A stretch of DNA of 64,000 nucleotides from Mangifera indica (taxonomy: Eukaryota > Streptophyta > Magnoliopsida > Sapindales > Anacardiaceae), in assembly GCF_011075055.1 (NCBI RefSeq), contig NC_058156.1, forward strand, positions 4,464,001-4,528,000, written 5' to 3'. Positions 1 to 64,000 of this stretch are shown in pieces (position 1 is the stretch's first letter; each line of letters begins with the position of its first letter). The position numbers were made by a program, and so were the translations under genes. The notes under the pieces were generated by a model, which did no database searches, was not told the DNA's origin, and saw only the letters and a list, made by a program, of their open reading frames with translations.

Positions 1-323
1 TTGCAACCAAGTTTCCATCTAGTTCTAAAGCAACTAAATATACAAGTTTAGGCCAAACAGGTTTTTCAAAGCTCTTTGGACTATTTGGGCTTAAAATAGA
101 CTTCATTTGTTGCTTCTTTGGGCTAATGAGTGCAAGTTATTCACTTGGACCTTGGGTGCATGTTGTGAGGCTATACCCAAAAGTGAGATTGGGCCAAAAA
201 TAAGGAAGCAATGCTTTTTTTGGCTTATGAGTTGCTAGATTTTCATCCTTCTTGGTTTCAAGGGTAGCATGGAGGCTTGAGGAAGCCTTACAACCCAAGA
301 ATGGTGATGGAGCCAGGTATGCA
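1..323 (-). repeat. Partial LTR of gypsy family G
   Basis: This is a partial copy of the LTR also seen at 7874-8826 and 8941-9936, in the same minus orientation. Shared text includes the 'gtttccatctagttctaa' stretch, several 'gggctt/gggcca' words and the end 'ccaggtatgca', which parallels 'ccatgtataca' at 9936. On the minus strand the LTR begins TGCATACC at 323. The other end lies outside the window. A copia LTR starts two bases further on. Confidence 0.6.
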
Positions 324-325
324 TC

Positions 326-1890
326 TGTAGGATTTTGGCAAGAAAATTAAAATTTCTAGATCATGTTCATATCATATGTAATAATGGTAATATAAAATTT
401 ACATATTGTTTCAAGAAATAAAATATAGAAACGTGTAAACTACCTTGTACCTTGTAATTTGATTTGAAGTTAGGAAGCTTGAATCACTAAAATAAGTGAT
501 CTCTTGACTTTCACACTTCAAGGAAGAAAAATGGAAACTTTCCCAGCAAAAGAAAAAAAGAAACAAAATGTATTATTTTTCTACATTTCTCTCCCATTTA
601 TTAAACTAAAACTTGATATTTATCAAGTTAAATCATGTGCCTAATTCTCATTGATTGATAATTAAGAGTAAATCATAATTTGACACATGTTGAATAATTT
701 GTGCCTAAAATTATTCATGCAACTTTCTAAACAATTTAAAAGGTGCAATTTTTATCCTCGAAAAGTGCTAGCCAACCATGGATAAATATTTTCAACTTCA
801 TAACACTATTTTCTTCCTTGAAATATAGGTGTGACCTTCAAGGTTCATAGTGACATAGTTGTGGGCCCCATATCAGACGATACATTTTATTATATCACTT
901 TATAATCCAAAACTGTCATTAACTGATATACTTCATTTTTCATTACAAACGAAGCTCCCACTGATCATGTGGTGTCATCTAGCAATGCTCCATGACCCCT
1001 ACATCACAATGAAGTACAAGCTTCACATAATGCCAAATGAAATTTTCTTACTTACACTTACCATGTAGTCTAATCCCTCTGTTGTTACATCCCGATTAAA
1101 CTTGGATTCATGGAATGTCAAAATATAATATTTAATCTTTTCAAATATCAAATAAAACATCATAACGTGTCACATCGAAACTCTTTTCATGTGGTCTTTT
1201 ATCTACACTGGCCAGTGTCTTAGATTTTCATGTTTCTCAATATTTATATGAGAACTCAAGAGCAATCGAGCTGACGAATTCCTGTATGATCATCACTCAT
1301 CCTCTCGCTCAAGCAACATATGATCAAAATGGCTTCTGAACAAGACATGATTAGCCTTGTGGTATACACCGAATAAACCATATGTTCCATAACGAAGCAC
1401 AATTATGATATCTCAAGTCATAAGATCTATATACTAGTATGATTTACGATGTATCGTTGACTACATATTAATGCTCATATGATCATTATTCATCGGTCAC
1501 GTTCGATAAACAATATAATATAATAGCCTTTGATCAATTCTCTAATCATCAAACGATTCTATTGTTTATTCATTTGTATATCCACCATGTCTAATATCAT
1601 CCACTGATATACTGTAGTGATATAGCACATACCATTATGCAATACTATTGCCTAAACAGATTGCCTATGTAGGGAACGATTTGATAACGTTTATTAAAAC
1701 TCATCAGAACCTTTCACATGTCATATGCATGTAGCTAATATGGATGTAATATAAACTACAACATAGGCATAAAAATGACATAGAAAACATATGAAGTATG
1801 ACAAAACTCTTCTTTTATTAATAATGTATATGCAAGATATACAACCTTTGAAACCAACAAAGCGAATGGTTTTTAGGGCATATTCTAACA
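326..1890 (-). repeat. 3' LTR of minus-strand copia element 1
   Basis: On the minus strand this LTR starts TGTTAGAATATGCCC at 1890 and ends CCTACA at 326, giving canonical TG..CA ends. It is preceded by the polypurine tract AAGTGGGAGTTCT (1891-1903), the usual copia arrangement. The left edge is fixed independently, because the neighbouring gypsy LTR (1-323) loses homology to its relatives exactly there. The length is about 1.56 kb. No coding potential is visible; the 69-codon open frame at 859 is not gene-like. Confidence 0.7.
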
Positions 1891-3205
1891 AGAACTCCCA
1901 CTTGCACTAAAGCTAATCGCTTTAGTACCTAATGCCTATCCTCTCTAGATGCGTCAGTGTTTTAGTTAGTGGGTCTACAAGATTATCTACCAAAACAATC
2001 TTCTGAATGACAACATCTCCAGCTCCAATGAATTCTCTCAAGATGTGATATTTTTGCTGAACATACTTTAACCTTTGATGCACTCTTGGTTCCTTTGCCT
2101 GTGCAATGATACCAGTATTGTCACATAATATAATTATTGGTTGACCATGCCCAACTCTGTGGCAAATTTATGCATCCAAACGACCTTTTTCGCAGCTTCT
2201 AAAGTTGTAATATACTCAGCTTTTGTAGTAAACTCTGTAATAGTCAACTGTTTGGCACTTTTCCAACTAATTGTGCCTCTATTATAGGCAAAAACAAATA
2301 CAGACATAGACTTTCTGTCGTTTACATCTGACTAAAAATTAGAATCTGAGCATCTTTTAAGCATTAATTCTGAACTTTCATAACCTAATATCAACCATTT
2401 GGCCCTCCTTAAATACTTCAGGATAGCTTTTACTGTTGTCTAGTGTCTTTCTCTAGGATTTGACTGATATTTGCTTACTGTACTAACTGCAAAAGTAATG
2501 TCTGGTCATGTACATAACATGGCGTACATGAGACTATCTACTACTGAAGCATATGATACCTCACACATTTGCTATCGCTCTTCATCAGTCTTTAGACACA
2601 TATCTTTTGATAGATGTGTTCCATGAGGAAACGGTAGAAGACTTCTCTTAGAGTCTTGCATGTGAAAACGTTTCAACACTTTCTCTATGTACAACTTTTG
2701 AGATAACTTATTAATCCTTTCGCTTTATCTCTATAGATGCAAATACCTAGAATATATGTTGCTTCTCCTAGATCCTTCATGAAAAAAGATTTCGCTAGCC
2801 ATAGCTTAACCTCAGTCATAGTGCCAATGTCGTTTCCAATTAATAATATGTCATTTATATACAAGACTAAGAAAACGACAATTTTATCTTTATCTAATTT
2901 ATAGATAAACAATTCATCTAGATTTTTAATGAAACCGAATACTTGAATTGTTTCATCAAACCAAATGTTCCAGCTTCTTTCAATCCATATATAGATCAAT
3001 GTAGTTTGCACACTTTATGCCTCTCGGTAGCGGATACAAAATCGATTGGCTGCTCCATATAGATATTTTCCTCAATGTACCCATTGAGAAAAGTAGTTTT
3101 AACATCTATCTGTCATATCTCATAATCATAGTGTGCTGTGATGGCTAGTAGGATTCTGATGGATTTAAACATCACGACTGGTGAAAAAGTCTCCTCATAG
3201 GAAAA
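1891..3205 (-). pseudogene. Copia reverse transcriptase / RNase H remnant (element 1)
   Basis: Reading the minus strand from 3205 down, the text is the C-terminal half of a Ty1/copia polyprotein. The RT palm motif appears as YIND (normally YVDD) in the frame 3011-2685, followed by WLAKSFFMKDLGEA and LGI.IYRD, as in copia RTs. RNase H text follows (about 2650-1950) with 'RFHMQDSKR', 'MYAMLCT' and 'KAEYITTLEAAKK'. Stops and frameshifts break the frame, and the 5' two thirds (gag, protease, integrase) are missing. The truncation point is where the R2 LTR begins. The element is non-functional. The family call is firm; the lineage within copia is not determined. Confidence 0.8.
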
Positions 3206-3994
3206 ACATTTTTTAAGTTATGCTGGAAAACAAGTGTTTTTTGGTTTAATAATAACTCATATGATACAAAAAAGCAAAAAGTATGCTTAAAATCCTTACA
3301 AGTGAGTTGTACTATGTGGACAACAAAGAAAGATATCGGTTGTACTGTATGGACAACAAAGAAAGATATCAGCTGTATTGTGTGTACAACAAAGAAAATA
3401 GTGAAATGTGCGTGTAAGAGAGGATTATACCTTGTATAGTGACTACGAGTTCTGTCATATATAGTCTAGACCGGTCATTGAAAATATTTGATAAACAAAA
3501 AAAAAAAAATAGCAAATGTTTTATAAAAGTCTTACATTAGAATCATGCATGCAAGCCTATATGGCTGATAAAGAGTTAAGAAAGATGTACTATCAAAAAA
3601 TGGAAAAGTCATGGCATTCATACATACATAAATCATAACGTGTGAATCATATTTGCATAATGATAAAGAGAGATATGATATATGGTTAATGTGTGTTACG
3701 TGTAAATTATCTTATATGTGACTAGCCTAGACACGTTGAGTATGGAATAGATTAGTACTAGTATAAAATGGTTTAAGTATTTAGTATGATTTTCTTACTA
3801 AGTCGTGGTTGCTCACTCCATACAATTTAATATTTTACAGGTAAAGAGTTACAGTAGAGATTCCTAGAGAGCACTAGCGAGACATGAGGTTGTGGGAGGA
3901 GGGTACCATATTTGTGTCGATTTATATGTTTTTGGTGTATATGTGAATATATGTATACCTATATATATCCTTGATGTATATAGGTGAATATGTG

Positions 3995-3998
<4 letters not shown>

Positions 3999-4027
<29 letters not shown>
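3999..4027. repeat. (TG)n microsatellite
   Basis: About 14 TG units lie inside R2 copy 1. They produce a spurious Val/Cys-rich open frame from 3984. Confidence 0.95.
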
Positions 4028-4029
<2 letters not shown>

Positions 4030-4132
4030 TGGTTCTTATATGTATATATGTAGTTATTGTATGGATGTGCATATACCTCTATCTAATGGATAGTATATAC
4101 TCATGGGAATATCTATATCTTTTTTTATTATT

Positions 4133-4187
<55 letters not shown>
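4133..4187. repeat. (AT)n(AC)n compound microsatellite
   Basis: About 16 AT units run directly into about 10 AC units inside R2 copy 1. The equivalent site in copy 2 (54466-54512) has a different composition. Confidence 0.95.
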
Positions 4188-4437
4188 TATATACATGGTT
4201 AATTGTTGAAATTGGTTATAAAGTTCCTGTGGGTGTAATTTTTATGATGCTTACTATCATTTATTTATTCCATTAATGGTGATTAAGTTGATGAAAATCC
4301 AGTCGATGGTAGGACTGATTTGTGTGAATTGCTAATTATGATTATTGCAGGGCATAATAAAAATTCCCCGTACCCTCTAAAATAAGAGAACTCTTGCTGT
4401 TTTTCTGTAACATACCTATTAGCTAGGAGAGGTTACA

Positions 4438-5170
4438 GTAGAGCAGCCTCTACCCTATCCTGTTCGTGAGGTACAAGCTGGTGCATCATTGAATGACACC
4501 CATCTAGGCAGTTTTGTCCGAGCTGCGTACTGGCATTGGGGCACTTGCTGCATCTTGAACATATGCATGCTTGGGTAGTTTTTCTGCCTAAACCATAATT
4601 GTTTTTTGTGCAAAACGTGTACTATGGTCCACCATCATGCCCTAGACATGCCTTCTAAGATGCCTACATGCCTTTTGAGATTGGGAATTAGATTTTGATT
4701 CAAGTTTTGTTGAATTGGAACCAAAATTTAAATTTCCTTGAGTTTTAGGTTTGACCAATTATTTTGCAAAGTTTTTGGATAAAAAAATAATTTAACACTC
4801 GGCTAATTAATAATTAAAATTTAATTTTAATTGGATGTGTATGTGTGGATGTATGTATGCAAGATACCCAGTACACAACTAATAAACCGATGTGAATGTT
4901 TTTATTTTATTTATTTTCTTTGGGTTATAATTCTTAAATAAGGTCTATGCATCTTGCCTTAATTCCCTTTCTTATTTAGTTTAAGTTATTATTTTATTTT
5001 ATTTTCTTAGGATAATATAACTAGAAAATAAACTCATGTAATTATTGAAAAATGGAGGCAAAAAGGACAACTACAAAGACAAAGACCTGAAGACAAAATA
5101 TTCACCTAGGTTGACCAATCAAACCTTGCTTAGCTCAAGAGATTTGACATTAGTTATGGATATGTACTAA
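4438..5170. other. Intergenic, unassigned
   Basis: No open frame of note and no recognised repeat. The left part has moderate GC and no match elsewhere in the window. The right part (4690-5100) is AT-rich with T-runs. The last three bases, TAA, precede the CACTA terminus and could be half of a 3-bp target duplication. Confidence 0.4.
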
Positions 5171-5188
5171 CACTACAAGAAAATGAGG
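5171..5188. repeat. CACTA terminal inverted repeat (left)
   Basis: CACTACAAGAAAATGAGG matches the conserved CACTACAAGAAAA terminus of plant CACTA elements. The preceding TAA could be the 3-bp target duplication, but the partner end is not visible. Confidence 0.75.
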
Positions 5189-5690
5189 TTTTAGTAACTA
5201 AGTAAACAATTGTTGAAAATTCAAATTTAGTTACAAATTATATTTAGTGTCTATTAAACATTAGTCACATAATAGTTGTAAAATCACTGTTAAGGAAAAT
5301 ATTCAACAACTAATTTAAAATAGTTGTTGAAACTTGCTTTTAGCAACTAATATTTTAGTTACTAATTATAATTAAAATAGTTGTAAATGAGTCTAAATAA
5401 CCATTCATTTTAGTCGCAAAATAATGTCATTAGCAACTTAAAATTTAAATGCAAATGAATATATTTAGCAACTAACAAAATAAGAAGCAATTGAATGTTT
5501 TTAGCAACTAAAAAAATATATACAAATGAATATCATTAACAACTAACAAAATTAGTCGCAAATAAATGTCGTTAACAACTAAAAATATTAGATGCAAATA
5601 AATATCGTTAGCAACTAAAAAATTTAGTCATAGATAAATATTACTAGCAACTAAATCAAATTAATTATAAAAGGTATTCTTGTTTATTTT
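5180..5690. repeat. CACTA subterminal repeat array
   Basis: The word AGCAACTAA or its variant AACAACTAA recurs about every 40 bases (near 5343, 5463, 5503, 5529, 5571, 5609 and 5645), with further TTAGTTGC-like copies in the opposite sense. In En/Spm-type elements such subterminal repeats bind the TnpA-like protein. That role is known for the family and is inferred here. Confidence 0.65.
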
Positions 5691-6153
5691 TTATTTTAAC
5701 ATTTCATAACTACTTTTATAGTTACTAAAATGATACTTTGACAACTAAAGATATTAGACATCAATGATTTTGTTTTGACATTATGTTTCTCAAATTTTCT
5801 GATTTTATATATACTAAGAAAATAATACAATATCACAACTATTTAAATAATATCACAAAACATAGCTTTTTTACTACATGTAAAAAACACATTCATCTAT
5901 ATATAAGATAATAATTATAGTTGTTGCAAATTGGCTTTTGTTGCCTGTAGGAGTCTTTCACATTCAACTCCTTGGGTCTTTTCTCACACGTTCTTTATCA
6001 AAATAGCACATAGAAATGTTACCCATACACATTCAACAATATGAGAAAATAACCATTTGATCATTGAGATCTCTTGAATTTCTAAGTTTATGAAAGAAAT
6101 TTTAAGTTTAACAAGCTTTTCAAAATAAAATATTGAATATGTAATATCACATA

Positions 6154-6453
6154 CTAAGCAACTGATTCATCAACTAAAACAATTAAAAAAGTATAAGTCA
6201 TTCCTATATTAAAACATGCATGATTTACACAAATTAAAAAACATGTTGATATATAAATGAATTTTATATCTTTACCTGTGTTTTTGTCATTTTGAGGAGA
6301 TAGTGATGAACTCTCTATCCTTATAACTTGATTTTTATTTTTTGAAAGGTTTCTTCTTGTACCAAAAGGCATAATCAAAATCTGTAAAATATAAATCAGA
6401 AATAGAAATGTCAAAAGTAATGTTTTAAATTTGAAGATGATATAATTATACAA
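6154..6453 (-). other. Short open frame near CACTA end, not recognised
   Basis: A 99-codon frame with a hydrophobic start, Lys-rich middle and no recognisable motif. It sits between the acidic transposase tail and the subterminal repeats, where En/Spm elements may carry exons of a second product. Nothing in the sequence shows that it is a gene, and it may be chance in AT-rich DNA. Confidence 0.15.
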
Positions 6454-7873
6454 TTATTCAATAAAGAAAACTAATGTCCATTTTTTTCATACCATTTTTC
6501 ATTCACTCTCAGTATCACTAATTAAGTTTTTTTCAATATCACTACAATAATCAATAATTGTTTCATCTTCTTCCTCAACATCATCTTCTATTACTTCAAT
6601 ATCATCATGTACATTACTTGAATCAACTAAATCTAGATCAATATCATTTCTATAAAATTGTCTACTATTTAACTCATCTACTTGCATAATCCACTCACTT
6701 TTAGAGTATTCATTTTCTGGGTAAACAGGAACAACATTCTATTCTTCTTCATTTATGTTATCTACCTCTTGTATATCCCATAAGTTTTTATGTTGAGTTT
6801 TCGAACCACTGTCCAATGAGCCCCATACTTGTAATCATCAATGTAGAATGCTTGTTAGGCCTAAATTGCAAGTATAAAAAGTCATTTTCACACCAAAACT
6901 TGCCAACATTAATGCATGCGAGATGATAATCCCTATGTATTCGTTTTTTTTTTTTTTTTTTGAATATGTGTCAAACCAATCACACTTGAATAATATAGTC
7001 CATAATCCATATATATATATCAATTCCAAAACATAAGATAAAACACCAAAAAACTCAATTTACCATTACTCCACTATTTTGAGTGACTTGACTATTTTCT
7101 TGATTTTTGTTATGAAAATGCTCTCCATTGACAGTACAATTATTGTAGAAATTAACTTGAAAGTCAGGACCACAAGAGAATGAATATAGTTGTTTAGTTC
7201 TTTCATTAGATCCTCTAGCATGCAAGGTGTTCATCTACACAAAAACATTGCCTTTGATGTAAATAAAATAAATAACTAATAAGATAAAATAATTTGTCTT
7301 TTTTTTTTTAGGTATGTTTACTTATATGATCTTCAAACTATTTTGGGAATAACTATTCATGTCTTTGGTATATGTTATCACGATATTATGCCTCCAACTC
7401 CCCTAAGTATTCACAAGTTATTAAGGGATAATAAGGGAAAAAAAAAGCCTTTTATGGTCATTAACATTTAAAAAAAAAAAAAACCTACCAATTTTTATAA
7501 AACAAATTAAAATTAAAAGTGACTTACTGTAGAAAAGGTTGCAGCTCTTCACAATTGTTCAAAACGTACTAATGAGCTTTTTTCAATTCTTCTAGGGGAA
7601 GTTGAATTATTTGCATTGAACCTTATGGATGAGCCTTTTGAGACAATACTGAGAGGTCTCCATGTGATTGGTCAAGCCAACCATCATCATTTCTCTCTAC
7701 TCGATTAAATCTAGTTTCAATTCCCTGAAGATACATTGAACAAAAACTTAAAGCTTCATTCACAATATAAGTTTCTACAATAGAACCTTCTGGTCTAGCT
7801 TTGTTTCTAACATATTTTTTCAATTTTCCTAAATACCTTTCTATTGGATACATCCACCAATATCCAACAAGTT

Positions 7874-8826
7874 TGGTGCATATCCATCAAGGCAATGCAA
7901 CAAGTCACAAACTAAAAATCTGGAATTTATTGTTCATATGGCACAGCAGCATTTTGTCTTCCAATTTGACCAATCAAATGACTTTCAAAACATACAAATT
8001 ATGGTTCATTGGAAAGGGCATTCAAAGAGCTTTCTAATGATATATGATAGCAATCACAACTCAATCAACAAGGCATTCAAAACTAGTTTCAAAGTTGGAT
8101 GGCAAAATCTGAAAATGGCAAAATTACATACTGTGAACAGTACCCGGGCATATAACACACATTCACACTTTGGATTTCAAGGGGTAACAAGAAAGTTAAC
8201 CAAGGCATAAAGGAAATTTCCACCAACCTTGGGGTCTTCCACCACCAATTCTTCCTCCAAGATGAATTGGATAAAGGAAAGAGCAACTAAAGAAAAGCTA
8301 CAAAGCTTTACTTGAATTTTTCATTAGCAAAGAAGTCTAGCTTACAAATGAAAATCCACTTTCATATATACAAGAGCAAGTGGCGGCAAAATGGAGCATT
8401 AATTTTGACATGGAAGCTTTTCCCTTCATTTAAGCTTAACCATTCATTCAATACTAAGGCCATACTATATTAATTCAAGAAAACAACAAAAAGGGACAAC
8501 TTTTCCCTAAAAGGTGGAACTATGTCCACCAACTAAAGTTACTTGCTTCCCATTTAGTTGCAATCCAACTAAATGGGCTTCATGGCATCTTGGGCTTCAA
8601 GTGGGCTTGGAGTTGGCTTCTTGGACTCATTTAAGTTTCCATTTCATTAAGGCCTTGGATGCAAGTAATGAAATTGCACCCAAAAGTAAAGTTGGGCCAA
8701 TGTGGAAAAAGCAATGAATCTTTGGGCTTGCATGGAGCTAATTCTTCATTCTCAATGGTGGCTTGAGCCAAATGGAGACTTGATAGAGAATTGGAAGCTA
8801 GGGTTGGAGAGGTAGTCGAAAATACA
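7874..8826 (-). repeat. Gypsy G LTR (3' copy)
   Basis: The minus-strand start TGTATTTTCGACTACC at 8826 aligns with TGCATATTCGGCCACC at 13101 and 25801. The end TTGATGGATATGCACCA at 7874 aligns with the ends at 26783 and 27911. Internal landmarks shared with the other copies include the 'caccaaccttggggtcttccaccacc' stretch. Conceptual frames in it are not genes. Confidence 0.65.
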
Positions 8827-8940
8827 TCAAAGTTCCTCAAGTTTAGCTTCAAGTGGAAGGTGTACAACTAAGTGGACCATAATATCAAAAAAAGCATGAG
8901 GGAATATCATTTAAATTTTACAAAGAATTAGGGCTATTTC
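8827..8940 (-). other. Residual internal segment between two G LTRs
   Basis: This is the only sequence left between the two LTRs. Its right end follows the position expected for the primer site but shows no TGGTATC motif. Its left end faintly resembles the last codons of the G-family integrase, which precede the LTR at 25801. Confidence 0.4.
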
Positions 8941-9936
8941 TGGTGCATTTCCATCAAGACAATGCAACAATACACAAACTCAATTATGGAAATTACTATT
9001 TATTTAGCATAGTAGCAATTTGTCTTTCCATTTTAACTAATCAAATGACCTCTAAATAAGGCAAATTATATATCATTAGAAAAAACATTTAAAGAGCTTT
9101 CTAACGATATATAATGTCAACCACAACTCAATCAACAAGACATTCAAAACTAGCTTCAAAGTTTGCTGGCAAAAAACTAGAAATTGCAAAATCACACACT
9201 GTGAACAGTAACCCAAGACATACAACACACATTCAGGTTTTCACACTTTGGATTCCAAGGGTAACAAGAAAACTAACCAAGGTATAAAAGAAATTCCACC
9301 AACCTTGGGGTCTTCCACCACCAATTCTTCCACCACCAATTCTTCCACCAAGAATAAATTGGATAAAGGAAAATGGAGAAAGCCAACAAAGTTTTGCTTC
9401 AAACTCTCATTACATCAAATTGTCTAAACTCTTACAAAAGCATGGCCACCCTTTATATAAGGAAGAAGTGGTAACAAAATGGACTTTCCAATACAAAATA
9501 TATTAATTTTTTAATACAAAAATCCTTTGAATTAAGCTAAGCCATACCTCTTAATTGCTAAAGACAAAAAGTGAGTTGTCTTTTCCCTAAATCTGGGAAC
9601 TTTGTCTCCTAGCTTTGTAACTAAGTTTCTATCTAGTTCTAAGCTAACTAAATACTTAAGTTTGAGTTAAAATGGGCTTCAAAAGAGTCTTGGGTGGATT
9701 GGGCTTGGAAAGGCACCATGTGAAGCTTATTTTAGGCTAAAAAAGCAAACTACTCAAGGGATTCTTGAGTCCAACTAATGAGGTTATGCCCAAAAGTGAA
9801 GTTGGGCCAAAATTGAAGGTGCAATGCTTCCTTTGGCTTGGGATTTGCTAGAACTTTATTATTCTTGGCTTCAAAGGTTGCATGGAGACTTAAAGATGGC
9901 TTAAAACCCAAAAATGATAATAAAGCCATGTATACA
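8941..9936 (-). repeat. Gypsy G LTR (5' copy)
   Basis: The minus-strand start TGTATACATGGC at 9936 and end GATGGAAATGCACCA at 8941 match the family. It contains a short duplication of 'ccaccaattcttcc' near 9318-9345. The adjoining transposase frame reads straight from DUF4218 into this LTR at 9937. Confidence 0.65.
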
Positions 9937-12078
9937 TCAATTTCTTTCTCCAATCTAGTTAGATCATTTATCGATAATGTCCTAGCACATATTTGTTGAA
10001 AGAAGTGACATAGCTCAACAAATGCTATACAAACATCTTTACGCAAATATGGACGTATTCCTATGGGCAAGAGTTGTTGTAACAACACATGACAATCATG
10101 ACTCTTTAATCCAATTACCTTTCTATCTTTAAGATTGACATTTCAGGAAATATTAGGTGTATACCCATATGGAAATTAAACTAACAAAATTGTCTTCTTT
10201 CTTCTAATGTTAGAGTATAACATGCATATGGTTTCATATACCTATCACCATAAGGTTACAGGTGTATCTCTTTACGTATTTTCATGTCTGTTAAATATAG
10301 TCGAGCTTTATCAGTGTCTTTTGATTTCTCTTCAATGTTTGACAATGTACCAATGATGTTATTACATATATTTTTTTCAATATGCATAACATCAAGACAA
10401 TGTCTAATTATAAGTTTAGACCAATTGTCTAACTCAAAGAATATACTTTTCTTTGTCCAATTAGATTCATTAGAAGTATATTTTCTTTTTCAAAGTTTGT
10501 TAACATTTTTTTGACTTTTTCCAAAACACATATTTTCTACATTACCTTGTTGTTGAAGAATTTCATATCCTGAGAATATCTACAAGGAAGGTTTGTTTTC
10601 TCTTTTCCCATCAAATTGTTTGCTTTTCCTCTAAGGATGATCTATAGAGAAGAATCATCAATGGTCTATGTAACATATTTTACTTCTCAACAATTGTGAT
10701 GATGTATTTTCATTACAAACTGGACATGCCTTATAACCTTTGGTTCTCCAACTAGACAAATTTCCTAATGCAGGAAAATCATTTATTGTCTACATGATAG
10801 TAGCATGTAAGCAAAAATATTCTACACTAAGCGTATCAGAAGTTTGTACACCATTATCCCATAACTCTTTTAATTCATCAATTAATGGATATAAATATAC
10901 ATCAATATCTTTTCCAAGTGCTTTAGGTCCTGGAATTAGAAATGACATCATAAAATGTGACTCTTTCATACACTTCCATGGAGGTAAATTGTATAGGACA
11001 AGTCTTACTACCCACATACCTATAAGAATTACTCAATTTTTCAAAAGGATTAAAACCATCAGTTGTAAGACTAGCCTTATATTATGTGGATCAAGTGCAA
11101 AACTAGGGTATGTCTTGTCAAACTCTTGCCAAGCTTCAGAATCAGCTAGATGCCTCAACACATCTTCTATATTAAGTCATTTTTCCTTATGCCACCTCAT
11201 ATCAAAAGTCGTGTACAATCTCTACAATCTAGGTTTCAATAGAAAGTAATACAATATTTTATAAGGAATTTTTTTGCTTTTCCCTTCATTAATCTTATAC
11301 CTATGCTTATCATAAACAGGACATTTATCAGCATTTTTATGCTCCTTCAAAAATAAAGCACAATCAAATTTACACGCATGAATTGATTCATATCCTAATC
11401 CTAATCCTAATTCTTACAACATCTTTTTAGCTTCATAGTATGACACTGGAAGATTTGATCCTTTGGGAAATACACTCTTCAATAATTGGAGAATCATGTC
11501 ACATGATTTATTAGTCATATGATTGATGATTTTTATATGCATCAATTTCATTATAAACTCTAGTATTGAAAAGTTTGTGTAACCTGGATATAGTTTTTGT
11601 TAAGCTTTAGCAAATAAATTATCCAACTTCTCAAAATTTTTATTGATCATATTGTTGTTTGTACTATTACCCACATCTATTGATTTCTAAGGATTGAATT
11701 CATATACATGTATACTGGACCATGTGCATCATTTAACATTTCGATGCATTTATCCCTATCTTCAAAATCATTGTATATTTAATCAGTAAACATATCATTT
11801 CGATTGTTGTCTTGATCAGTGTTTTGCCCAAGATATATCCATTTGTCATAACTTCTGAAAAAACTGTACTGATATAAGTGTCCTTGAATGGCAATTAAAT
11901 CATGTAATCTTGTATTCAAATAATCTCTACATGGGCAATGAGTCTTACTCTCACTATCTAAATGATGTTTTGCAATGTCAATAAATGTGTCAATTCCTTC
12001 AACATATTCTTTACATAACTTATCAAACAAATCAATCCAGCTTCTATCCATCATCAAGTTAATTGAATAATATAGCAA

Positions 12079-13100
12079 ATGGTCAGTTACATTTAAAAGA
12101 ATAAAAAAGACCCAAAAAAAAAAACAATTTAATTGAATAATATAGATGTTCCATTTATTAACAGACCATTTAAGTCATATTACTAGAAATAACTACTAAT
12201 TTTATGAGGCCTACTTTGTGTAATACTTATCACATTAATCTAACTCTATTTGTTCCTAGGCAAAGTGTTCCACAAGCACATAATTCAATTCACTCTTAAA
12301 ACCCTAAAAGAAAATTAAACTAACAAAAAAAAATTTATGAAATTAAAAATTATACAAAAATTATTGAATTTGAATATGAGTTTTACAAGAGTTTATTTTA
12401 CCAAACCAACAATTTTAGAACACAATTACAATCAAGCTATATAGCACGAAAATAGAAGCTCTAAATTAAACCAATAAGAGCTTATTTCTACAAGAGTTTG
12501 TTTCTCCAAACCAATAATTTTAACCTACTTGATCTCAAAGAAACTTTCATCAAACAACATTCAAATCAAACTAGAAGCTCTAAAATGAAGGAAAAACTAG
12601 TCATACATAAGACATCAAATCCTCAAAGTCACAAAATGCAAAATAAATAAAGAGTTTTAAAGCACAACACAAATTCACAACTTTCAAAACCCAAATCTCA
12701 TAAACAAGCCAAGGGTCAAACAATATAAAAAATCAACTCATTAGACCATAAAGATATAAGTTTTGAAGCATACCTACCAAGCAATTAAGGTCTGTTACCT
12801 ATACTACACTTGAATTGCTCAACAAGATTCTAAAATGACACGAATTACAAGTTTACATAAAAAGAAGATGGCTAAAGAATTATAGGTTTACATAATTGAA
12901 TTGCAGACTTTCATAAGTCATGTATTATGTAGCTAAAAATTTATTCATGAGAAAAGAATTATATATTACATAATTAATAATTTACATGTGTGCTCTACAA
13001 AGATTAATACTGATGGCTAAGGAATTAGTTGCAACGACATGGATTTTCACATATAAGCAGCGTGGATTTTATTATACTTGGGATAAAGTAGAATAAGTGA
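12079..13100. other. CACTA 5' region, non-coding
   Basis: AT-rich sequence upstream of the transposase start with no credible open frame. A single TTAGTTGCAACGAC near 13027 resembles the subterminal motif at the other end. It is consistent with a CACTA leader cut off by the LTR at 13101. Confidence 0.4.
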
Positions 13101-14067
13101 TGCATATTCGGCCACCTCTTCACTTTCGGCCTCCAAACCTACCTCAAGCTTACTTACCACCCAAGAAGCTAAAGAGCATGAATTTTCAGCAATGTACCAG
13201 CCTAAGGATGTCATCCTTCTTCATTTTTGGCCCAAAACCACTTTTGGGTATAGTCTCATTACATGCACCCAAAGCCCAAGTAAATAGCTTACTCTAGTTG
13301 ATCCAAAAGTGTGACTTTAGAAATCCATCAATGGCCCAAACGTCCAAACATCATTTTGAAAATCCCAAAGAGCCCCAAATTGGTTTTTAGTTACATTGGA
13401 ACTAAATTAAAATTTGGTTGTTTTAGTTAGGAAACATAATTCCTAAAATTAAGGAAAAAACAACTAACTTTTATCTCTAGTTAATTACTATGTATAGGCT
13501 TGGTTTAGAATGAATGGCTAACCTTAATTCATGCCATTTTTAGTTGACTTTTGTGGGAAAATATTGTATCCTGTTGCCACTTCTTTCCTATAAAAAGGAG
13601 TGGTCATATTCTTGTAAAGGTTAGACAATTGATGTAATGAATATTTGAAGCAAAGCTTTGTTAGCTTTCTCTATTTTCCTTTACCCAGTTCATTCTTGGT
13701 GGAAGACCCCAAGGGTGGTGGAATTTCCTTTATGCCTTGGTCAATGTTTATGTTTTTGCCTTAAAATCCAAATTGATTGCATGTGCATGTATTTGAAGTT
13801 GCATGGTAGAGACTTGCAAGATAATGATAGTTTTACCGTTGACTTCATCATGCGTTTCGATTGCCTTATCTAATGAGTTATGATTGCTACCATAGCTTGA
13901 TAGAAAATTCTTTGAGTTCTCTTTGCATTGATATAACGTTGATGTGAATTGGAGATCATTTGGATGATTAAATTTGAAAAAGAAAAAAATTGCCCCATTA
14001 AATGAATAGTGATTCCAAGGTTTTGTGTTGTGTGTGTCGTTGCAATTGAATTGATGAAAACACACCA
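13101..14067 (+). repeat. Gypsy G LTR P1 (5' LTR)
   Basis: It begins TGCATATTCGGCCACC and ends AACACACCA, directly followed by a primer-site-like sequence. It aligns along its length with P2 (25801) and P3 (26943): the 'ttggcccaaaaccacttttggg' core, 'ggaaaaa' segment and 'atgccttgg' segment are shared. By eye it is more diverged from P2 and P3 than those two are from each other. Confidence 0.8.
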
Positions 14068-14069
14068 TT

Positions 14070-14081
14070 TGTTATCAGATC
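14070..14081 (+). other. Primer binding site, degenerate
   Basis: TTGTTATCAGAT lies two bases after the LTR and matches the complement of the initiator tRNA-Met 3' end (TGGTATCAGAGC) at most positions. It marks plus-strand orientation and the end of the LTR. Confidence 0.55.
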
Positions 14082-14258
14082 TTTGGTTGTTGGTGTGATT
14101 TATTTGTGTTGTCCTCCATTTTGGAATTACTATTCAATTTCAAAAGTTACTATTCATCTCAATTACTGTTCACAAAACCTTCATTTTGCCTAAACACAAA
14201 CCTTATTTAACCTAAACACTTTATACCATTAGCTTTTACCCACTAGCCATTATAAAAA

Positions 14259-15624
14259 ATGTCCCATAAAAGAACTTCATCGTCATCCTCCTCATCTCCG
14301 CATCCTTGGGAATTTGCCCACATGACACTAAAAGAAGAGGTCAAAAGATAACTTAAGGCTATTAGGGACCAAATGAATCAAATGATGCAAATGATGAGAA
14401 ACTTGACCCTCACTCAAAGCTGGGCACCCTTATCACAACCCCAAACTTCAACACAAAGCCAAATACCCCCTCTTCCACCTCACCCAACCGAACTACATCA
14501 CCCAAGAAGGCATATTAGGCCTTCCCCTCCTCTTTCTAGACATACTAAGGAGGAATTGATGCTTCATGATGGCTCAAGTGGAGAAGAACAAAAGAGGATA
14601 TCTAGGAGAAATAAGGATGATGATAGGGGATTGAAAATTGAAATTCCAAAATTTGAAGGTAGTATGAATTTGAATGACTTTTTTGTTTGGTTGCATGCTA
14701 TGGTTTTTTAGTACAAAGGCTATTCAAATGAGAAAAAGTGCAAGATAGCCATTTTAAGATTCAAAGACTATGCTTCTTTGTGATAGGAAAATTTAAAAAA
14801 ACAAAGAGAAAAATTTAAAAAAATAAAGAGAAAGGGACAACAAAGAGAAAATTAGATCTTGGGAAAAACTTAAGAAGCTTTTAAAAAGGAGATTTCTTCC
14901 CAACAATCATAAACAAGAACTTTACCTTAAATTGCACACCCTCAAGCAAGAAAGTGATGATGTTGAGCATTACATAAGGGAATTTGAAAAGCTATTGGTG
15001 AGGAGTGAGCTGTCAAAAGTAAATGAGCAAACCATTGCAAAATTTATTGGAGGATTGAATTAAGACATTGCTCATATGGTGGAGTTGCAACTATATTGCA
15101 CTTTTAAAGATGTGCATAAAATGGTTATTAAAGTGGAGAAGCAAAAAAAGGCTTTGAAGCCCACGATCTCCAAGTTATTCTCCAAAGGGATATTATTTAA
15201 CAAAAACACATCTTTTACCAAGGGAACTATCTTCTATAAAGGTTCCCCATCCTATACAAATGTTGTTGATTCTTCTTCTTAGAAGAAAGGCAAAGAAAAA
15301 GTGGTAAAGCCAACCAAGGACAAGCCTAATATGTTGAAGACCAACCTATCCAACAAAAAGTGCTTTAGATGCCAAGGCAATGGACACTTCCAAGCTGAAT
15401 ACCCTAACAGGAGAGTTTTATCCTTAATGGAGATACAAGCCATTGAGGAGTCCTTTCAAGAAGAAGAAGAAGGTGAAATTTTTAGCCATGAAAGTGATGA
15501 AGCCAACAAGAAAGAAGAAGAAATTTTACAAGGAGTCGATGAAGGAAAGTTGGTAGTTATTAGGAAGCTTTGCATGTCAAGCCTCTTTCTCATGAAGAGC
15601 AAAGACTCCACATTTTTCAATTAA
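14259..15624 (+). pseudogene. Gypsy G gag, degenerate
   Basis: Gag starts at the ATG at 14259 with MSHKRTSSSSSSSPHPW, 190 bases after the LTR. The same start context appears in the sister copy at 28016. An in-frame TAA occurs about 30 codons in. A proline-rich stretch follows, then a retrotransposon gag core ('EIPKFEGSMNLNDFF' at about 14650; 'RSELSKVNEQTIAKFIGGLN' region at about 15000). The nucleocapsid zinc knuckle (15355-15410) reads CFRCQGNGHFQAEY, C-x2-C-x4-H-x4-Y, so the last Cys is Tyr. An acidic linker follows. Several stops and an A-rich duplication near 14800 make it non-functional. Confidence 0.8.
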
Positions 15625-15785
15625 GGTGCATCATTAGAGGTAAAGTGTGTTTTTTAATTATTAATAGTGGGAGTTGTGCAAATGTGGTCTCATCCACCTT
15701 AGTAGACAAACTTGGGTTATCCACTATCCCACACCCTCAACCATAGATAGGAAGATATGTCATCACAGATGGTTGACCACAAAGA
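15625..15785 (+). pseudogene. Gypsy G protease start
   Basis: After the gag stop the text reads through '(N)SGSCANVVSSTLVDKLGL', the retropepsin active-site region of plant gypsy elements with D-[ST]-G changed to NSG. The sister copies read DSGSYANV (30260) and DRGSCANV (33765, minus). It is lost at about 15785, where copia sequence begins. Confidence 0.7.
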
Positions 15786-15789
15786 GGTT

Positions 15790-17497
15790 CCTCAATCTCG
15801 AAAGGAATAACCTCAGAGCATATAAGTGTTATGTAGATCCACATGAGTACTTCGCGAGCCAAAAAGATTTGGTTTTCTTATGACTCAGAATAGCGACATA
15901 TTGCTCATCTCTAATGACAAACCTAAGAATTATGATGATGTTGCTTTGAGTCCAGATTTTAATAAATGATTGGATGCAATAAAATCTAAAATAGACTCCA
16001 TGTACTAGAACCAAGTATGGACTCTGGTGGATGCACCTAAAAGAATAAAACTCGTAAGGTGCAAATGGGTTTTCAAAAAGAAAACTGATATGAAAGGTAA
16101 CATGCATACCCATAAAGCATGACTAGTTGCCAAAGGTTTCACACAAAAAATATGACATTAACTATGATGAAACCTTTTTTTTAGTTGTTATACTTAAGTT
16201 TATTAGAATTATGCTTGCTATTATTGTATATCATGACTATGAAATCTTTCAGATGAATGTCAAAACTATCTTTCTAAATAGTAACCTTATAGAGGATGCC
16301 TATAAGGCACAATCCAATGATTTCATTCTTGTTGGATAGACTAATAAAGTATACAAGATACAATAGTCCATTTATAAGCTTAAATAGACTTCTTGAAGCT
16401 AGCATATTTTTTTTGATAAAGTTGTATAAGAGTTTAGTTTTATCAAAAATGAAGACGAGTCGTGTACATATAAAAAAGTCAATAGGAGTGTGATTTCATT
16501 TCTAATATTGTAAGTCGATGACATCTTAATTATTTGAAATGAAATACCGAATTTGTAATTGGCAAACATTTGGTTATCCAAGTGTTTCTCCATAAATGAC
16601 TTAGGAGAAACAACCTACAATCTTGGGATTAAAATTTATCGAGATAAAGAGTGTAGATTTTTAGGCTTAAGTCAAAATGTGTACATAGGTAAGGTGTTGA
16701 TGAGATTCTTTATAGAGGAATCCAAGAAGGAATTTTTGCCCATGTTCTATGGTGTATATCTTTCAAAAGAGATGTGTCATCTTTACAATCTGAGAGAGAT
16801 AAGATGAGTAAGATCTCATATGCCTTAGCTATAGGATTGATCTAATACTCTATGTTATGCTATGTTCAAGACTTGATGTCTCATATACCTTGAGCATTTG
16901 TATTAGATATCAATATAATCTTAGTGAAAAACACTAGATGACTATCAAGAACATCCTAAAGTACCTGAAAAAGACTAGGGACGTGTTTTTGGTTTATAGA
17001 GGGAATTCTAAAATCATTATTAGAGGCTCTAGTGATACTAGTTTTCAAACTGATTAAGATAACTTAAAATTACAATTTGGGTTTGTGTTTTGTTTAAATG
17101 GTGGTGTAGTAAACTGAAAAAACTCCAAGCAAAATACAATGGTTGATTCTTCAATAGAGTCTGAGTATGTTGTTTTTTTAAAAGTGGTAAAAATGGTGTA
17201 TGGATCAAGAAGTCCATGACAAAACTTGGAGTGGTTCCAAGTATTACTGAGATGATTGAGCTCTATTGTGACAACAATTGAGGGTTTGCTTAAGCAAAAG
17301 AGCCACAGTCTCATCAAAAGTGTAAACACATACTCAAAAATATCATTTGATTGGAGAGATTATTCATTAAGGATTGATACAGATAGCAATTTAGCTAACC
17401 CATTAACAAAGTCTCTGTCATAGTAGAAGCATGACAAACATGTAGCAAGATTGGGCATTAGATACATGACTTATTGGCTATAGTGCAACTGGGAGAT
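15790..17497 (+). pseudogene. Copia element A: RT / RNase H remnant
   Basis: The text begins within the integrase-RT linker ('YFASQKDLVF' near 15850, paralleled by 'YVTSQRDLVF' in copia B at about 19690). RT follows: 'WTLVDAPKR', 'CKWVFKKKTDM', 'LVAKGFT', 'MLAIIVYHDYEI' and, near 16510, a degenerate YVDD box ('VDDILII'-type). Then 'WLSKCFSINDLGE' (16570). RNase H-like text lies at 16840-17380 ('YLKKTRDVFLVY', 'SSIESEYV'). Stops are frequent. A polypurine tract, CTGGGAGAT, precedes the LTR at 17498. Gag, protease and most of integrase are absent. It is clearly copia and inactive. Confidence 0.8.
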
Positions 17498-19394
17498 TGT
17501 TAAGGTGGATGTCTTAGAGCCAATTGATTTGACATTTGTAATTTATCTCATTAAATAATAAAAAGATTTATAGTTATTCCATTCATATGTTTGTCTATTA
17601 TATGATACATGTATTTAGAATGGTAAATTTGTATTGAAGGGATTAGATGACTGATCGTGGGAACCCTATGTACACATTAGATGACCATTCTAAAAATAGT
17701 TATTCTAAAATTGTCCATAATGTTGACATTACAATTTTCAAGGGCACATGTAATTGTGATAGAATTATCATAATATTAAGCGACCTCACCAAAATGTGGC
17801 AACAGTTCTCACATGTTGAAGTTATTTGTTGAACAACCTTTAAACATGTTTATCAGATTGACTCAACCAGAAAATATCCATATGGATGGTTGCTCTAATG
17901 TTTATAGAACAAATCCTCTAAACATCATGGGTACATGTGATCCTTTGACTTAAGGTTGCTAAAACGTCTCGTGTAAGGATTGGTATGGTTTGACACTATC
18001 AATGTATCATCATAATAAGGTATCATAAAGTTAGTGAACGACCATATCGTGAGATACATAGAGGCTATGGTTGATCAATAAAGGATTTACCACTTTTAAG
18101 CATAGAAAAAGATATCTCATTTGTGAATGCTGAAAGACATTCAAGATTGCTTAAATCTGTGGCCATTATTGGATGAGATTATAGTCTAATCTGTGTAAGT
18201 CATTAATGTGCATTAGTTCATATCAAGAAACTATTGAGATAGACACACTTCTATGTCTTAGCCTTTAGAGATATCAGTTGATAAAAGATTGAAATGCACG
18301 TAACTGTGATGTTGTAAAAGCTTATAAAGATGTTCACTGACATTCTATCATCCAAATGGCCATGACGCTTTGCTAGAGGCCAATCTTAGTTTGTGTTAGA
18401 ATTCAAAGTGTCTAAATTCAACCTAAATTCAAACACTACCAGTTTGATAGAGAGCTTATAGGTCACACACATTAAGGGGTTAATACGAACCAAGAGGCAA
18501 GGATTTTTTAATGACAACTTGAGATCATGGAAAGAAAAAAACATATGGATGTGTTTTGACTAGAATCATTTGGTGTGCATGGTGTCATATGGCATCATGC
18601 AAATGCACTGCATGGTTTCGACTAGACCCACTTAAGAGTCCAACTGAGTAAAGCCAAATGATGGATGTAAGTCAATTGGCTAAGTTAACTCATAGGTAGG
18701 GTGTTTTAGTTAAACAAGGATTCTTCAAAGTCTTTATTTAATAGAAAGCTTAAGTTGAGTTAGAATCGTAATTTAATTAGGATTCAATAAATTCATTAAA
18801 ACTTTCAATAAATTCAAAGTTTTTGTTTGATAGAAAGTTTAGGTTAAGTTGGAATCCTAATTTAATTAGCATTCCTATACATTAAAACTTTCAATAAATT
18901 AAAAGTCTTAATTTAATAAGAACTCTTGAACACCTTATCACCTAAATAGTTAAAGTCTTAAAAAACTTAGGATTCATGTATACCTCATAAGTAAAAGTGT
19001 TTAGTTTGAGTCAAATCTTGAACATAACATTCTTGAAAAATATCTCTATGCCTAGAATCTTGTTGACACAAGTTTCCTATACCGTGATCTAATTTCCAAG
19101 ATTTAGTTGACAGAAGCCCTAGCGACCTTCTTCATGGATTGTCTCCTATTTATGCTTCATGTGGATAACAAGACACTACCTCAAGAAGGTTAGATAGCGA
19201 TTTTTACATAGCTACGTGAAGTCTTTGAAAAGCCAACATGTAGGTATAATTTCTAAACACCCTATGTGTGTTTAACATGTTCATGAATCTATGCATTAAA
19301 ATTGGTATCTTGGATGGGTTTTCGAATCTTTGATATTTTTTTTTAATTTTTAATTTTGTTGTACTGTCGATTAATGACACCTTTAAACCTTACA
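17498..19394 (+). repeat. Copia LTR A
   Basis: It starts TGTTAAGG after the polypurine tract and ends CCTTACA, an imperfect inverted-repeat pair. It aligns in opposite orientation with 22864-24543: 'agagccaattg..ttgacatttg', 'gggaaccctatgta', 'gtggcaacagttctca' and 'gctagaggccaatct..'. It ends exactly where the RT text of copia B resumes on the other strand. The length is 1.9 kb, with AT-rich duplicated 'aatttaattaggattc' segments near 18770-18900. Confidence 0.75.
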
Positions 19395-21250
19395 TGTTTC
19401 TCCCAAGTCTTTTATGGAGAAACACTTGGATAACCAAATCTTTATCGATTATGAGTTCGGTATGTCATTTCCTATAATCAAGATATTATCGACATACAAT
19501 ACTAGAAATGCAATCACACTCCTACTTACCTTCTTGTACACATATGGTTTATAGAGTTTAGTTTGGATTTTATGGCATCCAACCATTTATCATTATTTAG
19601 ACATGAAACAACCTTATTATATGTCTTAGGTTTGTTAGCATTGATGAACAATGTATCATCATGCTAAGTTAGGAGAAAACCAAATCTCTCTGACTCGTGA
19701 CATACTTATGTAGCTCTTGTATACGTAGAGTTTGTTCCACTTGAAAATGTGACGAAATAGTTTCCCCATATCTACTATATACTGTCATAGACCTACATAT
19801 GTCACTGTGTATGATCTCTAACAGTTTAGTCGTCCTTTTACTATGTCTAGTGAAAGGTGTTTTAGCTATCTTAGCTAATATGTATGATTCGCATTCATCA
19901 TATGATTGGAAGTCAAATAATTGCAAGACTTTTTATACAAGAAGTCTGGTATACATTTTGCTTCTATGTGGCTTAGCATGCAATGCCATAGATATGTGGC
20001 ATTTAAATCATTTGATTCCAATTGTTTATTATTTTGTACATTGAGCATTTCATTATCTAGTTTCAGAATATATAAACCATTATGCAATTCAACTGTTCCA
20101 TATAGAATATTATTTAAGCTAATGGTTATAATATTACTAGAAAGAAAAAATAAATATCCCCTTTTGTCAAAAACAGACACAAAAGCTAAGCTTTTAGAAA
20201 CAAAAGGTACATAATAACAATGTTTTAATTCTGAAACTAGCTTAGTGGGTAACCTAAGATAATAAACATCTACAGCTAATGTAATAACACATGTGCCATT
20301 TCCAACATGTGGGTCAATCTCTCATTTGGCGAGTAATCTATTGTGTCGCAGTCCTTGTATATTGGAATAAATATAAGAACCACATCCTATGCCTAAACCC
20401 TAGGATGAACAAAGAAAATTGTTTATCTCAATGAAAAACATACCTGAAGTAGGGGCTTCAGTTGTCTTTTTTTTTTTTCTTGTTCTCTAGAAAGACCTTA
20501 CAATGTCTCTTTTAGTAACCTACCTTGCTACAATAAAATAAGTCAACCTTTCCCTTCTTAACACCATCTGTAGGTTGAATAACAATATTAGGTTACTTCT
20601 TCGCTTTGGGCTTGTGCTTACGCTTGGCTTTGACTTTTGATGTTTAGACTTCAACCAAAAACATATTAGTTGAAGCTACCTTATGTGCCTCTTGTTCAGC
20701 AATCTTAAGTATGTATAGCAACTCCTCAAGGGTTTTCTCCTTTTTCTTCGAGTTAAAATTCATAATGGGATTTCAACACCTAGTCAACGGTAAGCTCATT
20801 ATCTATGATGAAGCGCAAGCTCATCAACCGCTTAATGTAGCCAATCATCTTAACCATATGAAGACTAGCTTGTCCTCCCTTAGAGAGTTTGTAATCAAAT
20901 AATAGACTTGACACCTAATATTGTTCAACCCTTACACAAGTGCCATATAACTTTCCAAGGTGTGCAAGTATGAATTGTGCATTCATTTCCTTATATTGTT
21001 TTTGAAGCTTAAGACATAGATTGAACTTCCACAAAGTCATCCAGATACTTGTTGAAAGTATCATTTTCCTCCTGGGCAGTATCAAAACTAGGCTCAAAGG
21101 GAAACAACCCCTACAAGATATAAAACCTCTTCTCTTGATAGAGAATAATCTGAAGATATCTATACCAATTTGTGAAGTTGCTTCCAGTAAGCCTTTTTTC
21201 CTTTTCGAGAATGGATTAATACATTGGGTTTGATATGATGATTCTATTAT
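19395..21250 (-). pseudogene. Copia element B gag-pol remnant
   Basis: Minus strand, reading down from about 21250. Copia gag has 'TGSNFTNWYR' and 'EENDTFNKYLDDF' text. A knuckle region sits near 20560-20500. A protease/pre-integrase stretch is followed by 'YLWHCMLSHIEAKCIPDF' (about 20040, GAG-pre-integrase) and integrase with 'TPFTRHSKRTTKLLEIIHSDICRSM' text (about 19860). The RT linker at 19690 then jumps to 'VLYVDNILII' and 'WLSKCFS' (about 19510-19400). Compared with copia A, about 450 bases of RT are missing at 19560. The element stops at 19395 against LTR A. Numerous stops are present. Its own 5' LTR and primer site lie to the right. Confidence 0.75.
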
Positions 21251-22850
21251 CTACAATTTACAGATAAAAAATTAGTAATTTTATTTAATTATTAATATCC
21301 ATTTTAATTATGAATTTAACTAATTAAAAAAATTAGGGTGGTTGTTTTGGCCTTAGCTCAGGGTCTGTCTATGGCAAGGCCATTCCCACCTTAACCCAAG
21401 GGTTTGTCTTGTGGTAAAAGTGTTTTTGGTCTTTAAAAAAGTTTAATTAGCAAAAAAAAAAAAAAAACTTCGCTTTGGTGAACAAACAAAGTACATTAGT
21501 TAAGTCAAACCCAATATAATCATCTCCTAATTTTTCACCTAGTAAAAGTGTACTCTTCATTTTAGAGAACAAGGTTCTAACAAATAGGGGTTTAATTAAG
21601 ACATCATATTAGAAGACACTAATTAAATCTTAGACTTAATATTTAAATTGAGGGTTTTTATTAATTAGTCTCATCAAATTTTAAGCCATATGTTAGGTGA
21701 TATTTTCAAAATAAAATCTACACATACATTTTACAATGTAAAAAAGAAATGTGTCTGTACATAGCCATAATTAATTTCAAGCCTCTTAAGCCAAAAGGAG
21801 TTTGATTTGTCAACTTAGGTAAATCTTCATCTTCGGGTCTTCACTCTTGTCCTTTCATCTCTAGTTTTAAATTACTATATGGCTTTGTTTCCTTATTACA
21901 TAATTCAAACAAAATAAAAACAGCCTAATCTAAAAGAAGAAATGGGGTAAAGGCAAGATGCACAAATCTTGTTTACAAATTACAACCTAAAAAGAAATAA
22001 ATAAATAAAATGTCCACAAAGGTTCATTGACTATGTACTTGGCAACATCCATACATATACTTACCAATTAAAATTAAATTTTAGTTTTTATTATCCTAAG
22101 CTTGAAGTTTTACAAAATTAAAATTCAACCATAAAGCTCAAGAAAATCCCAATTCAGTCTCAATCCAACAAAACAAAACTGAACGAATATTTTCAACTTT
22201 ACCAGGCATGTAAGTAAAATGTCCAACCATGTTTCTGAAATTCACCAAAATTCTATAATGATGCATGGCTAAAAGCCAACCAAGATGCATGATTAGCACC
22301 ACGTAAGGGTTACGACTAGATAAGAGATATCCAGCTATGCACCAAGGCATGATGTCGAGAGGTGTCCACCCAACACTTACCATGCACGGCTTGGTTCAAG
22401 TTATGCATGGTGGTTTTTTTCTAGAATATGATTTCTAGATTTTCTAGTGATGGAAAAATCCAAAAACCTCCCACCTTTAGGCAAACCAATTCACTGGAGT
22501 GAGATAATATGACACGTAAACTATACTTACTTCAACGACAACCGTTGGATCATGCAACGACAAGATTCAAGGGTGATTTTATGTAGTGATACAAAATCTA
22601 TGGTATTCAACCTATTAAGAACATGTGTATATCAACAAGACTCAAACAAAATTCAAAAACCATCACTCAATAATTTAACACAGTTTATGTTGTACATAAT
22701 ACTTAACAAATCATGCAACAACACGATTGCAAATCATCTTTACCAATTTTATTGAATTCTAATTAATCTCAATTACATGTAATAAACATATAAAAATCAA
22801 TCAAAACTAACTGTAGATATAATTTTTTATGAAAATTATGCTAAATTGTG
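21251..22850 (-). other. Copia B leader or inserted DNA
   Basis: The stretch between the primer site at 22851 and gag is 1.6 kb, far longer than a usual copia leader. It has no recognisable coding sequence. The part at 22200-22400, rich in 'gcatg' words, loosely resembles LTR text at 23260-23460. An unrecognised insertion is likely, but I could not find its ends. Confidence 0.35.
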
Positions 22851-22862
22851 GCTTTGATACCA
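22851..22862 (-). other. Primer binding site of copia B
   Basis: On the minus strand TGGTATCAAAGC lies one base after the LTR and differs from the initiator tRNA-Met complement by one base (TGGTATCAGAGC). It fixes the orientation of copia B. Confidence 0.75.
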
Positions 22863-22863
22863 C

Positions 22864-24543
22864 TATAGGGTTTTTAGAGCGCTGATAGCTGTCAGTACAG
22901 CAAAATCTTGAAAACCTTAACCAGGATACCTATTTTAAACATAAAATTCATGAAATATGCGAGCACTCATAAGGTGTTTTGGATTTAGACCTACATTCAT
23001 GGCTCTTTCAAACTTCACGTGGCTTAACACATAACACTATCCAACCCTTGAAAGGTAATTTCTTGGTATTCATGTAAAACACAAACATAAAAGAAGGAAT
23101 TCCAAGTGAAGAGGTTACTAGGGCATTTTTGGTGAATCAATGTCTTCATGTGAAAAAAAGACTTATAGTTACGACTAGGTTTCTCACTTTGTATGTGTTA
23201 TATATTATTATTTCAAACTCATGCTTTTCATTTATATGTGTAGGTGTCCAAGCATGGTTGGAATTTGAATCAAGCATGACACTTATCAAGACACACACAT
23301 GCACGACTAGCATGAGCATACACACTTTGCATATCTTTTATTCATGGTGCTAGTCGGCATCATGCATGGGCATGGTCGACACCTTCCTCACCAAGTGCAT
23401 GAGTGGCATATTAACATGTATGGATGTGCACTTTGGTCAAAGCATGGTCAACTAGGCCTTTTCAACCCTAATAGGCAAATCCAATCCATCCTAAATTTCT
23501 CTTTCAACCCTAAACACCAGGATTATCAATAAATGATCATCGCCTTTATGTTTGATTCAACTTTTTAATGTGTGTGACCTATAAACTCTCTATCGAATCG
23601 ATAATATCTAAATTTAGGTTGAATCCAGACATAAACCAAGGTTAACCTCTAGCAAAGTATCATGGTCACTTGGACAACAGATTGTTAGTAGATATCTCTT
23701 AAGCTTTTACAACTTTATAATTACGTGCAATTTTATCGTTTCGTTAACCAATATCTCCCGAGATTGAGACATAAAAATATATATATCTCAGTGGTTCCTC
23801 AGTATGAACTGATACACATCAATGATCGATATGGATTAGACTATAACCTTCTGCCACTATGGTCGTAGATTTATCTAATTAGAGATTTCATTTAGTATTC
23901 TCATATAAGATATCTTCTCTTGTACTCAAAAGTGACAAATCTTTTATCAATCAACCATAGCCTCTATATGTCCCATGATATGGTTTATCACTACCTTTAT
24001 AGTTACTCCAATTATAGCAGCACATTGGATAACGTCAAACCATACTAATCCTTATATAAGATGGTCTAGCGACCTCAAGTATTATAAACACCTATGGTGT
24101 TCAAATGATTCATTCTATAAACACTAGAACATCCATCTATATTGATATCCTCTAGTCGGGTCAGTTTAATAAATATGTCTACAACATACACTCCTATGTT
24201 ACGTTAAGTTGTCTACAACAATTTTAACACATGAGAACTGTTGCCACTTTAGGTGGGGCACTCAACACTATAATAATCCTATAATCATTATACGTGCCCT
24301 TGCTCATTACAATGTCAGGATTATGGACATTTTTGCAATAACCACTTAATGCATACATAGGGTTCCTATGATCAGTCGTTTGATCCCCTCGTCACAGTTA
24401 TACTATTCTAAGGGCATGTTATTCGTAGTATCATAAAATTTAACACATATAAATAGAATAACAATAAATCCTTTTTATTCATGATTAATATAACATTACA
24501 TCTACAAATGTCAAACACGATTGGCTCTAGGGCACCTATGATG
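22864..24543 (-). repeat. Copia LTR B (5' LTR of element B)
   Basis: This is the reverse-orientation homologue of LTR A. Reading the minus strand, it shares 'CTAGAGCCAATCG', 'TTTGACATTTG', 'GGAACCCTATGTA' and 'GTGGCAACAGTTCTCA' with 17500-17830, and the 3' part matches 19130-19394. Terminal dinucleotides have decayed: CATCATAGG at the start and CCTATA at the end. Confidence 0.7.
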
Positions 24544-24855
24544 TAGAAGAAATGTTGATGGGGTTATGATATTGTTCACAAATATGCTTAGGGTTGATAT
24601 CGTTTACTAGACACAAAATGGATAACAAGAATTCAATGCAATTTGTAAAACAATTATTAAAAAAACTCAAACTAAATTTTATTAATAATCTGATAATTGA
24701 TTTATTGAATTGTTGAATTGAATTGACTTAAGCCCGTTATATAGGCTAATGACTCTTAAGTTTTATGGCATCCTATTTACAATGACTAAAACTCTAACTT
24801 TCAAAACCCACTTGCTCTCTAACCTTAACCCATCACTCATCCTCTTTGTTGGTGG
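24544..24855. other. Intergenic spacer between copia LTRs
   Basis: AT-rich, no open frame and no repeat recognised. It ends directly at the TGTAAGG terminus of LTR C. Confidence 0.4.
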
Positions 24856-25526
24856 TGTAAGGTTTTAGAGAGCCAATAATCGATGGCGCAACAGAATTAA
24901 AATTTGTAAAAATCAAATAATCCTAAAACCCTGACAAGGATACCTGTTTTAAAACATATTTAACATGAACATACTAAACAAATTAGGATATTTTAGGGTT
25001 TATACCTACATCGATAGCTCTTCCAAGTCTTCACGTCGAAAAAAAAAGGAACACTATCCAACCCTTATGAGGCTATGCCTTGGTATCTACATAGAGCATA
25101 AACACAAGAGGTTGTCCAAGATACAGGTTGCTAAGGCCTTTGTGTGTTGGATAGAAATGTGTTTAATGGAGAGAGAATTTTCAGGGAACCTAACAGCTAG
25201 GGTTTTTTTGAAACTATATATGTATTATTTTTATTAGATTTCTATTTAACTCACGCTTGTGATTATTATTTATATGTGTGCAGAAATCTGAGTGCTTATG
25301 GAAATTCATCCAAACCTATGACACATCATGACTAAACCAAATTGGAGAATGGTCCAATTATGATATTTCTCAAGATGGGGAAGTCTTCATGTAATAGTTG
25401 GACCAATTTGAAGATGGTCTAGTGGTGACACTCTTACAGTGCCAAACACCAAGTAATGTGCCATGGTTGGACAAAAATTAGTCTAACCGTGACACTTTCT
25501 TTAGTGACTTAAAAAGATCAACAAGC
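24856..25526 (-). repeat. Copia LTR C (3' part)
   Basis: The plus-strand edge TGTAAGG is the complement of the LTR A end CCTTACA. The following text matches 22864-23250: 'gacaaggatacctgtttt', 'cactatccaaccctta', 'ggttgctaaggc' and 'tatatgtgtgcag'. The right part is diverged and is cut by gypsy integrase sequence at about 25527. Confidence 0.6.
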
Positions 25527-25800
25527 ATAGGAAGTCATCCCTCTTCAAACCTGGTGACTTAGTTTAGGTGCAATTAAAAAAGGAGCGATTCCTAAGCAAG
25601 AGGAAGAGTAAACATGCTCTAAGGGCTGATGGGCCATTTGAAATGCTTGAAAGAGTGAATGACAATACATATAAAGTGAATCTTCTAGATAAGATGGGAG
25701 GAGTCTCGACCACCTTCTATGTTAGAGACCTTTCACCATACATAGAGGACAACCACCTTGAGGATTTGAGGGCAAATCCTTCACAACTCGGGGAGGATAA
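25527..25800 (+). pseudogene. Gypsy G integrase C-terminus
   Basis: The frame reads 'HRKSSLFKPGDLV', then 'KKERFLSKRKSKHALRADGP', then 'ERVNDNTYKVNL' and 'TTFYVRDLSPY', ending in 'DLRANPSQ'. This is the C-terminal tail of a plant gypsy integrase next to the 3' LTR. The upstream catalytic core, RNase H and RT are missing: the text begins where copia LTR C ends. One stop interrupts the start ('LV*VQ'). Confidence 0.8.
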
Positions 25801-26783
25801 TGCATATTCGGCCACCCCTTCACTTTTGGGCTCCAAACTTACCCTAAGCCTACTTACCACATAAAAAGCTAAGGAGCATGAATTTCCAGCAATGCACCAG
25901 CCCAAAGATGTCAACCTTCTTCATTTTTGGCCCAAAACCACTTTTGGGTATAATCTCATTATATGTACCCAAGGTCTAAGTGAATAGTTTGCTCCAATTG
26001 ATCCAAAAGTGTAACTTTTGAAGCCCATAATTGGTCCAAACATTCAAGACTCCTTTTTGAAGCCCAAAGAGCTCAAAGTATGCCTTAGTTGGTTTTGAAC
26101 TAGAAGAGAAGATGGTTTCCTTAGTTAGGAAACAAGTTTCCTACATTTAAGGAAAAAGTGTACTATTTTGTTTTATATTCATTAATTTGGGTATGGGTTT
26201 AGTTTATGATGGATGGCTTAACATACATTAGGGACTTTAGTTGATTTTATATTAATTTGTTAACCAAAGTGTATCATTGCCATCCATGCCTCCTATATAA
26301 AGGAGTAAGCCTTTATTTGTAGTTTTTGGTTGACATTTGAATGAAACTTAAATTAAAGCATTGAAGCTTTTTCCTCATTTTCCTTTATCCAATCATCTTA
26401 GTAGAAGATTGGTGGTGGAAGACCCCAAGGTTGGTGGATCTCTTTCCTTTATGCCTTGGTTTTCATTAATGTGCTCCTTAGAATCCAAATTGCATGCATG
26501 TGAAGTGTTTTCAGTCCTATGGCAAAAAGTTGTAGCATAATTACTATTTCTACCACTGTATTCTACTTGTGATTTGATTGTCTTATTCTATACCAATTGT
26601 GTAGGTCATAGCCTAAAAGAAAGTTCTTTGTGTTATGATTATGATGAAAAGAATTCAGTTGGATTTGGAGTTGATTTGGTTGGTTAAATTGCAAGAACAA
26701 AAAAATTGCACATACCATATGAACAGTGAAAGCAAGTTTTGATTCTTTGGTTGATTATTGAATGTTTGAATAAATATGCACCA
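25801..26783 (+). repeat. Gypsy G LTR P2
   Basis: It starts TGCATATTCGGCCACC directly after the integrase tail and the purine-rich GGGGAGGATAA, and ends AAATATGCACCA. It is close to P3 over its whole length and more distant from P1. The following sequence is a second copy of the integrase tail, not host DNA. Confidence 0.8.
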
Positions 26784-26942
26784 AGTGCTTGAAAGGGTGA
26801 ATGACAAAGCATACAAGGTGAATCTTTCAGATGAGATGGGAGGAGGCTTGGCCATCTTCAATGTTAAGGACCTTTCACCATACATGGAGGATAACCACTT
26901 TGAGAATTTGAGGGCAAATCTTTCACAACCCAAAAGGGATGA
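26784..26942 (+). pseudogene. Second copy of gypsy G integrase tail
   Basis: The sequence from 'gtgcttgaaagggtgaatgac' repeats 25645-25800 ('ERVNDKAYKVNL', 'LSPYMEDNH', 'NLRANLSQ') and again leads into an LTR. Together with P2 and P3 it forms a tandem integrase-tail/LTR duplication. Confidence 0.8.
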
Positions 26943-27911
26943 TACATATTCGGCCACCTCTTCACTTTCGGCCTACAAACCTACCCTAAGCCTACTTACC
27001 ACACAAGAAGCTAATGAGCATGAATTTCCAACAATGTAGTAGCCCAAGGATGTCAACCTTTTTCATTTTTGGCCTAAAACCACTTTTGGGTATAATCTCG
27101 TTACATGCACCCAAGGTCCAAGTGAATAGTTTACTCTAATTGATCCAAAAATGTAACTTTTGAATCCCACTATTTGTCCAAACGTCCAAGACTCATTTTT
27201 GAAGCCCAAAGAGCTCAAAGTATGCCTTTAGTTGGTTTTGAACTAAAAGAGAATATTGTTGCCTTAGTTAGAAAACAAGTTTCCTACATTTGAGAAAAAG
27301 CGGTATTATTTTGCCTTGTATTCATTAATTTGGATATGTGTTTAGTTTATGATGGATGGCTTACCATACATTAGGGACTTTAGTTAATTTTATATTAATT
27401 TTGTTGACCAAAGTGTATCATTGTCATCCATGCTTCCTATATAAAGGAGTGGGCCTTCATTTGTAATTTTTTGGTTGACATTTGAATGAAACTTGAATTA
27501 AAGCATTGAAGTTTTTCCTCATTTTCCTTTATCCAATCATCTTGGTGGAAGACCCCAAGGTTGGTGGATCTCTTTTCTTTATGCCTTGGTTTTCTACTGT
27601 GCTCTTTAGAACCCAAATTGCATGCATGTGAAGGGATTTCAATCCTATGGTAGAGAGTTGTAGCATAATTACCATTTCGGCCACTACATTTTACTTATTA
27701 TTTGATTGTCTTATTCTATACCAATTATGTACGTCCATAGCTTGAAAGAAAGTTCATTTTGTTATGATTATGATGAAATAAATTCGGTTGGATTTGGAGT
27801 TGATTTGGTTAGCTAAACTACAAGAACAAAAAAACCAACATACCACATGGACAGTGAAAACAGTTTTTGATTCTTTGGTTGATTGTTGCATGTTTGGATA
27901 AATATGCACCA
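26943..27911 (+). repeat. Gypsy G LTR P3
   Basis: It starts TACATATTCGGCCACC (the TG has become TA) and ends AAATATGCACCA. It serves formally as 3' LTR to the integrase tail on its left and as 5' LTR to the gag on its right. No TGGTATC-like primer site follows. Confidence 0.8.
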
Positions 27912-28556
27912 CAAGCCTAGACACAATCAAAGCTGAGACTAAACCCTCAATTCGTTTAAACTAACACTAGCCAAAACCCATTTAACCTACATTACAAACA
28001 CTAAAATGTCTCAAAGGAATGAATCATCTTCCCCACCCCATCCTTGGCAATTTGGACACTAAAAGCTCCAAGGAAAGATTCATGAGCTTAGGAAACAACT
28101 AGCCTAAGTCCTACAACTTGTAAGGGACATACACTCAAACGAAACACCTAATCCACCTCAACCAACCCAAGCACTATCAACTTCACCTCACCAACTCCTT
28201 CATCACCAAAAACTACCTAAACAACCACCTATACCTGCACGTTATGGAAAGGAATTACTTGTCTCTAGTGATAATAAGGACACTAGGTGGAGTAGGAGAC
28301 CTATAGATGATGACCATGGCTTGAGAATTGATATCCTCAAGTTTGAAAGAAGTCTTAGCCTAAATGATTTTATGGATAGGTTACATGCTATTGAACGTGT
28401 GTTTGAGCATAAAGGATATTTCGATGAGAAGAAATGTAAGGTGCCCATATTGAAGTTCAAAGGCTATACTTCCTTATGGTGGGAAAATATTAAGAAACAA
28501 AGAAGTAGAGAGGGGAAAGAAATGGTGCATTTTTGGGATAAACTTAGGAAACTTCT

Positions 28557-28564
28557 CAAGAAAC
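28557..28564. repeat. hAT target-site duplication (left)
   Basis: CAAGAAAC, identical to 29521-29528. Eight bases is the duplication length of the hAT superfamily. Confidence 0.9.
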
Positions 28565-29520
28565 TAGACACATCAATTGGCCCAACCCAAAGCACCAAAA
28601 AAAAAGCCCGCACGGGAAGACCCAACTCAACACTGTAGCGTGTTTGGCCAGGCTCATAGGCCTATTAAGCTAGGCTTGTAGCTTTAATATTAAGCCCATT
28701 GGCTAGTCCAACCCGATCCAACATTGTGTGAAAAATAAAAATAAAATATTTTTTTTTACTACCTTATAGCAGAAGTAGAATCTGCTTCTGCTAGGTAGAA
28801 GTCGTTGGCCTATTCAACGGCTTCTGCCAAGTTACTTAATTTTTTAAAATTTTTTAATTAGTGTATTTTTTTCTATATAAACCTATTCATTTTTTTTTCA
28901 TTTTCATTTTCATTTACAAATCTCTCAATCGCTCAATCTCAATTATTTCATTATATTTTCAATTTCATTTTCTCTCATCAACTCTCTTTCAAAAAATATC
29001 TGAATTCACAAATAATAATTTTTTGTGTTTATAATTTTATTTTTATTTTAATTTTATCATTACAAAATATTACAAATAGATCCAATATCAACTAAATTCA
29101 ATCCATTTGAATATTATCATTACAAAATATTAAATGTTATATAGTAGATATATTTTATTTATGTTTTGTAATTTATATAGTATGTAAATTAATTTATTTG
29201 CACTATGTTATCAGTTTATAATATTTTTCATCATGTAACAACGGTATTCCTCCACCACAATTGAGGGATTATAAATAAAATATTCGAGATACTATCTTTG
29301 GTTTTAATAATTGAAAAATAATTTGTGTTTCAAAATTTTAATTAAAATTTAAAAAAAAAAATTGATTAAATAGGTCGACCCAGCCCGATTAAAGCTCGAC
29401 CTGACCCAATTAAGGCCCATTATTATACAAGTCGGGCCTTTATATATCAATGAGCTAGCCCGACTAGAAGACCCATTACTGTTTCGGCCTCGGGCCTAGC
29501 TCGACCTATTGATACCTCTG
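28565..29520. mobile_element. Non-autonomous hAT element, 956 bp
   Basis: Perfect 8-bp direct repeats CAAGAAAC flank the segment. Its ends are imperfect inverted repeats: TAGACACATCAATTGG on the left, and CAGAGGTATCAATAGG when the right end is read in reverse. Subterminal DNA on both sides is rich in GGCCC/GGGCC and GCCCGA words, as in many plant hAT elements, while the centre is AT-rich (poly-T, TTTTAAAATTTTTT). It encodes no protein, so it would depend on a transposase supplied from elsewhere. It lies inside the gag of the gypsy element whose 5' LTR is P3, so it is younger than that element. Confidence 0.88.
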
Positions 29521-29528
29521 CAAGAAAC
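29521..29528. repeat. hAT target-site duplication (right)
   Basis: CAAGAAAC, identical to 28557-28564. Confidence 0.9.
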
Positions 29529-30360
29529 CATTTTTACTCGAAAACCATAAACAAGAGCTTTACCTAAAACTTCATACACTTAAGCAAGAATAGTAGTGTA
29601 AAGAAGTACATAAGAGAGTTTAAGAAACTCATAATGAGAAGTAAGATCCCGAATTAAAGGAGCAAACCATTGCTCGGTTACTTGGTGGTTTGAGACAAGA
29701 TATAGCCAATATGGATTAATTGCAACCTTAATTGCACATTTGATAATGTTTGTAAACTTGCAATCAAGGTGGAAAATTAAAAAAAAACAAACATGAGGGG
29801 GATGGCCACAAAGACTTTTACTAAGGGAACCACTTTCTCTAAGGGTTCCACTTCTTATTCCTAGCCTCAACTTAATACTAAAGACAAGGGGATGGAGGAA
29901 GTAGTAAAACAACCCAAGGAGAGACCAAACTCGAAGAGATCTAACCAACTAGACAAGAAATGCTTCAAATGCCATGATTATGGACACTTCCAAGCCAATT
30001 ATTCTAATAGAAAGGTGATGACACTTAGGGAGATTGAAAAGGCTTATCAAGGCATAGAAGATGAGGATGATGAAAAGCATGATGACTTGGCCAATTGTGA
30101 AGAAGAAGAGGAAGTGATAGAGGAGGTAGATAATGGCAATATATTGGTACTTATGGGAGCCTTACATGTCCAAAACAACCCCAATAAAGATCAAAGACTC
30201 AACATCTTCCAAGCTAGATTCACCATCAACACCAAAGTATGCTCGATCATAGAGGATAGTGGGAGTTATGCTAATGTGGCATTTACTACACTTGGAGAAG
30301 CATCGATTACCTTCATCATCATAACCTCACCCGTACAAGCTTTAATGGCTAAGCAATAGT

Positions 30361-30743
30361 GCTAGTCTTCAAGTATCAATGCAAGTAATCATACATTTCT
30401 CTATTGGCAAGAATTACATTAATGAGGTTTTGTGTGATATTATTCTCATGGATGCTTATCATTTGTTGTTAGGGAGATCTTGGCAATATGATAGGGATTT
30501 CAGTTCAATGGAAAACTTATTACCTTAGCACCTCTTAGTCTAAATCAATTCCACCACTTACCAAAAGAAGTAGCAAATAAAAAAGAAAACTTGTTTTTAA
30601 GTGGTAGCCAAATTAAGAGGATCATACTTGAACATTACTCGGTTTATGCATTACTTGTAGTAGAAGGGAAGGAAGATAGGGTAGTAAGTGCACCAAACCT
30701 ATTAGAGAGGCTGATAAGTTTGATGATGAGATCATTAATCCAC
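30361..30743 (+). pseudogene. Gypsy G protease end and linker
   Basis: In the +1 frame the text gives 'FSIGKNYINEVLCDI' and 'LLLGRSWQYDRDF', the C-terminal part of a plant gypsy protease (compare LLGRSWQYDKK in the minus-strand element at about 33535). The linker before RT follows and is then cut off. Stops and frame changes are frequent. Confidence 0.65.
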
Positions 30744-30895
30744 CCCTCAGGTGTAACTTAGATTTTGTAATACATCTAAAGTCTTAGTTATATCGAAATG
30801 AAACATTAAAAGTAGCACTTATATTATATTCACCTGGAAGATCCAATCTGTAGGCATTATCATTGATATGCTTAAAGACTTAAAATGGATCATCT
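30744..30895. other. Scrambled junction between two gypsy elements
   Basis: 30744-30769 repeats 30896-30922 ('cccctcaagtgtaacttagg'), and 30767-30811 repeats 31673-31717 ('gtaatacatctaaagtctta'). Both source segments belong to the minus-strand integrase region of the neighbouring element. The join is therefore a patchwork rather than a simple insertion. Confidence 0.6.
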
Positions 30896-33435
30896 CCCCT
30901 CAAGTGTAACTTAGGTTTTTGTTGGGATAAAAACTATTCCTTTCACATGTGCACCCAAACCCAATCACTTGGTTAGAACAGTACCCTGTGTCTTCCTTTG
31001 TTAGCTTGTTTGGCATATTGTTCAGTTCTCCTCCCAATATTTTGCATAACTTTCTCATGTCCAAAGGTGTAAGTGGATTAAAACCATAAACAACTTCAAA
31101 AGGTGAATAACCAGTAAACGTATGCACAACTTTATTATAAGCAAATTCTATATGTAGCAAACTATCTTTCTAAGTTCTCAAGTTTTTTTCTAATACAACA
31201 CGTAATAGCTGAGATAAAATTCTATTGATTACCTTTGTTTGTCCATTCGTCTATGGGTGACACATTGTAGAAAATAGTAGATTAGCATCTAACTTACCCT
31301 ATAATACCTTCTAAAATTAGCTTAAGAACTTTGCATCACAATCGAATACAATACTCCTTGGAACTTCATGCAAACACATGATCTTCCTGAAAAACAAATC
31401 AACAATGTAAGTTGTATCATTGGTTTTTTGACATGGAATAAAGTGTGCCATTTTTTAAAACCTATTAACCATGGCAAAAACTGAATCACTACCCTTTTAG
31501 ACCTAGGTAACCCTAAAACAAAATCATAGAAATATCCTCCCAAGGTATAGTAGGAATAAGTAAAGGTGTATTTAAACCATAGGGTAAGACTCTAAACTTG
31601 GTCTGTTTACACTTAATGCAACGAGTACAAATACACTCTCCATCTCGTTTCATATGTTGCCAAAGAAATGTTGTTGTAATACATCTAAAGTCTTAGCTAT
31701 ACCGAAATGATCCATTAATCCACCCTCATATACTTCCCTCACAAGCAATTCATGTAAAGAACTCATAGGCACACATAATCTATTTTCCCAAAATAAATAA
31801 CCATCATGCCTATAAAACTTACCAAATGTAGTTTTCTTACAAGCTTCATAAATATTGGAAAAATTAGAATCATTCACATACAAATCCTTTATCTACTAAA
31901 AACCAAGTAACTTAGCATCTAAAGTCGAGATTAGAGTATACCTGCATGATAACATATTTACCATAACATTTTCCTTACCTTGCTTGTAATGAATGACATA
32001 AGGAAAAGTTTCAATGTATTCAACCTACCTTGTATGTCTCTTGTTCAACTTACCTTATCTCTTTAAATGTTTTAGGGACTCATGATCTGTCCTAATGATG
32101 AACTCACGTGGCCAAAGGTAATGTTGCCACGTCTCCAACGCTTTTACCAAAGCGTATAACACTTTGTCATAAGTAGGGTATTTCAAAGCAGGCTTATTAA
32201 GTTTCTAATTGAAATATGCTATGGGCCTATTTTCCTACATCAAAACAGCTCTAATACCAATACTTGAAGCATCACACTAAAGTTTAAATGGTTTAGAAAA
32301 ATCAGGTAACGCAAGTAATGGTGCGAAACTTAACTTATCCATAATTAATGTAAATAATGCACGCTCTTGTTCCTCACCCCCCCTAAACCCTACATTATTT
32401 TTAATAACTTCAGTTAATGGTGTCATTAGTGTACTAAAGTCTCATACAAAGCTCTTATAAAAACTAGTTAAACCATGGAAACTCTTAACCTTAGTCACAG
32501 AAATAAGCGTTAGCCACTCTCAGATAACCTTAACCTTCTCTTCATCTACCTTAATCACCTGAGATGAGACCACAAATCCTAAGAACATACACCCAAGACA
32601 TGGTTCATTAACCTTATAAATGTATTAAGTATGTTAGTAAGCCCAAATGGCATTACCAACCATTCATATAGTCTATACTTGGTTTTAAATGCAGTTTTCC
32701 ATTCATCGCCTTCTTTCATCCAATATGATGATACCCATTTTTCAAATCAATTTTCAAAAAGATACATGATCCAGACAACTCATCAAGCATATCATCTAAT
32801 CTAGGTATGGGATAGCGATACTTTATAGTGATTTTGTTGACAGCTCTACAGTCAATGCACATTCTCCACGTCCCATCCTTTTTAGGCATTAGAATCACTA
32901 GTATGACACATGGACTCAGGCTCTCTCTCACGTATCCCTTCTTCATCAACTCTTTTACTTGCCTTTGAAGCTCATTTGTCTCCTCAAGATTACCTTTATA
33001 GGCTGGTCGGTTGGGTATTGCCACTCCAAGTATGAAGTCGATCTAGTGCTCGATCTCATGAATCGGAGGTAGTCCATCAGGAATCTCTTTAAGGAATACA
33101 TCTTCAAACTCCTACAAAAGAGAAACAAACACACTAGGAAAAGAATTGTCAGCATTAGTGAAAGATAAAAAACTTTCCTTGTAAACTAACAATAATGGAT
33201 ATTCTTTAGTCACAAGAGCAGCCCTCACATCATTGATCTTCCCATAAAAACTTTATTTTTTCCTTTCCTTGTTTTTTCTCTCATGGCCGAATTGCTCACC
33301 CTTTTTTTCATCTCTCCTCTTTTTTACCTTACTTTTTCTTCGCTCATGATCACTCACATTTTCTCTTCTTTTGTTTTCATTCTCACTTTCTTTTTTTTTC
33401 TTCATTCATCTTTCTTCTTTTTGATCCTCATAAAC
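30896..33435 (-). pseudogene. Gypsy W pol remnant (RT, RNase H, integrase)
   Basis: Minus strand, from high to low. RT begins at about 33160 ('EFEDVFLKEIPDGLPP', 'MAIPNRPAYKGN' at 33024) with 'KKDGTWRMCIDCRAVN', 'YPIPRLDDMLDEL' and '[13 protein letters not shown]'. The catalytic YVDD box is lost in the decayed stretch at about 32600-32500. RNase H text runs through 32400-31930. The integrase zinc region is at 31883-31650 ('[10 protein letters not shown]', '[13 protein letters not shown]'-like), the core at 31543-30990 ('FDCDAKFLS'-like, 'IEFAYNKVVHTFTGYSPFEVVYGFNP' across 31145-31070). A C-terminal part ends at about 30896. Stops are frequent throughout. The LTRs of this element are not recognised. 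Confidence 0.8.
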
Positions 33436-33792
33436 CTATTTTGGTGACAATGGTACAAGTGTGATGAATTTATTGTTAATCATGAATATGTTTTTATTTT
33501 TTAATCTGTCTTTTGTTACCTTTTTGTCATATTGCCATGATCTTCCTAACAAGATGTGTCTAACATGCATGGGTACTACATCACACAATACCTCATCTTG
33601 ATACTTACCCACGGACAAGACCACCACCATTTGTTTATTCAACCTAATTTCTCCATAATCATTTAACCACTGAAGCTTATAAGGTCTAGGTTGTTTGATT
33701 ATAGGTAAACTAAGTTTTTCTACAAGTTTGGTACTGGTTACGTTCGCACAACTACCCCTATCTATAATTAAAGTGCACACCTTACCCTTCAA
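33436..33792 (-). pseudogene. Gypsy W protease
   Basis: A continuous frame of 118 codons with DRGSCANVTSTKLVEKL (the active site is normally DSGS or DTGS; Ser is Arg here), 'YKLQWLNDYGEI', 'VVPMHVRHILLGRSWQYDKK' and a basic tail. This is the retropepsin-like domain of plant gypsy polyproteins. It is in frame with neither gag nor RT without passing stops. Confidence 0.75.
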
Positions 33793-33822
33793 ATTATACC
33801 TAATATGGAAAATATTCTCTTT

Positions 33823-34992
33823 CTACTTATCATTTTCTTCCTTGTAATGTAAACTTAAAGCTCTCTTAGACACTAATGCCTTACCCTCTACTGGATACTC
33901 CAACTTTATATCACTAGCATCCTCTAATGGTGGCATAGACTCATCACTAGATTCTTCCTCTGTCTCATACTCACCATCCTCCCTCAGCACCATGGTTCTT
34001 TTATTAGGACACTGAGAGGCTATGTGACCCCTACCCAAACACTTAAAACATTTTATCTCACTGTTTCTCTTTAGTGGTTTCTCTTGGCTAGACTCCTCTT
34101 CCTTAGGTCTAGAGTACTCAATTTTTAGCTTAAAAGTTGGGTTATCATCTTTTTTTGACATGCTCAACTTTCAAGAACTAGAATAAGACCCTACATCCTT
34201 TTTACCCTTCCGTTGTAATTGTCTCCCTCTCTTCATTGCCATATGGTCCAAATCCTCTAACTCTAAATAGTGTTGGAGCTCTGACACATTTGTTATTTCT
34301 CTATTCAACCCATTTAAAAATCTAGCCATAATGGTCTCCCTATCTTTCTCTATATTAGCCCTAATCATAGTTATCTCTATTTTCTTATGATAGTCTTCCA
34401 CACTTTTGGTCCCTTGCCTAAGCCCTTGTAACTTTTGAAGTAAATCCCTATGGTAGTGGCTAGGAACAAAACGTTGTCTCATTATACTTTTCATATTATC
34501 TCAAGTATCTATAGGTCTACCTAAATTCCTACGTCTATTTTTTAGTAACTGGTCCCGTCAAATATTGGCATAATCAGTGAATTCTATGGTAGCCAACTTC
34601 ACATTTTTCTCCTATAAATACCTATGTATGTCAAAAACCTGATCTACCCTTCGCTCCCAATCTAGGTACGCTTTCGAATCATTTTTACCCTGAAAAGGTT
34701 GAATTTTTATTTTAATGCTACTGAGACTACTATCACCCTACCTATTCTCCCTATACATATTGTTTCTATGACTTCTATGGACTTCGTTACTTTTTATATT
34801 GTTCTGCTTATCATTAATTTCATCATCCTCACTGTCAGTAACTATCTTATCCTCATCCCTCACCAATAGTGTTTTCCTTTTTCCCTTAGTCATACTACTT
34901 CCCCTTCTATCACTCTACCATTGCTCCAATCTATCATTAACACTCCCTATTACATGAAAAAATCTTTTAAACTGTTGTTGGATCACTTGCAT
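33823..34992 (-). pseudogene. Gypsy W gag with intact zinc knuckle
   Basis: The likely start is the ATG at 34992 (MQVIQQQFKRFFHVIGSVND), followed by a stop after 25 codons. Gag core text lies at 34740-34171: 'KIQPFQGKNDSKAYLDWE', 'MRQRFVPSHYHRDLLQKLQ', 'RFLNGLNREI'. The nucleocapsid part (34167-33823) has the complete knuckle CFKCLGRGHIASQC (C-x2-C-x4-H-x4-C) and an acidic tail. Two frames of about 110 codons are open, separated by one stop. The protein would package element RNA. Confidence 0.8.
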
Positions 34993-35169
34993 TGTAAAAC
35001 CCTTGGTTTTACCCTAATCTCCTACAAAATTGGTATTTTTTTTGTTCTACCATGTTATAATTTCAGAAAACAAAAGGTGTCTATAAATAAGAATCCTCAC
35101 ACGCTCGCTCACATGTTTACACTCGTGCTCATATTTTCACTTTAATATTCTCTCTCACTCTATAATCTG
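34993..35169. other. Spacer between gypsy W and LINE
   Basis: T-rich sequence with 'cacacgctcgctcacatg'. No LTR end or primer site of gypsy W is recognisable, so that element appears truncated here. Confidence 0.4.
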
Positions 35170-36860
35170 AAATTTTTTTTGTATAACAAATCAAGATGGT
35201 ACTTGCGAGAAACAATCAGCAGTCAAAGTTGCCCCCAGAGTAGAAAATCTTTAGCTAGCTTCCAATTAGTTACTCCCTTATTGCATCTTCAAAAAGCCAT
35301 CCAAGTAATAAGGGTTTGTCTCAAGATAGAATACTTTTGCCATATTATCTTATGTTATGGTGCTAGATTCTTCCTTACTCGAAATTTCTCCCACACACTA
35401 ATACAAGTGAAGCCCTTGAAGCATTTAACATCCAAATTGTTGTGTCATCTCCACAAGTAAGGTTGCTCGTCATTCCTTGTTTTATTTCCATAAGCTCAGT
35501 GGTGTTAGTACATGGCCATTTCCATCTATTCACATCTATGATGAAACTCACCTTCGTATAGCAACCAAGCCCTGAATCATAGATTGTATTTTCCCCAAAC
35601 TTCTTAATGAAGAGGTTTTCACTATGCTAATTGTCGAACCAAAGATGGGTGCCCATTCCATTGCTTACTCTAATCTTTATGTCTTTTCAAAGCTCCTTTC
35701 TAATCTTCAATATTTTTCTCCAAGTCCAAGAGAGTCACTATTGGCTTTAACTTCCCAAAAACTTTTCTTTCTTTACCTGACCACTTTCACCTAATTCACA
35801 CATATAGAAGGACTTGCGGGTTGGGTAAGATTCCACACATGTCAGGCTATTGCTACATTGTTCCAAGCCTTGCATCTCATGAGAACCAATCCCTTTTCTT
35901 TTTTAGGGACTCAAATGTCTTCCCAAGCTACTTTGACCTTACTTTTATTAAGGCCTACACCCACCTAAAAGAAATCTCTCAATTTACTATCAATTTCATT
36001 ATGAATCTTTGAGGGGAGGATGAAAATAATAGAATAATATGTTTGGATACTAAAGAGAACCATCTTGATGAGGACTAATCTATTGGCATATGAGAGGAAT
36101 TTGCTCTTCCAATAGTTTATTCTATTGAACATTTTCTCCAAAAAAGGCTTGCAATCATTATAGGAGAGCTTGGAATTTATCATAGGGACTCCAAGGTATT
36201 TGAATTGGAGAGTACCTTCCCCCATACCAAGGATCAGACCATATCTTTGTCTATCTTCATGGAAGATCCTAGATAAGTACACATTGCTCTTTACATTGTT
36301 GTATTTGAGCCTAGACTAATGATGAAATTTTCCAAAACAACTACTAAAGCTATAGGTTTCTTCTCTACTTTGCAAAAAAGATAAGATCAGCCGTAAAACA
36401 AAGGTGAGTAATCTTGTTAGGCTTACTCTTCCAATGGAACTCAAAGTCTTTATGATTAGCCACCCTTGCAAGAATTCTAGAAAGCACCTCCATGGCTATA
36501 ACAAAAAGGTGAGGAGATATAGGGTCCCCTTGCCTAAAACCTCTTTTGTTTTGGAAAAAAAAAAAACTCGTTAGCTCTCCATTCAAATTCACCGAGAAAG
36601 AAAGGGTGGAGATGCACTCCCTCACCCAATTGATAAAGATTGAATGCACACCAATTGCCTTGAGTACCACGAGAAGGAATTTCCAATTTACCATGTCATA
36701 AGCCTTCATCAAATCAACTTTTATGACACATCTTCTTCTATCCTTGTCTTTGATGTATCCATGAATCAGCTCTTGGCAAAGGAGAATGTTATCACCTATT
36801 CTTCTACTGCCCACAAAGGCCCCTTAAACTTGATTTATGAAGTGCTTTTGTGATGGTTCA
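35170..36860 (-). pseudogene. LINE (L1-type) RT and 3' region, truncated
   Basis: Minus strand, from high to low. RT begins near 36835 with 'GAFVGSRRIGDNILLCQELI' (36820-36760), then 'KVDLMKAYDMVNWKFL' (36720), 'FRQGDPISPHLFVIAMEVLSR' (36540-36470) and 'HLCFTADLIFF' (36390), where the catalytic F-A-D-D is changed to F-T-A-D. The thumb text 'LQFKYLGVPMINSKL' and 'WKSKFLSYANRLVLIKMVL' spans 36200-36050. Degenerate zinc-finger-type RVT text continues to 35180. A T-run at 35168-35177 fits a 3' poly(A). The 5' part (ORF1, endonuclease) is missing, as is common for LINEs. Confidence 0.85.
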
Positions 36861-38462
36861 TAAATAATTTATGAAGTGGGGCAGCAAATTTTTTAGTAGT
36901 AGTTAATAAATAATTCTCAGAAAAATCTAGAAATTCATATATGATCCCACTTAAAGCTCAGTCTTCTTATACATAATTTATGTAAATCGTACTATTCAAA
37001 TTTCACTAATGCCATTACTGAATAGCATTACTCCACGTGGATTTCAAACCTTTAGGCATGGTAAAATCAAATGCTTTTCCACAACTAAATCAATAGTAAA
37101 ATTAACAATGAGATAAAATATGACAATTAATAAAAACAAATTTGTTTAAAGACTATTGATAATATTTTTGTTAATGATCACACATATATTATAACAAAAC
37201 ATATACTAATATAATTTTTGTATATGATTTTAATATACATATGATATGTCATCATGTAATTTTGATAATTTTGAATTAAAGATAAAATAACATTAATCAC
37301 ATGATAACATATTATTTGTATACTAAATTATGTATCATAAGTGTATACACATAACATTGTTCATATACCATATATAATAAACAATAGAATTAAAATACAA
37401 ACATGTTAAAAATATATATATATCCACTCAAGAATGAGAGTAAAAGAACCTTCAATATGATGAGCAAAAAACCGATAAGCAAACTTAGGTTGAAAATTGA
37501 GATTTGTGTAACACAAAATTTTCTTAAATAAATTCACCTTCTTCAGTCAAGTATATAAGGATTTGTGCAAATACTTATTTCCTAAAATACAACTAAAAAC
37601 TAACAAATTGAATCAAGCCCATAATAATTGAATTACATATCGTATCGTTTATCAAAAACCAAATTTTTTATATCGGGTATTAAGTATCGCATCATAACAT
37701 ATAACTTTTAAAAAATAAAATTATAAAATATTAATAAAATAATAAAAAACTTTAATTGACACATTATTATTTTCAAAAATATCACTTTTGATAATTTAAA
37801 ATTTTTCATATATACACCTAATATATCATCATTTTTTCTAAAAAATATATCGATCTATATTAATAATATGTATCGTATGTTAGAAGATATTGATATCAAC
37901 ACTACCGCAATAAACCCTAAAAATCACTTAAAAGACTGAGAGAAAACCTATTAGGGATTATAAAAGTGAGAGGTCAAGGTTTGTCTAAAAACGAGAGAAA
38001 CCTTATTTTATACTGCAAAGGGAAACAAGATACTGAGTTTCACGTTAGATTTCACTATATATCTAAACTTTTCACCTTTCAAAGCCACTACTTTAGCCTT
38101 CAATTTCTCAACCTTCAGCATATTAAATTCCATCAAAATTTCCAGCACTTTGTGTGAGGTTTACTTATATTCTAGCCCCATTTTAATCTAATGAACTCAA
38201 GCCAAACCCTGTTAAGCAGTCTATCCAAATAATTGGATATCATGCATTCGAGCACTGGAAAAAATCACTTCAAAGGAGCAATATAACAAACGGGATAATG
38301 ACAGCTTAATCAGCCGTATTTCTAAGTAAATTTTCAAAACAGAAACTGGACATCTTAGCTAGTATCATGATAATCCAACATGAATGTGTCCCTACTCTCT
38401 TTTTCTGTGTAAATCACACATTTCAGCATCATTTCAAAATTAAAGAAATGCCTCAACCAATT
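36861..38462. other. AT-rich intergenic region downstream of the RPN7 copy
   Basis: No coding sequence recognised. 37100-37900 is strongly AT-rich with many TATA/AATA runs. One palindromic CCACGTGG (G-box core) sits at 37033-37040. The part nearest 38462 would hold the 3' UTR of the RPN7 copy; no single poly(A) signal stands out. Confidence 0.5.
37033..37040. promoter_or_regulatory. G-box-like palindrome CCACGTGG
   Basis: CCACGTGG is the core bound by plant bZIP and bHLH factors. It is isolated, with no gene start nearby, so a regulatory role is unproven. Confidence 0.2.
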
Positions 38463-41400
38463 TCATAGATCAATCACACGAGAAAGCTTCTGGATGTGAT
38501 TCAATAAGAAATCTCCCTGCTTGATCGTTGCTTGGTAAAGAGCATTCTTTGCATCTGGGCGGTTAGTTTCAAGAACACCAGCAACCTTATCAATCTTACA
38601 ATGAAGCTTCCCAGCTGCAATAAACCGTGAAAACTCCCTGGAGGAATAAAATGGTTATGCTTAAAGGACCTCACAACAGAAGGAACCATCTATTTCTTTT
38701 TTCCTTTAAAAAAATATCTATAAAGAAACATGAATTCATGCAATTATATACTCACAGATCAATGAACTCCACAGTTACCCAAAAAGCCTTTGCCATTGCT
38801 TCAATAGTAACACTCTTATAGGATTCCAGAAATTGAGAATAAACAACAGGTCTGACCTCCCTCATGTAATAGCGAAGTGGGGATACAAATAACGGTCCAA
38901 TTTTATTTGCTCTGTTAAGCCAGCTAGAAATAAAAGCAATAAAGCCTAGCTGTGAGAACATAAATTCAGACACCTGATGAATGGTCAATCATTACATCAC
39001 AAATTCAAAGGTGATAAAGTGGCAATATAATTCAGAGATAAGCAAGAACAACCACGATTTTGAAGACATTCAATTAAATTGAGAAACAAAAATTATTAGA
39101 CCTCCACTAACCGAAAGCTGAGAAAAATTATTTGTATTGACAATCATAAAGAGAGTTTAAGAACTCAGAAAGATAGGGGATTTTCCCAATCACTGTCAAG
39201 ATCTCAGGAGCATCCACAACCTGCAGCATTAGTTTGAATTAGCAACATTGACAATAAGCATGCCATTTGACTAAAAGAACAACTAAAACCAAGAATTCAC
39301 AGCATAAACACAGGTGCATAACCCCAGATACCTTTTGCTTCAGGGAAACTCTGTCCAAGGATATAATGCTTGTAAGAACAGTGTAAAATATGAAGGTGTC
39401 ATATGGGAAAAAGCTCATAAGTTGTGAACGTTGAAATTGAATCCAAAAATAAATTGGCTGCCTTCTTAAAATTCCGAGTGGACATGCAGTACAAGCCTTC
39501 ATACACCTTCAGACGGTTCTTCCTTTCCCAATCACCTCCCTCTTCAAACAAGCTGGCGTCATAAAACAAACAGTTATAATCAGACTTATGAGCTGTACTT
39601 TAGGGAAATGAAAACTCTAGTAAAATATTCATGACTCACTTCTTGGCCTTATCAATGCTCTTGGAAATAAGATCAAAATCCATGTAGAAAAATCCAAGCA
39701 GCAGTGCATAGAACACCAAATCCATCTTTTGCCCGACAGCTACTGTTTTGCCTTCCGTTATCTTCAGTTGTTCCAAAGCTTTTTCCTGGGTTCATATGGA
39801 ACAAAAATTTTGAGTAAAAACTACAAATGCAAAAACAACATATAATTGTGGAATAAAAGACTACAAAAAGTAATGCCACAATGCTTATATACCCTATCAC
39901 CGATTTGAATGTAAAATAATGACTTAGCTACACAAGCTTCACGAACTTCACTTTCTCCCAAGTTCTCTTCAGCATCAGCAATCCTGTAAAAGGCAACCAA
40001 AATAATGATTACCCAGCTCTGTGTTTACTAGAACTCAAATCAGAGCAACCAATTGAACCATAAGATGGCTCTTATTTGACATGGTTTGAGACAAGCAACA
40101 GTCATAATTAACCCACAAGATCCAACACTGACTCAATTTACAATATTTCTATCATCTATGGTATGTTTGGTCAAGCTTTCAAATCCATGAAATATATCCC
40201 ATTCAATACTGGATTTGCAACATCTAAAATTTAGTAATATTTCTTGAGCTGATGTTTTGCAAGTGCCATCCAAGATTTCAAATTTTGATAAAATTAAGAG
40301 ACTCAATCATAGATAAACACATAAATCAAGCAAAACTAGAAGTCGGCCAAACACCTGTAACTAAAATTTAACAATCAAAGACATATTTTGTTATTATCAC
40401 TATCAAAAACCTATCATGACCAAATAAGCTCAGAAAAGACATGTTCTATAATTTCGAGAGACAAAAACAAACAAAATCAACAAATTTAGCCTCTGAAAAG
40501 AAAAAATCTCTGTTATAAAGAAAATTATTGTATGACATTACAAGACATGAGCCAACCAAATAATAGAAGCACAGCAAGAGTTGTAACACCATATATGGAA
40601 GGAACCATGAAAATTTAATATCATTATATCTTGGAAGTTATCAACTTATTTCTTGTTTTCTTCCATCAGAGCTACAAAAATTCCTCATTACCAACCAACA
40701 GTAAATGATATAATTTTAGATCCCAAAAACAACTAAGCATTTTTTTAGCTGTAAAATTTTAGCTCAGATGAATAAATGTAAAGTAGCAACAGAATTTTTA
40801 TTTTTTTAGGGGGGGGGGGGGCGCGAGCGGTGTGGTGGTGGAGGAGAGATGTGTTGGTGTGTGAACACAGAGAGAGGATTCATGTTGACCTCTGCTATCA
40901 ATAAAACTAGAGCACAGAAAACGACTTGGCCACACAATTTCAAAACAAAATATTATTTTGTAACCTAGAACCCTTCTCCTCAGGTCAAGGGCAGATTACA
41001 AAATTTGGAGAAAGAGGAATACAGAGGAGAGAATAAATTAAAAAAATTAAAATGGAAGCCAGATACAAACCTTCTGTAAAGACAATCACCCGTCAAATGC
41101 TCCATTGATCCTCTAATCCAATTTAGTAAATTCCAGCAGAGTAACAACAAGATCCAATTAATTCTTTATTTCCTCATGTGAAATCCAAGCCCACAGAAGA
41201 CTTCCAACCATTTCATAAGGTTTAAAACTCTAGAACTCTCTCATAAGCCAACTATAAAACACCTAACTGCAAGTCTTTTATTGATTCTTTAATAATGCAC
41301 ACAGCCATTAAGAACAATGAGAAAAATCTCCCAACAACTCTCCTCACTAAAAATTCCAGTACTAGTCATATTTTTCTCAACTTCTGTCAACACATCAAAC

Positions 41401-42010
41401 TGCAAAAAATTTGGCATGCATGCTGCAATTTAAAAAATATATATATATGAAACAGAGAATCAAGCAGTGTCACTGGAGGACATAATATCAAAACATTCAT
41501 CAAAATAATGCGTCCCTTCAAACTTCAAGTTCCAATCTCCCTACTTTAAATTGCAGTAGCATTGATAACCACCAACAGCATGAATGATTGCATCGTCGCA
41601 TCAACCCAAAACATAATATTTCGGGCAATCAAACAAAACAAGCACTGTAAAAATAACTCACTTCTCATCAAGCTTCTTAATCTCCTCTTCGATTTTCGCA
41701 CGCATCGTGCCAATAACGCTCTGATCCAACGCCAGCACGGACTCTGCCGCTATGGTTTCATAAAACGAAGCCATATCTACATTTGAAAAAAACAAATTAA
41801 AATGTGATACAAAAACTAAATAGAAACTCGGAAAAAATGTAAGAGACTCTAAGTGCATCAGGCGAATTAAGTACCGTCGGCTTTGAGCATAGCAAAGACT
41901 TCCTCTTTGAGACGAACCTTCTCGATGTCTTGAACATCTGGATGAGTTAGAAGGAGACGCTTGTGTGCGAGGAGAAGGTGAGCTTCCTGAGTTCCATCTT
42001 GGCCATCCAT
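38463..42010 (-). pseudogene. RPN7: 26S proteasome lid subunit RPN7 (PSMD6-type), disabled copy
   Basis: Eight exons, all with GT-AG introns: 42010-41875, 41776-41662, 39983-39893, 39785-39640, 39552-39332, 39220-39112, 38923-38756 and 38637-38463 (stop TGA). Total 1161 nt, about the length of plant RPN7 (near 387 aa). Start MDGQDGTQEAHLLLAHKRLL; later 'EENLGESEVREA', 'EKALEQLKITEGKTVAVGQK', '[20 protein letters not shown]', '[20 protein letters not shown]', '[20 protein letters not shown]', 'LSRVIDL'. RPN7 is a scaffold of the 19S lid, with N-terminal helical repeats and a C-terminal PCI domain. Lesions: one extra C in exon 5 (39405-39407), an in-frame TAA in exon 6 (39128-39130), one missing C in exon 7 (about 38873), plus Gly to Trp (38779-38781) and Gln to Leu across the exon 7/8 junction. 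Retained introns mean a DNA-level copy, not a processed one. Sequencing error could explain the indels, less easily the substitutions. Confidence 0.9.
40809..40821. repeat. G13 homopolymer in RPN7 intron 2
   Basis: Thirteen G in a row followed by GCGCGAGCGG, a GC-rich island inside a 1.7-kb AT-rich intron (C-run on the coding strand). Confidence 0.95.
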
Positions 42011-42100
42011 GGGTGACTCGGTTAGCCAGTGAGTTACAGTTTCTTGAGAATGGAGAAAGGTTATGAGAGAGAATATCTGTTTTGTGTTGTACTGGTTCGT

Positions 42101-42111
42101 TGATATATAAA
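42101..42111 (-). promoter_or_regulatory. TATA-like box of the RPN7 copy
   Basis: On the minus strand TTTATATATCA lies about 92-100 bases upstream of the ATG, a plausible core-promoter distance. The gypsy LTR begins at the very next base (42112), so everything further upstream is now retrotransposon. Confidence 0.5.
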
Positions 42112-42809
42112 TGTCACACGCTTATGTCGACGTGATGGGCCTATGCAACAGTTAGCGGCAATATGTATTAAGTCAGCCTAAATGTTTCAAATGTTGTTGT
42201 CCTATTGAAAATACGCAAAAGCACAAAATTAGTTAATTCATACAACGTAAAAAACACAAAAAGCTAAAAGAAGAGAGAGCTCAATATATGTTGGAAAATG
42301 CTTTGTATTCCTAATATGCTTTGTGTTGTACAAGTGTGGTCTTTTATATGCAAAGGCCTACAGAAAATGATAAGATACATTGGTATATACAAATGTGACA
42401 AGACATGTTTCATCCTCCTAGGTTGTCAGGCTCTTGTACATTGCATGCATGGTCCTCAGTCCATTGCATGCATGGCCCTCTGCCCACTTCCTGTATGAGT
42501 GTTTAGCTGCAGTAGTCTGCTGCCCATAGTCTACATGTCTACTCAACTACAGAGCCTCCTGTACACCCTGTTTGCATGTCTGCTACCTCTTGCACATTGT
42601 CTGCATGTTGGTCTGGCTAGAAAGTCTTTTGCACACAGGGCTACATGACTACCTTGCTAGCTTGTGACAAGCACAAGTTGTTATCTTTTGCAAAGTGGCT
42701 CGACATAGTGAGTTGTGCTACCACATGAGCTTGGTTGGGCTTTTGGCTGCTTGAATGAAGGTGGCCCAAATGTTGGAATTGGGTTGATGCAAATAAGCAG
42801 GTTGTGACA
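42112..42809 (-). repeat. 3' LTR of gypsy V
   Basis: TGTCACACG at the left edge and TTGTGACA at the right. It is repeated at 47308-48022. It is the LTR nearest the RPN7 copy and points in the same direction. It contains repeated 'gcatg(c)atgg' and 'ctgcatg' words. Confidence 0.85.
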
Positions 42810-42820
42810 CCCTCCCCTAC
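42810..42820 (-). other. Polypurine tract of gypsy V
   Basis: On the minus strand GTAGGGGAGGG abuts the LTR start TGTCACAACC. It primes plus-strand DNA synthesis in this element class. Confidence 0.75.
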
Positions 42821-45800
42821 TCAATCCCACAATGCCCTCATTGCGTTGGTTTAGCCTTTGGTGGAATTTTTCAATCTTATCCCGAAATTGTCATAGGTCA
42901 AGTTCCAATTCCCAACCTACTTCGGAATCTGAAAGCCTCTTCCATTTTATTAAGTATTCTTGATGTATTTTTTGGGCTTGAACCTATGAGCTAGAATTTT
43001 CTTAACTTTTTACTCATGGGAAGCAGTGACAACTGTAAGGGCTCGGCTTGACTCACTTTGGTTGGGGTTTTACTTATTTAGTTAGAATGGCTTCGATAAG
43101 CTAACATGAAAGGTTGGGTGAAGCTTTAAGTAAAGAGAGAGCTTCCCCCGGTAAGCATTCGGTGAAATTCTAATTTCAATGGAAACAAGCCTTCGAACCT
43201 TCAAAGCAGTTCCTTGTATAAATGTTAAGTACGTTTAGACAAGTGAGAAAGAAGTTTTACTAGCACTAAGTCTCCTGCATCGAACTGCCACGAGTTCCTT
43301 TTCTTATTTGCCTACTTCTTCATTTTCTTGGCTACTTCGGTCAAGCACGATCTTCCTAATTCTACCTTTTCTCTCCATACTTTGGTGAATTGGAACGCTT
43401 TTGGGGCCTTGCCTTCATATGAGGTAGCCCACGTTTATATTGTCACTAGTTATTGCCTAGTTGCAAGCTCAAATGGGCTGGTCCTTATGGATTCACTCTT
43501 TTGTAGATTATATGAAAATTGGGCAATGTCTAGTAGCTTAACCCAGTCTTTCTGGTTGGCACTCATATAGTGGCATAAGTACATTTCCAACAAAGCGTTC
43601 ATGTGTTTGGTTTACACATCACTTTGAGGGTAAAAAGTATTTGAAAAGCTAAGAATGGACCATAAAATTTTAAATAATTTAACCTAGAAATGACCTGTAA
43701 ATCGGGCATCTCAATCGCTCACAATGGTCTTCGATAGTCCCCAATACTTCACTACATGTCAGAAGAAAAGCTAGGCAGTGTCATGCCCATCAATGTTGTT
43801 TAGTGCAGGAATGAAAATGGCATACTTGTTAAATTAGTCCACCACAACTAAAACCTTGCTACATCTTTTGACCTTTGAAAAACTTACAATAAATTCATTG
43901 AGACACTCTCTCATGGCTCTGGGGGATAGCTAAGGGTTGTAGTAGTCCTGCGAGATGATTCTGCTTATTTTTATCTTGTTAGCACACAAGGCAGGTTTTC
44001 ACGTAGAGTTTCACTTCATCCCACATCTGTGGCTAATAGCAAGAATTTTCAATGAGTGATCGGGTACATTGTGATCCTGGGTGTCCTACCATATGGAATC
44101 ATGGCATTCTTTGATGATTTCTTTCCTCAGTCTGCCTCATCATGTCATTATGATGGCAACAAGCTCAGCCCTTCTACTCAATGCCTCTGTTACCAAGTTA
44201 GCCTTACCCAGTTTGTACTCCATCACAAAATCGAACTTAGCTAATAAGGTTTACTACTATATTTGTTTGGGTGTGAGCTTCTTTTGCTTGAGAAAATAAC
44301 TTGTGGCAATATTGTCAGTCTTGACTGCAAACTTTGAACCTAGTAGGTAGTGTCACCACCTGCATAGACAATACACCACAGTGGTCATTTCCTTTTCCCA
44401 GATAGTATAGCGACACTCTGTTTCATTCAATTTTCTGCTTTCAAAAGCGATGAGATGTCTTTTCTGCATCAAAACACCACTTATAGCAAAATCAGAAGCA
44501 TTAGTATGTACTTCGATTTCAAATTGTCTGGGAGTGCAAGCACCGGTTCCTCTGTCACTGCTTGCCTCAAGGCTTGAAAGGCCCTCTAACATTTGTCACT
44601 TTAGTCCCATATACGCCTTTTCTTTAGTAAGTCGATCAGGGGTTGTCTTGGTTGAATAGCTCTTGATAAACCTACGATAATAATTCATGAGCCCCAAAAA
44701 TAATCTCAGTTCAGGTATAGTTTTTAGTGCTGCCCAATCTTAAATGGCTTGTATTTTGGCTTTGCCCATGCGTAATGTCCCAACGCCAACAATATGCCTT
44801 AAAAAGCTCACCTTCTTCTGTGCAAAGGTGTATTTCTCCTTCTTGACATAGAGTTGATTGTCCCATAATGCTTGAAAAACCTGTCGAAGGTGTTAGATGT
44901 GCTCGGGCAGTGTTTTGTTGTAAACTACAATATCATCCAAATACACTACGACAAAGTGGTCAAGAAATGGCTGAAAGACCTTGTTCATAAGAGTGTAGAA
45001 GGTTGTGGGGGTGTTATTGAGGCCAAAGGCATTACGAGAAATTAAAATAACCCATACTTAGTGACACACGTCATTTTAGGCACGTCTTCTTAAGCTATTC
45101 TGACCTGGTAGTATTTGAAGCACAAGTCTAGCTTCGTGAACTAACGGATATCTCCAAGTTGTCGAAAAGGTTAGCAATGAGAAGGATTGGATGCTTGTTC
45201 TTAACGATGATACGGTTGAGAGCTCGATAGTCAACACATAATCTTTGGGATATGTCATGCTTCTTTTAAAAAATCATTGGTGCTCTATAGGGTTCCTTTG
45301 ATAGTTGAATGAACCCGATATCTAGCATCTCCTTGAGTTGTTTCCTTAATTCCTCCAACTCAAGAGGTGTCATTTGGTAAGGCACAATAGCGAGCGGTTT
45401 GGTCCCAGGTTCTGGCTCAATGTGGTGATCAACTTCCCATTGCGACGATAAGTGCTTGGGCAATTCCAGCGACATGACATCTTTGAACTCTTCTAAGGTG
45501 TGTTGGATGTTTGCAGGTAGGTCAGTTTGTTCATGGCATGATTCTTCCTTAAGGGTTGCAAGGAATATAGGCTCCGTTCTTTTGAGGCCTTTCATGAATT
45601 ACAAGGTTGAAAGGGTTTTGACCACGAGGTTCTGCTCAGCTCAACGTGAAAGGGGCATCATGTTGGGTTTTCTTTCATCTAGAATCATCATAGTGTTGGC
45701 AAAAAGAACAAGCACTGCCTTGACCTAATCCACAAACTTCATACCAAGCATAATAGGGTGATCATCCGTGGGAACAACAAAAAAATCAAGTATACCATCC

Positions 45801-45950
45801 ACCCAAACGCACGTGAACTCCTTATGCAATGCCATACATTGCCTTTGGTGCGGAGTTGACTGCTTTAGGCCATCTTTGTCCCTGGTTATACCAGAGGCCT
45901 AGTTGGTTAGCTTTCTTTTGTTTTATGAAGTTATAGGATGATCTCATGTC
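42821..45950 (-). pseudogene. Gypsy V pol remnant (protease to integrase)
   Basis: Minus strand. Protease-like text near 45960-45700. RT from 45595: 'DVMSLELPKHLS', 'PLAIVPYQMTPLELEELRKQ', 'LDIGFIQLSKEPYRAPMIF', then 'NRIIVKNKHPI'-type text at 45220 and a YLDD-like box near 44940 ('VVVYLDDIVVY' in a broken frame). RNase H at 44592-44353 shows 'FEIEVHTNASDFAISGVLMQ' and 'ETECRYTIWEKEM'. The integrase zinc region and core run through 44330-43350, with 'VMEYKLGKANLVTEALSRR'-like and 'FKVLGIKLSFSTTFYPQS'-like decayed text. The frame is broken many times. The polyprotein would reverse-transcribe and integrate the element. Confidence 0.75.
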
Positions 45951-47281
45951 AACAAAGGCGTGCACCTCCTAGTCCTCGATTTGGGCTATCGCGTATAGTC
46001 TCCCTCACTGTTCAGATTTTGGCACATTTACCTTGGCTTTGATGGCTCTCAAAATTTGTAGTGACTCTAGGTAGGTTTTTTACTATGGTTGTGGGTCTGG
46101 ACAATCCTCTATGAGGGCTGCCAATTTGCCCCTCTTCATACATTCCCTGACTACATACACCCTGTCACACAAGAGGCACTTTGGTAGCCCTCTCTAATGA
46201 CTTTTGTCCCGTTGGTCCTTTTTATCCTTCTGAACCACCTTGCCTTTGTGCTTGCGTTAGTCTTAGGTTTCATCCTTGGAATAATGGCGATCTCCGTTTT
46301 TGCCCTTAACATGCTTCAAGTCTTTACTTTTTTCTAGTTTCCTGTACTCAATGGGTATGGAGGCATTGAGATCTTGAGCTCCTCTCTATTGGATCTCGAC
46401 CTTAGCCCATTGTTGTAGCCCATCCATGAAGCAAAACAATCCTTTGCTATCAAAAAAGTTATTGATTTCTAGTAGTAATTTAGAAAACCTCTTGACATAG
46501 GCTTTCACATTACCTCTGTGTGTGAGTCAATGGAGTTTGGCCTTGGCCTTATACTTAACAATTTTTGGATAAAATTGTCATTTGAGTTCACCTTTGAACT
46601 CGTTCTATGATGCAATGCTACTGTTGCCCGTTTTATTTTTGTGTGTCTTTGGTGCCACCAAACCATAGCAGTGTCATCAAGGTAAAGTGCAACATGGTCA
46701 ATCTTATCGGTGTCCTCCTTAACACCGACAACGTGGAAGAACTGCTTCATACCTTATAGGAAATTATCTATTTTCGTAGTATTTCTAGTCCTTTTGTACT
46801 CCTTTGGCATGGGTTTGTTAGTTTTGGAAAGTTTTGTTGTGATTGGTGCTACAAAAGCTTTTCTATGTGCTACACCTATCTTGCAAATGTCCCAGTCGCC
46901 TTGCATCTCAACCTACCCAGTTTCTAACATTGCAACTTTCTCTTTTAAAGCTACCACTTCATCATGCAAAACATCAATAGTAGTAAAAAGAGAGTCTCTT
47001 AGTCGGTTACCTTGGTTCAAAAATGATTCGGTGATGACATTGAGTGTGCCCTACGTTTCCTCATGCAACTTCTCCTTGTTACCTTCTAGTTTCTCAGTGC
47101 GTTCACCAAGTTCCCCTACTTAGTTGAATTTGTCTCGAAAACCTAGCTTCAACCTTACGAGTTTAGTGTTCATGTCTAAGACGGTGTCCCATGACTTCTC
47201 TTTGCAATGCTTCCTAGTATCTAGTGTTTTCCTTTCCTTCTCGTGGCCTTCGTGAATGGTGACTTTTCCAGATCTCGTCAT
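45951..47281 (-). pseudogene. Gypsy V gag
   Basis: It starts at the ATG at 47281, 13 bases after the primer site: MTRSGKVTIHEGHEKERKTL. A coiled-coil-like region follows, then the gag core at 46750-46560 ('MKQFFHVVGVKEDTDKIDHV', 'YLDDTAMVWWHQRH'). A decayed Cys-rich part with 'CLLCDRVYVVREC' lies near 46170, followed by the protease-like 'HAFVDMRSSYNFI'. Stops interrupt it at several places. Confidence 0.75.
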
Positions 47282-47293
47282 CTTCAGTTGAAA

Positions 47294-47305
47294 GCTCTAA
47301 TACCA
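47294..47305 (-). other. Primer binding site of gypsy V
   Basis: On the minus strand TGGTATTAGAGC follows the 5' LTR by two bases and matches the initiator tRNA-Met complement with one change. Confidence 0.85.
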
Positions 47306-47307
47306 CT

Positions 47308-48022
47308 TGTCATAGGCTTATATTTACATGATGGTCCTATGCAACACTTGGCGACAATATGCACTAAGTCAACCTAAATGTCCAAACATTGTTGTCTATT
47401 GAAAATATACGAAAGCACAAAATTAGTTAATTCATACAAAGTAAAGAATATATAAAGGTAGAAGAAGAGAGAGCTCAATATATGCTAGAAAATGCTTTGT
47501 ATTCCTTATGTGTTTTGTGTTGTACAAGTATGCCCTTTTATAGGTAAAGGCTTACAAAAAATGACAAAGTACATTGGTATATACAAATGTGATAGGACAT
47601 GTTTCATCCTTCTAGGTTGTCAGGCTCCTGCACACTGCATGCATGGTCCTCTGTACACTGCATGCGTGACCCTCTGCATACTACTTGCATGGGTGCTTAG
47701 TTGTAATAACTTGCTACCCATAGTCTGCATGTCTGTTCAACTACACATTGCCTTCATCCTGCACACTTTGTCTACATCTCTGCTACCTTCTACACATTGC
47801 CTGCATGTTGGCCTCACTAGAAAATCTTTTACACATAGGGCTACATGACTGGCTTGTGGTAGGCACCAATTGTTATCTCCTACAAAGTGGCCTGACATAG
47901 TAGGCTGTGTTGGCATATGAGCTTGGCTGGGGCTCTTGGCTGCTTGAATGAAGGTGACCCAAATGTTAGATTTGGGTTGGATAAACCTTTATTGGGCTGA
48001 CACAAATAAAAGAGTTATGACA
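47308..48022 (-). repeat. 5' LTR of gypsy V
   Basis: TGTCATAGG at the left edge and TTATGACA at the right. It aligns with 42112-42809 over its full length. Confidence 0.85.
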
Positions 48023-48984
48023 TAAAGGCCAGGAGACTTATTTTCCACAAATTTTTATCTGTTAAGTTTTAACAAATTAAATACTCATTTATTATCTAAT
48101 TTGTATTAAATTTTGTTGTTAATATTAAAGATAAAAATATAATTTAATAATTTTATTTTAAAAAAAGAAAACTTTATTCTTTTTTTCATTATAGTTTTGA
48201 AAATTGATAATTTCTCAATAACTTAGTTTTAAAAACCTATTTTTTCATCCCCACCATTTAAGCTTTTCATATTTTAATGTTAACAAACACTTTTTTAAAG
48301 TTTAATACATTACACTTAAACCTCAAAAAATACATTCTCTCTTTCTGATGACCCATTTTTTATGTGTTATTGACCCCACCACCGACACCCTCTCATTCTC
48401 TGGTGGTTTTTTGATATGAAAACACCTAAAATCCAACTTAAATTGATCAATGGTTGTGCAAATCTATGTGTTGACTGATGCTCAAATTGACTAGAGGACA
48501 TCGTATAGGTAAATTGGTTTAGATCCATATACCCTATTCTAGATTCTAGGTAGAAGATATAGAGTCATATGAAAGGTAGCCCACTAGTTAAGAAAGACCT
48601 AAGATGCACATCTATCTAATATTGCAAAGCAAGGCAAAATAAGGGAATCAAGTACAACCTAAGAAAGAAAATATTTAAATTGTGAGCATTGATTAGATCA
48701 TAGATCACCATCTCTCAATACTAGAATATTGCTTCATCAATCCACTCATAAGGAAAAGCAGGCATGCTAAGTAAATATGATGGCATTAGAATGCATTGGG
48801 TTTTACACCTCAAACATGAAATGCGTATTGCTAGTTAATGGGAATAGTGCGTTTACTTTAAAGTAAGAGATGTTTAGCGTTGTTTTAACCATAACTGCAG
48901 TTGGTGTTATATCCATTGTTTAAATAGTCGTAAGTGATGATGGTGGTTTAACAAATTAATCAGAATTGGTTGTTATAGAATGCT
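48023..48984. other. Non-coding; ancestral upstream region of the RPN7 copy
   Basis: AT-rich up to about 48300, then mixed sequence with no open frame or recognised repeat. If gypsy V is removed, 48027 onward joins the RPN7 core promoter, so upstream regulatory DNA should lie here. I see no clear individual site. Confidence 0.4.
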
Positions 48985-51540
48985 TTGTAAGACATTGAAG
49001 AAGAGAAGTGGTCAAATCCCTAAGTCTTGTTCGCCCTATTTCTTTCTACAATACTATCTACAAATGCATTACAAAAATCTTGGTAAATAAAATTAAAGCT
49101 TTCTTGTCTAACCTTATTAACCGTGCACAAGGAGCATTTGTGAAAAGTAGGAAAATTGGAGATAACATTCTCCTCTGCCAAAGTTTGCTTCTCAACTACC
49201 ATTGGGCTTCTAATAAAAGCATAGACTACACTCTCAATATTGACATTAGAAAGGCCTATGATTGTGTTGATTGGTGGTTTCTCCTCTCTATTTTATCCCT
49301 GTTTAGGTTTCCCTCTATTTTGGTCAATTAGATCAAAAAATGCATTTCAACTCCTATGTATTCTATAGCTTTTAATGGCAAGATAACTAGTTTTTTCAAT
49401 GGTAACTGTGGGCTTCAGTAAGGTGATTTTCTTTCTCCATATTTGTTTATCATTGTCATGGAAGTCTTTTCAGACTTACTTAAGCATGTGGCTACACACC
49501 CTTCTTTCTTATTTCACTCAAGGTGCAAGAAGAAGAAAATAAGTCACTTATGTTTTACTAATGACTTAATGTTGTTTTATAAGGCAAATAAGACTTCGAT
49601 TTCCCTTTTGAAGAATACTTTTGATATTTTCTCTCATTGGTCTGGTCTTGATACTAACCTTGCTAAAAGTCAGATTTTCTTTGTAGGCACTTGTAATGAG
49701 GAGAAAAGAAATATTGCTAGAATTATGGGGTTTGACATTGAATGCCTCCTCATTAAGTATTTAGGTGTTCCTTTTATTATTATCAAGTTAAGGAAAGTGG
49801 ATTGCAAACCTCTTATTGATAAGATCCTTAGTCATATTCTCTAGTGGAAAAGTAGGTTTCTCTCATATGTTGGGAGGTTTGTGCATATCAAGTTATTGAT
49901 ATATAGCTTGAAACGAGCTTCTTATTGACAAGTTACAAGCCCTGTAACTCCTTTTGGATCAAAACTTATAGTTGTTCAAAGTTTATATATGCATTTTAGA
50001 TTAAATTTATCTATGGGCTTGGGTTGACCTCTTTGTTGGCTCCTTTAAGCATCCAATCATCCTCGAGTGAGCTGGTTTTAGTCTCTAAGCCCACCATAAG
50101 CCCTACTAAGGCTTGTTACACCTTTTTAGCTTTGCTCCTCGTAGTTGGCCCAACTGGAATGTGTAGCAGATCTCTTTGATGGCTCAATGCTCCCACGATG
50201 CCTCTATCAGACTATGTCCACCACTTAGCCTTCTCTTAGACTCCAAATGATTTGAAACACACCATCCATAAAATCAGTTTGGGTGCCACCATTTACCATA
50301 TTTTGTGGGAATGGAATAAAAGGATATTCTCTAATGAAAGAAGAAATTAGTCCCTTATGGTTAAATCTATTAAATCCATAGTCTGGGATAAGGCTTTGGA
50401 CCTATTAAAAATCACTAAATTTGTGGAGAATGAACAAATTGCTTAATCTTGGTCTATATTGAATTGCATCTTCAAGTGATGGCGGTGGCATTCTAGTATG
50501 CTATAATGAAGAAAGGTTGGATGTTTTACTAACTATTTGTTTCCTATGGTGGTTCACTTTGTCTACCTTTTTTTGTCCAAGTCCCCTATGTTTGTCTCTT
50601 TTCCATAGCTTAGGTTGGTTCTTGTGCTTTGTCAGGCCTTATAACGTTTAGAGGTGTCTTTTGTCCGTTTGCTTCGTAACTCCTATTGACATCCTTGGCT
50701 TTCCCCTTAGTTGTGGTTCTCTACTGCTTTTCATGCATGGTCAGTTATATGTTCCAACTTGCATGCTCAAGTTCTTTCTTATTGGATTAAGCTCATTGCT
50801 TTTATTAGATAATTTCATTGTTGATTTATGTAGAGGTTGTTGGTTGTTCCTTCCTCTAGTGTATGATTTCCTTTTTGTGTGTTGGTTTACTTTGGCCTCC
50901 CTACTTGCTCCAGGTCTCTTGCTCTTGGCTCTTGTCCTCAGCTTTGCTTGTCTCTTTAAAGATAATCAAGACTTTTGTTTAGTTATGCTCCCTTGCTACT
51001 CTATGTGTAATAACAAATGTTATGCTCTAAGATGCACGCTTCATTGTTCTCATATCAAGTCCAATTTTATGCCTTATTTGAGAAGTCTTGTCACTACTCT
51101 CTATTGTGGCTATGGGTTGGTCCTTGTTCCTCTTTTTGATTTTCCTTTTCTATGTTAAATCTTCATTGGAATGCTCTTTGTTTTTTTTGTTATGTTCTTT
51201 TCTTGGAGTTACTCTCTCCTCCAATTACCATAGATTACTATGAGTTGGTGTTTTAGATTCCTTGTTCCATGATTGATGGCTTGGTTTATCTTGTAATCAT
51301 TTTGTAGCTAGACATGTTTATTTTGTTTGTTATGGGGCTTTTGAGTTGGCTTATCCTTTTGAACTTTATCTTTGTAGGTATCACATAGTTATTCGATAGG
51401 AGGAAAGTTCTTTGGTTCCCTTTCTTGCTAAGTCTTTGCTATTCTTATCTATTTTTCCCTAGCTTTTCATTGTACGACTTGTACCTAGTTTTTAGCTGCC
51501 CTTTCTTTTTGTTGGGTGACTATTTGTTTTTTTTCCTTCC
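48985..51540 (+). pseudogene. LINE (L1-type) RT and 3' region, truncated
   Basis: Plus strand. 'LVRPISFYNTIYKCITKILVN' (49020-49085), 'LINRAQGAFVKSRKIGDNIL' (49110-49170), 'NIDIRKAYDCVDWWFLLSIL' (49235), a stop at 49329, 'SPYLFIIVMEVFSDLL' (49440) and 'SHLCFTNDLMLFY' (49540), where the F-A-D-D box has become F-T-N-D. Then 'LIKYLGVPFIIIKLRKVDCK' (49755) and 'SRFLSYVGRFVHIKLL' (49855). Downstream text to about 50460 fits the C-terminal part; 50500-51540 is T-rich and would be the 3' UTR, ending at a (TA)n run. A 165-codon hydrophobic frame at 50661-51158 lies in this tail and is probably chance. The element is 5'-truncated and inactive. Confidence 0.8.
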
Positions 51541-51558
51541 TAGGGTGTGGTTTTAATA

Positions 51559-51578
51559 TATATATATATATATATACG
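51559..51578. repeat. (TA)n run
   Basis: About ten TA units at the end of the LINE tail. Confidence 0.9.
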
Positions 51579-51630
51579 TTTCCATGTATTTTTCTCTCTT
51601 ATAAAGAAATGTAATTATTTTGGGTTTTTA

Positions 51631-51635
51631 TATTA
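51631..51635. repeat. Target-site duplication of solo LTR (left)
   Basis: TATTA, identical to 56295-56299. Confidence 0.65.
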
Positions 51636-52376
51636 TGTAACACCCTTTTATAGATACATACCCCTACATGAAATATACATCAGAATAGATGTACTAAATT
51701 TTAAAGCAATTGTTAATAAACTCAAAATCATTCAAATTATGCAACATTTAATAATGTCCTACAACCCTAAAAGTGCATTATTATTTAGAAAATCAAGTAA
51801 TAAAATTTATACACTAACTCAAGAAATCAAATGTGCATGAATAGTTAAATACATCTCTAAACAAATTAAAAACTCAATCAAGAAAAATGACAGTATTACC
51901 CCTGCCTACATATGCCTCTACAAACTGACCCCATTGACTCCCCCGCTACCTCCCTACTACTTCATAACTCTACTTGTAAAACCACATAAATAGAAAATGT
52001 GAGTGAAATACACTCAGTAAGTAAAAAATCTTATAATCTCTCAATAAGCAAATTCAAATAATCACAAAAATCATGTGTCTTGTTTTCATAATCCACATAT
52101 CCATACGAATGTTTATTCAGCATCCCCAATGCTAATCTGAAACATCTTAGCGCCCAACGCCTAACCCATAATAGTGGTGTCATCTTGAATGACTAATGTC
52201 ATATAGTGTATATCAACATCTTAGATGCTTGGTGAAAGCATGAGACATCTCAAATGTCAATTATAAAGTGCACCTAATGCATATGTCGTCCGGGCTCAAG
52301 GCTATGGATACCATATCATAAAGGCAGTAAGACCTCTGGTCTCTTTTGCTATCACACATGCATCTTAGATGCTTTG

Positions 52377-54754
52377 TGTAACACTCAGATTCAGGTATGC
52401 CAGTAAACTCTACTTCCAAAATTACCTCTAAAGTTGATTTTATAAATTGTTGTTTAAAGAAATTGTGAAGGAATTCTTTAAAAACTACAAAATGAGTAAT
52501 AATTTTTAAAAGGGGTAAAATGGTTATTTTAGAAGAATTTAAGGGACAAAATGAGAATGTAAATTGAATGACACACTGAGAATTATAGATGGTGTTAAGG
52601 GTTTTTGGTCATTGTATGGTGATATAATAATCATTTTTTGAGAAGGCTAAAGATAAATTAGTCCAAAATGGTTATAAAGACAATGATGTAAATTGAATGA
52701 TTACTATTCACTTTCTTCTTTCTCAACTGAGACTTCTCCATAGAAATTTCACTAAGGTTTGCTTAAAGCAAAACTTTACCAAAAAACCTAGTTAAACTAC
52801 TAATTTTCAAAGTCTTCAGTTATAAAAATTATAAATCTGTCCATTTTGGTAAATTATAAGGTAAAAAGTTTAATTTTTAAAAGATGTCAAGTTTAGAGTT
52901 TTAATTGATGATTATTTTTTCGGATGATTAAGGTTGCTAAGAATAATAAAAGAAGGAGAATAGGCCTAAATCACCAATCAACAAAAAAAATGTAAGAATT
53001 TCATACTTTACATACTTGAAGTAATTTGAGTTAGGTTATTCAAATAACTTTTACTTGTATAAGTGTGTAGAGTATTAGAATTAAGTGATTTATGCTTAAA
53101 AGAATAAAACAATTCATTAGGACTCATGATGTAATTTTACGCCATAAGGGTATTTTAGACATTTCATATTCCTAGTGTTAGCTTAGTGGATTTTGTGTGT
53201 TGAGTATGTGAGAAATGATGAATTGATGGAAGAATTTGCACTAAGGGTACGCATGTAATTTTCACTCAAAAGGGTAAAAGCATTATTTTATGTGATGTAA
53301 GTTAATTTTGTTTAATTATGTGTATGATATGTGTAAGAATAATATAGAGAAATTAATTTGATGCATGAGATATATATAAATGTATAAGAAAATAATTTGA
53401 TGCTTAATAAGGATAAAAAAAAAATGAGGAAAAAAAATAAATATGCATATTTCATATTATGGTTATACATGTATACATGAGGACTCATCACATATGCATG
53501 TTTTCAGAAAAATAAAGAAAGAGGAAAAATGTTTTCTAAGTTATGCATGTTTTTAGAAAATGGAAAACAAATGTTTTTAATTTTATAAATACTCATACGA
53601 TACAAGAAAGCAGAAAGCATGCTTAAAGGAAAAAAAATCCCTTACACAAGAGTTGTATTATGTGGACAACAAAAGAAATATGTCAATTGTATTATGTAGA
53701 CAGTAAAGAAAGATGTTAGCTATAATGTATGGATAACAAAGAAAAATAGTGTAATGTGAGATTAAAATTGCATGTAAGAGAGGATTGTACTTTGGATAGT
53801 GACTAAGAGTACTATCATATGTAGTCTAAATTGGTCAATGAAAATATTTGATAAACAAAAAAAAAAAATTAGCAAATGTTTTACGAAAGTCATTTGCATT
53901 AGAATCATGCATGCAAGCTTATGTGGTTGATAAAAAGGTGATAAAGATGTACGATCAGAAAATAGAAAAGTCATGATACTCATACATGCATAAATCATAA
54001 CGTGTGAATTATACTTGCATAGTAAAGAAAAGAATAAATATATGAATAAAAAGAATTATGATATATGGTTAATGCATGTTATGTGTAAATTATCTTGTAT
54101 GTGACTACTCTTGACACGCTGAGTATGGAAAAAATTGGTATTGATATGAAATGTTTTGAGTATTTAATATGATTTTTTTATTAAGCTGTAGTCGCTCACT
54201 CCATATAATTTTATATTTTACAAGTAAAAAGTTACAAAAGAGGTTCTAGGGGAGCTCTAGCGAGACATGAGGCTGAGAGAGGAAGACACTATATTTTTGT
54301 CAATTTATATATTTTTGATATATATGTGAATATATGTATCTATATATACTTGATATAAATATTGGTGAATATGTATATATATTTTGGTTCCTATATGTAT
54401 ATATGTGGTTATTGTATTGATGTGCATATATATCTATATAGTGATTAGTACATCCTCAGGGGAATATACATACATACATACATATATATATATATGTATG
54501 TATGTATATATAAAATTGTTGGAATTGGATATAAGGTTCCTGTGGGTGGTAATTTTTTCTGGTGGTTACTATTATTTATGTATTCCATTAATTGTGATCA
54601 AGTTGATGAAAATCTAGTCAGTTGACAGGATTAATTTGTATGAATTATTAATTGGGAGTGTTACAGAGCATAATAAAAATTCCCCAAGTCCTTATAAAAT
54701 AGGAAAACTCTTGTTGTTTTTCTATAACACACCTATTGGTTATAAGAGGTTACA
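52377..54754 (+). mobile_element. R2-type LTR, complete copy nested in solo LTR
   Basis: It begins TGTAACACTCAG and ends AGAGGTTACA, so the six terminal bases are perfect inverted copies. The last 1.2 kb matches 3205-4437 in the same orientation. No internal coding region adjoins it, so it is also a solo LTR. The flanks CTTTG and CTTGA agree only in part. A block at 53520-53560 is A-rich with 'gttttcagaaaa' repeats. Confidence 0.65.
54466..54512. repeat. Palindromic (CATA)n(TA)n(TATG)n microsatellite
   Basis: Four CATA units, a TA run and three TATG units form a perfect-looking hairpin. It takes the place of the (AT)n(AC)n tract of R2 copy 1. Confidence 0.9.
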
Positions 54755-56294
54755 CTTGAACGCCCATCGTCAGTGCAAAATCATCCAAAGGTATCAATGT
54801 CACACAGACTCACCCTGATGCTTTCATTATCACATTGCACACCGCTCGATGGTTCTCTATATGTGATACATTGTTTTTAGGTTTTGATTTAGAACCGCTC
54901 TAGTCGAGGTCCATGTTGTCATCCACACAATTAGACATACCCATAATAACCTTCGCTAGGGTTTTACATCTTGTTTCCTCAAAATTCTCCCTTATAGGGG
55001 TAGAATACTCATTTGTAAGCGCCTACATTCACTTCAAAACTTTATAAATTCTTTACTAACTCTTTATACCTTTTATTCTTGATTTTTCCAAACATACACA
55101 AATGTCTGTCCTTTATATACGAGTTTGTATTTTTATGGTAAGACATATGATCGTGTGTCTTATACCACACGGGTGTGTACCTATTCCCAAATCCACACTC
55201 TCATGGCACTATTCTACATAAGGAGAACTTCTTCCAACTACATATGACCATGTATTCCCCATACACAGGCATGTAGCACCAACTTTCTAGATTTTTGAAT
55301 TTCGTTTTTCCTCTATGTTTTACAACCTTCTATTCACAAATCCACAATCCTAAAAAAACACAACAATTTCCCTAACCATATAATGATTGCTTCTACCTTG
55401 TCAACGATTCGATATAAACTTTATAATCAAAGGATAAAGTCTCATTCTACAATCAACAATAGTGCTTATATGCATACTTCCATATAAACTTGATCCAACT
55501 CTTTTCCATATATCACTACCTCCATGCCTAAACCTTTTATATCCTTATCTTTCGATTCTTGAGAAGCATATATGTATGTACATAAATGTAAATCACCAAC
55601 ATTCCAAGCGACAAAATAAAATCATGAATTCATCCACAAGAAAACCATATGTTCAACATAAATTCACAATTCTTGCATCATACCAATATAAAAGTATATC
55701 CATATCTCAATTATCAGTCTTTTGATACACTGATCAAATCATATATTTTCCTTTAACATAGAATCATCCATGTACATATGAATTTACGCTCCATTAAGAC
55801 AAAGTTCATATATAAATAATATGTGAACTTTTATCCTCTATCCCTTTCTTATGTTCACGACTTTCAAGACTCACAAATCTCTATTTTTCTCTTTGTATTC
55901 TTTGTAAAATTTAGGGTAAAAACTCTTAGACAAATGCATTCTCAATCCTTTTTATTTTCACCTCTGACAGTAGTACACGAGTGTGTAGTTAAGGCACATG
56001 AGTGTGTGTGCTGTTATATAATAAAGACATGTTTTGAAATCCTTGGGAAATGCATCTCTATCAATATTCAAATACATAAACGATGCACAAGTGTGTAGAT
56101 TGTCAAACTTAGTCAAAAACATGCACCAAATGAGAAAATACTATTTTACCTTTTTTGCCAAGTTACACACGGGCATGTGACCTTTCCACATGACTGTGCA
56201 TGCCAAATTTTACACACAACAATGCTTAAAGGTAAATGTACACAATCCAAGCCAAAAGACATAAATGACCTCGAGTATACCTGCGGGTGTTAAA

Positions 56295-56299
56295 TATTA
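56295..56299. repeat. Target-site duplication of solo LTR (right)
   Basis: TATTA, identical to 51631-51635. Confidence 0.65.
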
Positions 56300-56804
56300 G
56301 TTTAACCTTCTATGTATAAATTTTAATGTATAAAATGATTAATTTGTGAGTTGTGTTTGTGAAGACTTTTGTTAGAAATTTGAAATATGGTCTTCATCGA
56401 GATTATGTACACCAGTATACTGTAATTTACGAACGAGGGGGATTTCCACTGTGAAAAGGTTCTAGTTCTGCCTTCTTTTCTACTACATTTTGTCATTTGT
56501 GGTTATTGTCAATCGAAATAAGCCTTTTCACCTTAAATTTTTAACTATCAACTATCTTTTCTGAATAATTTGACTTTTACATAAAAGTATTCATTTCATT
56601 TTCAAAGTTATTAATTGAAATATTCACTTTTTAAGAGATTTATATGTGCATAACCATCATCGCTTATCCTATACCCATGTAACAAATATTAAATATAATT
56701 TTTTCCTTATCCTTAACCTTCCATGAAAACCGTGAAACCTTATCCTACTCAAGGTGAAACTTGTCTAAAACAGTATCTCACACTTTAAACATGAATATAT
56801 ATAT
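56300..56804. other. Intergenic, unassigned
   Basis: AT-rich, no credible open frame, no repeat recognised. Confidence 0.4.
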
Positions 56805-57247
56805 AAGACTGAATTCAAGTCAAACTTGTTTAAACTTAAAAATAAGCTCTATTTGAATGAGTTTGAAATGAATTTGACTCAAACAAATTTGAACTTGAGC
56901 TTAACCTTTAGAGTTAAATATTTTTGAACTTAAACTTAAGCTTAATCTTGAGAGTGTTGGGTAAATCAAACTATTGAGCTTAGAAAAATTCAATATAAAT
57001 TGACTAAAATAATGTCATTTTGATCGATACACATCAAAAAGATGTCGTTTTAATTATCTTTTGCTCTACTACAACATCAAGTTGAGCTCAAAACTTGACT
57101 TAGCTTGACATTGAAATTGAACTTGAATCAAACTCTAGATTGGCTTCCCTCAAGTAAGTTGAGCTTAAATAACTTTGAAAAAAGTTTAATAAGTTAGAGC
57201 TTAACTCTCTTCAAAGCTCGAACTCAACTCAACTCGTATCTAACCTT
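56805..57247. repeat. AACTTGAGCTT-word repeat, possible MITE
   Basis: Words such as AACTTGAGCTTAA, GAACTTAAACTTAAGCTTAA, AAGTTGAGCTCAAA and AGCTCGAACTCAACTC recur on both strands for 440 bases. The ends AAGACTGAATTCAAGTC and (reversed) AAGGTTAGATACGAGTT are weakly inverted. No target duplication is evident. Non-coding. Confidence 0.4.
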
Positions 57248-57778
57248 AGTTACATTAAAGTCTGAAGATTAATCTTAACAATTGGTGCACACATTGTTCA
57301 AGGCTTATAGATTGTTAAAGTTAAAATTTCATGTATGTGTATCCGTGCACCGTTAATTTATGAATTTTTTTTTTTAGGTTTATAGATAGTTATAAGGTGT
57401 AATATGAGTTATAACAAGTCTATAAATAGTTTATGAGATTTAGAGATGCATTAAATCATATTCAAATTGACATGAAAATATAAAAGAAAATCTTATGTTG
57501 TGTAAAAATGTGTTTGATTATGTACTTCTTCCTCTGGGGGTATGCATAATTTTTTTACACAATTAGGGGTAATTGTATTTTTTTTTTTTCAATTGAGTGG
57601 AGCTAAATAAAATCTTTGCTAGACTATTGAGGAGGTATATACAAGTTTTTATACGATTTGGGAGTAAATTTAACGTGTGTATATATATATATATTTATTT
57701 ATTTTTTCCCCTCCCCCAATTTTTACCCTTAGTTTTCAACCTGTTTAGCAGTTTTCTCCAGGCTTCCGTCTCCTACGT
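57248..57778. other. Intergenic, unassigned
   Basis: AT-rich with T-runs at 57367 and 57579 and a short (AT)n at 57680. A pyrimidine tract 'ttttttcccctccccc' lies before 57718. No gene seen. Confidence 0.4.
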
Positions 57779-59959
57779 TGTAATACCCCTAGATAATAAA
57801 AAGGGTAATTTGGTCATTTTGCTAATATTTGGTATTTCATTTATTGCTCAAATAGTTGGATTTTAAAGTGAATATGCCCCATATTTGGAGATTGTGTATG
57901 TTTGGGTGTGAATTCAGAGGAGATTATATATGGCACATTATCAAGATATTATATTTACATAAGATATATGTTTACTTATATATATAAAGTACCAACATAA
58001 GATATTATATGCTTCCATTTATATAAAGATATTATTATCTATGTATATTTACGTATAGCACACCTTAAAATGGAAATTACAAATTCACAATCAATCCGAA
58101 TCCCATAATTATGCATAAAAGAATGCAATTCTGGAAGGTTTGCCATGAAGGGCATTGCCTTCAACTTATATATAAAGTAACAACATAAAAAAAAAAAAAA
58201 GGGAGGAGAGAAAAGGGAGGCAATGGACGCATTTTATTTCTCTTATACCCAGCAATCGTTTTCGACAAAAGGGAGAGAGAGCGCAGAACCTCCAGAACGT
58301 CAATTAGGGAAGAAAGTCATCGGAGTTGTCGTCTTCATGCAAATATTGTTAAGATCGCCAGAGGAGAGGTAGGCCACCAACCATACTTTTCTGTACCTAA
58401 GCTTTGTGATATGAAATTTTTGAAGGTTGTGTATGTATATTGTATCTACTAATAATCATGTGTATTATGTGGCTAAGTTGTGTTGTTTTTGAAGAATAGA
58501 ATTTAGGCTAAAATTGATTATATGTATGCATTCGTACACTTTTATTATGATGATGATGATCGACGATTATGGATGTTAGGAGGTCGGGATCTTGTGTTGG
58601 CGCTTAGTTGGGTCACTGTCAACACCTCTAAGAGCTGGCCTAACAGCTAACAATACCGGATAGGTAGCATGTCAAGTGAACTCTCATTGTCGGTATGCTC
58701 AAAGCACGTCAAACATGCACCACATCTAGTGAAGTTCTTGCCACTGGCATACTGCACATTCACCAAAAATGTCACCCTCTCATCGGTATGTCGTGGTATC
58801 ACTGGCACGTACCCTACCATCGAGCAGCATACATAATCGTTGGCTGAGAAGCTGCCTGTGTGCATGGCGGACTTTTCTGCTTTGAAATTTAAAAGAGATG
58901 GCCATGTGCACACCACCTGGATATTTAAATGCAGGGTGCAGGTGCACTCAATAAGCTACAGTGTACCTGCACCACATGGCATATACCATTTATTGGGTGT
59001 AGACACACCCACCTTAGTTACGACGCACCATATGAATAAAATTTATTAATCATTTAATTAATTAATTATTTATTTATTTATCCATTTTCATCTATTAGCT
59101 TTTAGGCCAATTGAATATTATCCATATTAAATTATAAGAAATTAATTCTTAATTTGAGTACTGATATGAGAATAAGTCTATGGTCCATGAGAAATTATAA
59201 TAAGTTTGGTTAGGAAAAGTAGATATAATTGTACATACTTATGGAAGAATTATTTCGAATGCCAGTTGATGAGATGTCCTGGTATTAAAGAAATTATATC
59301 AAAGGCTAGTTGATAAGACAGCCTAGTAATAAGAAAGCACAAATCGATTGATGAGACGTCTCGGTCTTGGGAATTAGAAAAAAAAAGTTTAAGGGAGGTA
59401 AACGGCACTTAAGATGGGTGTCCATCCAGATTATAGTTATACGAGATACCTGGGATGGGTGCTCAGTTCAGCATGTATCAAAGATGGATGCTCATAAGAG
59501 GCACTTGAGACGAGTGACCAACTGTTATGCCCGAGGTGCATTCGATAGTGAGACTCTATTAAGGGGAAAGGTTAATGGGGAATGCCAATGACCTCGTGAG
59601 AACCTATGAGTATTTATACTCACAGTATATCTTATTCTGTGTTTTATAGGTAGGAAGGATGACAGGACAAGCAATGAGGCGAGTGGATCAGTATGCTGAG
59701 CTGCAAACTTGGCTCTTATTATTTTGTTATCTTGATTTATGTTATTTATGCACATGAGAATAATTAAATTACTAGTAACAGTTAAACTCATTATTATTGT
59801 TATCATATTTGGGATATTTTTGACATTCTAATTTAATTTCAATAAATAATAATTCTTTTTTAGTAAATGAAGTATTTTAATTTAGACATTTTTTTACACA
59901 AGACACATTTCTTCGAGATAATTATAGCTAAGGATATATTTCTGAAAAGGGGTGTTACA
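57779..59959 (+). repeat. 5' LTR of Tekay-like gypsy element
   Basis: It starts TGTAATACCCC and ends GGGGTGTTACA, near-perfect inverted ends typical of Tekay/Del-type LTRs, and is followed by a primer site. It is 2.18 kb long. It holds a (TATA)-rich stretch (57960-58060), a purine-rich block with 'gggagagagagcg' (58200-58300), and three diverged copies of 'gttgatgagacgtct(c/t)gg' at 59260-59365. A 3' copy is not in the window. Confidence 0.75.
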
Positions 59960-59963
59960 TTTT

Positions 59964-59975
59964 TTGTATCAAAGC
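59964..59975 (+). other. Primer binding site of Tekay-like element
   Basis: TTGTATCAAAGC, four bases after the LTR, resembles the initiator tRNA-Met complement with two changes. Confidence 0.65.
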
Positions 59976-60135
59976 CTGATTTTGGGAACCTTAAAAAGTG
60001 TTGAAAATAGTTTTATAAAATTTGCATGAGTTAGTAGTCGCAGTAGTGTCGATCGCTCCCATGCCCTGATCATTGTAAGTAGGATACTTGTTATGATTAT
60101 TGGTATACTTCATTCTAAATTAAATGTGGCCTTAC

Positions 60136-61320
60136 AATATAAGGAGATCTAGTCGATTAAATGCTCCCATCCTAAAGGAGAGCGAATCTGAGGCACCAGT
60201 ACCAATACCAGTACTAGCATAAGACCCAACACCGAGGATGGTCGAGGTGTCAGAGATTAGGAATATCATGCAAGAATTGTTAAGAGAGCACTATGAGCAA
60301 TCTGCCAGTGTAGGACAGTCTATGGAGGCATCAACAACTTCGGTTCAACCGCCACCAATACAACAACCTATTCAACCTCCAATCCCACAGATAACAGAGG
60401 TAAGGGGCCAGATGCATCCAATATATAGACTAGTAAGCAGATATCAACCACCAGAGTTTAGGGGTACCATAGATCCATTAGTGGCTCTCAAATGGCTGGA
60501 GGTTATGGAGGAGGCCATGACCATGTTTACTATGTCAGACCAAGAAAAAGTTAAATATGCTACTTATCTACTTAAAGGGGATGTCAAGGCTTGGTGGAGA
60601 CTCATGGGTACTACTCGCTCTATGAAAGGCATGTCATGGATCGATTTCAAGCAAATGTTTAATGAGGAGTACAAGTTAATAGATGTTATGAGGTCTCGAA
60701 CCCATAAGTTTTTCAACTTAAAGCAGGGTAGTACGACCATTCGAGAGTATTCTACCAAGTTCAATCCTCTTGTTGTGTATGCCCTAGGAGTAACTGGCAC
60801 AATTCAAGTTAGGATGGAGATGTTTGTTTAAGGACTCTAAGCCAACCTTGCTACAGAGGTGATGATGGGAGACCATGCCCCTACTACATATTATGAGGCC
60901 CTAAATAGGGCCATAAGAGCCGAGATCATGTTAGACCGTATAGACAGAGAAAGAGACTCACAAATAATATATAGAGAAGATGGCCAGAGTCTAGTTTCGA
61001 GAGATACTACTAACCAGGGGACTAGCAAAGATAGGGATCGAAAAGGGAAAAGAACATTTGAGTCAAAAAGCCATAGAAGAGGTGAAAGAGATAAGAGATC
61101 CCATCGAGAAGAACTTACTGTATGCTAGAGGTATAGCCATAAGCACCTAAGTGAGTGCAAACCCTGTTAGAAGGTCTGTTTTAGATACAGTCAACTAAGG
61201 CCTTTTGCCAGAGAGTGTTCTATGAGAGCTAAAGTGACTTCAACGAGACTAGAGTAGCCAATAAGTGAAGGACAAGCTAAGGTATACACTATTGCACAAG
61301 CACAAGCTGAGGCCAACCCA
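60136..61320 (+). pseudogene. Tekay-like gag with degenerate zinc knuckle
   Basis: Family text starts upstream of the first ATG ('RRSSRLNAPILKESESEAPV', 60139-60198); a TAA at about 60220 follows, and the open frame resumes at the ATG at 60238. The gag core reads 'YQPPEFRGTIDPLVALKWLE' (60440), 'YLLKGDVKAWWRL' and 'FNEEYKLIDVMRSRTHKFFN'. Stops occur at 60829 and 60838. The Cys/His region (61110-61230) keeps 'SECKPC', 'VCFRY' and 'FARECSMRAK', but key Cys residues are lost. The protein would form the particle and bind RNA; this copy cannot be made intact. Confidence 0.85.
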
Positions 61321-61326
61321 TCTGCT

Positions 61327-61790
61327 ATGACAGGTCAGTTACTTTTGTATACTATTCCTTTGTATGCTTGGATCGATTCAGGTGCAACATATAGTTTCGT
61401 AGCTAAGGGAGTAATGGAGAGATTAGGGCTAAAACCTATAGTAGTAAACTGCATCAGTATTGAAATGTCAAATGGTAACAAGATAGTGAGTGATAACATG
61501 TTATTGAGTCAAATAGTGGGGTTAAAGGGCCGAGAATTGATAGTAAACCTGATCATATTTGAGATGCTTGATTTCGACATGATCTTGGGGATGGACTTTC
61601 TCAATAAGTATGGGGCCAAGATCGATTGTAAGAAGAAAAAGATCAAATTTAACTTGGAAAGTGGGGACAAGTTCTCCTTTGGTGAGGGTCGATTATTGAG
61701 CTTAATGGTTAGCAGTGTCAAAGCTCGCAAAATGTTGAATAAAGGATGTGTCGGATATTTGGCACAAGTGATAAACAAATATAAATCTTA
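61327..61790 (+). pseudogene. Tekay-like protease domain
   Basis: A clean frame of 154 codons: 'YAWIDSGATYSFVAKGVMER' with the D-S-G-A active site intact at 61375, 'LIVNLIIFEMLDFDMILGMD' and 'LNKYGAKIDCKKKKIKF'. This is the retropepsin-like protease of plant gypsy elements. It opens within the polyprotein, so the Met at 61327 need not be a start. A TAG closes it before RT. Of the coding remnants in the window it is one of the best preserved. Confidence 0.85.
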
Positions 61791-62600
61791 GGTAACTCCA
61801 ACTGTGGAAAACACCCTGATGGCTTTTGAATTTTTAGATGTGTTTCCTGATAACTTGCCAGGGCTAGCACTTGAGAGAGAAGTAAAGTTCCACATTGAAT
61901 TGGCTTCAGGGATAACACCAATATCAAAAGCACCCTATCGTATGGCTCCAACAGAGCTCCAAGAATTAAAGAAGTAGTTACAAGAGATACTTGAGAGTGG
62001 ATTTATTCGACCAAGTCATTTGCCATGGGGTACACTGATTCTCTTTGTCAAAAAGAAAGATGGATCGATGCACATGTGTATCGATTATAGAGAACTTAAT
62101 CGGGTGACAATAAAAAACAAATACCCATTACCAAGAATCGATGATTTGTTTGACTAGTTAAGTGGAGCTACAGTATTTTCTAAGATAGACTTGAGGTTTG
62201 GATATCATCTAGTTCGGGTCACAGAAAGGGATATTCCAAAAACTGCATTTAGAACCAAATATGGGCATTATGAATTTATAGTGATGCCCTTCGGGTTAAC
62301 TAATGCTCTAGCAGTCTTCATGGACCTCATGAATAGGGTGTTCCAGGATTGGTTGGATATTTTCATCGTAGTCTTCATCAATGATATTCTGGTATATTCC
62401 AAAACTCGAGAGGAGCATGAACAACATCTAAGGTTGGTATTGCAAAGGTTGAGGGATCACCAACTGTATGCTAAATTTTCCAAATGTGAGTTTTGGTTAG
62501 ATCAAGTAATGTTTCTAGGGCATGTGGTTTCGATTGATGGTATTTTTGTAGATCCAAGTAAAGTTAAGGTCGTGATAGAATGACAAAGACCAAAATCAAT
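61791..62600 (+). pseudogene. Tekay-like reverse transcriptase
   Basis: 'FLDVFPDNLPGLA' (61835), 'TPISKAPYRMAPTELQELK' (61920), a stop, '[11 protein letters not shown]', '[18 protein letters not shown]', '[11 protein letters not shown]', a stop, '[11 protein letters not shown]', '[20 protein letters not shown]' (62230), the catalytic box as FINDIL (normally YIDDIL) at 62385, then '[18 protein letters not shown]' and '[20 protein letters not shown]'. The second half is open from 62191 to 62583. The loss of one catalytic Asp and three stops make it inactive. Confidence 0.88.
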
Positions 62601-62935
62601 TAAAGAGGTTCAGAGTTTCTTAGCATTAGCTGGTTATTATCGATGATTTATTAAAGGTTTTCTAAATTGGCTCAAACGTTAACTAAGTTAACTCGTAAAG
62701 ATTTTCTCTTCCAATGGTGAGGAAAGCTTTCAGGCCTTAAAGCAAAGGTTCACTATGACTCTTATCTAAACTTTACCAAATGATAGGGAGGAATACGATT
62801 TGTATACTGATGCATCATATTAGGGATTTAGTGTTGTCTTGATGCAAAGAGGCAAGGTGATCGCATATGCTTCCCTCCAATTAAAGGACTACGAGAACAG
62901 GTACCTGACCCACGATCTAGAGTTGGCTGTAGTGT
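62601..62935 (+). pseudogene. Tekay-like RNase H start, truncated
   Basis: In shifting frames: 'KPKSIKEVQSFLALAGYY', 'GEESFQALKQRFTM', '[19 protein letters not shown]', '[20 protein letters not shown]' and 'LELAVVF'. The text runs straight into TATATTATATA at 62936, so the rest of pol and the 3' LTR are missing. Confidence 0.8.
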
Positions 62936-63142
62936 TTATATATTATATATATAAATTATAATATAATAAATATATATAATAATATAATATATATTTAAAA
63001 ATTATTATTATTATATTTATATATATTTTATTAAATATTATAATATTTATTATATATATTTATTATATTTTTTAAATATTATATTAATATAATATATAAT
63101 ATATAAGTAAAGTAAGGGTGCGCGTGCAGTGCGCGCATCCTT

Positions 63143-63228
<86 letters not shown>

Positions 63229-63480
63229 TATTATAATATTTAATATAATATATATAAATAATAATAATAATAATAATTTTAAATATATATTATATTATTA
63301 TATATTTTATATATATATATATTATAATATATATAAATATATATAATAATATAATATATATTTAAAAATTATTATTATTATTATTTATGTATATTATATT
63401 AAATATTATAATATTTATTATATATATTTATTATATTTTTTAAATATTATATTATATTATTTAATATATATATTTATATA

Positions 63481-63534
<54 letters not shown>

Positions 63535-63535
63535 A
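62936..63535. repeat. AT-rich palindromic repeat block
   Basis: About 600 bases of almost pure A/T with one GC-rich island (63112-63143). The text at 62960-63080 recurs at 63330-63450, and a reversed copy lies between (63225-63320). Two long perfect (AT)n runs, 63149-63224 (about 38 units) and roughly 63488-63532, are included. It ends the Tekay-like frame. Confidence 0.9.
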
Positions 63536-64000
63536 AAAGGTGTGTGCGCACTCTGTTTATATATATTAATGAGTGTGAGCACACTGTGCACGCACCGTGC
63601 GCACTTCGCACGTACTCACGCACTTAAACCTTCCTTCCAGTGCCTACGCATACAGGGTTGGAAGGGTATTTTTAGAATTACAAATAAATTTACTTATAAA
63701 GATAAAATAACTGTAGATTTGTCTAAAAAGGTTTAAGCGAAAATTTTTTTGTCTATTTTAATTAATAACCCTTTAATTAATATCCTTATTTGTCTGTATT
63801 CCTATTAACCTTGCATTTAATAGTGAATATCCACTTACATCCTGTCATCTTCTTTTCTCTCGTCAAATCAACGATTATTCTATGTGCTAATTTTCCTAAG
63901 AGCATTTGTCTCTTGCATAACTGCTATTCTCTAATTCGGGTCATCAATGGCTGCCTAAATTTTTTTGGTATATAAAGATTAAAAATTTAGGAGGTAAAGG
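63536..64000. other. Unassigned right flank
   Basis: 63538-63622 is rich in alternating GTGTGCGCAC-type words. The rest is AT-rich with no credible gene. It does not resume the Tekay-like polyprotein. Confidence 0.5.

Follow-up and report, generated by a model that had tools for sequence, protein, structure and literature searches.

The RPN7 gene copy on contig C20 of Mangifera indica is very probably a duplicated, non-processed pseudogene, which arose by whole-genome duplication, remained under constraint for a long time, received an LTR retrotransposon insertion and lost its function late. The window analyzed is a stretch of 64,000 nucleotides (C20:4464001-4528000) from a 391-Mb assembly of 241 contigs. 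The copy has an intact partner on contig C3, carries disabling lesions, is diverged from that partner, shares collinear neighbours with it and has an LTR element at its promoter. As in other non-processed pseudogenes, the introns of the parental gene are found at the same places, the reading frame is disabled and the constraint is relaxed. We propose that a whole-genome duplication in the mango lineage gave rise to the RPN7 loci on C20 and C3, and that purifying selection would have acted on both copies for most of the time since then. An LTR retrotransposon would have landed at the TATA box of the C20 copy, severing the upstream promoter, and only for about the final 10-15% of the time elapsed since the duplication would this copy have been free of constraint. 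Two frameshifts, a stop codon and eight changes at near-invariant residues would then have been gained, which would leave the C3 copy as the only source of RPN7.

The C20 copy lies on the minus strand and runs from an ATG at 42010 to a stop codon at 38463 in 8 exons and 7 introns (Table 1). Exon mapping bore out two statements of a preliminary description, namely that all introns have GT-AG ends (7/7) and that the exons add up to the length typical of the family, which is 1161 nt here as well as in the intact C3 copy. Domain and structure matches were obtained from a piecewise reading, in which every stretch is translated in its own frame. This reading matches PF10602 RPN7 (2.2e-63), PF01399 PCI and PF21154 (C-terminal helix), with scores above the curated cut-offs (RPN7 213.5 bits vs 29.6; PCI 54.7 vs 22), and the solved chain 8amz_R (7e-210), which we take to be spinach RPN7. 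In a protein homologue search 7992 sequences were scored, 2191 of them at E <= 0.001, and the best 120 of these were used for the analyses; among these 120 the nearest relatives are plant RPN7 proteins, with Sapindales among the best. The copy resembles RPN7/PSMD6, a subunit of the 26S proteasome lid (PF10602 + PF01399 + PF21154), in its 386-codon length, its domain order, its exon layout, which is that of the live C3 copy, and its residue identity of 92% to the database protein P0001 and 93% to Pistacia RPN7. It differs from this family in that the protein cannot be read through in one frame, owing to the frameshifts in exons 5 and 7 and the TAA in exon 6; the frame beginning at the start codon terminates at codon 214, which lies in the fifth of the eight exons and upstream of the PCI domain. 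Because of the position of this stop, any transcript of the C20 copy would probably be removed by nonsense-mediated decay.

Table 1. Features of the RPN7 copy and its promoter side, in positions of the window.
Feature	Position	Strand	Basis
Exon 1, with the start codon at 42010	41875..42010	-	exon mapping
Exon 2	41662..41776	-	exon mapping
Part of intron 2 without clear counterpart in the intact copy	40143..41615	-	intron comparison
Exon 3	39893..39983	-	exon mapping
Exon 4	39640..39785	-	exon mapping
Exon 5, with one base more than its intact counterpart	39332..39552	-	mapping and comparison with the C3 copy
T/C run containing the one-base gain (frameshift)	39405..39412	-	sequence comparison
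Exon 6	39112..39220	-	exon mapping
In-frame TAA in exon 6	39128..39130	-	comparison with the C3 copy and homologues
Exon 7, with one base less than its intact counterpart; loss near 38873	38756..38923	-	comparison with the C3 copy
Exon 8 including the stop codon	38463..38637	-	exon mapping
TATA-like stretch, at 92-101 bases before the ATG	42102..42111	-	sequence; putative role
Old LTR retrotransposon, 5.9 kb, in the promoter of the C20 copy	42112..48022	- (probable)	LTR and flank comparison

The preliminary description had predicted another RPN7 locus in the same genome and had named its absence as an outcome that would turn the lesions into assembly errors. A whole-genome search with PF10602 did reveal such a locus at C3:3480451-3482771, which is intact and encodes 386 residues. 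Like the C20 copy, this gene has eight exons, the two copies have all intron positions in common (7/7), and its 386-codon frame is open throughout. Its product differs from P0001 by 1 residue, and over two long aligned stretches the C20 and C3 genes are 81-82% alike. Judged from its sequence, the C3 gene is a functional-looking RPN7 paralogue. The search yielded 9 matches, 2 in the C20 copy, 2 in exons of the C3 RPN7 gene and 5 in CSN1-like genes, and among these listed matches there is no RPN7 copy much closer to C20. A third RPN7 gene was considered for the matches on C5, C8 and C13 and rejected, as three CSN1-like loci hold these five; the CSN1-like probe piece matches chains of COP9 signalosome subunit 1 (best E 3.4e-52). 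At the CSN1-like locus on C13 only part of the probe was matched (133 residues, 74% identity), and this locus may be partial or divergent. The live C3 gene itself carries 10 derived residues and has Ser at column 212, where 105/119 homologues (best 120 of 2191) have Pro.

The divergence of the two copies was then assessed. For C20 vs C3 RPN7 a Ks of 0.311, a Ka of 0.034 and a Ka/Ks of 0.109 were obtained (NG86, 383 codon pairs, the two lesion codons and the stop being excluded), with a synonymous divergence that varies among exons from 0.19 to 0.53. The introns, aligned individually, have diverged by a K2P distance of 0.206 over 708 aligned bases (six introns, intron 2 excluded). Together with RPN7, three gene pairs are collinear with the order and every strand reversed, which falls short of a published-grade synteny block: RPN7, CCCH and REF6-like, all minus, on C20, and REF6-like, CCCH and RPN7, all plus, on C3. 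The CCCH gene is named for Pfam zf-CCCH, found in 3/3 C20 pieces and in one C3 piece, and the REF6-like gene for its match to solved REF6 chains (E 9.1e-70). For the REF6-like pair a Ks of 0.314 was obtained (866 codons); its C20 member contains 9 stops, and its C3 member (C3:3394800-3398740) contains long open frames, one of them of 807 codons. For the CCCH pair, Ks values of 0.27, 0.40 and 0.43 were found in three pieces, a fourth piece (Ks 0.25) being set aside as intron-like. The two genes closest to live RPN7 on C3 are Ulp1-like and ABC1-like, and for neither is a C20 counterpart among the matches listed; a hydrolase gene at C20:4.39 Mb, 112 kb away, has 14 other matches, none of those listed being on C3. 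This hydrolase gene, which has a weak Pfam match, is presumably ABHD17-like. The unmatched neighbours are compatible with ordinary gene loss. Along C20, the REF6-like zinc-finger gene is seen as a relic with in-frame stops and interruptions (C20:4538386-4543474), and at least 2/3 of the collinear genes are broken on this side.

According to the accessible part of PMC7059373, 38/41 large collinear blocks in mango have a median Ks of 0.3-0.4 and the recent whole-genome duplication dates to about 33 million years; the values of 0.311 for RPN7 and 0.314 for the REF6-like pair are inside this block range. An excerpt of PMC12307512 gives the synteny of Rhus to mango as 1:2, with Pistacia and Rhus lacking such a duplication. 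Because of the Ks of 0.311, the intron divergence of 0.206 and the three reverse-collinear pairs, the C20 and C3 RPN7 genes are most likely copies from the whole-genome duplication and not a recent segmental duplicate. The preliminary description had seen in the C20 copy a young segmental duplicate in decay. It is indeed a decaying, non-processed duplicate, with its introns kept and three lesions, but the same divergence values and collinear pairs argue against its being young or segmental. It is not the duplication that is young but the loss of function. A retrocopy origin is ruled out by the retained introns.

A duplication that preceded both the mango whole-genome duplication and the split from Pistacia, with Pistacia having retained the C3-type copy, was weighed against this origin. 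In the protein tree both copies group with Pistacia and P0001 (support 98/95), and the best tree, in which the C20 and C3 copies are not grouped against Pistacia, weakly joins Pistacia with the live copy (83/61). However, a tree holding the two mango copies together costs just 0.41 log units and is not rejected (p-AU 0.297), and a decayed sequence would be expected to drift outward in such trees. The RPN7 Ks, which equals the range published for the whole-genome duplication (PMC7059373), and the same Ks of the neighbouring REF6-like pair also speak against the earlier date, which we regard as very unlikely.

Regarding the lesions themselves, exon 5 has gained one base (221 nt vs 220 in the intact copy). 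The extra C that had been reported there is correct as a one-base gain, but the type of the base is ambiguous, since it falls within a T/C run in which the intact copy also differs. The in-frame TAA in exon 6 was recovered at 39128-39130, at a site that is Ser in the intact copy and in 108/119 homologues (from the best 120 of 2191) and at which the live C3 codon differs by 2 bases. Exon 7 is short by one base as stated before (168 nt vs 169 in the intact copy). A Gln to Leu change, in contrast, had been listed as a further lesion and has to be withdrawn as such: Leu is the commonest state of that column, occurring in 94/119 plant homologues (best 120 of 2191), and is also present in the C3 copy. 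For the conservation columns 119 homologues were used, i.e. the best 120 of 2191 with P0001 removed because it is the live gene itself. At columns invariant in 119/119 of these, the C20 copy carries six changes (F19L, L54I, L102V, K114R, G321W and L331F); with T141A and R376H the number of changes at columns conserved to at least 97% rises to 8, whereas the intact C3 copy has 0. When each of the 120 best-listed homologues was scored leaving itself out, a count of 8 was equalled by 1/120. The number of changes at conserved columns in the C20 copy is beyond chance.

These counts also bear on the reading that the C20 locus is a live second RPN7 gene obscured by assembly or sequencing errors. A one-base change in length within or next to a short single-base run, as seen in two of the three lesions, is a typical type of error. 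Against this reading stand the 8 vs 0 conserved-column changes of two copies from one assembly, the two-base distance of the TAA from the live codon, and open element frames of 1037, 880, 646 and 369 codons on the same contig within 130 kb, two of which may be parts of a single frame divided at a locus border. Assembly quality cannot be judged from the CCCH gene on C20 (C20:4533184-4536983), as a stop occurs close to the end of the last piece aligned for it. Thus, sequencing error is an unlikely cause of the lesions, and we give the live but misread gene very little credence.

To place the loss in time, the 28 residue differences between the copies were polarised with the Pistacia, Citrus, Xanthoceras and Dipteronia proteins, the stop and frameshift codons being excluded. 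Changes on the C20 branch account for 17/28, those on the live branch for 10, and 1 is unclear. At columns conserved to at least 97%, 8/17 derived changes are found on the C20 branch vs 0/10 on the live branch (Fisher p 0.012), and at a cut-off of at least 95% the numbers are 10/17 vs 2/10 (p 0.107), so that the contrast between the branches leans on the strictly conserved columns. If the C20 branch had been neutral throughout, about 81 conserved-column changes, 9 stops and 9 frameshifts would be expected at the synonymous rate, as compared to the 8 changes, 1 stop and 2 frameshifts seen; in the 34 bases that make up the splice sites and the start and stop codons, about 5 hits would be expected under neutrality and 0 were seen. 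The neutral share of the branch amounts to 0.105 (0.055-0.179) with Ks/2 as the rate and to 0.152 (0.079-0.259) with the intron rate, in a simple Poisson model with equal branch lengths, which ignores gene conversion and rate differences and has to be read against the exon Ks of 0.19-0.53. Since all eight conserved-column changes were counted as belonging to the neutral phase, this share may be an overestimate. With the duplication at 33 million years, the neutral phase would correspond to about 3-5 million years, roughly 2-9. The low Ka/Ks, the intact splice sites and the few lesions imply that the C20 copy was constrained for about 85-90% of the time since the duplication and decayed neutrally afterwards.

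The promoter side of the C20 copy is occupied by an LTR element. Its LTRs, at 42112-42809 and 47308-48022, have TG..CA ends, and the element has the target-site repeat TAAA on both sides; the TATA-like stretch directly adjoins it, and the outer four bases of this stretch are the target-site repeat. A minus orientation of the element is probable because a stretch resembling a primer-binding site adjoins the right LTR. Members of the LTR family were matched at least 25 times in the genome. Of 25 LTR matches, own copy included, 23 start at query base 1, which leaves the left end unproven by this count as the query begins there. The left end is, however, marked by the other copies fetched, all of which (7/7) become similar within 3 bases of 42112 while their outer flanks differ. 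Along 688 bases the two LTRs show 96 transitions and 22 transversions (K2P 0.203), an excess of transitions being typical of methylated element DNA. When estimated from transversions, the age of the insertion is 0.32 (0.18-0.51) of that of the duplication. Placing the loss of the gene at 0.32 fits worse by 10.3 log units with the synonymous rate or 4.0 with the intron rate, and placing it at 0.2 fits worse by 2.9 or 0.5, respectively. Thus, the insertion probably preceded the loss, or, if its lowest age values apply, the two events are of about the same age; this order is soft, as the insertion range of 0.18-0.51 reaches into the highest values estimated for the loss. The element is the best candidate for the trigger of the loss. 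In a comparison of the upstream region of the live gene with window positions 48023-56000 no convincing homology was found (the best match, of 30 bases at E 1.6e-4, was regarded as fortuitous). As upstream homology beyond the element is lacking, the proposed splitting of the promoter follows solely from the position of the LTR and the flanking repeat.

At 42136-42141 the LTR beside RPN7 reads TGGGCC, as compared to TGGTCC in the 3 other readable copies of the 7 fetched. This base change yields the motif TGGGC/GGCCCA about 130 bases before the start codon, and in the live gene the corresponding distance is 123 bases. TGGGC is described as a proteasome-related promoter element in the available text of PMC6568242. 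The C20 copy might have outlived the loss of its promoter for some millions of years before its final loss, driven by the LTR with its new TGGGC motif under selection on proteasome dosage. We consider this course of events improbable. The similar spacing in the LTR and the live promoter is possibly due to chance, and the LTR-driven promoter is weakened by the fact that the five-base motif is common, with several upstream occurrences in both genes: 3 within 1 kb upstream of the live gene and 6 upstream of the C20 copy, both strands counted.

The broken C20 copy might still be transcribed and act as RNA, e.g. as a source of small RNAs directed against the live RPN7. The core promoter stretch and seven splice-site pairs are retained, and the 81-82% likeness of the two genes over their long aligned stretches would fit such a role. 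C20-specific peptides were found in 0/240 listed database proteins, which is weak counter-evidence as the database is clustered at 90%. We deem an RNA function highly improbable. An origin of the C20 copy by recent local or segmental duplication, with decay just beginning, would suit the few lesions and the intact splice sites but can practically be dismissed in view of the Ks of 0.311, the equal Ks of the collinear REF6-like pair and the replacement of the promoter side by an element whose LTRs differ by a K2P distance of 0.203.

As a kind of pseudogene, the C20 copy is ordinary. With its collinear partner, its Ks range and one copy kept and the other lost, it is like the fractionated whole-genome-duplication copies (ohnologue pseudogenes) of polyploid plants, mango included, as far as the accessible part of PMC7059373 describes them; it is unlike them in that its loss is estimated to be a late event, within the final 10-15% of the period after the duplication, and in that the gene is still nearly complete. 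The long purifying selection before loss that we infer for mango RPN7 also recalls the Paramecium duplicates under dosage constraint treated in an excerpt of PMC10195154, although only one gene in one plant is concerned here and a dosage constraint on it would be hypothetical. A limited literature search retrieved no paper that combines RPN7, Mangifera and the proteasome, so that the C20 copy seems to be undescribed there, and none on delayed ohnologue loss. The copy offers a clean and datable case in which a whole-genome-duplication copy of an essential complex subunit is seen shortly after it was lost, and in which its intact partner, the collinear genes and a candidate for the trigger can all be recognised. 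A single case leaves theory unchanged. The measure of the constrained share can, however, be repeated on all broken copies from the whole-genome duplication and could thus address whether complex subunits die later than other genes.

Around the gene, remains of retroelements (reverse transcriptase, gag, protease) are located at 32719-36823, 48999-49841 and 60223-62580. Thirty longer open stretches in the window were scanned and gave nothing above the cut-off for a non-element family, and Rfam gave nothing at gathering score. Intron 2 is 1678 nt long in the C20 copy vs 388 in the live copy. Its extra part matches an insert at the same place of a Pistacia gene model over 14 residues (79% identity, E 5.6e-5 in a two-sequence comparison), whereas the live intron 2 matches this insert at chance level (E 4.2). 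Because of this match, part of the extra stretch looks ancestral, and judging by this one short match the C20 copy seems to retain more of the ancestral intron 2. The extra stretch also contains a run of 12 G near 40810.
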